Below, one piece after another: positions 1 to 64,000 of a stretch of 64,000 nucleotides of DNA; the stretch's first letter is position 1, and every line of letters begins with the position of its first letter. Location of the stretch: positions 77,537,310 to 77,601,309 of the forward strand of contig NC_079489.1 in assembly GCF_020520425.1 (NCBI RefSeq), given 5' to 3'. The stretch comes from Spinacia oleracea (taxonomy: Eukaryota > Streptophyta > Magnoliopsida > Caryophyllales > Amaranthaceae). The position numbers and the translations under genes were made by a program. A model generated the notes under the pieces. That model saw nothing but the letters and a program-made list of their open reading frames with translations. It was not told the DNA's origin and searched no databases.

Positions 1-649
1 TTGTTAATTAATTGCAAATTGCGTTTATTTAATTATACGTACGCAGTTTTTCGGCAGTTTCTTCGTTACTCATCCAAATCGAGTGATTTTTGTGTCAATT
101 CCGCATGTAAAAGGCATTCTAAAATTTTGACAAAAACAGGATTTTTCGGCCGAACCCAGAATTCTCAAATTCGAAGCCTAACTATGACTTTTCGGAGGTT
201 TTAGTTTTTCGAATGCAAAATTTCGTAAATTTAAGATGTTAAATTAAATATTTGCGATTCTTGTTGATAAATCTTGAATTTTTGATTGACCTACTGCATA
301 TGTTTAACAAGTTTGAATGCCTGGTCTTGTTAATTATGCAATCTAATTTGTAATTATGATTAATTTGTTGAAAATTAGAATAATTTAGAATTAATTTGAT
401 TTTCATAATTAATTGTAATTTAATTAGAAACCTATGATTAAAAACCACCATAAAAATTGTAAATTTACGATAAATTTTAAATTTTTATGACCTAGACTTG
501 AATCCATAACAATCGGAAATCAATTGGATAATAAATTTTCGATTTTTCGCCCTAAAATTATGAAATTAATATTATTTATTAATTTGTCATTAATTTTAAA
601 TATAAATTTTAAATTTTTATGCGATTCGTTCATATAACTTGCACGCACG

Positions 650-1225
650 AAGCAATGGACGCTTCGTGTTACCCTTAAGGGGTGTTGTATAATGCGGGCA
701 TACGACGACGAGCAAGGGAGCTCGTCGCCCGTGCGGCACGAATGCAATGAGCAAGGGCGTAGTGCACGAGCACAAGGCAGCAGCCCTGCCTTGTGTCGTG
801 TGCCACGACCAATGGACGAATGGGCATGGGCGTAGGGCGAGCCAAGGCAGTCGCGTGTGGGCAACAAGCGAGCTGCGCCACAACGCGCGCTGCCTCGCAC
901 AAGAGCGCGCAGCCTCGCGCGCAGCGAGCGCAAGCTCGCGTGCCACGAGCGCTGCGCCTAGCATTGCTCGCGCGCACAGCGAGCGATGTCGCCCGCCCAG
1001 CGAGCGATGTCGCGCGCCCAGCGAGCGATGTCGCGCGCGCACTGCGAGCGATAGCCCGCGTGCGATGAGCGCTGGCGCGCGCAGCGAGCACCAATGCGTG
1101 CGGAGGCTTGCGATAGGGATGCAGCAGCTATGCGACGAGCGCATGGGCTGCGCGCACATGGCCAGCAATGGCTGTGTGCGTGCGGCCCATGGGCTTGCAA
1201 CGCGTAGGGTGTTTGCGTTACGATT
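650..1225 (+). repeat. GC-rich repetitive block in element 1 leader
   Basis: An abrupt GC-rich island in an otherwise AT-rich leader. It contains short tandem units, for example AGCGAGCGATGTCGC starting at 978, 999 and 1020 (period 21). Long open frames occur on both strands simply because stop codons are rare in such sequence, and the predicted proteins are Ala/Arg/Ser runs. Elements 2 and 3 carry corresponding blocks with different repeat units. Confidence 0.85.
672..727 (+). promoter_or_regulatory. Conserved palindrome and hairpin in retrotransposon leader
   Basis: A perfect palindrome CCCTTAAGGG (672-681) is followed by a perfect 8-bp stem CGACGAGC / GCTCGTCG with a 6-base loop AAGGGA (706-727). 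Both are kept in element 3 (59590-59599, 59624-59645) and element 2 (19316-19337, 19362-19371), although surrounding GC-rich sequence differs. A role in RNA dimerisation or packaging is possible but is inference. Confidence 0.6.
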
Positions 1226-1810
1226 AGATCGTTCTGAATGTTTAATTTGAAAATTTCAGTTCACGTAATTTTAATTAATTTTAAAATTAATAATTTAAAT
1301 TATTTTCTTGGATTTTAATTTTGAATATTATAATTATAATAAATGTTATTTATTCTAATTATTTTACTAAAATTAAAATCATGAATTAATTTAAATGCGA
1401 CTGAAATTAAATTAAACTTTTTGGATTCAATTATAAATTTATATGAGCTTTAAATTTTAATTAAATTTGTATGTTTCCGGTTAGACTAGAAATACATTTT
1501 TATGTTTAAAATTGGTAAAGCATATGAATTTATTGGTTTAAGTGGGAGCGTTTTTTAGTCATAAACTCTTGATTAGGTCTACAAATCCTTAAGGTTAAAA
1601 CAACTTGATTAGAATTAATAAGGACTGAATAATTGGTAGATTATTGGTGCCCTTGATTAATTGCTGCAAATGTTTACGTGATGCATAATGTGTTTTACTA
1701 ACCAGCTATGTGGGCCATTCATGATAATGAATGGGTGAATGGTATATATTGTATATGTACTGTTTTGCAGGTTATGAAGTGACTAGTATGGCCCAAATAG
1801 GATAGAAAAT

Positions 1811-1893
1811 ATGGTCTGCGTACCATTAATTTGAATGTAATTGGTCTAAAGTACCAAAGTTATTTTTCAATTCAAATATGGTCTGCGAACCAT
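1811..1893 (+). promoter_or_regulatory. Twin ATGGT...ACCAT hairpins in leader
   Basis: Two small inverted repeats, ATGGTCTGCGTACCAT (1811-1826) and ATGGTCTGCGAACCAT (1878-1893), lie 51 bases apart. Both recur in element 3 (60815-60830, 60882-60897) and in element 2 (18290-18305, 18359-18374, minus). Five-base-pair stems with six-base loops can form in the RNA. Function unknown. Confidence 0.5.
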
Positions 1894-2657
1894 CAAATAG
1901 TTGTAATTAGTTATAGCTTATCCTATTTGAAGAAAATGGTGCCTCCCACGGAGATTTTCAAGACGGACTTTGAAGTCAAAGCTTCAAGATGAAGTCGGGC
2001 CATACTAGATCACAAATATCTTATGCATGTTTTAAGTTATTTATTGTTTTAAATATGTCTTAAAATGCATGAGATCAAAAGCTTGATTATGTTGCATGAT
2101 TAAGGATTTTAGTTCACTTAAAATCTAACCAACATAGTAAGAGCCTTAAGTTCCAAACTTAAAAATTGAGTTAAAAGGTGCCATGCCAAAATATACACTT
2201 GCTTGGATATCCTTTACATCAATCTAGTAATAGTTTTCGCTCAGCGAGGTGTTACTTATTGGTCCTAAAGGGGCAAGGTACACAAATAATTGTGAGTACA
2301 TGTTAGTTTTGGTGAAACTCAACGATATAAGTAAGGAGTCCTTTTATGTCGTGGCAAATTCGATAGGTTTACCTAATAAGTTCTTAGACGTACCTATCAA
2401 CCAAGAATAGTTTCTAGACTATTAGCAAAAGGCTTTTGCTTACCTAAGATGTTCTAGGATTAAGTCGACAAACTGTGCTTAGTTCTTCAATGATTTTAGG
2501 ATCTTGGAATCATTTTATTCACACCTGCCGGAACACATAATTTGAATAAAATGCTTAATAAACATTGAATTATGCATGTATGCTAGAATTTAAGTTTATT
2601 AAGAGAAACTGTGAATGGTTATTTATTTGTTTATTCTTTTCAATTGTAGTTTTTAAT

Positions 2658-5600
2658 ATGGCAAACAACAATTCATTCAACATTCGATCAATTCTCGAAA
2701 AGGAGAAGTTGAACGGGAAAAACTTCCTTGACTGGCAAAGGAACTTGCAAATAGTTCTTATGCAGGAAGAAAAGGAGTATGTCCTAGATGAGGCGATGCC
2801 CGAAGCTGCAGGCGACGGGGTCACTCAGGCAGCCCTCAATCGTTGGATTGATGCCAACAAGGATGTGAAATGTCTAATGCTCGCCACCATGAGTGCGGAT
2901 CTGCAGAAAACGTTCATCAACTCAGATGCTTTCACAATCATCAGTGAGTTGAAGAACATGTTCCAAGATCTGGCTCGAGTCGAAAGATTCGAGACTCATA
3001 GGCAAATTCTTGAGACCAAGCTTAAGAAAGGCGAGCCCGTAAGTCCACATGTTCTCAAAATGATTGGACTCATTGAGAATATGAGTCGGCTGGATCAGCA
3101 ATTTTCTCAGGAAATGGCTATAGACACCATCCTCCATTCTCTTCATAGCGGGTATGATCAGTTCAAACTGAACTACAGTATGAATAGTCTGGACAAAACG
3201 CTCACTGAGCTTCATGGTATGCTGAAGACCACTGAAAAGACGCTCAAAAGTGATAAGCAGGATGTGCTTATGGTGCGTGGGGGCAAGTTCAAGAAATCTG
3301 GAAAGAAGAGGAATGCTAAGAAAGGTGGCAACAAAGCCAGCCCAACTAAGCAAACTGGCGCCAAATCTGCAAAGAGAAAGGTCAGTCAACCCACTTCTGA
3401 ATCCGAATGCTTCTACTGCAAGAAGAAGGGGCATTGGAAGAGAGATTGCTTGAAGCTAAAGGAAGATCAGAAGAACGGAACAGTCGTTCCATCTTCAGGT
3501 ATTTTCGTTATAGACTGTATACTTGCTAATTCAACTTCTTGGGTATTAGATACAGGTTGTGGCTCACACTTATGTTCCAATCCACAGGGACTAAGAAGAA
3601 GTAGAAAGTTAAGCAAGGGTGAAGTCGACCTACGAGTGGGAAATGGAGCACGGATTGCTGCATTAGCTGTAGGAACTTACTATTTGTCGTTGCCCTCCGG
3701 GCTAGTTTTGGAACTGGAAGAATGTTTCCATGTTCCAAGTCTTACTAAAAACATCATTTCAGTTTCTTGCTTAGATGCTAAGGGATTTTCCTTTATAATA
3801 AAAGACAATAGTTGTTCGTTTTATTTTAAAGAGATGTTTTATGGATCTGCTAGATTAGTCAATGGACTTTATTTATTAGATCACGACAAACAAGTATATA
3901 ACATAAATACCAAAAAGGCCAAAAAGGATGATTCAGATCTCACCTATCTGTGGCATTGTCGATTAGGCCATATAAACTTGAAACGCTTAGAAAGACTTCA
4001 AAGAGAAGGAATTCTAGAACCATTTGACTTAGAGGATTATGGTAAATGCGAATCATGTTTACTTGGAAAAATGACGAAGCAACCTTTCTCTAAAGTTGGA
4101 GAAAGAGCAAATGAACTATTGGGTTTAATCCATACAGATGTATGTGGACCAATGAGTACAAATGCTAGAGGTGGTTTCAGCTACTTTATCACTTTCACTG
4201 ATGACTTCAGTAGGTATGGTTATGTCTACCTAATGAAGCATAAGTCTGAATCCTTTGACAAATTCAAGGAATTTCAGAGTGAAGTAGAGAATCAATTAGG
4301 CAAGAAGATTAAGGCACTGCGGTCTGATAGAGGCGGTGAATATCTGAGCTATGAATTTGATGACCATCTGAAAGAATGTGGAATTCTATCAGAATTGACT
4401 CCTCCTGGAACACCACAATGGAACGGTGTGTCAGAACGGAGGAACAGAACCTTGCTAGACATGGTCAGGTTAGTGATGGGTCAGGCCGAACTTCCATTAG
4501 AATTTTGGGGACATGCACTAAATACAGCTGCACTCACTATAAATAGAGCTCCGTCTAAAGCTGTCGAAAAGACTCCATACGAATTATGGTTTGGAAAGCC
4601 TCCAAATGTGTCTTTTCTTAAGATTTGGGGATGTGAAGTATACGTCAAACGATTAATTTCAGACAAACTTCATCCAAAATCTGACAAATGTATCCTTGTG
4701 GGCTATCCAAAGGAAACAAAGGGGTATTACTTCTACAATACATCTGAGAACAAAGTGTTTGTTGCTCGAGATGGTGTCTTTTTGGAGAAGGATCACATTT
4801 CCAAAATGACAAGTGGGAGAAAAGTAGACCTCGAAGAAATTCGAGTCGAACAACAAACTCTAGAGAATGCTCAAGATGACATTCAGGATGAAACTCAGAG
4901 ATCTTTAGAAGAATCTGGTGAGAATCATGGTCAATCTAGAAATGTTACCCCGCGTAGATCGCAAAGATATAGATCTCAACCGGAAAGGTACTTAGGTATT
5001 TTGACGAACGAGAGCTATGACGTTCTATTACTTGAAAGTGATGAACCTGCGACTTACAAGCAAGCTATGACGAGCCCTAGCTCCAAGCAATGGCAAGAAG
5101 CCATGCAATCTGAATTAGACTCCATGTCTGAAAACCAAGTATGGGATTTGGTCGATTTGCCAGATGGCTACCAAGCCATTGGAAGCAAATGGGTTTTCAA
5201 ACTGAAAAAGGACAAGGATGGGAAACTTGAAGTTTTCAAAGCTAGATTGGTTGCAAAAGGTTACAGGCAACCTTTTCACCAGTTGCAATGCTAAAGTCTA
5301 TTCGAATAATGTTAGCAATCGCTGCATATTACGATTACAAAATATGGCAGATGGATGTCAAAACTGCTTTCTTAAACGGCGTTTTAACAGAAACTGTGTT
5401 TATGACACAGCCTGAAGGTTTTGAGGATCCAAGAAATGCTAAAAAGGTATGCAAGCTAAAGAAGTCAATCTACGGATTGAAGCAGGCATCCAGGAGCTGG
5501 AATATACGTTTTGATGAAGCAGTCAGTGACTTTGGTTTCATCAAGAACGCGGACGAATCTTGTGTATACAAGAAGGTCAGTGGGAGCAAAATTGCTTTCC

Positions 5601-6598
5601 TAGTATTATATGTCGACGACATATTGCTTGTCGGAAATGACATTCCTATGTTGAACTCTGTCAAGATTTGGCTTGGGAAATGTTTTTCGATGAAGGATCT
5701 AGGAGAAGCACAGTACATATTGGGCATCAAGATTTACAGAGATAGATCTAAAAAGATGATTGGACTTAGTCAAAGCACTTATATCAATAAGGTGCTTGAT
5801 AGGTTCAAGATGGCGGACTCCAAGCGAGGCTACCTACCCATGTCTCATGGAATGACTCTAAGCAAGACTCAGTGCCCAAAAACACTTGATGAGCGTAGAC
5901 GAATGAATGGGATTCCATATGCATCATTGATTGGTTCAATAATGTATGCTATGATATGTACACGCCCGGATGTTGCGTACGCACTCAGTGCTACGAGCAG
6001 ATACCAGTCAGACCCAGGAGAGGCGCATTGGACTGCTGCCAAGAACATTCTGAAGTACCTGAAAAGGCACAAAGATGACTTCCTGGTCTATGGTGGAGAT
6101 GATGAATTAATTGTTAAAGGCTATACGGACGCAAGTTTCCAAACCGACAAAGATGATTTCAGATCACAGTTTGGGTTTGTCTTCTGCCTCAACGGAGGAG
6201 CAGTAAGCTGGAAAAGTGCTAAGCAAAGCACCATTGCGGATTCTACAACTGAAGCGGAGTACATTGCTGCACATGAAGCAGCAAAGGAAGCTATATGGCT
6301 AAGGAAGTTCATAGGAGAACTTGGTGTAGTCCCCTCCATTAAAGGACCAATAGCCCTGTATTGTGATAATAACGGAGCTATTGCACAGGCAAAAGAGCCT
6401 AGACACCACCAGAGAGTCAAGCATGTACTTCGTAGATTTCACCTTCTACGAGAGTTCGTTGAAAGAAAAGAAGTCGAGATAAGCAAAATTGGAACTGATG
6501 ACAACATATCAGATCCATTAACTAAACCTCTGCCGCAGGCGAAGCACAACTCGCACACTGCAGCTATGGGAATCAAGCATATTGGAGAATGGCTTTGA
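2658..6598 (+). pseudogene. gag-pol polyprotein of copia element 1, frameshifted
   Basis: Starts at the ATG of MANNNS. The frame is open from 2565, but the shared start in all copies argues for 2658. Domains in order: gag of the UBN2/Retrotran_gag type; CCHC zinc knuckle CFYCKKKGHWKRDC (3408-3449); aspartic protease motif DTGCGSH (3549-3569); GAG-pre-integrase LWHCRLGH; integrase core with HTDVCGPM, RSDRGGEY and NGVSERRNR (about 4130-4470); reverse transcriptase with YVDD (5609-5620); RNase H with ADSTTEAEYIA (about 6235). Reading shifts frame at 5270/5271, where 25 bases present in element 2 (9050-9074) are missing, so integrase and RT are no longer in one frame. Everything else is open, suggesting a young insertion. 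Confidence 0.93.
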
Positions 6599-7463
6599 TG
6601 TCTCTGTTTAATGTTTTAAAGTTTTAGAGTTTAAATCTTTGTAAAACATTATTGGTTAATCATTCACAATAAATGAAAAGAATTCATTTTTCCATTTAAT
6701 TTGTGGTTTATTAAATGATGAGTCCCTTCAATTTGACGATATATTCAAGATAGACTGTCAGGACCAGTCCTGTGACTAAGAAATGTCTATCAAGTGAACT
6801 TGAATGTCAAAGGTTGAAAATGGTCCCTAATCGGAGTTTTCTATAAAATTGGACGCATAGAAAACGTTAGACGATTAGAATGCAAGATGACTAGTAGTTC
6901 TGTTTCTTGAACTATGTGGACATGGCAATGTCATAATCATTTGCATAGATACTTACTTTGGGAAGACTAGTATCGGACGAGACCTATGAAACTTTACTGT
7001 AAGAGATGAAAGTCTGTCATAAGTAAATTTCATTAAATTATTAGACACTAAATCCTCAATACCTGAGTGATTTGAAGATTACTTGTTTGAGAACTGGTTG
7101 CTTTGACGTAGACCAACCGTCGCACCGTAAAAGGAGGCTATAAAGGCAACGCTCAGGTAATCACCTATCAAACGAAGTCTAATCTCAAGATCGCAAGATT
7201 GGGATTGTCCTCCCATAAATCGGGATGAGATGCTTAAAAGTTGTACAAGGCCACTCGGAGAGCTAGAAACTGTGAAATGCATGGCCGTGCTCGGATGAAT
7301 CATAGGCTATGATTATCTGTTTATTTGATCAGTTGAACTCTGAAACCGAGGAACACCTCTGGACATAATAAGGATGACAACTCTTACCTTATGTTCAAGA
7401 GCAAGCATCGAGCGACAAAGGAATTAGGAAATGCACACTTGTCCCTAAGGACAAGTGGGAGAC
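6599..7463 (+). other. 3' untranslated region and polypurine tract of element 1
   Basis: About 860 bases without a convincing gene between the pol stop and the 3' LTR. The last bases, GGACAAGTGGGAGAC ending at 7463, directly abut the LTR and are the expected polypurine tract that primes plus-strand synthesis. Confidence 0.8.
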
Positions 7464-7779
7464 TGAAGGAAATAATGCCCTTGGTCCAAGTATGCATTCT
7501 ATGTTAAGTCTAATAAATGCGGTTCAGTATTAATTAACAAGTTAATAATTCAGTGAGATCAAGTGAGCTGAATGCCTAGCTAGAGGCCGCTTCAGTTCAA
7601 GTGGAATTAATGATATTAATCCACAGCTTACTCTTGACTGAACCCGTAGGGTCACACAAATAGTACGTAAACGGATCAAGTATTTAATAGCATTAAATAC
7701 TCCATCTATGAATATTCGGAACCGACGGATCTTGGTTTCAGTGGGAGCTAAGATCGTCACAGGCAAGGAATGAATACTC

Positions 7780-8095
7780 CGGAAACGATGATATTGCCGG
7801 AAACGGAAATATGGATCGTATCGGAAATATAAATATTATCCAAGTCGTAGATGTTGCCGGAAACGGAAACATGGTACGTGTCGGAAAATATTATCGGAAA
7901 TGGAAATATTTCCAGAATCGGAAATATTGCCGGAAACGGAAATATTGTCAGAATCGGAAATATTACCGGAATCGGAAAATAATTCCGGAAACGGAAATAT
8001 TAAATATTTGTTCGAAACGGAAATTAATTCCGGAATCGGAAATATTAAATATTGTTCGTATCGGAAATGAATTCCGGAATCGGAAAATTTAATCG
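7780..8095 (+). repeat. CGGAAA/AATATT subrepeat zone in U3
   Basis: About 20 imperfect short units of the kind CGGAAACGGAAATATT and AATCGGAAATATTGCC, with a spacing of roughly 14-18 bases. It lies upstream of the TATA box, where copia enhancers usually sit. Equivalent zones occur in all full-length LTRs of the family here: about 27345-27660, 57765-58080 and, reversed, 20875-21185. Confidence 0.8.
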
Positions 8096-8540
8096 GAAGC
8101 GCATCGTACGAATAAGCATCGGACGAGGCCTGCCGGACGAGGCCCAGCACGAAGCCAGGCCATCGCCCAGCAAGCCAAGCGCGCCGCACAAACAGCCACG
8201 CCAGGCCCAGCGCAAGGCCAGGCCCAGCGCAAGGCCAGGCCCAGCAGGCTGCGCGCAGCGCGCAGCGCGCACAGCGCGCACAGCACGCGCAGCGCACAGC
8301 GCGCAGCGCGCGCGGGCGCTGAGTGGGCTGCTGCTCGCGCGCACGCATGGGGCCCATCGTGGCTGCCGTGCGTGTGTGTGCAAGTGTTTGTGTTCGTGCA
8401 CGTTTCCTAAAACATGCAGAGTTCGGTTAATGATTAAATTCCTAATTCTATTTGATAAATTAATTAAATTAGAGTTCTTATAGGATTCTAGGTTTAATTA
8501 ATTTGTATCTGAATAGGATTTCGATTCCCTTTCCATACCG

Positions 8541-8550
8541 CTATAAATAT
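8541..8550 (+). promoter_or_regulatory. LTR TATA box (element 1, 3' LTR)
   Basis: CTATAAATAT in an otherwise mixed-composition stretch, between the GC-rich block and the conserved R/U5-like block. Matching TATA boxes lie at 28073-28080 (solo LTR), 58453-58461 (element 3), 21700-21707 (LTR piece) and 20495-20502 on the minus strand (element 2). Confidence 0.7.
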
Positions 8551-8905
8551 GAGGCTAGGGCTCACAATTTATAACACAAGTTTAAAAGTATTCAAAGTGA
8601 GTTTTTGAGAGAAAAATTCAGTCACACATTTGCCTATAAAGTGCCGAAAATAATAGTACCTTAAGGGCGATTCTAGTTGGTCAATCTTAAGGCGGATCCG
8701 GACGTGCTGTGGACTATCTACGGAGGGACGACACTTGGAGTCCTAAAGACTTGTTCTTGTTCGGTTCGGGCGCAGCTAGGGAAGGCACGCAACAAAGAGT
8801 ATGCATCTAATCTATGCTAAATGATTATGTGTAAATAATATGTTTTCCTGGGTTTATGGTTTTTCCGCATGATTTATGAATTTTCATATGTATCATAACC
8901 TAACA

Positions 8906-10907
8906 CAGGCTGTGTCATAAACATAGTTTCTGTTAAAACGCCGTTTAAGAAAGCAGTTTTGACATCCATCTGCCATATTTCGTAATCGTAATATGCAGCG
9001 ATTGCTAACATTATCCGAATAGACTTTAGCATTGCAACTGGTGAAAAGGTTTCATCGTAATCCACACCGTGGACTTGCCTGTAACCTTTTGCAACCAATC
9101 TAGCTTTGAAAACTTCAAGTTTCCCATCCTTGTCCTTTTTCAGTTTAAAAATCCATTTGCTTCCTATGGCTTGGTAGCCATCTGGCAAATCGACCAAATC
9201 CCAAACTTGGTTTTCAGACATGGAGTCTAATTCAGATTGCATGGCTTCTTGCCATTGCTTGGAGCTAGAGCTCGTCATAGCTTGTTTGTAAGTCGTAGAT
9301 TCATCACTTTCAAGTAATAGAACTTCATAGCTCTCGTTCATCAAAGTACCTAAGTATCTTTCCGGTTGAGACCTATATCTCTGCGATCTACGCGGGGTTA
9401 TATTTCTAGATGGTCCTTGATTCTCACCAGATACTTCTAAAGATCTCTGAGTTTCATCCTGAATGTCATCTTGAGCATTCTCTAGAGTTTGTTGTTCGAC
9501 TCGAATTTCTTCGAGGTCTACTTTTCTCTCACTTGTCATTTTGGAAATGTGATCTTTTTCCAAAAAGATACCATCTCGAGCAACAAACACCTTGTTCTCA
9601 GATGTATTGTAGAAGTAATACCCCTTTGTTTCCTTTGGATAGCCCACATGGATACATTTATCAGATTTTGGATGAAGTTTGTCTGAAATTAATCGTTTGA
9701 CATATACTTCACATCCCCAAATCTTAAGAAAAGACACTTTTGGAGGCTTTCCAAACCATAACTCATATGAAGTCTTTTCAACAGCTTTAGACGGAGCTCT
9801 ATTTATAGTGAGTACAGCTGTATTTAGTGCATGTCCCCAAAATTCTATTGGAAGTTCAGTCTGACACATCATTGGTCTAACCATGTCTAGCAAGGTTCTA
9901 TTCCTCCGTTCCGACACACCGTTCCATTGAGGTGTTCCAGGAGGAGTCAATTCTGATAGAATTCCACATTCTTTCAGATGGTCATCAATTTCATAGCTCA
10001 GATATTCACCGCCTCTATCAGACTGCAGTGCCTTAATCTTCTTACCTAATTGATTCTCTACTTCACTCTGAAATTCCTTGAATTTGTCAAAGGATTCAGA
10101 CTTATGCTTCATTAGGTAGACATAACCATATCTACTGAAGTCATCAGTGAAAGTGATAAAGTAGCTGAAACCACCTCTAGCATTTGTACTCATTGGTCCA
10201 CATACATCTGTATGGATTAAACCCAATAGTTCAGTTGCTCTTTCTCCAACTTTAGAGAAAGGTTGCTTTGTCATTTTGCCAAGTAAACATGATTCGCACT
10301 TACCATAATCCTCTAAGTCAAATGGTTCTAGAATTCCTTCCTTTTGAAGTCTTTCTATGCGTTTCAAGTTAATATGGCCTAATCGACAATGCCACAGATA
10401 GGTGAGATCTGAATCACTCTTTTTGGCCTTTTTGGTATTTATGTTATATATTTGTTTGTCGTGATCTAATAAATAACGTCCATTGACTAATCTAGCAGAT
10501 CCATAAAATATCTCTTTAAAATCAAACGAACAACTATTGTCTTTTATTAAAAAGGAAAATCCCTTAGCATCTAAGCAAGAAACAGAAATGATGTTTTTAG
10601 TAAGACTTGGAACATGGAAACAATCTTCCAGTTCCAAAACTAGCCCAGAGGGCAACGACAAATAATAAGTTCCTACAGCTAATGCAGCAATCCGTGCTCC
10701 ATTTCCCACTTGTAGGTCGACTTCACCCTTGCTTAACCTTCTACTTCTTCTTAGTCCCTGCGAATTGGAACATAAGTGTGAGCCACAACCTGTATCTAAT
10801 ACCCAAGAAGTTGAATTAGCAAGTATACAGTCTATAACGAAAATACCTGAAGATGGAACGACTGTTCCGTTCTTCTGATCTTCCTTAAGCTTTGGAAATT
10901 CTCTTTT
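8906..10907 (-). CDS. pol of copia element 2 (protease, integrase, partial RT; interrupted)
   Basis: Open throughout on the minus strand. It starts at the second half of the gag zinc knuckle, next to the CACTA insertion, and ends at the element 1 insertion in the RT domain. It contains the protease motif DTGCGSH, GAG-pre-integrase LWHCRLGHINL, integrase motifs HTDVCGPM, QSDRGGEY and NGVSERRNR, and the RT N-terminal part with VDLPDGYQAIGSKW and VHGVDYDETFSP. It keeps the 25 bases lost in element 1. The YVDD and RNase H parts are outside the window. By eye it differs from element 1 at only a few percent of residues. Confidence 0.9.
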
Positions 10908-11130
10908 CACTAGTAGAAAAAATGCTATTAGTAACTGGCTCAATCGATGCATGTTATAAATAGTGTATTAGTAACTGGCAAGACAATTGTGCATTATGAA
11001 TAAATTGGTCAAAGCTAATATGACCGAGTATTACTAACCGACAGTATTAAATCCGGTTACATATGTTTGGTCAAACTTTGCTGCCTACATTATTCGTAAT
11101 GGTGGTTATTAATGCCCATTACCAATACAG
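10908..11130. repeat. Left subterminal repeat region of the CACTA element
   Basis: Several copies of TAGTAACTGGC and the inverse motifs GCCAGTTACTA or CCGGTTAC lie within about 220 bp of the end. In En/Spm elements such arrays bind the transposase. Confidence 0.75.
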
Positions 11131-11266
11131 CTTAGTAGAATTAAAAATTAAAAAATTAAAAACAAAAATAAAATCGTAGTTTTCTTTTCACAGTTGCTTC
11201 CGTTCGTCTTTTCCTCCTTTCCTCACTTTCCACTCTGCATCTTCATTCTCTAGTATCATATCAGTT

Positions 11267-13868
11267 ATGCAGTTCATCTCTCTCTCTCCTTCGAAATTTC
11301 CCTCAGAAAAACAATCAACTGCCTCCCCTCTGCCGCTGAAAACTCGTGGTATTCCAGCGATTTCAATGAAACCTTCTCACTCTCCCTCCCATTTACGTCC
11401 ACCGCGTCCAACGCCACAACAACCACCACCTGCTCCTTCATATCACAAGAACTCACACCGACATTATTTTCCACCATCTCTTCTTCCTCTCTACCAGAAT
11501 CAGGTAATTTTCTTTTTTTTTTCTACAGTTTTCGAATTTTAGGGTTTCTTTTGATGTTCTGATTTTTTAGATATTACAGAAATGGTTTTTAATTTTTTAA
11601 AAATTAATATAGGAAAAGGGTGGTTTGAGTGTATAATTAATTTGTTTAAGCTTAGCTATTTTGATTGGAACTATTATGAAATATGATAAAATTGTCTTCT
11701 TTTATTGATTTGTATGAATTCCTTGTAAATCTTTTGTCAAATTATCTTCTTTTAAAGGCGATGGAGATTTAAGTTGCAGGGCTATTTTCAACATTTTACA
11801 CTTTTACAGTCTTAACACTGTTGTTGCTTTTATTCGTTTGAACATACGAAGTATGATGCTAGAAGATAAGAAATTTAATTTTAGTTTTAACTCTAAAATC
11901 TGTTATTAAAGTAGTTGGAGGGAGATAAGGTCCTTGCATATGTTATCGGTATGAGAATTTTATGTGAAAGTTAATTGGACTTCTTAAGCTCAATCAATGG
12001 TGATTTGCATATGTTGTCAATATGAGATGTTTTTTGTGAGTTTTGCTTGATTTTTGATTATCATTGTCATACATGCTGATCTCCTCAAACAAAATTAGGA
12101 TGTAAATTGTATTGGATCAAAAGTAATTAGGTATATGTTAAATTTGGACCAGAGGGACAATCTGAAATTTATTCTTTTGAAGGAGACAATTTCATTATAA
12201 ATGAAACCCAAACTCCTCTATTTGTCTTACGGGTTGCAGTTAGTTGTAGTCTGTAGACAAAGGCTTGGGCGTGGATATTCTCATTTAAAGCCTTTTACTA
12301 TAGTCTTTTCATTTATGTTTTTCACTAGAAGCCAAGTCCTGGATCCATTCTAGACTTTGCAGCAGAAACATCTTCGACAATCAGTTAGAGCCCTAATGTA
12401 TACACTATGCAAAATCCATGGTCTTCTTGTTTGAGTGACTTACATGACTCTTACTAGTGCTTCCCAAGAAGTCAGCTTAGACAAGACACAATAATGGAGA
12501 TATGTCATCCTCTCTCAGGGACGTATACATAGTTACGCATATTATTCATCAAAATAGGTAAAATTTCTGCCCAATTATTCTTGTCAGAGTAATTCTCTTA
12601 TATCAATTGTTAAACTGTGCTAACCATTCCATATTGCTGACTTGTTTGGTTCTTTTTCTTGCAGAACTATTTATTCCCTTTGCCTCTAAGACATGTTTGG
12701 CTAGAGTTATGTTCTGCTGTTCAACGTCTTCGGTTCCCTCTATCTCAGGTTTCAGTTTACTCGATTACAGACGTTAGGGTCATGCCTCTTTACGTTTTTA
12801 AGAGGTGAGGGATTGCTACCGTCTAATTGGATGCAAAACTCTTATCTTCACAACATATATTCAGTTTCCGATCCGTTTGTCTAACAATAATACTTTGCTT
12901 AACATCATATTTTTTGATCATTTTTCACCCTGAGCTTAGATCATGACCAACTCATTTTACTAGACAATCATAGAAGGTTGAGAGAGGCAATTGATCAAGC
13001 ATGGTCATAATTCATTAAAAAATTCTTTTGAAGGTTTATTAGTAATTTTATCTGACAGGTTTAGTTGTAATTCTGGTGGTCTTGCACTATTATCTAAGCA
13101 TTGATTGAACCCTTATTTTGCACATAAACTAGTTCGAAAGTGACCATGTTAATAAGTAAGCTCTTCAAGAACATAATCAATCACTCAAGCTCTTTAATTA
13201 TAGCTAACATAATCTAGCTTTTACTTGACAATAATGCCTTTTTAAGATAATAATAATTCGGGTCGGGGTTGGGGGGTTTCTGAAAATTAATAACTCACAC
13301 ATATAATTAAATTTCAGAAAGGGGTTCTCAGGCCATAAAGCAATATTATTTATAAATGGGGAAAGTTAAATACTAGACTAGTATTCAGATTTGCTATAGG
13401 AATACTAGCTCAAACACTAAATTGATTAATTTAAGGGTCTCTTTTCAGACTATATAGCTTTGGATTTATCTTGTAGAGGATTTTATGTATTGATACGTGA
13501 TCTTGACAAAAGCTTACAAGGTGTGTTTGTCATTATGTTTCTCTCTTCCCTATTGTATGATATCTCCATTTAGCGGTCTTGTTCTTGTTTTATGCATATC
13601 TTCGAGATAATAAGCTTCTAGACTGCTATTATTACTCCTCCTCCCTTATAATGATTGTTCCAATTATTTGTCTTTGCTTTTTTTTCAAAATTCCTTAAAG
13701 AAAATGTTGAATCTGCCTATGAGGATATTGTCCTTATTGTTATGAACATCGACATTATCTTGTGATCTTGAGCTGAACTGCTCTTCTTTTCTTTTTCTAT
13801 TTTCCCTCTAGTACGTTGGGGATCGTGGTCGTCGGTATTCTCTTCACATGCATCCAGTGGCAGAATGA
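11267..13868 (+). CDS. Possible captured three-exon gene inside the CACTA element
   Basis: A pyrimidine-rich, UTR-like stretch is followed by an ATG at 11267. Candidate exons are 11267-11503 (ends CAG before GTAATT), 12665-12748 (after TTCTTGCAG, before GTTTCAG) and 13812-13868 (after CCCTCTAG, ends TGA). All three are in phase 0 and give 125 residues, rich in Pro/Ser/His at the start, then NYLFPLPLRHVWLEL. I do not recognise the protein. A further exon-like segment at about 15055-15105 (EGYAKRFFPYSVDPEQ) faintly resembles the end of small heat-shock proteins. Host gene capture is common in CACTA elements, but this model rests only on splice signals and phase. Confidence 0.3.
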
Positions 13869-16330
13869 ACAACACTGTGAGCAAGAAATATAAGATATTA
13901 AGTAGGGAATGCTATCTGGTTTTATTACACCAGATTCATCCCGCATCATTAACATCATTAATGACAACAAAATAATTTCCTTCCTTCAAAGCAATAGAGA
14001 TTTGGTGCATGTATAGTCTTTCTTGCTCTGATTTTATATTTTTATTAATTATAGTTAATTTATTTCCTCTATTTCAATAGGAGTCTCGTCTTTGAAAGGC
14101 GACCTCTTTTGGAATCAGGAAGCATTCCACCATCAGATTTGTAATTAAATTCTATTATTTTGGTAAATAAAAATTGAAAAAGTTTTGTTTTGAGAAAGTT
14201 GGGTGTATTCAATCCTCATACTTCCTATTAATGAATACAACAACTCATTTAAACTTAAATGGAAATATAGGAATTCAAGGAATAAAGTTTATGATGTTGT
14301 GGTGATATTCTTGGTGCCTTGGTGGATTTAAATTGATCAAAGTGTGAAATACTTTTGTCCAAGGTTGATAAATTAATGCAAGAATATATTTGTTGTTTGT
14401 CTTGATAAATTAAACTGAGGATTTCAACTATTATCCTCTGCAGCAATGAGCATTCTTCATGGGTTGTATTATTAATTGTTGTTTATGTTATGTTTTAGCT
14501 GTACATGTGCTTCTTTACACATTTATTTATAATTCCTTATTAGACTGTCCTTCTTTTTATCCTGTTAGACTGAGCCTCCTCTCTTCTATTTCTTTGAATA
14601 GAATAGTAGCTTTTCATCTGAATTATGGTGCAACATGAGATGTCATTATGATTAGGTAAAAAATAATCAATTGGTTTGGGTGACTAGCTTTATGAGAGTA
14701 CATGTGGGGGTGTTCCTATTTCTTTTTGTGCATAAAAATAATTTCATTGAGAAAAATAACGGAATGAGTGATTGTTGGTCTAGCTTAAATTCTGAATTAC
14801 ATAGCTCAAAATAAATTTAAAAGAGAAAAAAATAAAGAATAATCTTCCTCCTTGAATTGACAATAATCCCGACAAGACTTTAAAGTTTCCTACAGGATAT
14901 AGAAGTTGTTGCTTCTCATTCTTGATAAACTCCAAAAGTGGGTTTTGATTTTATTTGTTTATATACTTATATTCACATTTCCTTCTATTTATTTTTTATA
15001 TTTATTGATTAGGGACTTTTCTGTGATTGTTTGTTTTGCTGCTCTTTTTTGTAGGAAGGATACGCGAAGCGTTTTTTTCCGTACTCGGTCGATCCGGAGC
15101 AAGTGAATGCTAATCTGGAGTCTTATCTTATTTTAATTATATATAAAGCATTCTCGTATTGGTAATTGACTAGTTGTTGTGGTTGTTCATGTTCTAAAAA
15201 AGTAATTTTGATATTCTAGATTTTGGACTACCATGGATTATTGAGATCCATGGATTTTGAAACAGTGAGGAAGAAACTCATGGTCAGCTTTTAGTTGACT
15301 TTGGGACAACTTGAGGTTAGTTGTATGTTTAGTAGTGGTTCATTTAGGATACCATACTGATTGGATTCTGCTTTTATTGTGACTGGTAACTGAAATTTTT
15401 TAGTTGGTTCTTTTGGTAATAAGTTTATGTGAGTATCTTGTTAACTAATCTTTGAGTATATCTCATTTTTGGTTAATTTAATTTTCAGCAAAAGCAGTGT
15501 CGTTTCTAAGTTCTTTTGTGTTACAACTATTCTCTTCATCATCAATGTTATGCGCTCTTGGCTCTGTAAGTTATGTGCTCTTGCCCTGTATGTTCTTTTG
15601 CTGTAATGTTTGTCTGCCGGATAGTATAACTATCAATTACTTCATGTTTTGTAATAGAGTTGGTTGTCTTATACCTTTTCATATTTGATGAGCAGTTGTC
15701 ACGTGCCTCTGAGCATTCAAAAATGCTAATTCGGTATGACCTTGACATTAGTTAGCAGTTATATCATTGAGGGTCATGTTTGTTATCTATCAATGTGTGA
15801 CCCGGCCTATACAAAGAGTCCTAGAACTTATGCGTTCATTAAGTGTGGTATGTTTTTCAGTTTACTCACTGTTTGGTGAATTCTTTTGATTAATCACTTC
15901 AAGATATTGTGCCACTAATAAATTGATGAAATTTATTGTTTTTCCTCCGAATATACATTTGTAAAGAGAACAAAGAAGTTGTACCAAGAATACGATAAAG
16001 AGGTTTTAATTCTATTTTTGTTCGCAGCTTGTGTGAGAAACCACAAATCATAGTTGATCGAGCAATGTAGTCATGCTTAGATTGTTTTTGTTCTATTTTT
16101 ATTGTTAAAGTTCTGTTTAGAGGTTGCAATTCAAAATTTTTGATAACGAAATATGTTAGATACCTCATATGTACCTCCTTGTTTACTCTAATGTTTTTGT
16201 TCTATTATTTTATAAATACCACCTGTATTCTTGTGTGTGACTATTATGGTTGCTGGTACATCACAGCTACAACCGCTACTGCTGCTAGCGTAGCTTGCTG
16301 CTGTATTGTTTTTTTATGTATATGTATATA
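13869..16330. other. CACTA interior without recognisable gene
   Basis: AT-rich sequence with short spurious frames only. It has the look of plant intron sequence: T-rich runs, scattered GT and AG splice-like sites. Apart from the exon-like piece near 15055-15105, nothing supports a gene. Confidence 0.5.
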
Positions 16331-16672
16331 CTAGTAACTGGCATGAAAAGATATAGTTACTAGTATAAATTCTAGTAGTAACTGGCATATGCTTGTAATA
16401 ACAGGCAATAATCGAAGCGAGTTACGAATAAGAATTTAATAGTAACTGGCTAAGTCTAACACCGGTTACAAATAGTTCGGTTACTTTTGTAAAATTTGAC
16501 ATATAGTAACTGGCAAAAGTAAATGCCAGTTACGAATAGTACAGTATTAGTAATCGGCATTTGTTAGTTACTAATAATTTGCACTATTAGTAACGCTGGC
16601 TATAGCAACGGACAATGTTAGTTACTAAAATTCTATTTTTGCCAGTTACTAATAGCACTTTTTCTACTATTG
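16331..16672. repeat. Right subterminal repeat region of the CACTA element
   Basis: At least eight copies of TAGTAACTGGCA or its complement lie in 340 bp, in both orientations, ending in the terminal repeat. This mirrors the array at the left end and is denser. Confidence 0.8.
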
Positions 16673-17488
16673 TTTGTAATGGCCAATTCCATCACAATAA
16701 AGACAGCTTGATGTGGACTTGTCCAGCTTTGTCTTCTTTCTTGACTCAGCATTGCCCTGGGACTTTGCACCTTTCTTGAAAGGTCTCCCTTTAGCCTTGA
16801 GTAAATCTTTGGCTTCACAGTCGAGTACTATCTCAGCCTTTCTGACAAGGTGAACAAACTCTGCAACTGTTTCTTCTCTTGGTTCACTTGGGTATAGTTG
16901 CTTAAAGCGACCAAACCCACTGTTCAGTGAATTGAGCAAGATAGAGACTGCCATCCTTTCGCTTATTGGTGTTCCTAGAAAACTTAGGCGATCAAAATAT
17001 GAAAGCATAAGCTCCACATGGAACCTTAGTGGGACACCTACCCTTTGTTTAGTGCGAAGGAACTGAACATATGTTTCTTGGACCTCCATCCTAAAACACC
17101 TGTTATGAGAACTAACCTTTAGACCAAACATTGATTCAATAAACTCATGGACATTTAGGTCCCTGTCCTCCGTGTTTCCACGACAGATATCCCTCGGATT
17201 CTTGATGAGCGTAAAAGGTTCGTAAGCTACAAACCTTCTAGCCCATTCATCAGGGATATTGTTCATCATGAGACTCATAACCTTTTTGGGATCCGCATCC
17301 CAGGCGGAAAATCTTTCAGGGGTCATGTCTCTGGCATAGTAGCTTGGCATGGGATGTAACAGTACATACTCAAGTCCATTGAGTTTGACTACTTCAACTA
17401 GCTTAGCTTCCCATTCAAGAAAATTTGTTAGGTTCAGCTTGACCATAAGCTCAGAACCCATGATGATGTTTTGATTGTTGTTTGCCAT
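16673..17488 (-). CDS. gag of copia element 2 (divergent type, cut by CACTA)
   Basis: Minus-strand frame from ATG at 17488 (MANNNQ) to the CACTA insertion. It is a copia-type gag (UBN2 class) ending in the first half of a zinc knuckle, CLYCDGIGHYK. The second half lies beyond the CACTA element at about 10900. Once joined, the last Cys of the C-x2-C-x4-H-x4-C pattern is replaced by Phe. The protein shares the MANNN start and general size with the gag of elements 1 and 3, but the body (for example LTNFLEWEAKLVEVV, DRLSFLGTPISERM) shows only distant similarity. By contrast the pol that follows is nearly identical. The frame is open, with no stops. Confidence 0.85.
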
Positions 17489-18979
17489 AGTAAAACTACA
17501 ATTGAAAAAGAATAAACAAATAAATAACCATTCACAGTTTCTCTTAATAAATTCACATTCTAGCAAACATGCATAATTTATCATTTATTAAGCATTTTAT
17601 TCAAGTTATGTGTTCCGGCAGGTGTGAATAAAATGATTCCAAGATCTTTAAATCATTGAAGAATTAAGCACATTATGTATTTAGACTCAATTCTAAAATA
17701 TTTTAGGTAAGCAAAGCCTTTGCTAGTAGTCTAGAAACTACTCTTGGTTGATAGGTACGTCTAAGAACTTATTAGGTAAACCTATCTCATTTGCCACGAC
17801 ATAAAAGGACTCCTTACTTATATCGTTGAGTTTCACCAAAACTAACATGTACTCACAATTATTTGTGTACCTTACCCCTTTAGGATCAATAAGTAACACC
17901 TCGCTATGGCGGAAAACTATTACTAAGATTGATGTAAAGGTTTATCCATGTAAGTGTTATTTTGGCATGGCACTTTTTAACTCAATTTTAAAGTTTGGAA
18001 CTTAAGGCTCTTACTATGTTGGTTAGATTTTAAGTGAACTAAAATCCTTAATCATGCAACATAATCAAGCCACAATCTCATGCATAATTAAGACGTATTT
18101 AAAGCAATAAATAACTTAAAGCATGCATAAGATATAAATGTGATCTAGTATGGCCCGACTTCATCTTGAAGCTTCAACTTCAAAGTCCGTCTTGAAAATG
18201 GATTGGAAACTCCGTCTTGAATTTCACCATGGGAGGCGCCATTTTCTTCAAATAGGATAAGCTATAATTAAACTAATTACAACTTTTTGATGGTACGCAG
18301 ACCATATTTAAATAAATAAAAAACTTTGGTGCATTAGACCAATTTTACATTCAAATTAATGGTACGCATACCATATTTTCTATGCTATTTGGGCCATACT
18401 AGTCACTTTTCAATAACCTGCAAAATAGTACATATACAATATATACTATTCACTCATTCATTATCATGAATGGCCCACATAGCTGGTTAGTAGAACATAT
18501 TATGCATCACACAAATATTTGCAGCAATTAATCAAGGGTTCCAATAATCTACCAATTATTCAATCCTTATTAATTCTAATCAAGTTGTTTTAACCTTAAA
18601 GGAATGTAGACCTAATCAAGAGTTTATGACTAAAGGCTCCCACTTAAAACAATAAATTTACATGCTTTACTAATTTTAAACATAAAATTGTATTTCCTAG
18701 TCTAACCGGAAACATACAAATTTAATTAAAATTTAAAGCTCATATAAATTAATAATTGAATCCTTTAATTTATTTTCAGTTGAATTAAATAAATAAATTT
18801 AAATTTATTCAAGGTTTTAATTTTAGTAAAATAATTAGTATAAATTATAATTTATAATAATTAGATTATTCAAAATCAAATTCCGAGAAAATAATTTAAA
18901 TTTAGAAATTTAAACAAAATTAAAATCGTTTCCGAACTGAAAATTTAAAATTAAATTCAAAACGCATCAATCGTAACAA

Positions 18980-19410
18980 GACGAGGCACTTGGGCTTGCG
19001 CCCAATCCCCATCGAGTCATGCGGCAGCAGCGCCCCAACTATTGATCACACAACAAAGCACGAGAAGGCCACACGCATCGCAGCCAGCCCAGGCCACGCT
19101 GCGCGCAGCCCGCCATACTCGACGCGCCTGGTCTGCTCGCTGGGCGAGGCAGCGCGCGCTGTGGCGCAGCATCCATCGCTGCCCACATGCGTCTTCTCGC
19201 TCGGCTGTGCCTTGCCCCCATCGCCCATCGCCCATCGCGCAGCACACACGCCCAGGCAGCAATGCCTTGTGCGCGCGCCACACGCTTGTTGCTCGCTGCA
19301 TTCGTACCGCATGGGCGACGAGCTCCCTTGCTCGTCGTCGCATGCCCGCACTATACAACACCCCTTAAGGGTAACACGTAGCTTCCTTTGCTTTGTGCGT
19401 GCAACATTCA
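18980..19410 (-). repeat. GC-rich block in element 2 leader
   Basis: Counterpart of 650-1225 and 59560-60225. It shares the outer parts, including the hairpin, but its inner GC-rich part differs in sequence and length, showing fast turnover. Open frames on both strands are composition effects. Confidence 0.75.
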
Positions 19411-20125
19411 TGAGCGAATTATATAAAATTAAAAAAATTTAATTCAAATTTATAGACAAATTAATGAATCATATTAATTTCATAAATTTAGGGCAAAAAA
19501 TCGAAAATTATTAATTAATTAATTTCCGATTATTGTGGATTCAAGTCTAGGTCATAAATATTTAAAATTTATCAAAAATTAACAATTTTTATGGTGGTTT
19601 TTAATCATGAATACCTAATTAAATCGTCAATTAATTATGAAAATCAAATCAAATTCTAAATTATTCGAATTTCAATAAATTAATTACAATTACAAATTGG
19701 TTTGTATAATTAACAAGCTTAGGCACTTAAATTTGTTAAACATATAAAGTAGGTCAATCAAAAATTCAAGATTTAACAACAACAAGCGCAAATATTTATT
19801 TTAACATCTTAAAAATTACAAATTTTGCGTTCGAAAAACTAAAACCTCCGAAAAGTCATAGTTAGGCTTGGAAGTTGGAAATTCTGGGTTCGGCCGAAAA
19901 TTAGTATTTTTGTCAAAATTTTAGAATGCCTTTTACATGCAGAATTGACACAAAAATCACTCGATTTCATTGAGCAACGAAGAAACTGCCGAAAAACTAC
20001 GAATATATAATTAAATAAACGTAAATTTGCAATTAATTACAATTACGAAATTAATCACCCCTTTTAATTCCTTGCAAATTTATAAAATTTAACCATGTTA
20101 AGCAATTATTATGGAATTAATTAGA

Positions 20126-20139
20126 GGCTCGTAATACCA
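20126..20139 (-). other. Primer-binding site of element 2
   Basis: On the minus strand TGGTATTACGAGCC lies one base after the LTR end. It resembles the 3' end complement of initiator Met-tRNA (TGGTATC...), the usual primer for plant copia elements. Element 3 has TGGTATCACGAGCC at the same place. Confidence 0.75.
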
Positions 20140-20140
20140 C

Positions 20141-21505
20141 TGTAAGGTTATGATACATATAATTGAATATAAATCATGCGGAAAAACCATAAAAGCCAGG
20201 ATTCCAAATTAATTGCCACATAACAATTAGCATAATTTAGGATGCATACTCTTTGTAGCGTGCCCTCCCTAGCTGCGCCCGAACCGAACAAGAACAAGTC
20301 TTTAGGACTCCAAGTGTCGTCCCTCCGTAGATAGTCCACAGCACGCTCGGATCCGCCTTAGATTTAATTAACTAGAAGGCACTAAGGTACTATGAAAATT
20401 TCGGATTTTTATGACAAATATAAGTCCGAGTTTTAAGCCTAAAACTTGAATGAATACTTGAATTACTCGTTATAAATTGTGAACCATCATCACCTATTTA
20501 TAGGGTATGGGTATCGGATATTAGAATCCTACTAGGAAACGATTTAGCGAATCTAAATTAATCTTAAATTCAATCACTTAATTTATCTAATAGACTTAGG
20601 AAATCAATCTATACGAATCCTAATCGATCAAGGTTTCGTACACAAGCACAAACACACACGTACGCACAGCAGCCCACGAGTGGCACCAAGCGCGCGCGCT
20701 GAGCCCAGGCCCAGCAAGTGCTCGCAGGCCACGAGGGGCGCGCCTGCTGGCCTTGCTTGCGCTTGGGCTTTGCTTGCTTTGGTCGCGCGGGCTTTGCTAG
20801 GCGTTGGGCCTAGCTTCGTGCTAGGCCTTGCGTCTAGCAAGCTCGTCCGATGTTTATTCGTACGTCGCGCTTCCAATTTAATTTTCAGATTCCGGAATTC
20901 ATTTCCGATACGAACAATATTTAACATTTCCGATTCCGGAATTAATTTCCGTTTCGAACAAATATTTAATATTTCCGTTTCCGGAATTATTTTCCGATTC
21001 CGATAATATTTCCGATTCTGACAATATTTCCGTTTCCGGCAATATTTCCGATTCCGACAATATTTCCATTTCCAATAATATTTTCCGATACGTACAATGT
21101 TTTCGTTTCCGGCAACATCTACGACTTGGATAATATTTATATTTCCGATACGATCCATATTTCCGTTTCCGACAATATCATCGTTTCCGGAGTATTCATT
21201 ATTTGCCTTTGACGATCTCAGCTCCCACTGGAACCAAGATCCGTCGATTCCGAATATCCAAAGATGGAGTATTTAATGCCATTAAATACTTGATCCGTTT
21301 ACGTACTATTTGTGTGACCCTACGGGTTCAGTCAAGAGTAAGCTGTGGATTAATATCATTAATCCACTTGAACTGAAGTGGCCTTTAGCTAGGCATACAG
21401 TTCACTTGATCTCACTGAATTATTAACTTGTATAATTAACACTGAACCGCATTTATTAGACTTACCAATAAATGCATACTTGGACCAAGGGAATTATTTC
21501 CTTCA
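20141..21505 (-). repeat. 5' LTR of copia element 2
   Basis: 1365 bp on the minus strand, starting TGAAGGAAATAATTCCC at 21505 and ending CATAACCTTACA at 20141. It has the CGGAAA subrepeat zone (20875-21185), a GC-rich zone (20640-20860) and a TATA box (20495-20502). It is more diverged from the other three LTRs than they are from each other. The adjacent target bases are TTGGG (21506-21510). Confidence 0.92.
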
Positions 21506-22055
21506 TTGGGCTCCAAGAAAAGTCCGATTACTTAGTTGCTAAGTAACTTTGGCATTAAGTATTAGTTTTCCTAGTCCTACCAGAATTGGATTAATCAAGA
21601 GTTTAATTATTGCTACAATCCTAATTGGTTAAGAATTTCAATCCTAGTAGGGTTGGTAATTCTTTTCCTATTAAGACTCAAATTCCTTATTCCCTGCCCT
21701 ATAAATATGAGGCTAGGCCTCATAATTTATATACATCAAAACATATTCTTTACATATATTGTGTTCAAGGGAGAGCATAGTTTATATCCTAACCCGAGTG
21801 CATAAAACGTATCTTTTGTAATATCCTAGTTGGTTGAACCTAAGGCTGATCCGCGCTGTGGACTTTCTACGGAGGGGCGACACTTGGAGCTCTAAAGACT
21901 TGTTCTTGTTCGGTTCGGGAGCATCTAGGGAAGGCACGCATCACATTGTATGTAACCTAAATTATGCTAATTGAATATGTGGCAATTAATTTGGATTCTT
22001 GGATTTATGGTTTTTCCACATGAATTATATTGTTTGTATTATTCATAACCTTACA
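21506..22055 (+). repeat. Piece of a related LTR (3' LTR of an otherwise unseen element)
   Basis: 550 bp with a TATA box (21700-21707), the same conserved block as the copia LTRs (CGGAGGGGCGACACTTGGAG, GTTCGGTTCGGG, about 21850-21945) and the ending CATAACCTTACA. Its 5' part differs from the family and is cut by element 2. It is followed directly by LINE sequence rather than a primer-binding site, so it is a 3' or solo LTR. The missing part should lie left of element 2, outside the window. Confidence 0.75.
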
Positions 22056-22069
22056 GAATTATCCATGGA

Positions 22070-23937
22070 GGACGTTGTTATGAAGGATGACCTGGGTCAT
22101 CAATCTTCGGATGGAAGTGACCAAGTTTCAGCATATATCAACCAAGATCCAAAAAACATCAACGCAACAAATGAAACCATAACCAAAATTATGTCCTTCG
22201 AGGATGTGGTAGATGGATCTACTCAATGGTTGAAGCTAAGAAAATAAAAGACACTACCTTGGAATGGGAAGAAAAACCATGTGAGCCATCAAATACAACC
22301 AAGGCGGTCATTTTTCTTAAACCTATTCTTGACAAACTACGAGAACCATGGAGGTTAACCCTAATGGGGAAGTGTTTGGGGATCTCAGTCCGACCATCTT
22401 TCCTTACTCAACGAGTGCGTCTTATGTGGATACCAAAAGGAAATCTTGAGGTGATCGATTTAGGTAACAATGTTTTTCTATTCAGATTTTCTGTTCCTGA
22501 TCATTATGAAAAAGCCCTCCTTGGTTTGTCCTAGATCATTACTTAATGATCACGAAATGGAAACCTAACTTTAGGCCATCAACAAACCCTTTGGATAGCA
22601 TGACAGTTTGGATCCGATTCCCAGAATTACCGGTTGAATACTACGACAAACAAGCGCTATTTGAAATAGCAAAAATTGTGGGTACACCTATCAGGGTGAA
22701 CCATGCAACAGACAACCTAACACGGGAAAGGTACGCACGAGTTTGTCTGGATATTGATTTAACAAAAGCTTTAATAACATCAGTTTGGTTGTTAATCAAT
22801 GGCAACGAGTTGAATATGAAAATATTCATTCACTTTGCTTCAATTGCGGGAAAATTGGGCACTCAAAGGATAAGTGCTCCACTAAAAATTTAGAGACACA
22901 AACCAAGATCCATGCAGACCAATCGCAAGCTGCCACATCATCTTCCACTCAACCACCTTTGACTATATAAGCCGCCACAACTATACCTACCAAAACCTCT
23001 ACGACTAATCAAACCACGAGAACCAAAAACCAACTAAACCAAAAAAAAAATACCACTACCTCTTATTTGGGTCGAAACCCAAACCCAGTTGAACATATTC
23101 AATCTGAATATGGGTCATGGACTATGGTTACCAACAAAAAAAGTACAAAAAACAAGCCCAATCCCCAAAGACAAAACACCACCCAGAAGTGGAATAACAA
23201 CATACCTGACCAAACAAAACGAAAAAATACAAGTACAAATAAACCAATTCCCAATGAAAATAAATGGAGCTTATTCGAGAAGGAAGATTTGGAGAGTAAG
23301 ATGACTGAAGAATATGAAGAGTTAAATCTTGAAAGCACCAATGTTAGCCACCCTACTGAGATTTTATGCGTGTCTCCCAGTATAAACCATCCCTCTTCCA
23401 ACCACATTAAACCAACAAAAATCGGACAGCTGACGGATGCAACAATGGTCGACGCCGGAAGCCAATCAATGATAGTTCCTTCATCTTCCACCCTTCACCA
23501 CGCCTCAAATACCAGTGTAAAGCCTTCTGCCTTTTTAAACCACCTTTCAGAAAAACAAAACAAAGAAAAAACTCTTCCAAGAAAATAAAACAATGGAGAA
23601 TCGAAAAGTTTACCAAACCAGGAAAAAATATCCACAAAGAAGATCATCTCGAATCATCCAAAGGGGGGACTTGCTACCTCCAAACCTACGCTCTCAACCA
23701 ATCAACCTACCATCACCACCTTCTTCCCAACCTCCACCTCAATCACCAAACCAATCACCACCACAACCACTGAATGCGGCCACACCACCACCTTTATCAC
23801 CACTTCACTTCCCCCCATTACCAACTCGACACCCGATAGGGAAGCCATCATCATCAGTAACCTTCCGACAGCCTTTCACTCCATTCCCTCCAACTCCTCC
23901 AACCCCGAAGAACCAAGCTCATCCCATGATCCCGTAA
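22070..23937 (+). pseudogene. LINE ORF1: DUF4283 / zinc-knuckle protein, broken
   Basis: Spread over several frames. About 22330-22820 gives the DUF4283-type core (PWRLTLMGKCLGISVRP, then MTVWIRFPELPVEYYD), interrupted by a frameshift near 22535. A CCHC knuckle CFNCGKIGHSKDKC follows at 22835-22876, in another frame from the core. The tail is a Pro/Thr/Ser-rich low-complexity region (23600-23937). In plant L1 elements this protein binds element RNA. Stops and frameshifts make it non-functional here. Confidence 0.8.
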
Positions 23938-24399
23938 ACACCTCACATATGGGCATCGATCATGACTCCACCAACTCCAGAGAAGATTGCTCTTATGCAC
24001 CACTCTCTTTTACAACTGCAGGCAATGCAGAATGTCAGGCTCCACCAGCAACAGAGGTTGCTAACACCAACAATCCAACTAGCACCAAAGGAGTGTCTCG
24101 TACCACCCCTAAGAAAACTGTTTAATCACCCCTTGCTGTTAGGAATGGTAGAACTAAACTTAGAACTACCAGAAAAACCATACGACCAGATACTCAGTTC
24201 AAAAGGGTGTGGTGGGAATCCAGATAGAGATATTTTACTGGGGATGATCAACAATGTGATGAAGGAAATTTTCGGAATAACAACACCTCTCCAAATGAAG
24301 GAAATCCAGCTGATGGAACAATCCAAGAATTGGAAGGATTGAGAAGTGTTCTCACACTTCACAGAGCAGAATGAAAATCCTATCTCGATTGAAGGACTT

Positions 24400-27027
24400 T
24401 TACCCCTACCAGATATTGATATGGAGATGGTAGTCTGGAATATTTGAGGAGCTTCAAAGGATGATTTTGTTCCATACGCATGGGATATTATCAATAGTCA
24501 TAAGCAATCAATATTTATCATTCTTAAAACTAGAGAAGGTATTGTTGGTAAGTTCTTAGGTTTTGGTAAGGTGTTGGTTGTGCATCCTGAAGGTAGGCGG
24601 GGTGGTATCTAGGCTTTCTATAACCCAGAGGTTGTTAGTCTTATTCTGCATCATGAAAAAAATCCTAACTACTTCCATGCCCTGTTTAAGTTAAACCCAA
24701 ATCAGTAGAAGGTCCGGAATACAGGGATTTATGCTCCTAGCACAAGCACAAAAAGACATGAACTCTGGTCGGAGATCAAGTCTTCTTTACCACCACCTGA
24801 AACACCATGGTTGGTCCTAGGTGATCTGAATGAAGTCACAAAACAGTCGGAGAAGATGGGCGGAAGGAGATTCAATAATCACCAGTGGAGTGATTTAAAG
24901 ATGGTGGCTGACACTATTGCACTGGTTGATGTTGGTTTTCAAGGGAGCCCTTATACATGGACAAATGCGATAGATGGTATTGATCTGATTAAGGAAAGGC
25001 TTGATCGAGCACTTGCAAATCCATCAAAGCTGAATACTTATCCAAACACTCAGGTTCTGCATCTTCCTAGAACTTATTCTGATCATTGTCCTCTTTTAAT
25101 TTCTTTATTCAATGATAAACTTCCTAGCCCCTTCCCCTTTCGCTGCAAAGAAGCTTGGCTTTCTCATGATATGTTTAAAGATTTTTTTCACTAGTAATTG
25201 GAGTGCAAATAACATGGATTTCTTAGTAGGGAGAAACGTTTCTATTAATAATGTTAAATCTTGGAATACAAATATCTTTGGGAACCTAGCTTTAATTAAA
25301 AAAAGACTGTTGAAAAGGATTGATGGAATTCAAATTAGTCTTGCAAAATATAGTTCTAGATTTATTTTTAATCTGGAAAAGGAATTTCTTTTGGAGTTGC
25401 ACCATATTTACCAAATGGAGAGGATTATTTGGGCTCAAAAGGCAGGTATAAATTGGAGGAAATACGCAGATTGGAACACCAAATACTTCTACACTTTGGC
25501 TAAAATAAAAAAAAATCAAGAAGTAAAATTCTTTGTCTGAAAAATGAAAGTGATATTTGGATCCATGATCAAGATACTCTGAAGTCTATGGCCAGGAACT
25601 ATTTTATATGTATTTTTTCATCAACACACTCCTTTAGCAGACTAGCTATTAATCAAAATCATAGTAAAGAAATCACTCAGGATGAAACCCTTAGCTTATC
25701 TAGTAGTCCTTCTATTGAGGAGGTCAAGAACACTATCTTCCAAATGAACCCTATTAAGAGCCCTGGCTCTGATGGTATCCAACCCTTGTTCTTCCAGAAA
25801 TTCTAGAATTTCTTAGGTGAGAGTATCACTAACTTCATCAAAAATTGTTTTCGAGTCGTCCTCTATCCCTTCCACTATTAATAACTCTTACCTTTGTTTG
25901 ATTCCTAAAGTGGAGGTTCCGGAATCAATGAAAGACTTTAGACCAATTGGTTTGTGTAACTCTATATACAAACTAATCACTAAGATTATCTCGTCTAGGT
26001 TGAAACCTATCATGCCAAATATACCAGCCCCCTTCAATCTAGTTTTGTGATGAATAGAACTATTGACGAGAATGTTATAATCATTAAAGAAATGTCCCAT
26101 ATTTTTAATAAGGCTTCTAAAAATTCTAATTTAATGGCTCTTAAAATAGATTTATCGAAAGCCTTTGATAGCCTAGAATGGAGCTTTATCCATGAAACTC
26201 TGGTTATCTACAACATTCCAATGACTTTGGTTAATCTAATAATGAATTGTGTCACAACCTCTTCTATTTCAGAGTTTTGGAATGGCCAGATTACAGATCA
26301 TTTCCTTCCATGTAGAGGCATTAGACAAGGTGATCCGTTGTCTCCTTTTATCTTTGTGTTATGCCTAGAACGCCTATCCCAAATGATTGAAAATAAAGTT
26401 AATACAAAACTTTGAAAACCTCTTAAAATCTCAAAAGATGTTTCGATTTCCCACATTTTCTATGCGGGCGATGTTTTTCTTTTTGGGAAAGCAACTAAAC
26501 TCAATATCGATACCATGAAAGAAACCCTAGAGGAATTTAGGAAAATGCCCGGCCTTCAAGTAAATTTCTCTAAATCCTCTATTATATTTCCAAAGAAAAT
26601 TGATATAAATGTTAGAAATTCCATCAAAGCCTCATGTGACTTGACCGTCTCCACCTCCTTTGGGCAATATTTGGGTAGCAGGATTTCCCCTTTAAAATTA
26701 AAGAAACAAGACTTCTATAACCTTTTGGATAAAACTACTAACAAAATAAGAGGATGGCAAGCAAAACTACTTAATATGGATGGAAAATGTACTATGATTA
26801 AGGCAGTTCTCAATGCTTATCCCCTATATGCCATGCAAACTTCTATCCTCCCAGCCACTGTCACCAATGAACTAGAGTCCAAATGTAAAAAAAAAAATTG
26901 TGGAATAGGGTGGATAGATCTAGATATATCCCTCGTACCAATTGGGACATAATTTGTGACCCTATTAATAAAGGAGGTCTTGGCATCCGCAATTTTAAAA
27001 GATGGAACATGGCTTTCATGGCCAAAC
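24400..27027 (+). pseudogene. LINE ORF2: endonuclease and reverse transcriptase, broken
   Basis: Endonuclease/exonuclease/phosphatase domain at about 24415-25195, with WNI, GDLNEV and TYSDHCPLL. RT spans about 25700-26950, with SPGSDGIQPLFF, RPIGLCNSIYKLI, KIDLSKAFDSLEW and GIRQGDPLSPF. The catalytic motif reads YAGD at 26461-26472, where YADD is expected, so the active site is lost. In-frame stops occur near 24447, 24612, 24708, 25804, 26048 and 26413. Most replace Trp or Arg codons by a single transition. The frame continues as AKL at 27027, where the solo LTR enters. Confidence 0.88.
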
Positions 27028-28434
27028 TGAAGGAAATAATGCCCTTGGTCCAAGTATGCATTCTATGTTAAGTCTAATAAATGCGGTTCAGTATTAATTA
27101 ACAAGTTAATAAATTCAGTGAGATCAAGTGAGCTGAATGCCTAGCTAGAGGCCGCTTCAGTTCAAGTGGAATTAATGATATTAATCCACAGCTTACTCTT
27201 GACTGAACCCTTAGGGTCACACAAATAGTACGTAAACGGATCAAGTATTTAATGGCATTAAATACTCCATCTATGGATATTCGGAATCGACAGATCTTGG
27301 TTTCAGTGGGAGCTGAGATCGTCACAAGCAAGAAATGAATACTCCGGAAACGATGATATTGCCGGAAACGGAAATATGGATCGTATCGGAAATATAAATA
27401 TTATCCAAGTCGTAGATGTTGCCGGAAACGGAAACATGGTACGTATCGGAAAATATTATCGGAAATGGAAATATTGCCAGAATCGGAAATATTTCCGGAA
27501 ACGGAAATATTGTCAGAATCGGAAATATTATCGGAATCGGAAAATAGTTCCGGAAACGGAAATATTAAATATTTGTTCGAAACGGAAATTAATTCCGGAA
27601 TCGGAAATATTAAATATTGTTCGTATCGGAAATGAATTCCGGAACCGGGAATTTAATCGGAAGCGTATCGTACGAATAAGCATCGGACGAGGCCTGTCGG
27701 ACGAAGGCCCAGCACAAAGCCAGGCCATCGCCCAGCAAGCCAAGCGCGCCACACAAACAGCCAAGGCCACGCCAGGCCCAGCAGGCTGTGGCAGCGCGCG
27801 CAGCGCGCGCAGCAATGGGCTGCGAGCTGTGCTGCTGCTCGCGTGGGCTTGCGGCTCGCGTGGGCCGAGCAGCCGTGTGGGCTGTGCGCAGGCATGGCCT
27901 GCACGCTCGTAGGTCATGCTCGTGTAGAGTTTGTGTTCACATACGAAACCTAAATTGTATAGGATTAAATTCCTAATCCTAAAAGGATAAATATTAATTA
28001 ATTAGAGTCCTACTAGGATTCTAGTTTAACTAATTAGTATCCTAATAGGATTCCAGTTCCTTTTCCATACCTCTATAAATAAGGGCCTAGGGTCATTATT
28101 TGCAGGTACGATTGAAGTATTCAAAGGGTAAGTTTTTGAAATAAAATTAACCATACACTTGCAAACACTAGCCGAAATTCCTAGTAACCTTAAGGGCGAT
28201 TCTAGTTGGTCTAACTTGAGGCGGATCCGGACGTACTGTGGACTATCTACGGAGGGACGATATTTGGAGTCCTAAAGACTTGTTCTTGTTCGGTTCGGGC
28301 GCAGCTAGGGAAGGCACGCTACAACATGTATGCATCAATACTATGCTAAATGATTATGTGAATATAATATGCTTTCCTGGCTTTATGGTTTTTCCGCATG
28401 ATTTATGAATTGTCATATGTATCATAACCTAACA
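27028..28434 (+). repeat. Solo LTR of the copia family, with target duplication
   Basis: 1407 bp from TGAAGGAAATAATGCCC to CATAACCTAACA, flanked by the perfect 5-bp duplication CAAAC (27023-27027 and 28435-28439). No internal sequence is attached. Removing the LTR and one CAAAC restores the LINE reading across the junction. It therefore arose by full insertion followed by LTR-LTR recombination. It is close to the element 1 and element 3 LTRs. Confidence 0.95.
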
Positions 28435-29142
28435 CAAACTACGATGGAAAATTTTAACTCAACATGATAAATTTTGGATTCGAATCCTCAAATCCAGATA
28501 TTTAAAATACTCAAATTTCATAGATTGCAACTCTACCGTCTCTTCATCCTCTCTGTGGAAAGACATATTGAAAGGGCGAGACATAATCAAGAAAGGTTTG
28601 ATCATCAGTATTGGGAATGGGGTAGACACCTCTTTGTGGTATCACCATTGGGTTGGTAAAGCTCCCCTCTATCTTACTGGTAATATTAAAATTCCAGAAA
28701 GTAAATTGGAGGGTTGCTAACATTATCAAACATAAAAAATGGGATTTTTCCCAAATAAAACATATGTTACCCACCCTTATTTGTGACCTTATAATGGCAA
28801 TCCCCCGTCCAACAATTACCAATAGAGAGGACTCTTTGAGATGGACGCTTGATAAGAGTGGTTCATTCTCCATAAAAAGTGCTTATCATTCTACCTATGT
28901 GGAAAGGCCCCTAGTTTGTACTATTCAAATCTCTTGGAAAAAACTTTTGAAAATTAATGCCCCTTACAAACACAAAATGCTTTTATGGAACTTGTGCCAC
29001 GTACTCCATCCTTCCTGTTGCTGAAATCATAGCTAGGAAAGTCCCCGATCTTAATCCAGTCTGTGTTGGGTGCTATGATCCTACTGAAAACATCTTCACC
29101 TTTTTAGGGACTGCCATAGTACTTCAGTTTTCTGGTCAATGA
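28435..29142 (+). pseudogene. LINE ORF2 continued: RT tail and zf-RVT region
   Basis: Continues the RT reading after the solo LTR with RWKILTQHDKFWIRIL, then frameshifts. DSLRWTLDKSGSFSIKSAY (about 28828) and the zinc-binding zf-RVT-like segment near 28930-29140 follow in different frames. The order matches plant L1 ORF2. Broken by several indels. Confidence 0.75.
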
Positions 29143-29374
29143 TTTTCCAATACAATGGCCATTGTTTTGACCTGGATCACAACCTTTTTTATTCTAAACA
29201 CTGGGAAGAATGGGTTACTTATAATCTGTCAGGTTCCTCTCAATGGAATGCCATTTTTTGCATTGTTATTTGCATATTTGGTCTTATATGAATAAAGCTG
29301 TTTTTGATGCTAAAATGGGAAATGCTTATTCTTTCTATAATAAATTTGCGGTTGATTAAAAATACTCTAAACAG

Positions 29375-29938
29375 TTGATACAGATGGATAAAGGGAAAGT
29401 CGTTGCTTCTTCATCTAATTTGATGGCTGATCAACCAAGAACTTGGGCACCTCCACAAACCAACTTCTTCAAACTAAACACTAATGGTTCTTGGATCTCC
29501 ATCAACAATGCTACTGGTGATGGTGTAATTTGCTGTGACAAAGGAAAGTGGGAGATTGGTTTCTCCCTAAAATTCAAGACTATTGGGCCAACATCTGCAG
29601 AACTATTGGCGATTAAGGAAGGGCTCCTTATTGCATGGGGTAGGAAAATTACAAATCTGGAACTCGAAACTGATGCGGAGGAAATCAAGAAAATGTTGAA
29701 CAATCCACAAGACTACCACGACCACCAGTTAGCTGCAATCATTGTGGATGTGGTTGCCTTACTGAAGAAAGATTGGAATGTATCCATTCTCCATGTTAAG
29801 CGTGAAATAAATGTTGTTGCTCATGGACTTGCTGATATTGGTCGCACTATGGATGGAGAGCGTACCTATCATTTTCAGCCACCGAAGAACATTCTGCAGA
29901 CCTATCTACAAGAGATCCCATCTGTAGTTGATGCATAA
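29375..29938 (+). pseudogene. LINE ORF2 C-terminal RNase H-like domain
   Basis: A 187-residue open frame of the RVT_3 type found at the end of plant L1 ORF2. It has FFKLNTNGSW (first catalytic Asp expected in the NTDGS position, here Asn), SAELLAIKEGL (Glu present), ELETDAEEI (Asp present) and NVVAHGLAD near the end. The frame is open, but the first active-site residue is replaced and it is cut off from the rest of ORF2, so activity is unlikely. Confidence 0.8.
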
Positions 29939-30237
29939 CTACCCTTCTGTGAACTTGATCAATGAACTCAGTTGTATTTTGTTGTAAGATATCTAATCAG
30001 CTTTTGCAGCAAGAAATAATCCAAGTAAAGTCACCCGTAGTCAATGTCTTGTGGTTCTGTATTATAGGAAGCCATCTGATCTTTTTCTTACTGGTATTTT
30101 CAGCTATGTTTGGAATTGGAGGATTGGATATGTCTAGATCCATAGTTGATCTTTTGATTGTACTGTTAAAAACATTGGGTTCTGTTAGAACCCTTTTAAC
30201 TTAATGTAATATATATCTCTGTTTCTGCGTTAAGAAA

Positions 30238-30840
30238 AAACACCTTCCATCCTTTTCGAATTTCCCCAACTATTCCTTGTAATAACACTGAAAAGTTGTC
30301 ATGTAAAGTTAGCGGAAAACGTTTCAATGTAATTATGGACTCAACTGCGACTGTGTAATATTCCGTATTTTATACTTGCTACAAGGCCAAACTTTTACCA
30401 CTCAGCCAAGTCTTATTTGATGTACTGAGAGATTGAATGTACAATGAAAAGAAATCTTCCTCTTCATACTTCTCTTCTATGAAATTGTAATTTACACTAA
30501 TTAAGTAATATTAAATTATAAATCAGAAACACTAGTCCACACAAGTTTCATCATTACGCTACATTTAGGGAGAATATTTGACATTCGATAAATAAACAAG
30601 TTAAAAATATATACTTCATGAAATTAATGGATCTTTTTCTTCTCTATTTGTTCCTCTTTCCTCTCTATTTATTTCTCTCTCCTCTGCAACTACTCTCCAT
30701 CTTTATAGTTCTCATACGGCCCTCCTCCTCTTCGACAATTTTTTTACCACCAAATGCAAACAGATTGAATTCACCTACTTTCCCCTCGCTTCTTCAACTT
30801 CGTCTTTTCTCCTCCTCGTTGAATTATGAAAATTGAGCTT
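30238..30840. other. Intergenic, no gene seen
   Basis: AT-rich sequence after the LINE 3' end. A short frame at 30618-30836 (repeated Leu/Phe/Tyr, then Ser-rich) lies in a CT-rich stretch and has no support as a gene. Confidence 0.5.
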
Positions 30841-30844
30841 TCTA

Positions 30845-31660
30845 AAATGAAAATTGAACTTGTGAATAAGATATCAAACATGATATGAACATTGAACTTC
30901 TAAAACTGAATATGGGGTTTTAACATTGAACATAACCAAGAATAATTGGTGATTTTTTAAGAAACTTCTTATATAAAAATATTCAGGAAATAAACTTGTA
31001 TAAACACATTTTTATCACAATTACCTTAAAAATATAAGTTTTAAATTTACAAAACCAGAATCGGACGTATATATCCTTATTTATTATCATGAACGTTATG
31101 ACTATTTAAAATGAACATGTTACCAATTTCCAGTTTATGAAATCAATCGATTATTTGGTATCGTATAAAAATGATCATTAGTTTATAAATTATGGACATA
31201 AACTATTTTAATAGTGAACATAAATCAAAACACCAATATGTTCTGGTAATGAAAATTGAACTTTTGAATAGGATATCAAACATGATACGAACACTAAACT
31301 TCTAAAAACCGAACATTGAGTTTTTTTAAGTTGAACATAACCAAGATCGAAATATATATAGATGATTCTTTAAGAAAATAATTTTGTAAATATATTCAAG
31401 ACATTAAAACGTAAACACATTTTTATCACAATTGATTCAAACATATAAGTATAAATCATAAACATAATTTTAAATTTACAAAACCAGAATAGATCCTTAT
31501 TTATTATTATGAACATTATGACTCTTTAAAATGAACATATTACGAATTTTCAAATTAAGAAAATCAATCGATTATTCAATATCATATATATAAATGTGAA
31601 TATTAAGTTTTAAATTATGAACATAAACTATTTTAATGGTGAACATAAATCAAACTTTCT
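30845..31660. repeat. Diverged tandem duplication of about 405 bp
   Basis: Unit 1 (about 30845-31235) and unit 2 (about 31250-31660) align along their length. Shared blocks include GATATCAAACATGATA, ACATTTTTATCACAATT, AAATTTACAAAACCAGAAT, ATCAATCGATTATT and GTGAACATAAATCAAA. Single-base changes and small indels are spread throughout, so the duplication is old. The sequence is non-coding and rich in GAACAT-type words. Confidence 0.8.
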
Positions 31661-31863
31661 TTGGTAATTTGCTATAAAGGTTTGAGATCCATAATAATAC
31701 TCTTACATTTCATTATTACCGGCATCTGCTTCCTTAGTTTTAGTTTACGATAACGATTGATTTTACATCTCTGATCAAAGTTTAAATTAGATAGTGTTAT
31801 TATATTTTTTGTAAATTACATTACAAAATTAATTCTAACGATCAAAAGATCTTGCGCGCACAA

Positions 31864-32149
31864 GGTGTACAATAAATTTATTGTACACCAAGATAACTTT
31901 AACCATTTTTTTTTTGTAACTTTAACTTAGTTTTGATTAACTTTTATATTAGTAAAAAAAAATTGATAGATAAATATTTAAAAGGGTTAAATTATTAATT
32001 TTATTCATTATTAGTGATTTTGAAGAAATAAGTTTTACTAAAATAAAAAAATTTATCACTTAAAAATAGATAACTTTTACATATATATGCTTAACTTTTA
32101 AGCATTTTGAGTTAACTTTTACTCCAGTGTACAATATTTATTGTACACC
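31864..32149. mobile_element. MITE-like element with palindromic ends
   Basis: The left end is a perfect 26-bp palindrome (31864-31889; half-site GGTGTACAATAAA). The right end is a 9-bp stem GTGTACAAT / ATTGTACAC with a 4-base centre (127 bases into line 32000: 32127-32148). Between them is about 235 bp of AT-rich sequence with GATAACTTT / GTTAACTTTT next to the ends as inverted partners. Size and structure fit a foldback or MITE-type element. No clear target duplication seen. Confidence 0.55.
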
Positions 32150-32237
32150 CATTGTAAATAAGAATTTGTGTCTAACGATTTATTCCTAATTTTATTCTAA
32201 AAATCTGGACATACTTTATAAATTAAACATGTATTGT

Positions 32238-32423
32238 TTTTTTGGTTTTATTACAAGGAGTTCCCACCGCCTTCGGCGAGATAATCTCCCGTGGGAGTTT
32301 GCATGGGTACCTCGATGGGCAGCATCCCTCCCAGTTGAGATTTTTTCCATTCCCAAGGCTCGAACCCGAGACTTTGGTTAAGGAACAAGAGGCCCTTAAC
32401 CACTCATGCCAACCTCAATTGGT
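32238..32423 (-). mobile_element. tRNA-derived SINE with 17-bp target duplication
   Basis: On the minus strand it begins ACCAATTGAGGTTGGC, with a box A-like TTGGCATGAGTGG and a box B GGTTCGAGCC, the internal RNA polymerase III promoter. It ends in an A-rich tail ACCAAAAAAA. It is flanked by the perfect 17-bp duplication AATTAAACATGTATTGT (32221-32237 and 32424-32440). The layout resembles the plant Au-type SINE family. Confidence 0.9.
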
Positions 32424-32440
32424 AATTAAACATGTATTGT

Positions 32441-33505
32441 GATAGATCTAAAATTGTAGCATAAAACTATACTTCACAAAAATGAACATCTACATATATT
32501 AATGTGAACATTTTATTTTGTGCGAAAAAATTACATAGTGCAAATTAAGAAAAGGTTGTGATTATACTTATTTTTGTTTCGTTCTTCGTTTATTTGCAGA
32601 ATTTGAGCTATTAAGTTGTCGTTTTCACGCAATTCCATTTTCTAGGGTTTATGTAAGTTGCAAATCCGTTACTTTTTGGTGATAATACTTACATTTGCCT
32701 CCTTTGCAGCTCATTTGCAGATTTTGATTTCTGAAGTTGCAATTCTTCACAAAAAAATATTTTCTAGATTTTCTGAAATTAACACAACGTTCTAACTCAT
32801 ATCCACGTAGAGGAGGGTGGATAGGTATCCACCGTGTAATCACGATTGCGCCTGGACAGCAGTAAAGGTGTAATTTAGCGATTTGTTAGTGTGTTGCGTT
32901 ATCTGCTTGTTTGAGAGGCGATAATAAATGGCAGTAACCTCATAATAAATTGAACTATAATTGGAAAAGGAAAGTAACTTTATAATATCCATGGTAATGC
33001 AATTTATCACAAACTTGCTTTTTGCCCATAAATTTTCATTTCAACTCAATCCATTTTAAATGGATGATAATGAATACGTACTTGTGAAGAGAATGAGTTC
33101 TTTGGTCAATTAGCATTCCTATGGACATTTTGACCCTACAAATTATTCTCTTCCCACCATTTATTATTGTCTACCAAACAGATCTTGTGTGATTTCGTTA
33201 TAAGGAAAACTACTCTCATATTTCCCGTTTTTCTTTAAAGTTTAAAGTGAATTTTGTTGTTGATTGAAAGTGGTTTTCCCAAGGAGTTGAACAAATTTCC
33301 AAATGTAAAGGTCTACCGCATTTCCCTCGTGGCCCATATCAGAGATGTGTTTCCAAACACATACCCGTCTCATGTTACCATGGTGTCAGTATGATACTAA
33401 TTGGTATCTTCGTGTTTCTTGCCTTAAGCGACAATGCTTCACAGAAATTATTAACAAAACAATAGAAAGAATAACCTGCTGAAAATACCAGATCCCAGAT
33501 GAATC
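32441..33505. other. Intergenic, no gene seen
   Basis: AT-rich sequence without supported open frames or clear repeats. It may include the 3' untranslated end of the Myb/SANT-like gene, whose last exon I could not place. Confidence 0.4.
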
Positions 33506-33625
33506 AAGTGAACCTTAAATCTACTTCATATAACTATGAATGTATTAAGTGAACCTTAATATACTTCATATCACTATGAATGTATTAAGTGAACCTTAAT
33601 CTACTTCATATCGCTATGAATGTAA
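33506..33625. repeat. Three-copy tandem repeat of about 40 bp
   Basis: Units start with AAGTGAACCTTAA at 33506, 33547 and 33587. Each continues TCTACTTCATATC.CTATGAATGT with one or two changes per unit. Confidence 0.9.
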
Positions 33626-33992
33626 GACATTACATAAAATGAAGGTGTACACCCTATGCTTGTAATAAAATATGCAGGAGGAGAGAACTCTAACTCCAAA
33701 CTGTCATAGAAAACTTCCAATCTTCTATACTTCATTAGCCTAATTGATACCTTGGATTATGAACAAAATCAGTAACTCATTTTTCAATTAAAAAAGTAGC
33801 CTCGAAAAAGAAAAATAAAATCTATTCACATCCATGAAAATCATGGACCTCGAGGCAAGCACTACAGCACTAGCCATTGGTTAATTATTCCTATGTGCCG
33901 TAGTTATGTGTAGGCTTCAGCTAAATACTAACCTTATGTATATCAGCAAAGCTAACCCAATCCTAAGAACTAGGGGGATAGTTTGCACTTAC

Positions 33993-35371
33993 CTTGCAAC
34001 CACATCAACCGCTTATCATCTTTAAGTGACAAAAACATTTCCCTTGCAACTGGATTATTGAAAAGATCAAGAGCAGCAAAATACACCTTTTCATCAATGC
34101 CCTGCAACTCATCCAAAGCAGTTACACACTTGGATATGGTAAATCTCTGACTGCGTTGATGAATTGTTTCTGCCCTCATTCTTGATGCAGCTGCCATCTC
34201 GGAAATAGCATCCGCCATCAAATCCTCAAGCCCCTTCCTTCCTCTCTTCCGGTTGACTGATTGAAGGTTATCTACACATGGAGGAGACTTCTCTTTCTCA
34301 TTCCCCGCACAAGCCACTCCTTCTGATTCTGTCGAGCAGTCCTCTGTAATGTTGCTCACAGGATCTAACCCTCCTCCCTGCTTCTCAACGTATCCATTTC
34401 TGTTTTGACTTTTACCAGATTCTGAGAATATTATGCACAATTGTTTATAGATTGGACAGCCAGTTGCTCTCAAAGTATCAACATCAGGATGTTCCTGCTC
34501 GTCAATAGAACATTATCATTCATAAATGATAACTTGCATTATACTTTTACACGCGATACTAACAAAAGAAAACAAAACTTCATACTGATTGATTTGACCT
34601 GTATAACTTTCCAAGGCAGTCAAAAAACTTATTTTCCAAGTTTTCAAACAAGTCAGAAGATCCCAGCAGAAATGAAAAAGGAAACACTGATGACTGAACT
34701 AGTGAACCATATCAACAGTTCCTGATTCAGACTAACATATGACCAACAGAAGGGTCTATCTTTTGATTATAAATCAGCATTAAAACTTAATGTAAAAGAC
34801 ACTTTTTATATGATAAGCGAGACTGTAAAACCTTCTTGAAACATGAAAATAACCCACCACTCCACTACCGATGACTCGATGAGAACCCTCGTGGGGTTCA
34901 TTCATGGGGAAGGGGACGGGAAACCAGGTAATTCATAAATTAGTCTAATTAACATTGCTAAACCAAGATGTGGAATCTATTTCTTAACAAGCAAACCCAA
35001 AATATGAAGTTGTATACCTTTATATACATATCCCATGCTTCATCTTTGGCTGTAATAGCACCAGTGTTTTCATCCCAGCAGAAATCACCTTGATCCAAAA
35101 GTGACTTCACAGTGACATACAGCTTCTTCAAGACTGTACATCGATACTTGAGCTGTTCTCTATCCCATCTCAAACCAGTTCTGCTATAAAACTCATCACA
35201 TATATACTTCCATTTGTTCCCTATTGAAAGCTTTTGACTGATCCTCTGATGAACCTGATCAACCATCAAATCAACTAACACCTTGGTAAGTGATGTTGTC
35301 CATTTTGCCCTCGATGGTTGTTCATTCTTCATGGACGACAGCCTCCCTGACCGTGTAGATGGGCCGGACAT
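33993..35371 (-). CDS. Myb/SANT-like DNA-binding domain protein (3' end not resolved)
   Basis: Exon 1 (35371-35018) starts MSGPSTRSGRLSS. It carries a Myb_DNA-bind_3-type domain, RAKWTTSLTKVLVDLMVDQV through NKWKYICDEFYSRTG to DEAWDMYIK, with the regularly spaced Trp residues of that fold, and ends before GTATAC. Exon 2 (34494-33993) follows a GAGCAG acceptor with EHPDVDTLRATG. It has a basic patch KRGRKG, a helical region LMADAISEMAAASRMRAET, and the end FLSLKDDKRLMWLQ before a GTAAGT donor. A short last exon must follow, but I could not place it. Such proteins are plant nuclear factors related to the Myb-like partner of PIF/Harbinger transposases, and also resemble L10-interacting Myb proteins. 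A 5' UTR exon near 36122-36200 with an intron ending at the ATG is likely. Confidence 0.75.
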
Positions 35372-36200
35372 CTAGGGTTTTAAACAAAGTGTGCCGAATA
35401 CCGAGTTAATAAAAACCCGATACAAGCATCACCATAAGCAAGTTAATAACACAAAACTAATCTCTACATCACAAATACACTTTCCATGTTCAATCAATTT
35501 ACAATGCTTTAGGACACCATTAGTTGTACAAAGGAGTAATGCATCACATAAACTATTAAATTAGACATCAATGCACCAAAGTACTTCATATGCATAGTGA
35601 AACAGAACCCTAAATTCCTAAAATGACTGCCTGAAATTATAATCTCAAGCAATACAACAACAACAACAACAACAAAGCCTTAGTCCCAAAATGATCTCAA
35701 GCAATTAAAGCTAAAATTAAAATTTGTTCTTAATTAACACCCTTCTCTGGCAATTTACCATATTTTTTTATTTTGTGTATTGATTGTAATTCTCGACAGG
35801 GATAATTCAACATAACTATTCGTACAACAGTAGAAAATGTACAAAATTGAAAGCATTTTCGCAACAGAAAACCAATATGAAGTAGTACAATTCTTAACAC
35901 CTCATATCCTTTCTTAATTTTTTCAAAGAAAAACATAAACATAAAATGATCATAACGTATTAATCCAAAAAAAAAACATACGAAGAAGTTAAATTTTCCG
36001 AATGGCCATTGTTGATCATTCAATCGTTGTTTTCTAGCACAGAAATTAACGACTAGCGAAGCTAAACAAACAATAATAATTGTATAATTGAGAAATTAGG
36101 GATTTTGGTAAACAACAAACCTGTGAAATTGGCAATGGAGCCACACTGTTTATTCTGTTCATCTGATTTTCGCTGCCAATAGAGCGATCATGCGAAAGAG
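35372..36200 (-). other. Probable 5' UTR intron and leader of the Myb/SANT-like gene
   Basis: On the minus strand a donor-like CACAG/GTTTGTTG lies at about 36121, and an acceptor-like ACCCTAG lies immediately before the ATG at 35371. This suggests a leader exon above 36121 and a 750-bp intron. The interval also holds a CAA microsatellite with a SINE-tail-like sequence (35648-35700). No coding sequence seen. Confidence 0.45.
35648..35700. repeat. CAA microsatellite with common plant repeat tail
   Basis: Seven or eight ACA/CAA units are followed by AAAGCCTTAGTCCCAAAATG, a sequence combination widely found at the ends of short dispersed repeats in plant genomes. Too short to classify. Confidence 0.5.
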
Positions 36201-38328
36201 AAAGGGTAAATTCATTCTTTTTTTGCCTTTTTTTTTATCGGATGGGTAAAATATGGTTAAAAGATTAACGTCTGGGCCATAAGGCTCACAAATCACACCC
36301 AATAGGCAATAGTTCATACGGTCATACCCCATTTTTCAAATTTGCAACTACAATTTGGTGTTGGACAATCCCTGAGTTATTACTCCTCCGTACATGAATA
36401 AATAATAATATTGTCTATACTATTGTTAAAATTATAAGACGAGAAATGTCATCTTGTCACATGTAGCTTCCTATATAGCAATGATATGACGCATCGTCAC
36501 CTTTGTTAGTCGCATATTTAAACTACTATGCAACAACTCATTTTGTTGTTTCTTACACATTCATAATTATATTAAGTCAATATATTTAGAAAATTGATCT
36601 AAATCATTTCTTAATAGTCTCACATCCCTAATTAGTCATTAGTTTTACGTGTTACTAATTATTAAATATTCAAAGCGAGTTACGGAGTATATAACAATCT
36701 AAGTGTTCAATTTTTCTACTATCCGGGACATCGCCTTGGGCACTAACTAGTTATATTATAAAACTACTTTTAAATCTTTTTCACAAAAAAAAAATCTTAA
36801 TTTATATTAGTATAAAGTATAAACCACTAATTTTCCAAGTATTTTTGGTTAATATTTATGCTAGATCGAGAGACAGCTCAGTCAGATTCGGTATACAATC
36901 AGATGAATCATACGAAAACCATATATTATTGTGGCTACAATAAATTTATAGAAATCCTCGTCGAGGAAAGATGTAAATCTTAGCGACACGGAAAAGAGTA
37001 TACAAAAAGTTAAATACACTACTATCGTACTTTTGTTTAAATGAAGTTTTATTTGATTTAATTTTTATGTATTTGTTAGATTCAAATTTGTTTGTAGATG
37101 TCGTATGACTTTTCATCAATGAATTAAGTTGTTACCAAAAAAAGAAAATTTCATTTTGCATAAACATGTAAAATATGATAGCTCAATTGGATATGGCGTT
37201 TATTGTTAAAACTTGATGTTACGAGTTTGAATCTTGTACATATCATATTTCTATGGCATTGTGTCCAAGCACACAAAAAAATACGACATGATGCATTCAC
37301 AAATCACAATGTCGTGGATCGTGCTTGAACCTTTTTTGGAAAAAAGGACGACATAGACTAGCACGAAAAAACACGTGAAACTAAATGATACTTCATATTA
37401 GGCATAAGCTTTTGTGCAAGGGACTACGAGAGCCTGTAGACTTAGTTTGTGTTTGGGCCGGTCTTTTGAAAATTTATGCACCACACAACATGTAACTAGT
37501 GAGATGAACCAATAGAAGTTGTCCGAGTACCTGTCAAGTCTTTCAATATTCTGAAAAACTAGCCAGAGATAGAATAATAACAGATGCCAATTAATATGAA
37601 CATGGTCGTGCAATGTTGCAAGTACAACAATGAATATGAACACGAATGTGTAGATTTATATTTGAGAAACGTACATCACTCGCCATTGTTGGGTATTTTT
37701 TTGGCATTTGTACAACGTATCTTGTAGAGAGAATGACAAAAAAAGAAGACGAATGAACACGGGCGTGCAACGGTGCAAGTAAAACAATAAATATGAACAC
37801 TGCCAAGATGTTAGCAAAAACTATTGACATTAGTCAACTTTTGGCGCATTATGCATGCAGCAAAAATAGCATGCTTACAGGATGCCGTCTTAAAGTGTCC
37901 AATAAATTCGCTTCAACAAAACTAACTGTGAAGCCGTTTGGTCCATACAAGCTCTTCATCTAATCATCTGCGTTAATAATGGGTCGAAACTATGGATTCA
38001 ATAGCACATTTCATCATTATGAAACTACCCATCAGATCAAACTAAAAACTCATTATATACAAGTAATAAAACCTACTCTGTATAATACAATTTAACTAAT
38101 CAACTTCCTGGGGACCGGAATATAAACTGGAACGCTTCAGGAATTTCCATCATAGAATGCTTCGCTTGATTTCAAAAGTGCGTGAAGAACATATGATTTG
38201 ATTACAGATTCTTCACCCAGATATAATCACCTTCTATATAGACTGCAATATGAAGCCGACAAAAGAAACAGCGAATGATGGCTGTAAATCTGATTCTCAC
38301 TTCCTCGAGCGCAGTCATGAAACAATAA
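36201..38328. other. Intergenic between the Myb/SANT-like gene and RAD17
   Basis: AT-rich with no supported gene. It holds a SINE-like or tRNA-like piece (37179-37235) and a direct repeat of about 50 bp (37597-37644 and 37754-37801; shared words CGTGCAA, GTGCAAGTA and AATATGAACAC). The last 200-400 bases before 38329 should include the RAD17 3' untranslated region. Confidence 0.5.
37179..37235 (+). other. tRNA-like box A / box B pair (SINE head or tRNA relic)
   Basis: TAGCTCAATTGG (37179-37190) matches a tRNA A box, and GAGTTTGAATC (37223-37233) resembles a B box at the expected distance. No cloverleaf could be completed by eye, so a degenerate SINE promoter is more likely than a tRNA gene. 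Confidence 0.35.
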
Positions 38329-41300
38329 TTACCATTCCTCAATATCATCATCGGTAAAGTCATCACCAGCCTGATTTTGGGGATATGTATCAACAAGTTC
38401 ATCATTTTCCAGTGAATTATCTCGTATTAAGCTGTTGTTAACATCAGCATGTTCCAAAGGCAAAGATGCTCTATAACCAAGCCATTTAAGAGCCGGTCTG
38501 TAGTCAGTGCAGATAGCAGATATATTGGCCAAGCCTAGAGTATAAAAATGGTCAAGCCTTTGCCTCTCCATCTCATGCTGCCATGAAAAATTTAAGATCG
38601 ATTAATAGCAGTTACAGCAGTTGACAGGAATAAGCTTTATGCAGGACTTCAGAAAACAGTCAAGGTGGCAAAGGCCAGTGATTATCCACTATAGCTTCAC
38701 ATACGTGGTATGTCAATTTCGAAGTATCATGAAAGCGAAAGACGGATTTTTTCCCCCACTTCCTTACAAAAAGCAGCACTTGTCTATTACAGGATAGAAA
38801 AATAAGGTGCTAGAAAGTCATAAAAAAGTTGTAAATGTTTATAGTTGAGTAGTTGACAATCAGATTCAACAGCAAGAATAACCATTTGGCATCTGAATCT
38901 ACAGATATGGAGATAACGACACAGATTTTGGCTTCATATGTAACTAAGTCCATGTTCTGTTCACCTTATTTTCACTTATTTCAGGAAAAATAAGTTCAGA
39001 TAAGTTCAGTTAAGTTCAGATAAGTTCAGATAAGATAAGTTCAGGAAAAATAAGGGTTGGCTAAGTACAATTTATAACTAAAATAAGTTTTGATAAGTTC
39101 TAATAAGTTCAGTCAAGTTCAGATAAGTTCAGATAAGATAAGTTCAGGAAAAATAAGTGGAAATCAGGTCAATAGAACGCAGCCTAAATCATAGCAACTA
39201 TCAAGTACCGAGTATATGACAAACCTAGAAGCTTCAGTAACACACAAAAAAAAGGAATTTGGACTTGCAAATTATACCATAACAAGACCATGATATAAAA
39301 CTCACCATATTGCTCCTTGTTGATTTCTCAGCCTGCCAAAGTTCAGGACGACGTATAGAGTGCCACCTATCATACAGAAGGGTAATTGGTATATAACTCA
39401 GTAGATGTATGCAGGGCAGCCTGCACAAAATGTAAAAAGAAATACATGCACATAATAGTCACACCTGGAAGGGGAAGGATGCGCATTTCCAAAGAGAACC
39501 CCACGCACTGCTACTGAGGCAGCGGCTGACTGAATAACATTCTCTATTTCATAATTTCTAGTCACAGTTCGATGAACTGAGGAAAGAAGACAGTCAGCAT
39601 CGCTCAAATATGATACCACCGACCATGCATCTTCAATTGCATCCTGACTGAGAAAATCTAGTACTGCAAAGCAAAGGTGCAAGAAATGATGACAAAGCAT
39701 TGTTTTACCAAAACATGTTTGTGGCATCCATTAAAAGATCTTGTTCTGTTCACCTGTGCCCACTTACTTCAGGAAAAATCAATTCAGATAAGATAACTTC
39801 AGGAAAATAAGGGCTAGCCAAATTCACTCACAACTAAAATAAGTAAAGATAAAACGTCGTGTGCTTCTCTAAGATATGACATTTGAGCATCTATCCACGC
39901 CTGATGGCAAACACATAGCATGATCCACAACTAGTTCTACATGCCAACTTATGATATACGAGAGTTGGCAAAAGCTGACCCGAATCCAACCCAATAATAA
40001 AGGGTTGGGCCAAGATTTTCAACCCGTTTAATTAAATGTGTCAACCCAACCCGTTTAATTAAATGGGTTTGAACAGGTTGAAAGCAACCCACCTAACGCA
40101 TATAGCTAATTGGGTAGATCAACCCGCTCAACCTGCATAATCATATTAATTTTGGATCTTTTTAGCTTTTTACAATTTACAAATAAGAAAAAAATTGAAA
40201 GAATGCGTAGCAACCGCCAATACTTATTTTTCTCTTTCAGATTTCAATATCTATCTTCTCCACCTCATCTCAGAACGTATCAACCTAGATTTTGTATGTA
40301 ATACATCAACAAAAATTATCAGATCTATGGTCATTTCCTAAATAACAATGAAGGAAGACGAGAAGAAAAAGTAATTAATGATCCCCTTCTTAATATGCGA
40401 GTGTCGCCTAGACTTGGATGACCAATTTTACTCACCTGACTTTCCTTCCTACATTTATTAAAAATTATTGTATTGCTAAATTATTTCATCAACTATTCAA
40501 GTTCAAACACGTATGTATATAGATCAGTAGAATGTTATTTGGAATATTTTATTTACATTTTTTCCTTCAACACTCAACAATTATTTGAGGTTTTGATTTC
40601 TGTCAAATACATATTGGAGTATTGGTTTTCGCTATGAGACTTGCCTCGAAAATCACCCCTTTAGTTATTATAAAGTCAAGTCGATTTACACTTGTAGGCA
40701 CGGAAAATTTGTAAATGTGCCACGTCGGATATCATTAGAGTCAAAAGTCAAAGTATTGACTCAATAATTATTTGACAGTCAATAAAATTAATTAATTTGG
40801 TTGCATAAATTATTTTGGCCCACTTTAGTTATTTTAATCAAACCCGGATATTTTTAATGGTTAAACCTAACAAAATAGGTTAAATGGTTATAAACGGGTC
40901 ATGATAATCAAGTCCAATTCAAAAAGCCCAAAACACATAAAACCCTAAAAGTTCAGCTCACTCCTATAAATAGGAGTTTCCTGCATCATTTTCAGGGGAG
41001 GAGAAAACAGACGGCAAACCTAAAACTCTCAAATATTCTCCCTACCAGTCAAGTCACATCAAACTCTCTCTCCCTAGAAGAAGAACGTCAAGCATCCAAA
41101 TCAACGTGCAGTTCCATTCTAGAAGATCAACCTTGGACGAGATCAAGCCCGAAGGCCCTTATTCAAGAATATCAAAACCCGTTCGTGAGCAACACCAAAT
41201 CGACATCAAATCAACCTGGTGGAAGAAGAACAACAAGCATACAAAACTGACGTGCCGTTCTATTCTACATCAAGATCCTTGAACGAGATCAAGCCCGAAG

Positions 41301-44300
41301 GCCCTCATTCAAGTACAAATCAAATCAATCCTTGAGCCAAGTCAAATTCAAAGTGGAGATCGAATCAGAGGAGCAAATATTTAGAGATTGTGCCCAAAAC
41401 TTCAAAAATCAATAAAATATATTTTGTTCACATTATTTTGAGTTTATTATTTTGCAGACTCTGAAATTTGTGTTTACAAATTTGGCACGCTCGGTGGGAC
41501 GATTTTCGCTCTTCATCTCCTTTCTTCAAGGTTAAAAGTTCTTAGAATCAATGGAGGCAAGTCACATTTGTTTTCAAATTCTACATCAAAGTTTCGAGAC
41601 CAAGTTGCATCTGACATCAAGTCTCCACAACAGATCTCGAGGGGGCAAAAAAAACTTAAACAGGTCAAATTCACCAGAATTTAGTTCAAACCCGTATAAT
41701 CAGGTTGGGTTGGGAAATTTTCAATCCGTGTATATATGGGTCGACCTGATTCCGACCCAACCCAACTCATTGTTGGCTCTATGATATACTCCTTTTGTTC
41801 CAGTGTTCCACTAAGATTGGCCCATATTCCTAAAATGGATGTCCCATTGAGTTTTCCCCATTCCTTTCATGGAAATTTTCCCTACTCAACAGCCCATGTG
41901 CCATCACAGCATGATAAAAAAAGAGAACCCGCATGCTCTCAAAGTAACAACTCTTAAAACAGCGAACTAATAAAGGGTATGGAGCAATCTTAATCGAACG
42001 GAGGGAGTACATATTATGATGTAAGTATGTAAGAGTGAGTGTCTGGAACTCCCTCAGCTTCTTGGGATGCTCTTCCACTTCCTGAGATGTAGCTAGTAAA
42101 ATGACTCTCACACACTTAGTGTTTCAACTTTCAAATTTTTACAGGGCTTAAGTTTACTTTATGTTTCTATCTCCCACTATAAGCAGGATATACTCCTTTA
42201 TTTGAAACATCACCCCCACGATATATAGGGAATTATGTTCACAAACAGCAAAGAATTGTCCAATCACAGACATGCATGTGAAACTTTTCCTTGACCTGAC
42301 AGAAGAGTTCAAATCACCAACAAAAGAAGTCATGGCATCTTGCGGGAAAAATAAGCAGCAAGCAAACATTTGAGTAGGCAGCTTAAGTACACAACATTCA
42401 CTCATTGCCTGGCTGCAGTCATACTGTCATATGCCCCTTACTTCTCACTGGATAAAATATAGGTTAGACTGTTTCGACTTTCGAGTAGCCAAAAGTCAAG
42501 ACACAAACCACGAGGGAAAAAACAAACAGAACAAAACTCCATTAACACAGCAGTAGAAAAAATACATTAATGCAGCAAAAATGCACGAATAAATTTATGT
42601 AGCAACTAATCTGAAAAAATTGCAAAAGCAATATTTGCTTCTTCGGCATGGGAAGAGAGATATTATTTCATGGGAGTGGACCTCAGTAGGCATGAGCAGA
42701 ATTTTTTCACAACAGTCAAAGAATAACAAAAAATTAAATAACACTAAATTATTTTTTAAAAAACACACCATTTTCATGTAGAAACTCAGCCACTGGCCTT
42801 GCTTGCCCATATGCTTGACAAAGAACCTTTTCAGGGGCATCCATTTTCAAAGGTAATCTTGTAAATCCTTCTTTCAAATAAAATCCATCATCACCTGCAA
42901 ATTACAGTAACTATTATTGCGAAGAAACTACACATGGACCAGGATTAATTTGTTAAACAAAAGCGGGAAAAAAGGAGTAAAAATCAATTAAAATTTCTGT
43001 CTCCTTTGACCCCCTTTTTGTGTGTATTACTGTATTTGCTTCAAGTTGGAGGGAGGGAGGATATGTTGAAATACATAGGAGAACTAAGAATAGAAATGCA
43101 AAGAGATTCTCAACAAGCAACCAAGGAATTACTACAAATCTCCAATAGCCTTCACACCACATAACACCAAGCCTCTAATAAATTCCTGGCCTGGGTGCGG
43201 AGAACCAAATTACACAGATTTACTGCTTAAGAAAAAAAAAAATCCAATAAACCCTTCATCCAATATGTATATTGGCAACCTTCTTCACAATGAATAAAAA
43301 AAGCAAGCTGTTTGTGCCGATTAATAATCCAAAAGTCCGACTCAATAGAATTTGATCAATCCTTTTTTCTGTCGAAAGTATTTTTTTTGGGGGGGGGGGG
43401 GGTGGGGTGGGGGTGAAGGGAGTATGTTAAGAAGTAAAACTGTGAATAATAAAAAAGAACGAAATTTTGCCAAAAAAGAAAGAACGAAGGCCTTCCAAAT
43501 GAAAAAATAAACTTTGTGGCAATAGGTGACATTATGATTTAAAACGATGAAAAGAATAATTAAACACACCAATAAGCTATATGAAGATTATCATCTTAAG
43601 CTGTGGGAGGATTGAAGTCCACATAATAAATGGAGTAGTTAAGAAGATCTCCCAAAATGTGACCCAATAATCTCTATCTTTCGCACAGCACAACAATCCC
43701 CTACCCCCCAACCACAAGGAGAAAAGAAAAATCAATAAGGAAAAAACAGTCAAGAAGAGGTTTTGGGCAGAGCAAAATTTGACCATCAAGTCATGTAGTT
43801 TGCTCCTTATCCTCACACTAATCTGCAACATTTTAGCAACAATAGGCAAACAGTTACAACTTTAGCTTATATTGATGCTTACTGTGGGATATGGTACACT
43901 CAGTGTCTCTTTTATTGTGTAAAAACTTCCCAAGGCCGTGAAACAAAGATAATGTTTGATCCCTGCCATATGCCAAGGAAGATCCAGCATCCTTTTGACC
44001 ATGATCGTGAACTTTAGCTTCTAAATTAGACGTGCATTTCTCAGAAGATACAAGAACCTTTTTCTCTTGTCTCAAGCAAGCATACTGCAAAGTCGTGATA
44101 GCATGTCTGATATCACCTCCACTTGCATTGGCTATCAAGTTTACCTGCTCACTACTTGTGTTGCATTTTTCTTGTTTACATATTCTGGAAAGCACCTTCT
44201 TTATTGAATTCACTGTTATTGGATTGAAAGCCATCTGAAAGTTTAGCAGAAAGTCACAAACAATTTGTACAAAAAACATTGGATGGATAAACACCCCACC

Positions 44301-47300
44301 CTTAACCCTCTCCACCAGAAAAAGATAATACAATTAAGGAACAACAACCTTACAGGCACCAGCACTCTCCAAAGATGAAGAAAGCTCTTCCCAATGACGC
44401 ATGCCAGCATCAGCAGAGTCACCTGCACTATAGTCAGTTATCAAGATCACTGTTGGTACTTGTACCGATTTAACAAGCAGTTGCAGGCAATTGAGAAGTC
44501 TTCCTTGAGCAATTCTTCCACTTGCTACAGGAAGATCTTCAACCAAGAGTACCATGGGCTGCCTTGACCCAGAAAGAGATGATGAAAGCATCCCATACTT
44601 CCTAACCCGCTCCACAAAATTCTCAAACTCATCCAACTTAGATATATATGTCACCCCTGGAGGCAGATAAATAACGTGTTAGATACTTAACAATTGATGC
44701 AGTTGTCGAGTCATCAAAAACAATATTTACAAGTAGATGAATATAAAATTCCACATCTATAAACTTAAGAGCCAAGTACCTACTTAGTTCAACAGAAGTG
44801 TCAACAAAAATAACTAGCACTGTCATCCAAGATATTCAAATAGCACTGACAGCCCTTCACATTAACAAATTATCAAGGTTTACTTTGTTAAACTTTACAT
44901 TTACAACTTGTTCTTATAGGAAATCTCACCCAATGCAGAAGCATACAAATAGTACATTTCATCTGTGGTGAACCATCAAGAAAATACCGAAACAAATTGT
45001 GTTAATATAAAGAGAACTGTGGACATGATTGAGAAAGTTACCTGCATTCAAGTTATGAACATATTCCGCCCAAATTGTAGGAGTAGGTGCATTCCATTCA
45101 CAAACTTCGGCACCAAACTTGGATGCAACAACACGGACAGTTGCCTATCCAGGAAATTAGCTAATCAGCACATGTAAGAGAAATTTCATATCCAACGCCA
45201 CATAAAGATGGAGGTCCACAAGTTTGACTGAACAGCAAGGGTAAGTGCATTCACACAAATTAAGGAAAGGAGCGGTGAGCAAGACCATCCGCAAAAAAAT
45301 TAAATGGACAATTACAAGGGGGTAAGTCAGACAACAATGGGTGCAAATTGAGCACATTTTTTTCTTAAAGAAGGCAAATATATATCCTATTACAGTAAAA
45401 TGTGCAGGGATTTAGCTACACTGATAAGAATAACATGTTTCAAACGACATGATTCTAGTAAAGTATGAAAGAGAACTATGGGCAGACAGCCTGAAAACAT
45501 GCATTTTAGATGGCACATAATATATAACAAGTTTTTTCTTTATAATTTTCCTTCAAAAAAAGCTTTCCATAATCTACAACCCCTTCTTTCAGAGCATATA
45601 GACCTTGCAATCTGCGATCATTCCAGCGTTAGGCATTATCAGTTACAATAATGAGTTTAAAATGAAAAAGTTACATAATACTTAAATAGAGATAAAAGAA
45701 TGACATTGATCACACGAGTGACAAAAATAAGCTACAGAGAATATTGGGAAGATGGGAAAAGGGAAAGACATGGAAGTCAAACTCCAACTACCAGAGCACT
45801 ACACAGTCGATATGAGTCATGGCATTTCTTACACAGGATTAATGGGATGTTGGAAAGATGGCAAGGGCAAGATATGGAAGTCAAACTCCAACCATCAGAG
45901 CACTGCCACAGTCAGTATGAGTAATAGCATTTAATACACGGGATTAATGGACTGTAATACTACAGTACATTTGTACTGATCTGAACTTTCACTTTACGCC
46001 TATATCGAAGTTTGGGACTCCATGCACAAAAGTACGTAGGAAGAGATTAAGACAGAAGGTAGGGATAGAACTTACAGATTTTCCAGTCCCAGCTTGGCCA
46101 GTGATGAGGAGAACATAATTTTGGGACCCTTGCTGCAATGCAGATTAACAAAGAGATAAGTGTGTAACTCACTACTTCAACAAAACACAGACAATGCAAC
46201 AACCACAGGTAGGAAACATTAAGGAAAAATGCTCTAATATATCCTGTTACATTGTAATGCAGTTTTCCATGCTAAACTATCTCGATGGGCCATTAGGTTT
46301 CTGAAAATTCAAAAACTCCAAACCAATCTTATCACCAAGAGATATCATCTAGAAAGTGGAGCACAAATATTTTTGCCCCAATAAATATTTCAAGAAATAG
46401 AACAGCAATTGCCAGCTTAAGGCTGAAGATATAAGGGTGACAGTTACCGATAAAGGATATAAATTTGCCAATCTAAATGATTAAATTAAGCAATTTCTCT
46501 GTATGTCTTAGCCGCGGTAGCATCAGGTGCAAATAAATGAGATCCAAAATATAAGCCTGTAATAGTAGAGCAATAAGCACAGAAGAACATCATATAAGTT
46601 TTCACCAAGCACAAAGTACCTTTGGAATTGACAGTTTTTCCTCAAACCACATTCTAACTTCTTCCACCTGCAAATTAAGGGCATAGGGGATCAGCATCAT
46701 GAATAATACAAAACATTAATCTCAAATCAAATCATCACTTTAAAAACTAGGTTTACCTTCTTCTTATGAACAGCAATCTCTTCCAGAGAACGCGGTCTAT
46801 ACTTATATACCCAAGACTCCACCCCGTCCAACCTCCTAGAATCTGATACAATTTCTTTCTTATTGTCAGAGATTAAACAAACATGAAATCTCTACATAAT
46901 ATGGCCAGAAAATGAATAAGCTAATAGCCGAACATCATCTAATTTAGCCAATTCCATATTTGCCTTGTGTTATTCCAACTTGACCACAAACTCATAATGT
47001 GAATACTGAATAGTATACCAGACAAAAACTTCAAATGATTTTTTTTAAAAGAATAAATAAATAAACATGGCATACCAGTAGATACCTGAAACCCAGCAAA
47101 ATCATCGGCCAAATCTCCAGATAGAAATTTGTACTACAATTGAAAATTTACACCAATTTTTTTCAATTGAATGAATAGAAAACCTGACATAACGAATTCA
47201 TTCAAAAATAATTTCACCTCGTCAAAATTCGAGAGCAATTCGGCTGAAGTGGACAAAGGATGAGAAAGACGCGCCTTCTTCGCCGTCGGTCTAGCGTAAG

Positions 47301-47454
47301 CAGTTCTCGACTTCGAATTTAGAACAGACTTCGAATTTCTAAGAGTCGGCTTGGAATTAGAAGATGAGCAGTTTCTACCAATGGTGAAGACATCGTCGTT
47401 GTCGTTGTCGTCGTCTGACGACACGATAACAACAGTACTACGTCTTTTCCCCAT
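38329..47454 (-). CDS. RAD17: Cell cycle checkpoint protein RAD17, 12 exons
   Basis: RAD17 replaces the large RFC subunit to load the 9-1-1 clamp at damaged DNA and start checkpoint signalling in the nucleus. Exons on the minus strand: 47454-47218, 47133-47076, 46842-46757, 46667-46620, 46134-46076, 45144-45042, 44656-44349, 44234-43883, 42894-42769, 39663-39465, 39366-39306, 38577-38329; about 627 residues, the size usual for plant RAD17. All introns are GT-AG and phases agree, except at exon 5. It starts [16 protein letters not shown]. Motifs: [19 protein letters not shown]; Walker [26 protein letters not shown]; Walker B-like [49 protein letters not shown]; acidic C-terminus DDDIEEW. In exon 5 the run after the Walker A Gly has two more A than needed, which shifts the frame (see findings). 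Confidence 0.93.
38953..39182. mobile_element. MITE-like element in RAD17 intron 11
   Basis: Imperfect terminal inverted repeats: GTTCTGTTCACCTTATTTTC on the left and, on the right, the complement of GGAAATCAGGTCAATAGAAC. The inside is built from many AGATAAGTTC units. A shorter relative lies at 39742-39850 in intron 10 (TTGTTCTGTTCACC, then TTCAGATAAGATAACTTCAGG). Confidence 0.65.
39742..39850. mobile_element. Partial copy of the same MITE in RAD17 intron 9
   Basis: Starts TTGTTCTGTTCACCTGTGCCC and continues with AATTCAGATAAGATAACTTC and AACTAAAATAAGTAAAG, parallel to 38951-39090. The right end is missing. It lies just upstream (in gene direction) of exon 10. Confidence 0.55.
39970..40140. 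repeat. CCCAACC-rich repeat in RAD17 intron 9
   Basis: Repeated AACCCGTTTAATTAAATG and CCAACCC words in both orientations. Similar CAGGTTGGGTTGGG and CCGACCCAACCCAAC words occur at 41698-41765, on the other side of the LTR element. An older dispersed repeat may therefore have been split by that insertion. Confidence 0.45.
40693..41478 (+). repeat. LTR of a different retrotransposon inside RAD17 intron 9
   Basis: 786 bp from TGTAGGCACGG to GTGTTTACA (TGTA...TACA ends), with TATA box TATAAATA (40964-40971). It is followed by AATTTGGCACGCTCGGTGGG (41479-41498), which has the position and look of a primer-binding site. The downstream part holds a diverged internal duplication (about 41078-41175 and 41222-41320, both with GAGATCAAGCCCGAAGGCCC). 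About 200 bp of internal sequence remains, so this is a 5' LTR of a truncated element. Its promoter points against RAD17. Confidence 0.75.
41787..42009. mobile_element. Stowaway-like MITE in RAD17 intron 9
   Basis: About 220 bp bounded by TA dinucleotides (41787-41788 and 42008-42009), with ends CTCCTTTTGTTC and the complement of GAACGGAGGGAG. The CTCCCTCCGTTC type of end is typical of plant Stowaway elements. The left end has several mismatches. Confidence 0.55.
43379..43418 (+). repeat. T-run / G-run with quadruplex potential in RAD17 intron 8
   Basis: A run of T is followed by 13 G, then GGGG and GGGGG runs separated by single T. Four or more G-tracts with one-base loops could form a G-quadruplex on the non-template strand of RAD17. 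Such homopolymers are also prone to sequencing error. Confidence 0.6.
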
Positions 47455-48643
47455 AGAAAATTCCAAACCCTGACTAAAGAATTAGCTAAAGCAATTGATG
47501 GAGATGTAAACAATTGTGTAGCAGCAGAAACCCTAATTTTCTGACAAACAGCAACATCCAAAGACCGAAAATATTTTGTTATCTGTAGAAAAACGCGAAT
47601 TTGGAGTTTGAAACTTGAAACAGCATAATATTGAATGGAAATGGGGGAGAAAGAGGTGAAAGAAGATGGAAATGGGGAAGAAGAAAAACGGTCTCAGGCG
47701 CAGAGTGGGAAATGAGAATTGACGGGAAGTGGCTTTGTTCGAAAAAGCGCGGGTTTCAGTTTTTTTTTACTACTGCACAGTGCACAGGTCCGGCCGTGGC
47801 GTACCTTAGAAGAAGCAGCTCGTTTTTTTTGGTTTTTCTTTTGTTTTTTTACGTACTATAGTCTATAGCACACTTGTAAGGCAGGCCAAGTGTTGGCCCT
47901 TTGTGTCTCGTGCATTAAGGATGTGCATAGAACATGGTAAAAAAAAAAAACTAATTAAGCATCAACATCGGTGGAAAATTACACTTTTTATTTGAGAAAA
48001 AATGAAAATGGGAAGCTTCCCACCATTGTTGTTAGGTTCTACTAACATCAAAAAGGGAGGCTACTAATCGTAGAGGCTTCCCACAAATAAACCAACCAAC
48101 AATGTAGTCCTCATTCCCACAAAAAACCTGCAATTTTCAACAACAGTCATATTACCATTTACAAAATAAATCATAACTTTTAAAATATAATGAAATTTTT
48201 TTTTGTGATTTACCACCTACAAAAAATCCAAACTTTTATTTTACCATCTAAAAGAATAAAAGTATTTGTTTTACCACCTTTTAATAGTAAAGTTAACGTA
48301 ATCGTTGTTGAACCACTTCAACTGCTAGTATAGCATATCCCATATAAAACGGGGCTTACTATTTACCGCCCCATATTATTCAAAATCGCCTCATTTATTT
48401 ACCCATATACCCTCCTTTGTTTACTCGTCATTTCAATACTTTCCCACCCTAAATACGACCACCACCGGCCACCACCCCCGGCCACCGCCACCGACCATCA
48501 TCGTCGTCCACCACCGTCACCACCATCGTCGCCACCACATCGCCAGCGAAAAAATGCGTAGTAATGTTTACATGGCCGAGTCTACCGGTGGAACGTTAAA
48601 TTCACAAGAGGTTTATTTGTCTAGAAAAAGTTTCGGAAACTTA
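47455..48643. other. RAD17 upstream region and intergenic spacer
   Basis: The first 150-300 bases upstream of the RAD17 ATG should hold its leader and promoter. I see no convincing TATA box. Purine-rich sequence GGGGAGAAAGAGGTG lies at about 47643. At 48455-48545 a CCACC/CGCC-rich low-complexity stretch occurs. No other gene is supported. Confidence 0.4.
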
Positions 48644-48918
48644 TACTACCTCCGTTCCTAAAAGTTCTTTACGCTTTCCGTTTTAGTCCGTTCCTGAAAG
48701 TTCTTTACACTCCTACTTTATTCCATTTTTACTCTTATTTGGCCCACCATAACTTACCCACTCACAATACTTTAATATTAGTTTTCACCCACTCACATTG
48801 TTGGACAATTTATAGCCACTCATTTTCCATTTGTTACCCCACCATCACATGTTCACCAAAATTCCTTAATTACCGTGCAAATAGTAACCGTAAAGATCAT
48901 TTAGGAACGGAGGTAGTA
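48644..48918. mobile_element. Stowaway MITE
   Basis: 271 bp (48646-48916) with perfect 17-bp terminal inverted repeats CTACCTCCGTTCCTAAA, flanked by TA on both sides. The start holds two imperfect copies of CCGTTCCTAAAAGTTCTTTACRC. It is a standard non-autonomous Tc1/mariner-type element. Confidence 0.9.
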
Positions 48919-48927
48919 TATTTTTAT

Positions 48928-49073
48928 CTTGTACCATGGTACAGGCTTATGAATTTTAAGCTTGTACCATGGTACATACTTGTGAGTTTTTAGCTTCGAC
49001 CATGGCATAAACTTATGCAGTTTAAGCTCGTACCATGGACGGATCTTAAAATTCATAAGTCTACGCCATGGTG
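48928..49073. repeat. 33-bp tandem repeat with a palindromic core
   Basis: Four units of exactly 33 bp (starting 48928, 48961, 48994, 49027) and a fifth partial unit. Each is built around GTACCATGGTAC or a degenerate form, followed by an AT-rich arm such as ATACTTATGAATTTTAAG. It lies between the Stowaway MITE and a CACTA end. Confidence 0.9.
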
Positions 49074-49416
49074 CACTAGTGGAAAAACAGTCATTTGCGT
49101 CGGTCATTTAAGCCCATTTGTGTCGCACTGACGCAAATGAAAAAAGTCTTTTGCGTCGCACTTTTGGGCGACGCAAATAAGAGTCATTTGCGTCGCAGTT
49201 TAGTTACCTTATTTTATCATCCTGTAAAAGTCATTTGCGTCGCTGTTTAGTTAAACTGCGACGCAAATGACCTTTTTTTTACCTACTGAAAAGTCATTTG
49301 CGTCGCAGTTTAACTAAACTGCGACACAAATGACTTTTCAGTTTAGCAAAAGTGCGACGCAAATGACTTTTGAGCATGTTTTAAAAAAAGTCATTTGCGT
49401 CGCACTTTTGCTAGGA
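49074..49416. mobile_element. One end of a second CACTA transposon
   Basis: Starts CACTAGTGGAAAAACAGTC and carries many direct and inverted copies of TCATTTGCGTCGCA with long complementary stretches, the usual subterminal array of a CACTA family different from that at 10908. No matching right end is found downstream, so it is truncated near 49416. Confidence 0.8.
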
Positions 49417-50224
49417 CACAAACTGTTTTAGAAAAGATTTAACAAAACGATTTAGGAATGCAAGACTCTTAGAATGTTTGTGTAGTTTTTCCAATAGAAT
49501 GTCTGGCCTTTTATAGAGTTTTATCCCTAGGGTTAGATCCCTTCAAAAACACAACTGCCAACTGCCAGTCACTTTGGTTTCCACCTCCCTTGACTTGAGG
49601 ATCAAGGGAAGACCACTTCTCCCTCAACTTCCTTAATCAATAAACGTGGTTTAGACCAAATCAACCACTTAGTTTTTACCAGAAATCAGTTTGTAGCTTT
49701 TACAAAATAATAGGAGAGATTTTAGGAATATCAAAACTGTTTTTATTTAGTAAACAAAATCTTTAAGGAAAATCTGATTTTTATTTAATGAAAAGAATCA
49801 TTTATTTAGTTAAATAATTTCCTTAAAACTTACTCGCCAGATATTAGATAAATACACAAAGACAATCCTAGGTTCCTTGAGTTCCTTATATATCAAAAGC
49901 AGAATTAATACTTTACATGAAATAAATTCTAAGTACAGTAAACTACCTAGACTTTTATATCTTTCTTTTGTGAGGCATTCAGCTCTGAAGCTTCACTTGT
50001 TCCTGCTCTGGAACATTGATGAGTTCCTCTTATGCTCATAGAGGAACTCGTAGCCATGAGTCTGTAGCTTTTCTTGTGAGTATGAAGAACACTCAATTTG
50101 TAATGTGTGTTGTTCCTTTGGTGACTTTGAAACTCTAGCTTGTACTGCTTCCAACTCAGGAACTCCAGTAGTTGTTCCAAGTGCATATCAGGAACTTCAA
50201 CATCTGATTTAAGTTCCTATCCTA
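49417..50224 (-). mobile_element. Retroelement remnant with LTR-like promoter (minus strand)
   Basis: On the minus strand there is a TATA box CTCTATAAAAGGCC (about 49506-49519), preceded by a mixed U3-like stretch and followed by AAACTACACAAACATTC and TTTTGTTAAATC. Upstream (49947-50220) is a weakly coding-like segment rich in Glu, Ser and Gln codons that I cannot assign. The layout suggests the 3' end of a polyprotein plus an LTR, but termini were not found. Confidence 0.4.
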
Positions 50225-50226
50225 AT

Positions 50227-51385
50227 ATGTAACAACCCAGAAATTCTAAAAGAGAAAATAAGGAATTTAAAGTGCTATTTATATTGACGGTGGCGGAAAC
50301 ACCGTCTTCTGGGATTTCCACTACAATAATAAAGAAGGGGTTTAAACACTAAATTGTCAAACCAATAAAATAAAATATAAAGTAATCAAAATAAATGTCT
50401 CAAATGAGGCAAAACATAACCACAAAACCAAAATAGAAAGTTTAAAGTAAAATAAACTCTATTTGTTTTATTCTCACTCGAAGCCCAAGTCCAAGCCCAA
50501 ATAAGCTAAGAAAACAACCTGTAAAATGAACAACAAAATTTCCACAATCAGTGGGGAGTAACTAACATCTCTCCCATCTCAAGATTAACCAATTAAATAG
50601 AAATAATAAGAATCATAGAATATAGATAACACAAAATAAAATAGAAATACATATGATCATAAATTGACATACAGTTTATAAAGAATCCTTCAAAAAGATA
50701 ATAATAAGTAAAATTAAAAAGAAGAGTTACCCAAAGACATTACCAAGTACAATAACGTAGTAAAATATATAACATTTATAATTTAGAGGTAAGAACGGAG
50801 TGCAAGTGAATCGCAAGACACTGTTCTTATATAGTCAAAGTCAGGAATACGTCCTTCGAGAATACGTCTCTAGTCTAAGTATGGCCACACTCTCAACCTA
50901 GTAGACAACACCCGGAAGCTACTAGAGTCGAACGACGACAATGAACTAAAACGGTATACTCAACGGAATCCGTCCGTTAGAGTTGCATGCTCCTCTCCAT
51001 TGAGAATCTGTCCCTTCGGATATCTTTATCTCAAAAACCATTTCGAAGGGTGACCCAAGTCACATAAAATAATAGGTATTAAAATAATCAAAATAATATT
51101 ATATCGGATATTTGGAGTCACCGCAACCTCATAGTTAACGACTTAAACTCCGGGATTCCATTTCCCATAATAAGTGAATCCGTCACTTAAAAAAAACTAA
51201 TTGATAAAGTCGTTTAAATGTTGGAACAAAATTGCAAATTGATTGAGTTAAGTACTACGGAGTACGTATGATAAGCCATATAAGACGCAACACCATGCCA
51301 TTATCTCCATATCAAAACAGAACACCAAGAACCAAATCCATATTACTAAACGACAACTAATAATCCATATAAATTCAACATAAAT
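50227..51385. repeat. Probable LTR remnant starting TGTAACAACCC
   Basis: Begins TGTAACAACCCAGAAATTC, a start common in plant Ty3/gypsy LTRs. A hairpin GACGGTG/CACCGTC (7-bp stem, 50287-50307) follows, then about 1.1 kb without a gene. The other end and any internal domain are not evident, so orientation and family remain open. Confidence 0.4.
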
Positions 51386-53804
51386 AACCATAAAATGCTA
51401 ACATGCAGTACTCATATAAGATGAAGGTAATAGCCGAAATCCCCTCCAAACATATCCTACCCCTTTTAAAAGCAAGAACTCTCTTCTTAACTCTCCTTAA
51501 GAATAGTGGATTTACGTCCACGTCCTTAAGTTCCTTCATTAATTACGCCCCTGCCATTACCAGCTGTCAATTTTCCATGAACATCCCCTGCCATTACCAG
51601 CTGTCAATTTTCCATGAACAAATTATCCAGGTGTCCCTCTTCCCTGTCTTCGCCCTCCTGCGTCCTTCTACTCCTCCCCTCTGCAATGGCGTTCTTGACC
51701 TTTCTCGGTTTTTATCTCCATCTTCCATTGTCTTCGTACAGCTCCTCTATCTTCTTCTCTCCTTCGCCTATTTCCTACCTATACTCTGAATTAACAGCAA
51801 ACCCTAAATCCCTAATTTTGGGATTTCAATGAACCAGAAGAAAGCAATAGGTGCCTCCACCCTCCTCTTCATCGCGGTTGCCCCTCCGCCATCTTCTCTC
51901 CTACCTTTGTTCTTCGATCTGCTGGTAAATGCGATCCAACTTCATAATCCGATCTGCAGCGCTCCATCGTCGTCTCTGGCAAGGTCTCCAAATAACACCT
52001 TCGAGGATTCCAATGCAAAGCACAGATTCAAAAAATCTATGGAATCCTCCAAGTTGTTATTGGAAATCTTGTTGACAGAGAGAGAGAGAAAAATTTGGAG
52101 ATATCTCCAAAATTAAAGGTTTTTTTCTTTAATCCTCTTTTCTCTTTATTTCTGTAATTTTTTTTTGGTTTTGTACTATGTTTTGTTTTCAATTTTTCTG
52201 GGTGTACTTTATTGTTTTCTAATTCGTCGGAGCCATGGTCACCACCTGATTTGCCGCCCTCCGACATCCATAATGTGAGTTTGTTGTTTTTTTCTTTATT
52301 TTTGGAGGAAAATATTTGATTTTTAGCTCAAGTTTTATCAATTTTGGAATTTTTGATTATTTTAGTGAGAAATTAATATGGGTTTGTTCATGGTGGAAGT
52401 TTATAGTTTCCAAATTGGGTATTTTGATTTGCATTGAGGAATGAGGATCTTGGGATTGTTAATTCAAAGGTCTTAATTATTGTTTTAACTGATTTTATTT
52501 TCAGGTTTAGTATGTTGTTGATTGTTGTTTTGGAAGAATTTGAATGAAAAGTTGTACAATATTTTGTTTTCCAATTCAAATTGAAGCAAGTTCAACTAAG
52601 TGATTTTATCAGGTTCATATACTTTGCTCCCTTCAATCTTTAATTATGAGGTTGATAGTCAGGGCAGCTAATGACTTGGGGTTTTGTAGATACTTGTAAT
52701 CATGTATTTATAGATGGGTTGAAGTTAATCACTTCTTAATCATGTTTTAGGATTTTGCTAATGACTGATTTTCTTCAGTTTTTGTCTTCAATTGCTGCTG
52801 ACCTTGGTCTTTCTGCTTCGTGGGTGTAAATCAAGTTTTTTAACTGCTTTTTGGGTTTTTTTTAGGGTGATAAAATTGTTTTTTGGGGTTAATATTACTG
52901 CTACTGAATTCAGTTCTGTAAATGGTCTATTACATTTTCTATTTCTGATTGATTTGAGATTTGACTTCTTGTGGTAAAAAAGTTGCTATTCTTGTTATCA
53001 GTTGTTGTCAAAATGGATTTGGTAAGACCTGTAATATGGAAATTTCACTCTTTTCAATATAGAATTTGGATTAACTTGTTCGTGAAGCTGTTAGATGAAG
53101 GTCATCCTGATGACTTGAGTCATTTTGATTACCTGGTGTGGCTTTTAGGTTCATTAAACACGACGTTGACCTTCTTTTCTGTGTTGTCTTTGCCTTTCGG
53201 TCTTCATTTCTGTGTCGTTGGAATACGTTGTCAACCGGTACTGTAACTTGTTGTAACTCATTGTAACTCAAATTCCTTACAGGCATTAAGGCAGCATAAC
53301 CCTTTTATTGTTGATTGTCCTTTTCCCTTTACTTGTGCATATATCATATCTAATCACAATACTAATAAATATCAGCTATTGGTTTTCTTTTTCTTTACTA
53401 CTAAAGGTAATTGTGAAAATGAGCAAAAGAATCCTCATTGTTTGCTATCAGTGTCAGACCTTAGAAGCATAAAGTCATCTCTTTGCTTCTTTGCCTCTTA
53501 AGGCTTAATGGTGTGGGTGATCTTTAAAATCAAGATCACTAGAGATTACAGTGACATGGGGTTTCCAACTGTTATTATCTTGTATTGATTATAAGCTAAT
53601 GTTGATCATGTTATATGCGACTTAAAATATGATAGATTGGTCATTGATAGATATATTCTTATCTTCAGATTTTGACCCTGTTGCATTGTTCCGTAAACAT
53701 GATTTGTCTTAATATATTATCTTAACTTAAGAGAACTAATCTGAGTACTTTGACCTTATTGCATATGCAGTTTGACATCATCTCTAAGGAAATACGCTGA
53801 AAAT
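51386..53804 (+). other. Upstream region of the OB-fold gene, no confirmed exons
   Basis: A CT-rich stretch at about 51630-52110 looks like a plant 5' untranslated exon and includes a GA microsatellite (52078-52090). Open frames here (51829-52116, 52971-53246) lack recognisable domains and are not called. Leader exons of the gene at 54886 may lie here, but I cannot fix their borders. Confidence 0.35.
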
Positions 53805-54139
53805 ATGGATTCTTCCGTATCTCTATATACCCAACTTAAGGCAACCCAATCTTTCTTCGTGACGGCGGGTCCAAATGTAATTGAGCCAGAAGAGCACGTT
53901 ATGAAGATGGCTAAGCACATAAAAGGCTATAACAACCAAAGTTGGAGTGCCTCTGATCTTCAAGTCCAGCTTTGACAAGACTATCAGGACATCTTCTAAA
54001 TCATTCAGGGTCCTGGTATGGCTTAAGGCCTCCAAATCCTTGAGAAATGAAAGTAGCATATGACCTCCCTACAGTAACTAATGTGCATGAAAGCAGTCAG
54101 TGTGAAGTTGTGGGTAAAATTGCTGATGTCATAATCTAG
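53805..54139 (+). pseudogene. kdsA: KDO-8-phosphate synthase (kdsA) fragment, frameshifted
   Basis: Matches the N-terminal third of plant 2-dehydro-3-deoxyphosphooctonate aldolase, which makes the KDO-8-phosphate used for pectin rhamnogalacturonan II. It reads MDSSVSLYTQLKA, AGPNVIEPEEHVMKMAKHIK, then in other frames VGVPLIFKSSFDK, RTSSKSF, KVAYDLPTVTNVHESSQCE and ends GKIADVII. Frame changes lie near 53921-53924, 54008 and 54045, with a stop at about 54022. No intron separates these segments. It lacks the remaining two thirds of the enzyme, so it is a non-functional relic, perhaps a truncated retrocopy. Confidence 0.85.
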
Positions 54140-54885
54140 GTTTGCTTATCCTTCTCCTTGCATTTACACCTAGGTTTGCTTAACTGATGTTATAATCTAG
54201 CTTTTTTAAATGGTTTTGATTGATTAAATGATGTTCAAAAAAATAAAATTGACCCCATTTTTTGTTCAATAAAACTACAAAATAAACACTATAAGTTAAA
54301 CAATCAGGTAGTTGGAATCGGTAATTTTAAGAATTTGATTCTGGTTACGCTCCCTAGAATTCAGGCAAAGTACCCGATCTTTCACCCGGCCAAAATTAAT
54401 CTGAATTAAGATATCGAATTGAACCTGAACTACATTGATAGTTTTGTACTCGTTAGGTGGTGACGTATTATTATTCTTTTCTTTAGAATAAATCCCGTGC
54501 ACCGGGTGTAAAGCATAACACCTAGAACTTCCTCCCGATATGGAACTCCCAAGACCACGAGACCATGTCAAACTCCCAAGGGGTCAATTTTGGCCTATGT
54601 CCATGTGTGCATCTAGCTTGATGAAGCTTTTCCCTCTAAAGGGGTTATGTACCGAGATATATGTGCCTCATTTGCTGCTGTAAGTTTTGATATTATTATG
54701 TGTATGCAAACCTTTTTTTAAGAAATTCTTAAATCATTTATGGCGACTAAGTGATTGCGCAAACTGTATTGAGCACTTATCTGTCTACAAATAGCTAGGA
54801 ACATAGTCTCCACTGTACATGTAAAATCCTAGAAAACCACTTCATACTTACTTGCTCTTGCCTAGGCTTCTCCCTCTCAACAAGC
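54140..54885. other. Spacer between kdsA relic and OB-fold gene
   Basis: AT-rich with no supported gene. It contains a short repeat CACCTAGGTTTGCTTA near 54135-54185. The promoter or leader of the OB-fold gene may be here. Confidence 0.4.
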
Positions 54886-57136
54886 ATGTCCACTGTGATT
54901 ATTCATGATCCAAACGGAGCTAGGGCAAATGCGCTCACAGATTGGTAATACTATCTCCTATCTGTTGTACTTTGACATCAAACAAATCTTTGCTCAACTC
55001 ATTACCATCTTTGTTTTTTCAGGGCACTGACTCACCAGGACATCCTCGCTAACAGACAGGCTAGAGTCTTGGATGTTAGGAACCCCTCGCCATTAAGGGT
55101 GATCATAACCCTTGATGATCTCAACCAGAAGACAGTAAGAAATCTTTTATTCGAGTTTTTTATGTAACCTTTTACTTGTTACAGAGATTGGCTATCTGAT
55201 CTCACCACTGCCTTCATATATCCAGCTCTAAGACCCCACTAGATTTACATATAAAAACCACAACTTTGCAAGATAAAAACAACAACATAAACGCACTTAC
55301 TCTCTAATATAATGCATTGGTTGTAACAGAACATTAATACAATACAAGAGGAGCGCCTCTGGGTGAAAGTTGTTGTCCCCGAGCTGGACTTTGATAGGGT
55401 GCATGCATACATAGGCTGTTGTAATTGTGGCAGACGCACAGATGTTCCAGTGGGGAAAGCCTACACATGCACCAACTGTTCACAGAAGGGATCTATGGCT
55501 TGTCCCAGGTTCGCTGTTAACAACTCAAAATTAGTCCTCCAAAACCGCCACTTCTACTAATGACATTTTTCTCGGTCCATGAATGCAGGGTAACTACCAA
55601 CTGTGACATCTCTGACAGTACAGGGACACGTTCAGTAACCATGTTCACTTCGGACTCTGAAACGTTGTTCAGGATGCCTGCTGAAGATATATTTCGAATC
55701 AAACATACTGTATGTTCTTTGCACTTTGCCACTACTCTTTGTTTTTTCCTGTGCATATGTCTTAAACCCAGTCAAGATTGATTGGCAAATATTATGTAGC
55801 AATTGCTACCTGAAAATTATGCTTATTCTATGCTTTGTATTACATGTTTTCATACCTGAATCTTACTGTAAGGAAGACCCCTGCATCGTCATCGTATAAC
55901 ACTGATTTAGGCAAGCAGCATCATGTTTTTGTTAATTGTTTTTTTAAAAGACGTGCAATCCTCTGGTTAAGTCAAAGATGAAAGCTATGTGGTTTATTTA
56001 CAAGTCATTTGAATTCTCACTTCTCTTTATTGCACATTGCATGCATCAATCATCCTAGATTATGACGATGATTATTATTAGTATATGACTACAATTCCTT
56101 TGAATATTGATAAACCAAGTCATCTTAGAGTAATTGGTTGTCTCTGTTATCCCGCAATCAAGTCAGGTGACAAATTTGCTCCAAGGGCAAAACGATGCAT
56201 CATGATTGGATATCCTTATGCTCAAAAGGGGTTCCATCTTCCCTCACTTCCAATCCATCTTTGTTTTCCCCCTTCTTTAGTTCTAAGATCTAGAATCTTC
56301 AGTTTCTACCTTTCACTCTAACTAAGTCACCTCTCTCTTTTTTCTCTCTCGGATTCAAAGCAGCCAAACCAAGTGTAGGCAGTCGCGACTTACCCCGAGT
56401 AGTCGAACACAGTGGTGATCAGTAGGGACTTGGTAGGCTGACAGCCACACATGTCGGTTCTTTCTGCTCAGTCTCTCTCCCTCTAGCAAGTAACAACTTC
56501 TTTTTTTTGGTGAATATGTAAGATTATAGAGTCTATGGACTACAAAATTAACTTTCTTGTAGAAATTATGTAAATGAATATGTAAGATTATAGTCTATAG
56601 ACTAAAAAATTATCTTCTATGTAGAAATTATGTAAAATTTGGGGGAAATTTGGCTGATGCTGGACTACAGATTATATGAGAAACGAATCATGCGCAATGG
56701 AGTGAAGTAGGTACAGGCCTACAGCCTACAGTTCTTATACAGTTCTACTTGTATGTTGTACTATGTTGATTGAAAAGCTTTTGTATCGATGTAAATTACG
56801 GAATACAGTTATACAGGTCGTATGTGCAATCTACCTTTCGTCTACTCTTTGTTCACACCTCAAACTCACTTATTTTTGCATCCTTTACAGAAGGATGATA
56901 TAGCAATCAAGGCAGCAACGGAGATGGTCCGTACCAAACCTATCTTGGTTCAACTTGGCCCAACAGTAGCTCTCTCTAAAAGCAATGCGTTGCAGTGGTG
57001 TCTCAAGAAGGTGGCTTTGGAGGAGAACACTGAGGAGGCTTCTGAGGAGAATGAGGAGAATGACCAGGCGGCTTTGGAGGCTTCTGAGGAGAATGACCAG
57101 GCGGCTTTGGAGAACACTGCTGCGCCTAAGAAGTGA
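54886..57136 (+). CDS. Small RPA70 C-terminal OB-fold-like protein, five exons
   Basis: Exons 54886-54944, 55023-55134, 55330-55508, 55589-55709 and 56891-57136 join in frame and give 238 residues, starting MSTVIIHDPNGARAN. The core resembles the Rep_fac-A_C domain of RPA70: LWVKVVVPELDF, a zinc ribbon with CNCGRRTDVPVG and CTNCSQKG (two CxxC pairs), then VTMFTSDSETLFRMPAEDIF. In RPA70 this fold binds single-stranded DNA and RPA32. The protein is far shorter than RPA70 (about 600-700 residues) and ends in an acidic tail with an in-frame duplication of EASEEN...NDQAALE. The donor of intron 3 is weak (GTTCGC). Plants have many such short RPA-like genes of unknown role. Additional upstream exons cannot be excluded. 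Confidence 0.78.
56085..56245 (+). pseudogene. Copia integrase fragment in intron 4 of the OB-fold gene
   Basis: Reads NIDKPSHLRVIGCLCYPAI, then KFAPRAKRCIMIGYPYAQKGF, the conserved stretch after the copia integrase core (LRVFGCLCY...P...C.F.GYP..QKGY). It belongs to a different copia lineage from elements 1-3 and is a short relic. Confidence 0.85.
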
Positions 57137-57445
57137 TCAATTCCAGCAAGGTTGGGTTATGTATGAAAGCTATTATCAGGCCCCTTTTGTTGTGTGAAAC
57201 CTATTATTAGTATGACAATTTAGTATGTGTGAAAGCTAAGTACTAGAGAAAGGCGATATGCATCAAGCCTTTTGCAAGAAACTCATGTTAATGTTGCAAT
57301 GCTTATTTTGAACTCCATGATGCGGTGGGGGTTTTTTAAGAGGAACATGATAGCCTTGGATTTTCATGTTCCTGACAAATACCCATTGACCCTTTTGCTT
57401 ACCTATTAGGAAACATTATGCAATCTATGTTATGCAAGTGCCTAC
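57137..57445. other. 3' flank of the OB-fold gene
   Basis: Probable 3' untranslated region and downstream spacer, ending at the copia insertion. The 5 bases CCTAC (57441-57445) should be repeated after element 3, outside the window. Confidence 0.5.
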
Positions 57446-58815
57446 TGAAGGAAATAATGCCCTTGGTCCAAGTATGCATTCTATGTTAAGTCTAATAAAT
57501 GCGGTTCAGTATTAATTAACAAGTTAATAATTCAGTGAGATCAAGTGAGCTGAATGCCTAGCTAGAGGCCGCTTCAGTTCAAGTGGAATTAATGATATTA
57601 ATCCACAGCTTACTCTTGACTGAACCCGTAGGGTCACACAAATAGTACGTAAACGGATCAAGTATTTAATGACATTAGATACTCCATCTATGGATATTCG
57701 GAATCGACGGATCTTGGTTTCAGTGGGAGCTGAGATCGTCACAGGCAAGAAATGAATACTCCGGAAACGATGATATTGCCGGAAACGGAAATATGGATCG
57801 TATCGGAAATATAAATATTATCCAAGTCGTAGATGTTGCCGGAAACGGAAACATGGTACGTATCGGAAAATATTATCGGAAATGGAAATATTACCAGAAT
57901 CGGAAATATTGCCGGAAACGGAAATATTGTCAGAATCGGAAATATTATCGAAATCGGAAAATAATTCCGGAAACGGAAATATTAAATATTTGTTCGAAAC
58001 GGAAATTGATTCCGGAATCGGAAATATTAAATATTGTTCGTATCGGAAATGAATTCCGGAACCGGGAATTTAATCGGAAGCGTATCGTACGAATTAGCAT
58101 CGGACGAGGCCTGCCGGACGAAGGCCCAGCACGAAGTCGGGCCATCGCCCAGCAAGCCAAACGCGCGCCCAGCCAAGGCAGCGCCCAGGCCCACCGCAAG
58201 GCAGGCCCAGCGCGCGCCTATGGCCATGGGCCTCGCTGCGTGGGCTGCTGCTCGCACGCACGCATGGGCGGCCCTCGTGGATGCCGTGTGTGTGTGAGAG
58301 TTTGTGTTCATGCACGATTCCTAAAACTATTAGAATTAGTATATGATTAAATTCCTATTCCTAAAAGCATAAATTAATTAATTAGAGTTCTTATAGGATT
58401 CTAAGTTTAATTAATTCGTATCCTACTAGGATTCCAATTCCCTTTCAATAACTCTATAAATACGTGCCTAGGGTCACATATTTTAGAGAGAATTCAAGTA
58501 TTCAAAGTGAGTTTTGAGAGAAAAATTCAGCCATATTCCTTGCTCAATAGTGCCGAAAATTCTAGTACCTTAAGGGCGATTCTAGTTGGTCAATCTTAAG
58601 GCGGATCCGGACGTGCTGTGGACTATCTACGGAGGGACGACACTTGGAGTCCTAAAGACTTGTTCTTGTTCGGTTCGGGCGCAGCTAGGGAAGGCACGCA
58701 ACAAAGAGTATGCATCTAAATTATGCTATATGATTATGTGTAAATAATATGTATTCCTGGCTAAATTGTTGTTTCCGCATGATTTATGAATTGTCATATG
58801 TATCATAACCTATCA
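57446..58815 (+). repeat. 5' LTR of copia element 3
   Basis: 1370 bp from TGAAGGAAATAATGCCC to CATAACCTATCA. It contains the CGGAAA subrepeat zone (57765-58080), the GC-rich zone (about 58085-58315), a TATA box (58453-58461) and the conserved block (58600-58700). Confidence 0.95.
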
Positions 58816-58816
58816 G

Positions 58817-58830
58817 TGGTATCACGAGCC
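58817..58830 (+). other. Primer-binding site of element 3
   Basis: TGGTATCACGAGCC begins one base after the LTR and resembles the complement of the 3' end of initiator Met-tRNA, the usual copia primer. The start TGGTATCA is exact. The rest deviates from the common GAGC form by a C insertion. Confidence 0.8.
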
Positions 58831-61662
58831 CCTTATTATTTTCATAATCTAAATTGCATGAACATGGTTAAATATTACAAATTTGCATGAATTAAAAGCG
58901 GTGATTAATTTTCGTAATTGTTAATTAATTGCAAATTGCGTTTATTTAATTATACGTACGCAGTTTTTCGGCAGTTTCTTCGTTACTCATCCAAATCGAG
59001 TGATTTTTGTGTCAATTCCGCATGTAAAAGGCATTCTAAAATTTTGACAAAAAGAATATTTTTCTGCCGAACCCAGAATTCTCAAATTCGAAGCCTAACT
59101 ATGACTTTTCGAAGGTTTTAGTTTTTTCGAATGCAAAATGTCGTAAATTTAAGATGTTAAATTAAATATTTGCGATTCTTGTTGATAAATCTTGAATTTT
59201 TGATTGACCTACTGTATATGTTTAACAAGTTTGAATGCCTAGCCTTGTTAATTATGCAATCTAATTTGTAATTATGATTAATTTGTTGAAAATTAGAATA
59301 ATTTAGAATTAATTTGATTTTCATAATTAATTATAATTTAATTAGAAACCTATGATTAAAAACCACCATAAAAATTGTAAATTTATGATAAATTTTAAAT
59401 TTTTATGACCTAGACTTGAATCCAAGACAATCGGAAATCAATTGAATAATAAATTTTCGATTTTTCGCCCTAAAATTATGAAATTAATATTATTTATTAA
59501 TTTGTCATTAATTTTAAATATAAATTTGAAATTTTTATGCGATTCGTTCATATAACTTGCACGCACAAAGCAATGGACGCTTCGTCTTACCCTTAAGGGG
59601 TGTTGTATAGTGCGGGCATGCGACGACGAGCAAGGGAGCTCGTCGCCCGTGCGGCACGAATGCAATGAGCAAGGACATGGTGCACGAGCACAAGGCAGCA
59701 ACCCTGCCTTGTGTCGTGGGCCACGAGCTATGAACAAATGGGCAAGGGCGAAAGGCAAGCCAAGGCAGTCGCGTGTGGGCAGCAAGCGAGCTGCGCCACA
59801 ACGCGCACTACCTCGCGCAAGGGCGCGCAGCCTCGCGCGCAGCGAGCGCAAGCTCGCGTGCCACGAGCGCTGCGCCCAGCGTTGATCGCGCGGAATTGCT
59901 CGCGCACAGCGAGCGATGGCTCGCGCGCACAGCGAGCGATGGCTCGCGCGCACAGCGAGCGATGGCTCGCGCGCACAGCGAGCGATGGCTCGCGCGCACA
60001 GCGAGCGATGGAGCGCGCGCAGCGAGCGCTGGCAAGCGCGCACTGCGAGCGATGGCTCGTGTGCGTCGAGCGCTGGCGCGCGCGCAGCGAGCACCACAGC
60101 GTGCGATGGCTTGCGATGGTAGATGCAGCAGCTATGCGACGAGCGCATGGGCTGCGCGCACATGGCCAGCGATGGCTGTGTGCGTGCGGCCCATGGGTGT
60201 GCGATGCGTAGGGTGTTTGCGTTACGATTAGATCGTTTTGAATGTTTAATTTGAAATTTTTCAGTTTACGTAATTTTAATTACTTTTAAAATTAATAATT
60301 TAAATTATTTTCTAGGATTTTAATTTTGAATATTGTAATTATAATAAATTTTATTTATTCTAATTATTTTACTAAAATTAAAATCATGAATTAATTTAAA
60401 TACGACTGAAATTAAATTAAACTTTTGGATTCAATTATAAATTTATATGAGCTTTAAATTTTAATTAAATTTGTATGTTTCCGGTTAGACTTGAAATACA
60501 TTTTTATGTTTAAAATTAGTAAAGCATATGAATTTATTGGTTTGAGTGGGAGCCCTTTTAGTCATAAAACTCTTGATTAGGTCTACAAATCCTTAAGTTT
60601 AAAACAACTTGATTAGAATTAATAAGGACTGAATAATTGGTAGATTATTGGTGCCCTTGATTAATTGCTGCAAATGTTTACGTGATGCATAATGTATTTT
60701 ACTAACCAGCTATGTGGGCCATTCATGATAATGAATGGGTGAATGATATATATTGTATATGTACTGTTTTGCAGGTTATGAAGTGACTAGTATGGCCCAA
60801 ATAGGATAGAAAATATGGTCTGCGTACCATTAATTTGAATGTAATTGGTCTAAAGTACCAAAGTTATTTTTCAATTCAAATATGGTCTGCGTACCATCAA
60901 ATAGTTGTAATTAGTTATAGCTTATCCTATTTGAAGAAAATGGTGCCTCCCACGGAGATTTTCAAGACGGACTTTGAAGTTAAAGCTTCGAGATGAAGTC
61001 GGGCCATACTAGATCACATTTATCTTATGCATGTTTTAAGTTATTTATTGCTTTTAAATATGTCTTAAAATGCATGAGATCAAAAGCTTGATTATGTTGC
61101 ATGATTAAGGATTTTAGTTCACTTAAAATCTAACCAACATAGTAAGAGCCTTAAGTTCCAAACTTAAAAATTGAGTTAAAAGGTGCCATGCCAAAATATA
61201 CACTTGCTTGGATATCCTTTACATCAATCTAGTAATAGTTTTCGCTCAGCGAGGTGTTACTTATTGGTCCTAAAGGGGCAAGGTACACAAATAATTGTGA
61301 GTACATGTTAGTTTTGGTGAAACTCAACGATATAAGTAAGGAGTCCTTTTATGTCGTGGCAAAATCGATAGGTTTACCTAATAAGTTCTTAGACGTACCT
61401 ATCAACCAAGAATAGTTTCTAGACTATTAGCAAAAGGCTTTTGCTTACCTAAGATGTTCTAGGATTAAGTCGACAAACTGTGCTTAGTTCTTCAATGATT
61501 TTAGGATCTTGGAATCATTTTATTCACACCTGCCGGAACACATAACTTGAATAAAATGCTTAATAAACATTGAATTATGCATGAATGCTAGAATTTAAGT
61601 TTATTAAGAGAAACTGTGAATGGTTATTTATTTGTTTATTCTTTTCAATTGTAGTTTTTAAT
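58831..61662 (+). other. Leader of copia element 3
   Basis: Non-coding leader of about 2.8 kb with a GC-rich block (59560-60225), the conserved palindrome and hairpin (59590-59645), twin hairpins (60815-60897) and the in-frame hydrophobic stretch before gag (from 61585). No gene called. Confidence 0.8.
59908..60022 (+). repeat. 23-bp tandem repeat in the element 3 leader
   Basis: Five units of AGCGAGCGATGGCTCGCGCGCAC start at 59908, 59931, 59954, 59977 and 60000, exactly 23 bp apart, nearly identical, with degenerate units on the right. Because 23 is not a multiple of three, the array reads through all frames without stops, which explains the overlapping open frames on both strands. Confidence 0.95.
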
Positions 61663-64000
61663 ATGGCAAACAACTATTCATTCAACATTCGATCAATTCT
61701 CGAAAAGGAGAAGTTGAACGGGAAAAACTTCCTTGACTGGCAAAGGAACTTGCAAATAGTTCTTATGCAGGAAGAAAAGGAGTATGTCCTAGATGAGGCG
61801 ATGCCCGAAGCCGTAGGCGACGGGGTCACTCAGGCAGCCCTCAATCGTTGGATTGATGCCAACAAGGATGTGAAATGTCTAATGCTCGCCACCATGAGTG
61901 CGGATCTGCAGAAAACGTTCATCAACTCAGATGCTTTCACAATCATCAGTGAGTTGAAGAACATGTTCCAAGATCTGGCTCGAGTCGAAAGATTCGAGAC
62001 TCATAGGCAAATTCTTGAGACCAAGCTTAAGAAAGGCGAGCCCGTAAGTCCACATGTTCTCAAAATGATTGGACTCATTGAGAATATGAGTCGGCTGGAT
62101 CAGCAATTTTCTCAGGAAATGGCTATAGACACCATCCTCCATTCTCTTCATAGCGGGTATGATCAGTTCAAACTGAACTACAGTATGAATAGTCTGGACA
62201 AAACGCTCACTGAGCTTCACGGTATGCTGAAGACCGCTGAAAAGACGCTCAAAAGTGATAAGCAGGATGTGCTTATGGTGCGTGGGGGCAAGTTCAAGAA
62301 ATCTGGAAAGAAGAGGAATGCTAAGAAAGGTGGCAACAAGGCCAGCCCAACTAAGCAAACTGGCGCCAAATCTGTAAAGAGGAAGGTCAGTCAACCCACT
62401 TCTGAATCCGAATGCTTCTACTGCAAGAAGAAGGGGCATTGGAAGAGAGATTGCTTGAAGCTAAAGGAAGATCAGAAGAACGGAACAGTAGTTCCATCTT
62501 CAGGTATTTTCGTTATAGACTGTATACTTGCTAATTCAACTTCTTGGGTATTAGATACAGGTTGTGGCTCACACTTATGTTCCAATCCACAGGGACTAAG
62601 AAGAAGTAGAAAGTTAAGCAAGGGTGAAGTCGACCTACGAGTGTGAAATGGAGCACGGATTGCTGCATTAGCTGTAGGAACTTACTATTTGTCGTTGCCC
62701 TCCGGGCTAGTTTTGGAACTGGAAGAATGTTTCCATGTTCCAAGTCTTACTAAAAACATCATTTCAGTTTCTTGCTTAGATGCTAAGGGATTTTCCTTTT
62801 TAATAAAAGACAATAGTTGTTCGTTTTATTTTAAAGAGATGTTTTATGGATCTGCTAGATTAGTCAATGGACTTTATTTATTAGATCACGACAAACAAGT
62901 ATATAACATAAATACCAAAAAGGCCAAAAAGGATGATTCAGATCTCACCTATCTGTGGCATTGTCGATTAGGCCATATAAACTTGAAACGCTTAGAAAGA
63001 CTTCAAAAGGAAGGAATTCTAGAACCATTTGACTTAGAGGATTATGGTAAATGCGAATCATGTTTACTTGGCAAAATGACAAAGCAACCTTTATCTAAAG
63101 TTGGAGAAAGAGCAAATGAACTATTGGGATTAATCCATACAGATGTATGTGGACCAATGAGTACAAATGCTAGAGGTGGTTTCAGCTACTTTATCACTTT
63201 CACTGATGACTTCAGTAGGTATGGTTATGTCTACCTAATGAAGCATAAGTCTGAATCCTTTGACAAATTCAAGGAATTTCAGAGTGAAGTAGAGAATCAA
63301 TTAGGCAAGAAGATTAAAGCACTGCGGTCTGATAGAGGCGGTGAATATCTGAGCTATGAATTTGATGACCATCTGAAAGAATGTGGAATTCTATCAGAAT
63401 TGACTCCTCCTGGAACACCACAATGGAACGGTGTGTCAGAACGGAGGAACAGAACCTTGCTAGACATGGTCAGGTCAATGATGGGTCAGGCCGAACTTCC
63501 ATTAGAATTTTGGGGACATGCACTAAATACAGCTGCACTCACTATAAATAGAGCTCCGTCTAAAGCTGTCGAAAAGACTCCATACGAATTATGGTTTGGA
63601 AAGCCTCCAAATGTGTCTTTTCTTAAGATTTGGGGATGTGAAGTATACGTCAAACGATTAATTTCAGACAAACTTCATCCAAAATCTGACAAATGTATCC
63701 TTGTGGGCTATCCAAAGAAAACAAAGGGGTATTACTTCTACAATACATCTGAGAACAAAGTGTTTGTTGCTCGAGATGGTGTCTTTTTGGAGAAAGATCA
63801 CATTTCCAAAATGACAAGTGGGAGAAAAGTAGACCTCGAAGAAATTCGAGTCGAACAACAAACTCTAGAGAATGCTCAAGATGACATTCAGGATGAAACT
63901 CAGAGATCTTTAGAAGAATCTGGTGAGAATCATGGTCAATCTAGAAATGTTACCCCGCGTAGATCGCAAAGATATAGATCTCAACCGGAAAGGTACTTAG
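61663..64000 (+). pseudogene. gag-pol of copia element 3, nonsense mutation, cut by window end
   Basis: Starts at the ATG of MANNYS. gag, zinc knuckle CFYCKKKGHWKRDC and protease motif DTGCGSH are intact. The frame then meets TGA at 62644-62646, where element 1 has GGA (Gly), a single G-to-T change in the protease region. Beyond it the same frame continues through GAG-pre-integrase and integrase (HTDVCGPM, RSDRGGEY, NGVSERRNR) to the window end, near-identical to element 1. Unless read through, only gag and a protease fragment can be made. Confidence 0.92.

Follow-up and report, generated by a model that had tools for sequence, protein, structure and literature searches.

Two divergent Gag types with a common leader and pol in an abundant Ty1/copia family of spinach

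A very abundant Ty1/copia family of Spinacia oleracea carries two forms of Gag, A and B, on a shared leader and pol. The exchanged piece is the whole Gag, capsid and nucleocapsid together, since in the copies aligned the same sharp edges fall at the start codon and just behind the zinc knuckle. Backbone and gag have recombined and, going by the trees, have done so more than once. We consider it probable that an old replacement or split of gag was followed by repeated exchange, with template switching between co-packaged RNAs as the likeliest route. The proposal of a first-pass annotation, made from the letters of this DNA, that one pol can be served by interchangeable gag types therefore stands, as gag A and gag B both occur on the shared pol; the same annotation's view of where, and in which element, the exchange took place has had to change.

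Results

The window, by which we mean the whole 64,000-nucleotide stretch analysed, contains the following features (negative coordinates lie to its left):

1..8905, plus strand: element 1, which begins left of the window at -1503; young backbone with gag type A
2658..3452, plus strand: element 1 gag type A, from MANNN to the zinc knuckle
3453..6598, plus strand: element 1 pol, in two overlapping frames, broken near 5290
7464..8905, plus strand: element 1 3' LTR
8906..10907, minus strand: element 2 pol (end of the knuckle region, protease, integrase, start of RT)
10908..16672, no strand assigned: CACTA-type DNA transposon, non-autonomous, in the zinc knuckle region of element 2
16673..17488, minus strand: element 2 gag type B (273-aa class), from MANNN to the zinc knuckle, broken there by the CACTA element
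17489..20140, minus strand: element 2 leader, of the older leader type, with the primer-site-like GTGGTATTACGAGCC at its start
20141..21505, minus strand: element 2 5' LTR (TGAAGG...TTACA), with the target duplication CCCAA at 21506-21510
57446..64000, plus strand: element 3 (on to 67863, past the window), gag type A at 61663-62457

Elements 1 and 2 are of the Ty1/copia type, with protease and integrase ahead of an RVT_2-type RT (Pfam order Pol_BBD, gag_pre-integrs, rve, SH3_retrovirus, RVT_2), and elements 1, 2 and 3 have TG...CA LTRs and 5-bp target duplications (CAGGC, CCCAA and CCTAC, respectively). Angela is given as the main copia lineage in a survey of spinach elements (PMC6337768). Element 1 is nested within the pol of element 2, which it cuts at 8906, so that the remainder of that pol lies left of the window, as does the 3' LTR of element 2, which ends at -5344 and is followed by CCCAA. 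Element 2, first delimited as 8906..17488, is thus larger, running on the minus strand from about 21505 to -5344 with CCCAA duplications at both ends. The LTR pairs differ by K2P 0.0057 in element 1 (41 gap columns left out), 0.0088 in element 3 and 0.037 in element 2, the last being an older gag-B member that was later hit by the CACTA element and by element 1.

The CACTA insert, 5.8 kb in length, parts the gag of element 2 from its pol. Its terminal inverted repeats agree at 29 of 31 bases, with one end reading CAATA; all seven of its TAGTAAC repeats lie within 700 bp of the ends, and it is flanked by a 3-bp duplication, AAA, at 10905-10907 and 16673-16675. As no stop-to-stop frame longer than 120 aa, and hence no transposase frame, was found within it, we take the insert as non-autonomous. 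The sequence CLYCDGIGHYKREF, which the first-pass annotation quoted, had been read across this insert, as though gag and pol of element 2 adjoined. Could the insertion itself have made the breakpoint? The transposon does sit at the gag/pol border of element 2, but AAA flanks it on both sides and gag-B copies that lack it have the same boundary, which refutes the idea.

The near-identity of pol that had been noted among the elements holds for elements 1 and 2, at 94.9% over 1987 columns (blastn). The kinship of leader and LTR is likewise borne out: in blastn the leader of element 1 matches that of element 2 at 84.9% (window 1-901 against 20042-19141) and 87.8% (1217-2672 against 18977-17474), whilst the 5' LTR of element 2 is 84.3% identical to the 3' LTR of element 3 and, piecewise, 91.8% and 86.8% identical to that of element 1. 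In gag, by contrast, blastn gave no match between elements 1 and 2, and the proteins share 29% identity (83/288, E 1e-32), in line with the distant similarity already remarked on. In 100-nt steps, the two elements are 86-97% identical through the last 1.4 kb of the leader (80% in the first step), fall to 44-65% from the step that holds the gag ATG, and are back at 90-99% from 3453 on.

Junction alignments across copies, from which 1 of 22 chosen rows (L042) in one and 9 of 36 in another were dropped because the anchor was absent, place the edges of the gag block to within about 20 nt. Both Gag types open with ATGGCAAACAACAAT, scattered single changes aside, and identity downstream of gag resumes at AAGCT(A/T)AAGG. 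This is immediately 3' of the zinc knuckle and not inside it, as had been supposed; each Gag type has its own complete CX2CX4HX4C motif, as seen in other copies. Nor is the pre-gag hydrophobic frame a conserved coding feature: a single T directly ahead of the ATG is present in some copies and absent in others, and shifts the frame.

Across the family, Gag A and Gag B proteins are 29-35% identical. This likeness is not chance, since the gag A of element 1 scores 285 against the gag B of copy L052, where the maximum of 300 shuffles was 36; judged by their sequences, the two are homologues. Element 2 Gag B is 90-92% identical to six other gag-B proteins, and matches PF14223 weakly (E 7e-4, 19.5 bits against a curated cut-off of 27). 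At E 0.01 this domain was found in 10/10 gag members, and zf-CCHC in 3/10 of those scanned, the gag-B rows given stopping before the last Cys; these are copia-type Gags with a CCHC knuckle. Predicted structures of the two Gags are poor (mean pLDDT 37 and 59). Both Gags are open in young copies, fixed changes are mostly silent in gag A (8/10) and less so in gag B (7/17), and within each type gag is about as conserved as pol. We considered a gag-less parasite of the BARE-2 type and rejected it, given that the gag-B copies L050-L053 have long predicted frames holding Gag (at least 1158 aa; 1342 or 1360 aa by genome search). A tblastn search of the window, its flanks and L001-L008 found no gag beyond types A and B.

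Genome-wide, exact leader-gag junctions occur in all four combinations: 5296 of leader A with gag A, 2378 of leader A with gag B, 355 of the older leader with gag B and 330 of the older leader with gag A, with 0 for the reversed-pattern control of each. The A-type pol start alone occurs 7724 times, counting AAGCTA and leaving AAGCTT copies out; 5091 of these have a gag-A tail and 2213 a gag-B tail, together 94.6%, a share at which we rejected a numerous third Gag type on this pol start. Point mutations within the nine diagnostic bases could account for the remaining 420.

Element 2 had been proposed as itself the recombinant. Yet all of the other gag-B loci retrieved at first (29/29) have the shared pol and a leader that resembles element 2 more than element 1, albeit in a set of 30 chosen as best matches to element 2 Gag and therefore leaning towards its class. 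Element 2 thus belongs to an old and large gag-B subfamily, and the cleanest recent exchange is seen not there but in L050-L053, which combine leader A (99.0-100%) and pol A (99.0-99.6%) with a gag B that is 92.3-92.8% identical to that of element 2.

Backbone generations were compared in 48 copies, 45 of them with pol, a fixed difference being defined by an 80% rule; element 1 (L013) and element 2 (L020) were each counted once, and L057 was left out for an internal duplication. Between young gag A and young gag B there are 0 fixed differences in leader and 0 in pol, and the same holds between old gag A and old gag B, whereas young and old generations differ at 26 leader and 16 pol positions within gag A, and at 23 and 15 within gag B. 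Indeed, 14 of these 16 and 15 pol changes are identical in both Gag types. The gag-B samples of these two generations comprise four young copies (L050-L053, picked for long frames) and four old ones; old gag-A copies were picked by leader pattern, with 3 of 13 rows lacking a usable pol. In permutations, gag type explains no backbone distance among young copies (p 0.94 for leader, 0.97 for pol) or old ones (p 0.53 and 0.44), and the distance between young and old gag A was reached in 0/2000 permutations for either region. As the sampled copies of both Gag types are indistinguishable in leader and pol in two successive generations, backbone and gag have recombined.

Trees tell a similar story, and the check that had been suggested, of gag against backbone trees, gave incongruence with sharp edges in the version run on the 48 copies. 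The young clade unites 9 gag-A and 4 gag-B copies with support of 100/100 in both leader and pol trees, and the combined tree has two further starred mixed clades, although most inner branches are unresolved and the bootstraps of the leader tree and the young tree are not settled. The AU test rejects a single clade of old gag A (p 2e-7) but not a single gag-B clade within the young set (p 0.092); the recent exchange may thus have happened once and then been amplified. The 273-aa class, the oldest, is set apart from the old backbone clearly in leader but weakly in pol (2-3 fixed differences); by distance p is 0.25 against old gag B and 0.007 against old gag A, and nearest-neighbour tests separate it from both. 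For this class 17 of 26 gag-B loci entered the groups and trees, those left out being L028, L031, L032, L037, L038, L040, L044, L046 and L047.

Discussion

How might such an exchange proceed? A and B RNAs share a leader, and hence probably packaging and dimer signals, so that RNAs of both types could be co-packaged and reverse transcriptase could change template in the homologous leader and pol that flank gag. Recombination during transposition bursts has been demonstrated for Arabidopsis Onsen (PMC5668417). The first split between A and B may have been a capture from another copia lineage, or perhaps an old allelic split isolated by recombination in the flanks. Template switching and conversion, both offered at first pass, each fit the data and are not separable here: conversion of a chromosomal source copy would leave the same pattern. 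An exchange between integrated copies, by gene conversion or ectopic recombination and not in the particle, nevertheless seems to us unlikely. A huge nested family would offer plentiful templates, but the 2378 exact copies of leader A with gag B imply that exchange most likely preceded amplification, in a source copy, and in element 2 the LTRs pair and the matched CCCAA duplications disfavour a later ectopic joining of two insertions.

A more serious contender, if still a tentative one, is that the Gags are very old alleles which diverged in place as a balanced polymorphism, with recombination keeping leader and pol uniform. The flanks are homogenised right up to the gag edges, which speaks for this, as do the open frames and the pattern of silent changes described above, but about 30% protein identity would require very long maintenance. 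That gag merely evolves very fast, without recombination, is highly improbable: plant GAG and PROT are described as more variable than RT, RH and INT (PMC6317226), but the copies read include no intermediates, gag is conserved much as pol is within each type, and the edges are sharp. Equally hard to credit is a unique capture of a foreign gag by element 2. Its pol resembles elements 1 and 3 far more than its gag does, which would suggest such a capture, but 29 other loci share its arrangement and there are 2378 and 355 exact gag-B junctions. The reading we favour remains an old replacement or split with repeated exchange thereafter. It is conceivable, though less likely than not, that the family behaves as a single sexual population whose capsid locus has two alleles. 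Leader and pol would then be shared without barrier and replaced in sweeps, whilst balancing selection keeps both Gags from one backbone sweep to the next; being rare could, for example, be of advantage where restriction is directed at Gag or works through small RNAs, much as restriction in yeast Ty1 depends on Gag type.

Amongst plant elements with mixed histories, Onsen is a copia family, BARE-1 and BARE-2 of barley are copia partners in one genome, and Athila and the grass centromeric CRM elements are Ty3/gypsy. The BARE elements reportedly show mosaic evolution, and BARE-2 is said to live without Gag; both spinach Gags, in contrast, have long open frames.

The closest likeness is to the yeast Ty1/Ty1' gag mosaics, in which gag and pol trees disagree and two gag types share pol and LTR in a Ty1/copia-type element (Czaja et al. 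2020; PMC7055915). The spinach family likewise has a divergent gag, edges at the gag frame where leader and pol were compared, and discordant gag and backbone histories. However, the yeast Gags are far closer than spinach A and B, with 93 residues and three indels (dN 0.125) between the reconstructed Ty1 and Ty1' forms; one of the yeast gags was acquired horizontally from a second species and is linked to the control of copy number (PMC7055915). In spinach, both forms number in the thousands within a single genome, and the exchange seems to have recurred across backbone generations. Athila Va-rec and related recombinants of Arabidopsis are likewise plant LTR elements that combine gag, pol and env from different families, but in the Va-rec exchange part of gag and the whole of pol moved into a pol-less element, and the sections cited describe no whole-gag block with fixed edges (PMC2410132). 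Pairwise recombination in Onsen is ascribed to RNAs co-packaged in bursts, but among members of one family and, in the cited portion, with no divergent gag block described (PMC5668417). Recombinant subfamilies of grass centromeric retrotransposons became prolific, with co-packaging and template switching proposed, but the pieces exchanged were LTR and polyprotein segments and not a fixed-edge gag block, as far as the cited text goes (PMC4079200). Among the literature matches listed, in the portions they gave, none described a plant family in which a single backbone carries two Gag types.

One broad survey omitted GAG and PROT from its trees of plant elements, their heterogeneity being too great for alignment (PMC6317226), so a family that is divided in Gag alone can easily go unnoticed. 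As a natural test, the thousands of copies in one spinach genome can show which Gags are able to serve a single pol and how often elements trade parts, and the question of why capsid types persist becomes directly measurable in this family.

Two Gag types in one copia family

Elements 1, 2 and 3 are Ty1/copia retrotransposons of one family, placed as follows.

Elements and insertions (negative coordinates are counted leftwards from the window start, in the fetched flanks)
C3:77537310-77601309: the window, part of an 894-Mb genome
-1503 to 8905, plus strand: element 1, target duplications CAGGC, nested in the pol of element 2
21505 to -5344, minus strand: element 2, target duplications CCCAA
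57446-67863, plus strand: element 3, target duplications CCTAC
10908-16672: CACTA-type transposon lying on the border between gag and pol in element 2 and flanked by AAA, TIR 29/31, no frame >120 aa within the insert

The first-pass annotation had set a divergent gag against a family-typical pol in element 2, and this contrast is real: in blastn, elements 1 and 2 are 94.9% identical in pol and, in two parts, 84.9% and 87.8% identical in the leader, whereas their gag genes gave no blastn match. Compared with the 5' LTR of element 2, the 3' LTR of element 3 is 84.3% identical, and that of element 1 aligns piecewise (91.8% and 86.8%). Followed in 100-nt steps, identity between elements 1 and 2 drops at the gag ATG and recovers at 3453, behind the CCHC zinc knuckle at the gag end. 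Gag A (elements 1 and 3) and Gag B (element 2) are homologues with 29% identity, or 32-35% in multiple alignments. At the 5' edge of the block, ATGGCAAACAACAAT is common to both types in 21 copies, save for scattered single changes, and divergence follows it; the 3' edge, in an alignment of 27 copies and element 2, lies directly behind the knuckle and before KLKEDQ, rather than inside the knuckle as had been proposed.

The LTR pairs of elements 1, 2 and 3 differ by K2P distances of 0.0057, 0.037 and 0.0088 (gaps excluded). At an alternative substitution rate of 7e-9, the insertions would be ~0.4, 2.7 and 0.6 million years old. The Athila paper (PMC2410132) uses 1.5e-8 per site and year, which gives ages of ~0.2, 1.2 and 0.3 million years.

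Several other features lie nearby. A solo LTR of the copia family occupies 27028-28434 of the window, with the CAAAC target duplication on both sides, and the left flank (~-14151 to -5344, L009/L010) holds an older relative, ~92% in pol, which lacks everything between a point inside the leader and the last 96 nt of gag and retains a gag-A-type knuckle. Two features unconnected with the finding are an imperfect inverted repeat at 49222-49408 (80-87%) and, at 30846-31654, a tandem duplication of ~400 bp that has diverged (78%).

Element 2 among the gag-B copies

A protein search with the Gag of element 2 gave 141 scored matches among 15384 first-look candidates, the non-self matches being 87-93% identical; with gag A as the query there were 144 among 17932. 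The best 30 gag-B loci, element 2 included, were fetched. All 29 others share the pol, and their leaders are nearer to that of element 2 than to that of element 1; the pol stretch is short in some (95 nt in L031, 390 in L028). Element 2, which had been read as a recombinant, is thus no single chimera.

Matches to RVT_2 from a different copia family, with frames up to 1315 aa, stand in a row at G000:C3:23379103-23395834 and C4:100756405-100778446, in steps of ~5.31-5.34 kb and one of ~10.7 kb, as if in LTR-internal-LTR-internal arrays.

Gag B also occurs on the young, element 1-type backbone. Four gag-B copies selected for long open frames (L050-L053) match leader A at 99.0-100%, over best stretches of 603-1369 nt, and pol A at 99.0-99.6%, their gag B being 92.3-92.8% identical to element 2; two positions upstream of the ATG they carry the A-type base, and the shared bases are followed by gag B. 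Across the genome, patterns spanning leader and gag found 5296 exact junctions of leader A with gag A and 2378 with gag B. For the older leader there were 355 with gag B and 330 with gag A (reversed-pattern controls: 0 for all four combinations). Some of these 355 and 330 may be mutated A-leader copies, since the older-leader and A markers differ by a single base in one subtype; by eye, ~1/5 of the listed older leader-gag A rows also have the A-type base at a second marker. In hand counts, the oldest leader type appeared in 4 of ~100 listed gag-A rows versus 28 of ~82 gag-B rows with letters.

Before the ATG, the leader-A/gag-B junctions have two main lengths, split by eye ~45 to 55 in the listed rows, as compared with ~4 to 96 for gag A; the two lengths would represent two subtypes of the recombinant form, and perhaps two origins. 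One gag-A copy (L057, C1 near 749 kb, positions 1597-3123, reverse strand) runs 590 bases into gag, returns to the leader tail and restarts gag, like a strand jump in reverse transcription.

Replacement of the backbone

We compared backbones (leader and pol) in 48 copies, 45 of them with pol. Gag A was represented by 9 young and 13 old copies, and gag B by 4 young copies, 4 old ones (269-aa class) and 17 that are older (273-aa class, element 2 among them); the remnant elt4 served as outgroup. Between Gag types there were no fixed differences in leader or pol, on the young or the old backbone, and distances between types equalled those within (permutation p 0.94 and 0.97 for young leader and pol, 0.53 and 0.44 for old); none of 18 windows reached p 0.05 in the distance test, the lowest value being 0.0645. 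From old to young, fixed differences in leader/pol number 26/16 in gag A and 23/15 in gag B, 14 of the pol changes being identical in both carriers, and the young-old separation of gag A was matched in 0/2000 permutations for leader and pol alike. One step further back, the separation from the 273-aa class is clear for the leader but weak for pol (fixed differences 17/3 for old gag A and 15/2 for old gag B; pol distance p 0.007 and 0.25), and nearest-neighbour tests set both old groups apart from that class. Taken together, these comparisons imply that both Gag types acquired a new backbone on at least one occasion, and probably on two.

Separate gag and pol trees, as the annotation had suggested, were the right test; in leader, pol and combined trees of these copies, Gag types are mixed within backbone clades. 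The young clade holding both types has support of 100/100 in leader and pol trees, and the combined tree has starred mixed-Gag clades (L034/L061/L054 and L066/L049/L067/L058). At minimum 9 (leader) or 8 (pol) gag changes are needed, on trees with mostly poorly resolved inner branches and an unsettled leader bootstrap. Constraining old gag A to one clade was rejected (p 2e-7); the same constraint on young gag B was not (p 0.092), which speaks against repeated recent exchange: for the young generation a single transfer, later amplified, would be enough. Element 2 is a member of a family that has two Gags on a common backbone, and this backbone has been replaced repeatedly.

Most fixed coding changes in gag A (8/10) and pol (13/16 and 12/15) are silent. 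Gag B has 7 silent and 10 altering changes over ~172 silent and ~632 altering sites, below the neutral ratio, yet its constraint looks looser in these small numbers. As for direction, no pol seen is more divergent than that of elt4 (~92.5-93% to each of the groups), which retains a 96-nt knuckle tail of the gag-A type; as a single remnant, elt4 does not point to which Gag came first. The 273-aa-class backbone carries mostly gag B among the rows seen.

Proposed mechanism and comparison with other systems

Leader and pol are common to both forms, and the differing block is Gag (capsid and knuckle); the primer site, packaging signals, protease, integrase and RT are presumably common as well. If RNAs of the gag-A and gag-B forms were to meet in one particle, and RT were to switch template within the homologous flanks on either side of gag, a common leader and pol around a differing Gag block would be expected. 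Onsen elements are documented to recombine pairwise, which is ascribed to RNAs packaged together (PMC5668417). Yeast Ty1 and Ty1' (PMC7055915) share the geometry of the spinach family, their breakpoints also lying at the gag frame, but have far more similar Gags; the functional side known there is copy number control, and a domesticated Ty1' Gag is described in PMC10951436 as able to restrict Ty1'. The spinach family is set apart by the depth of its Gag divergence, its fixed module edges and its copy numbers: this is a known kind of event, here in unusual form.
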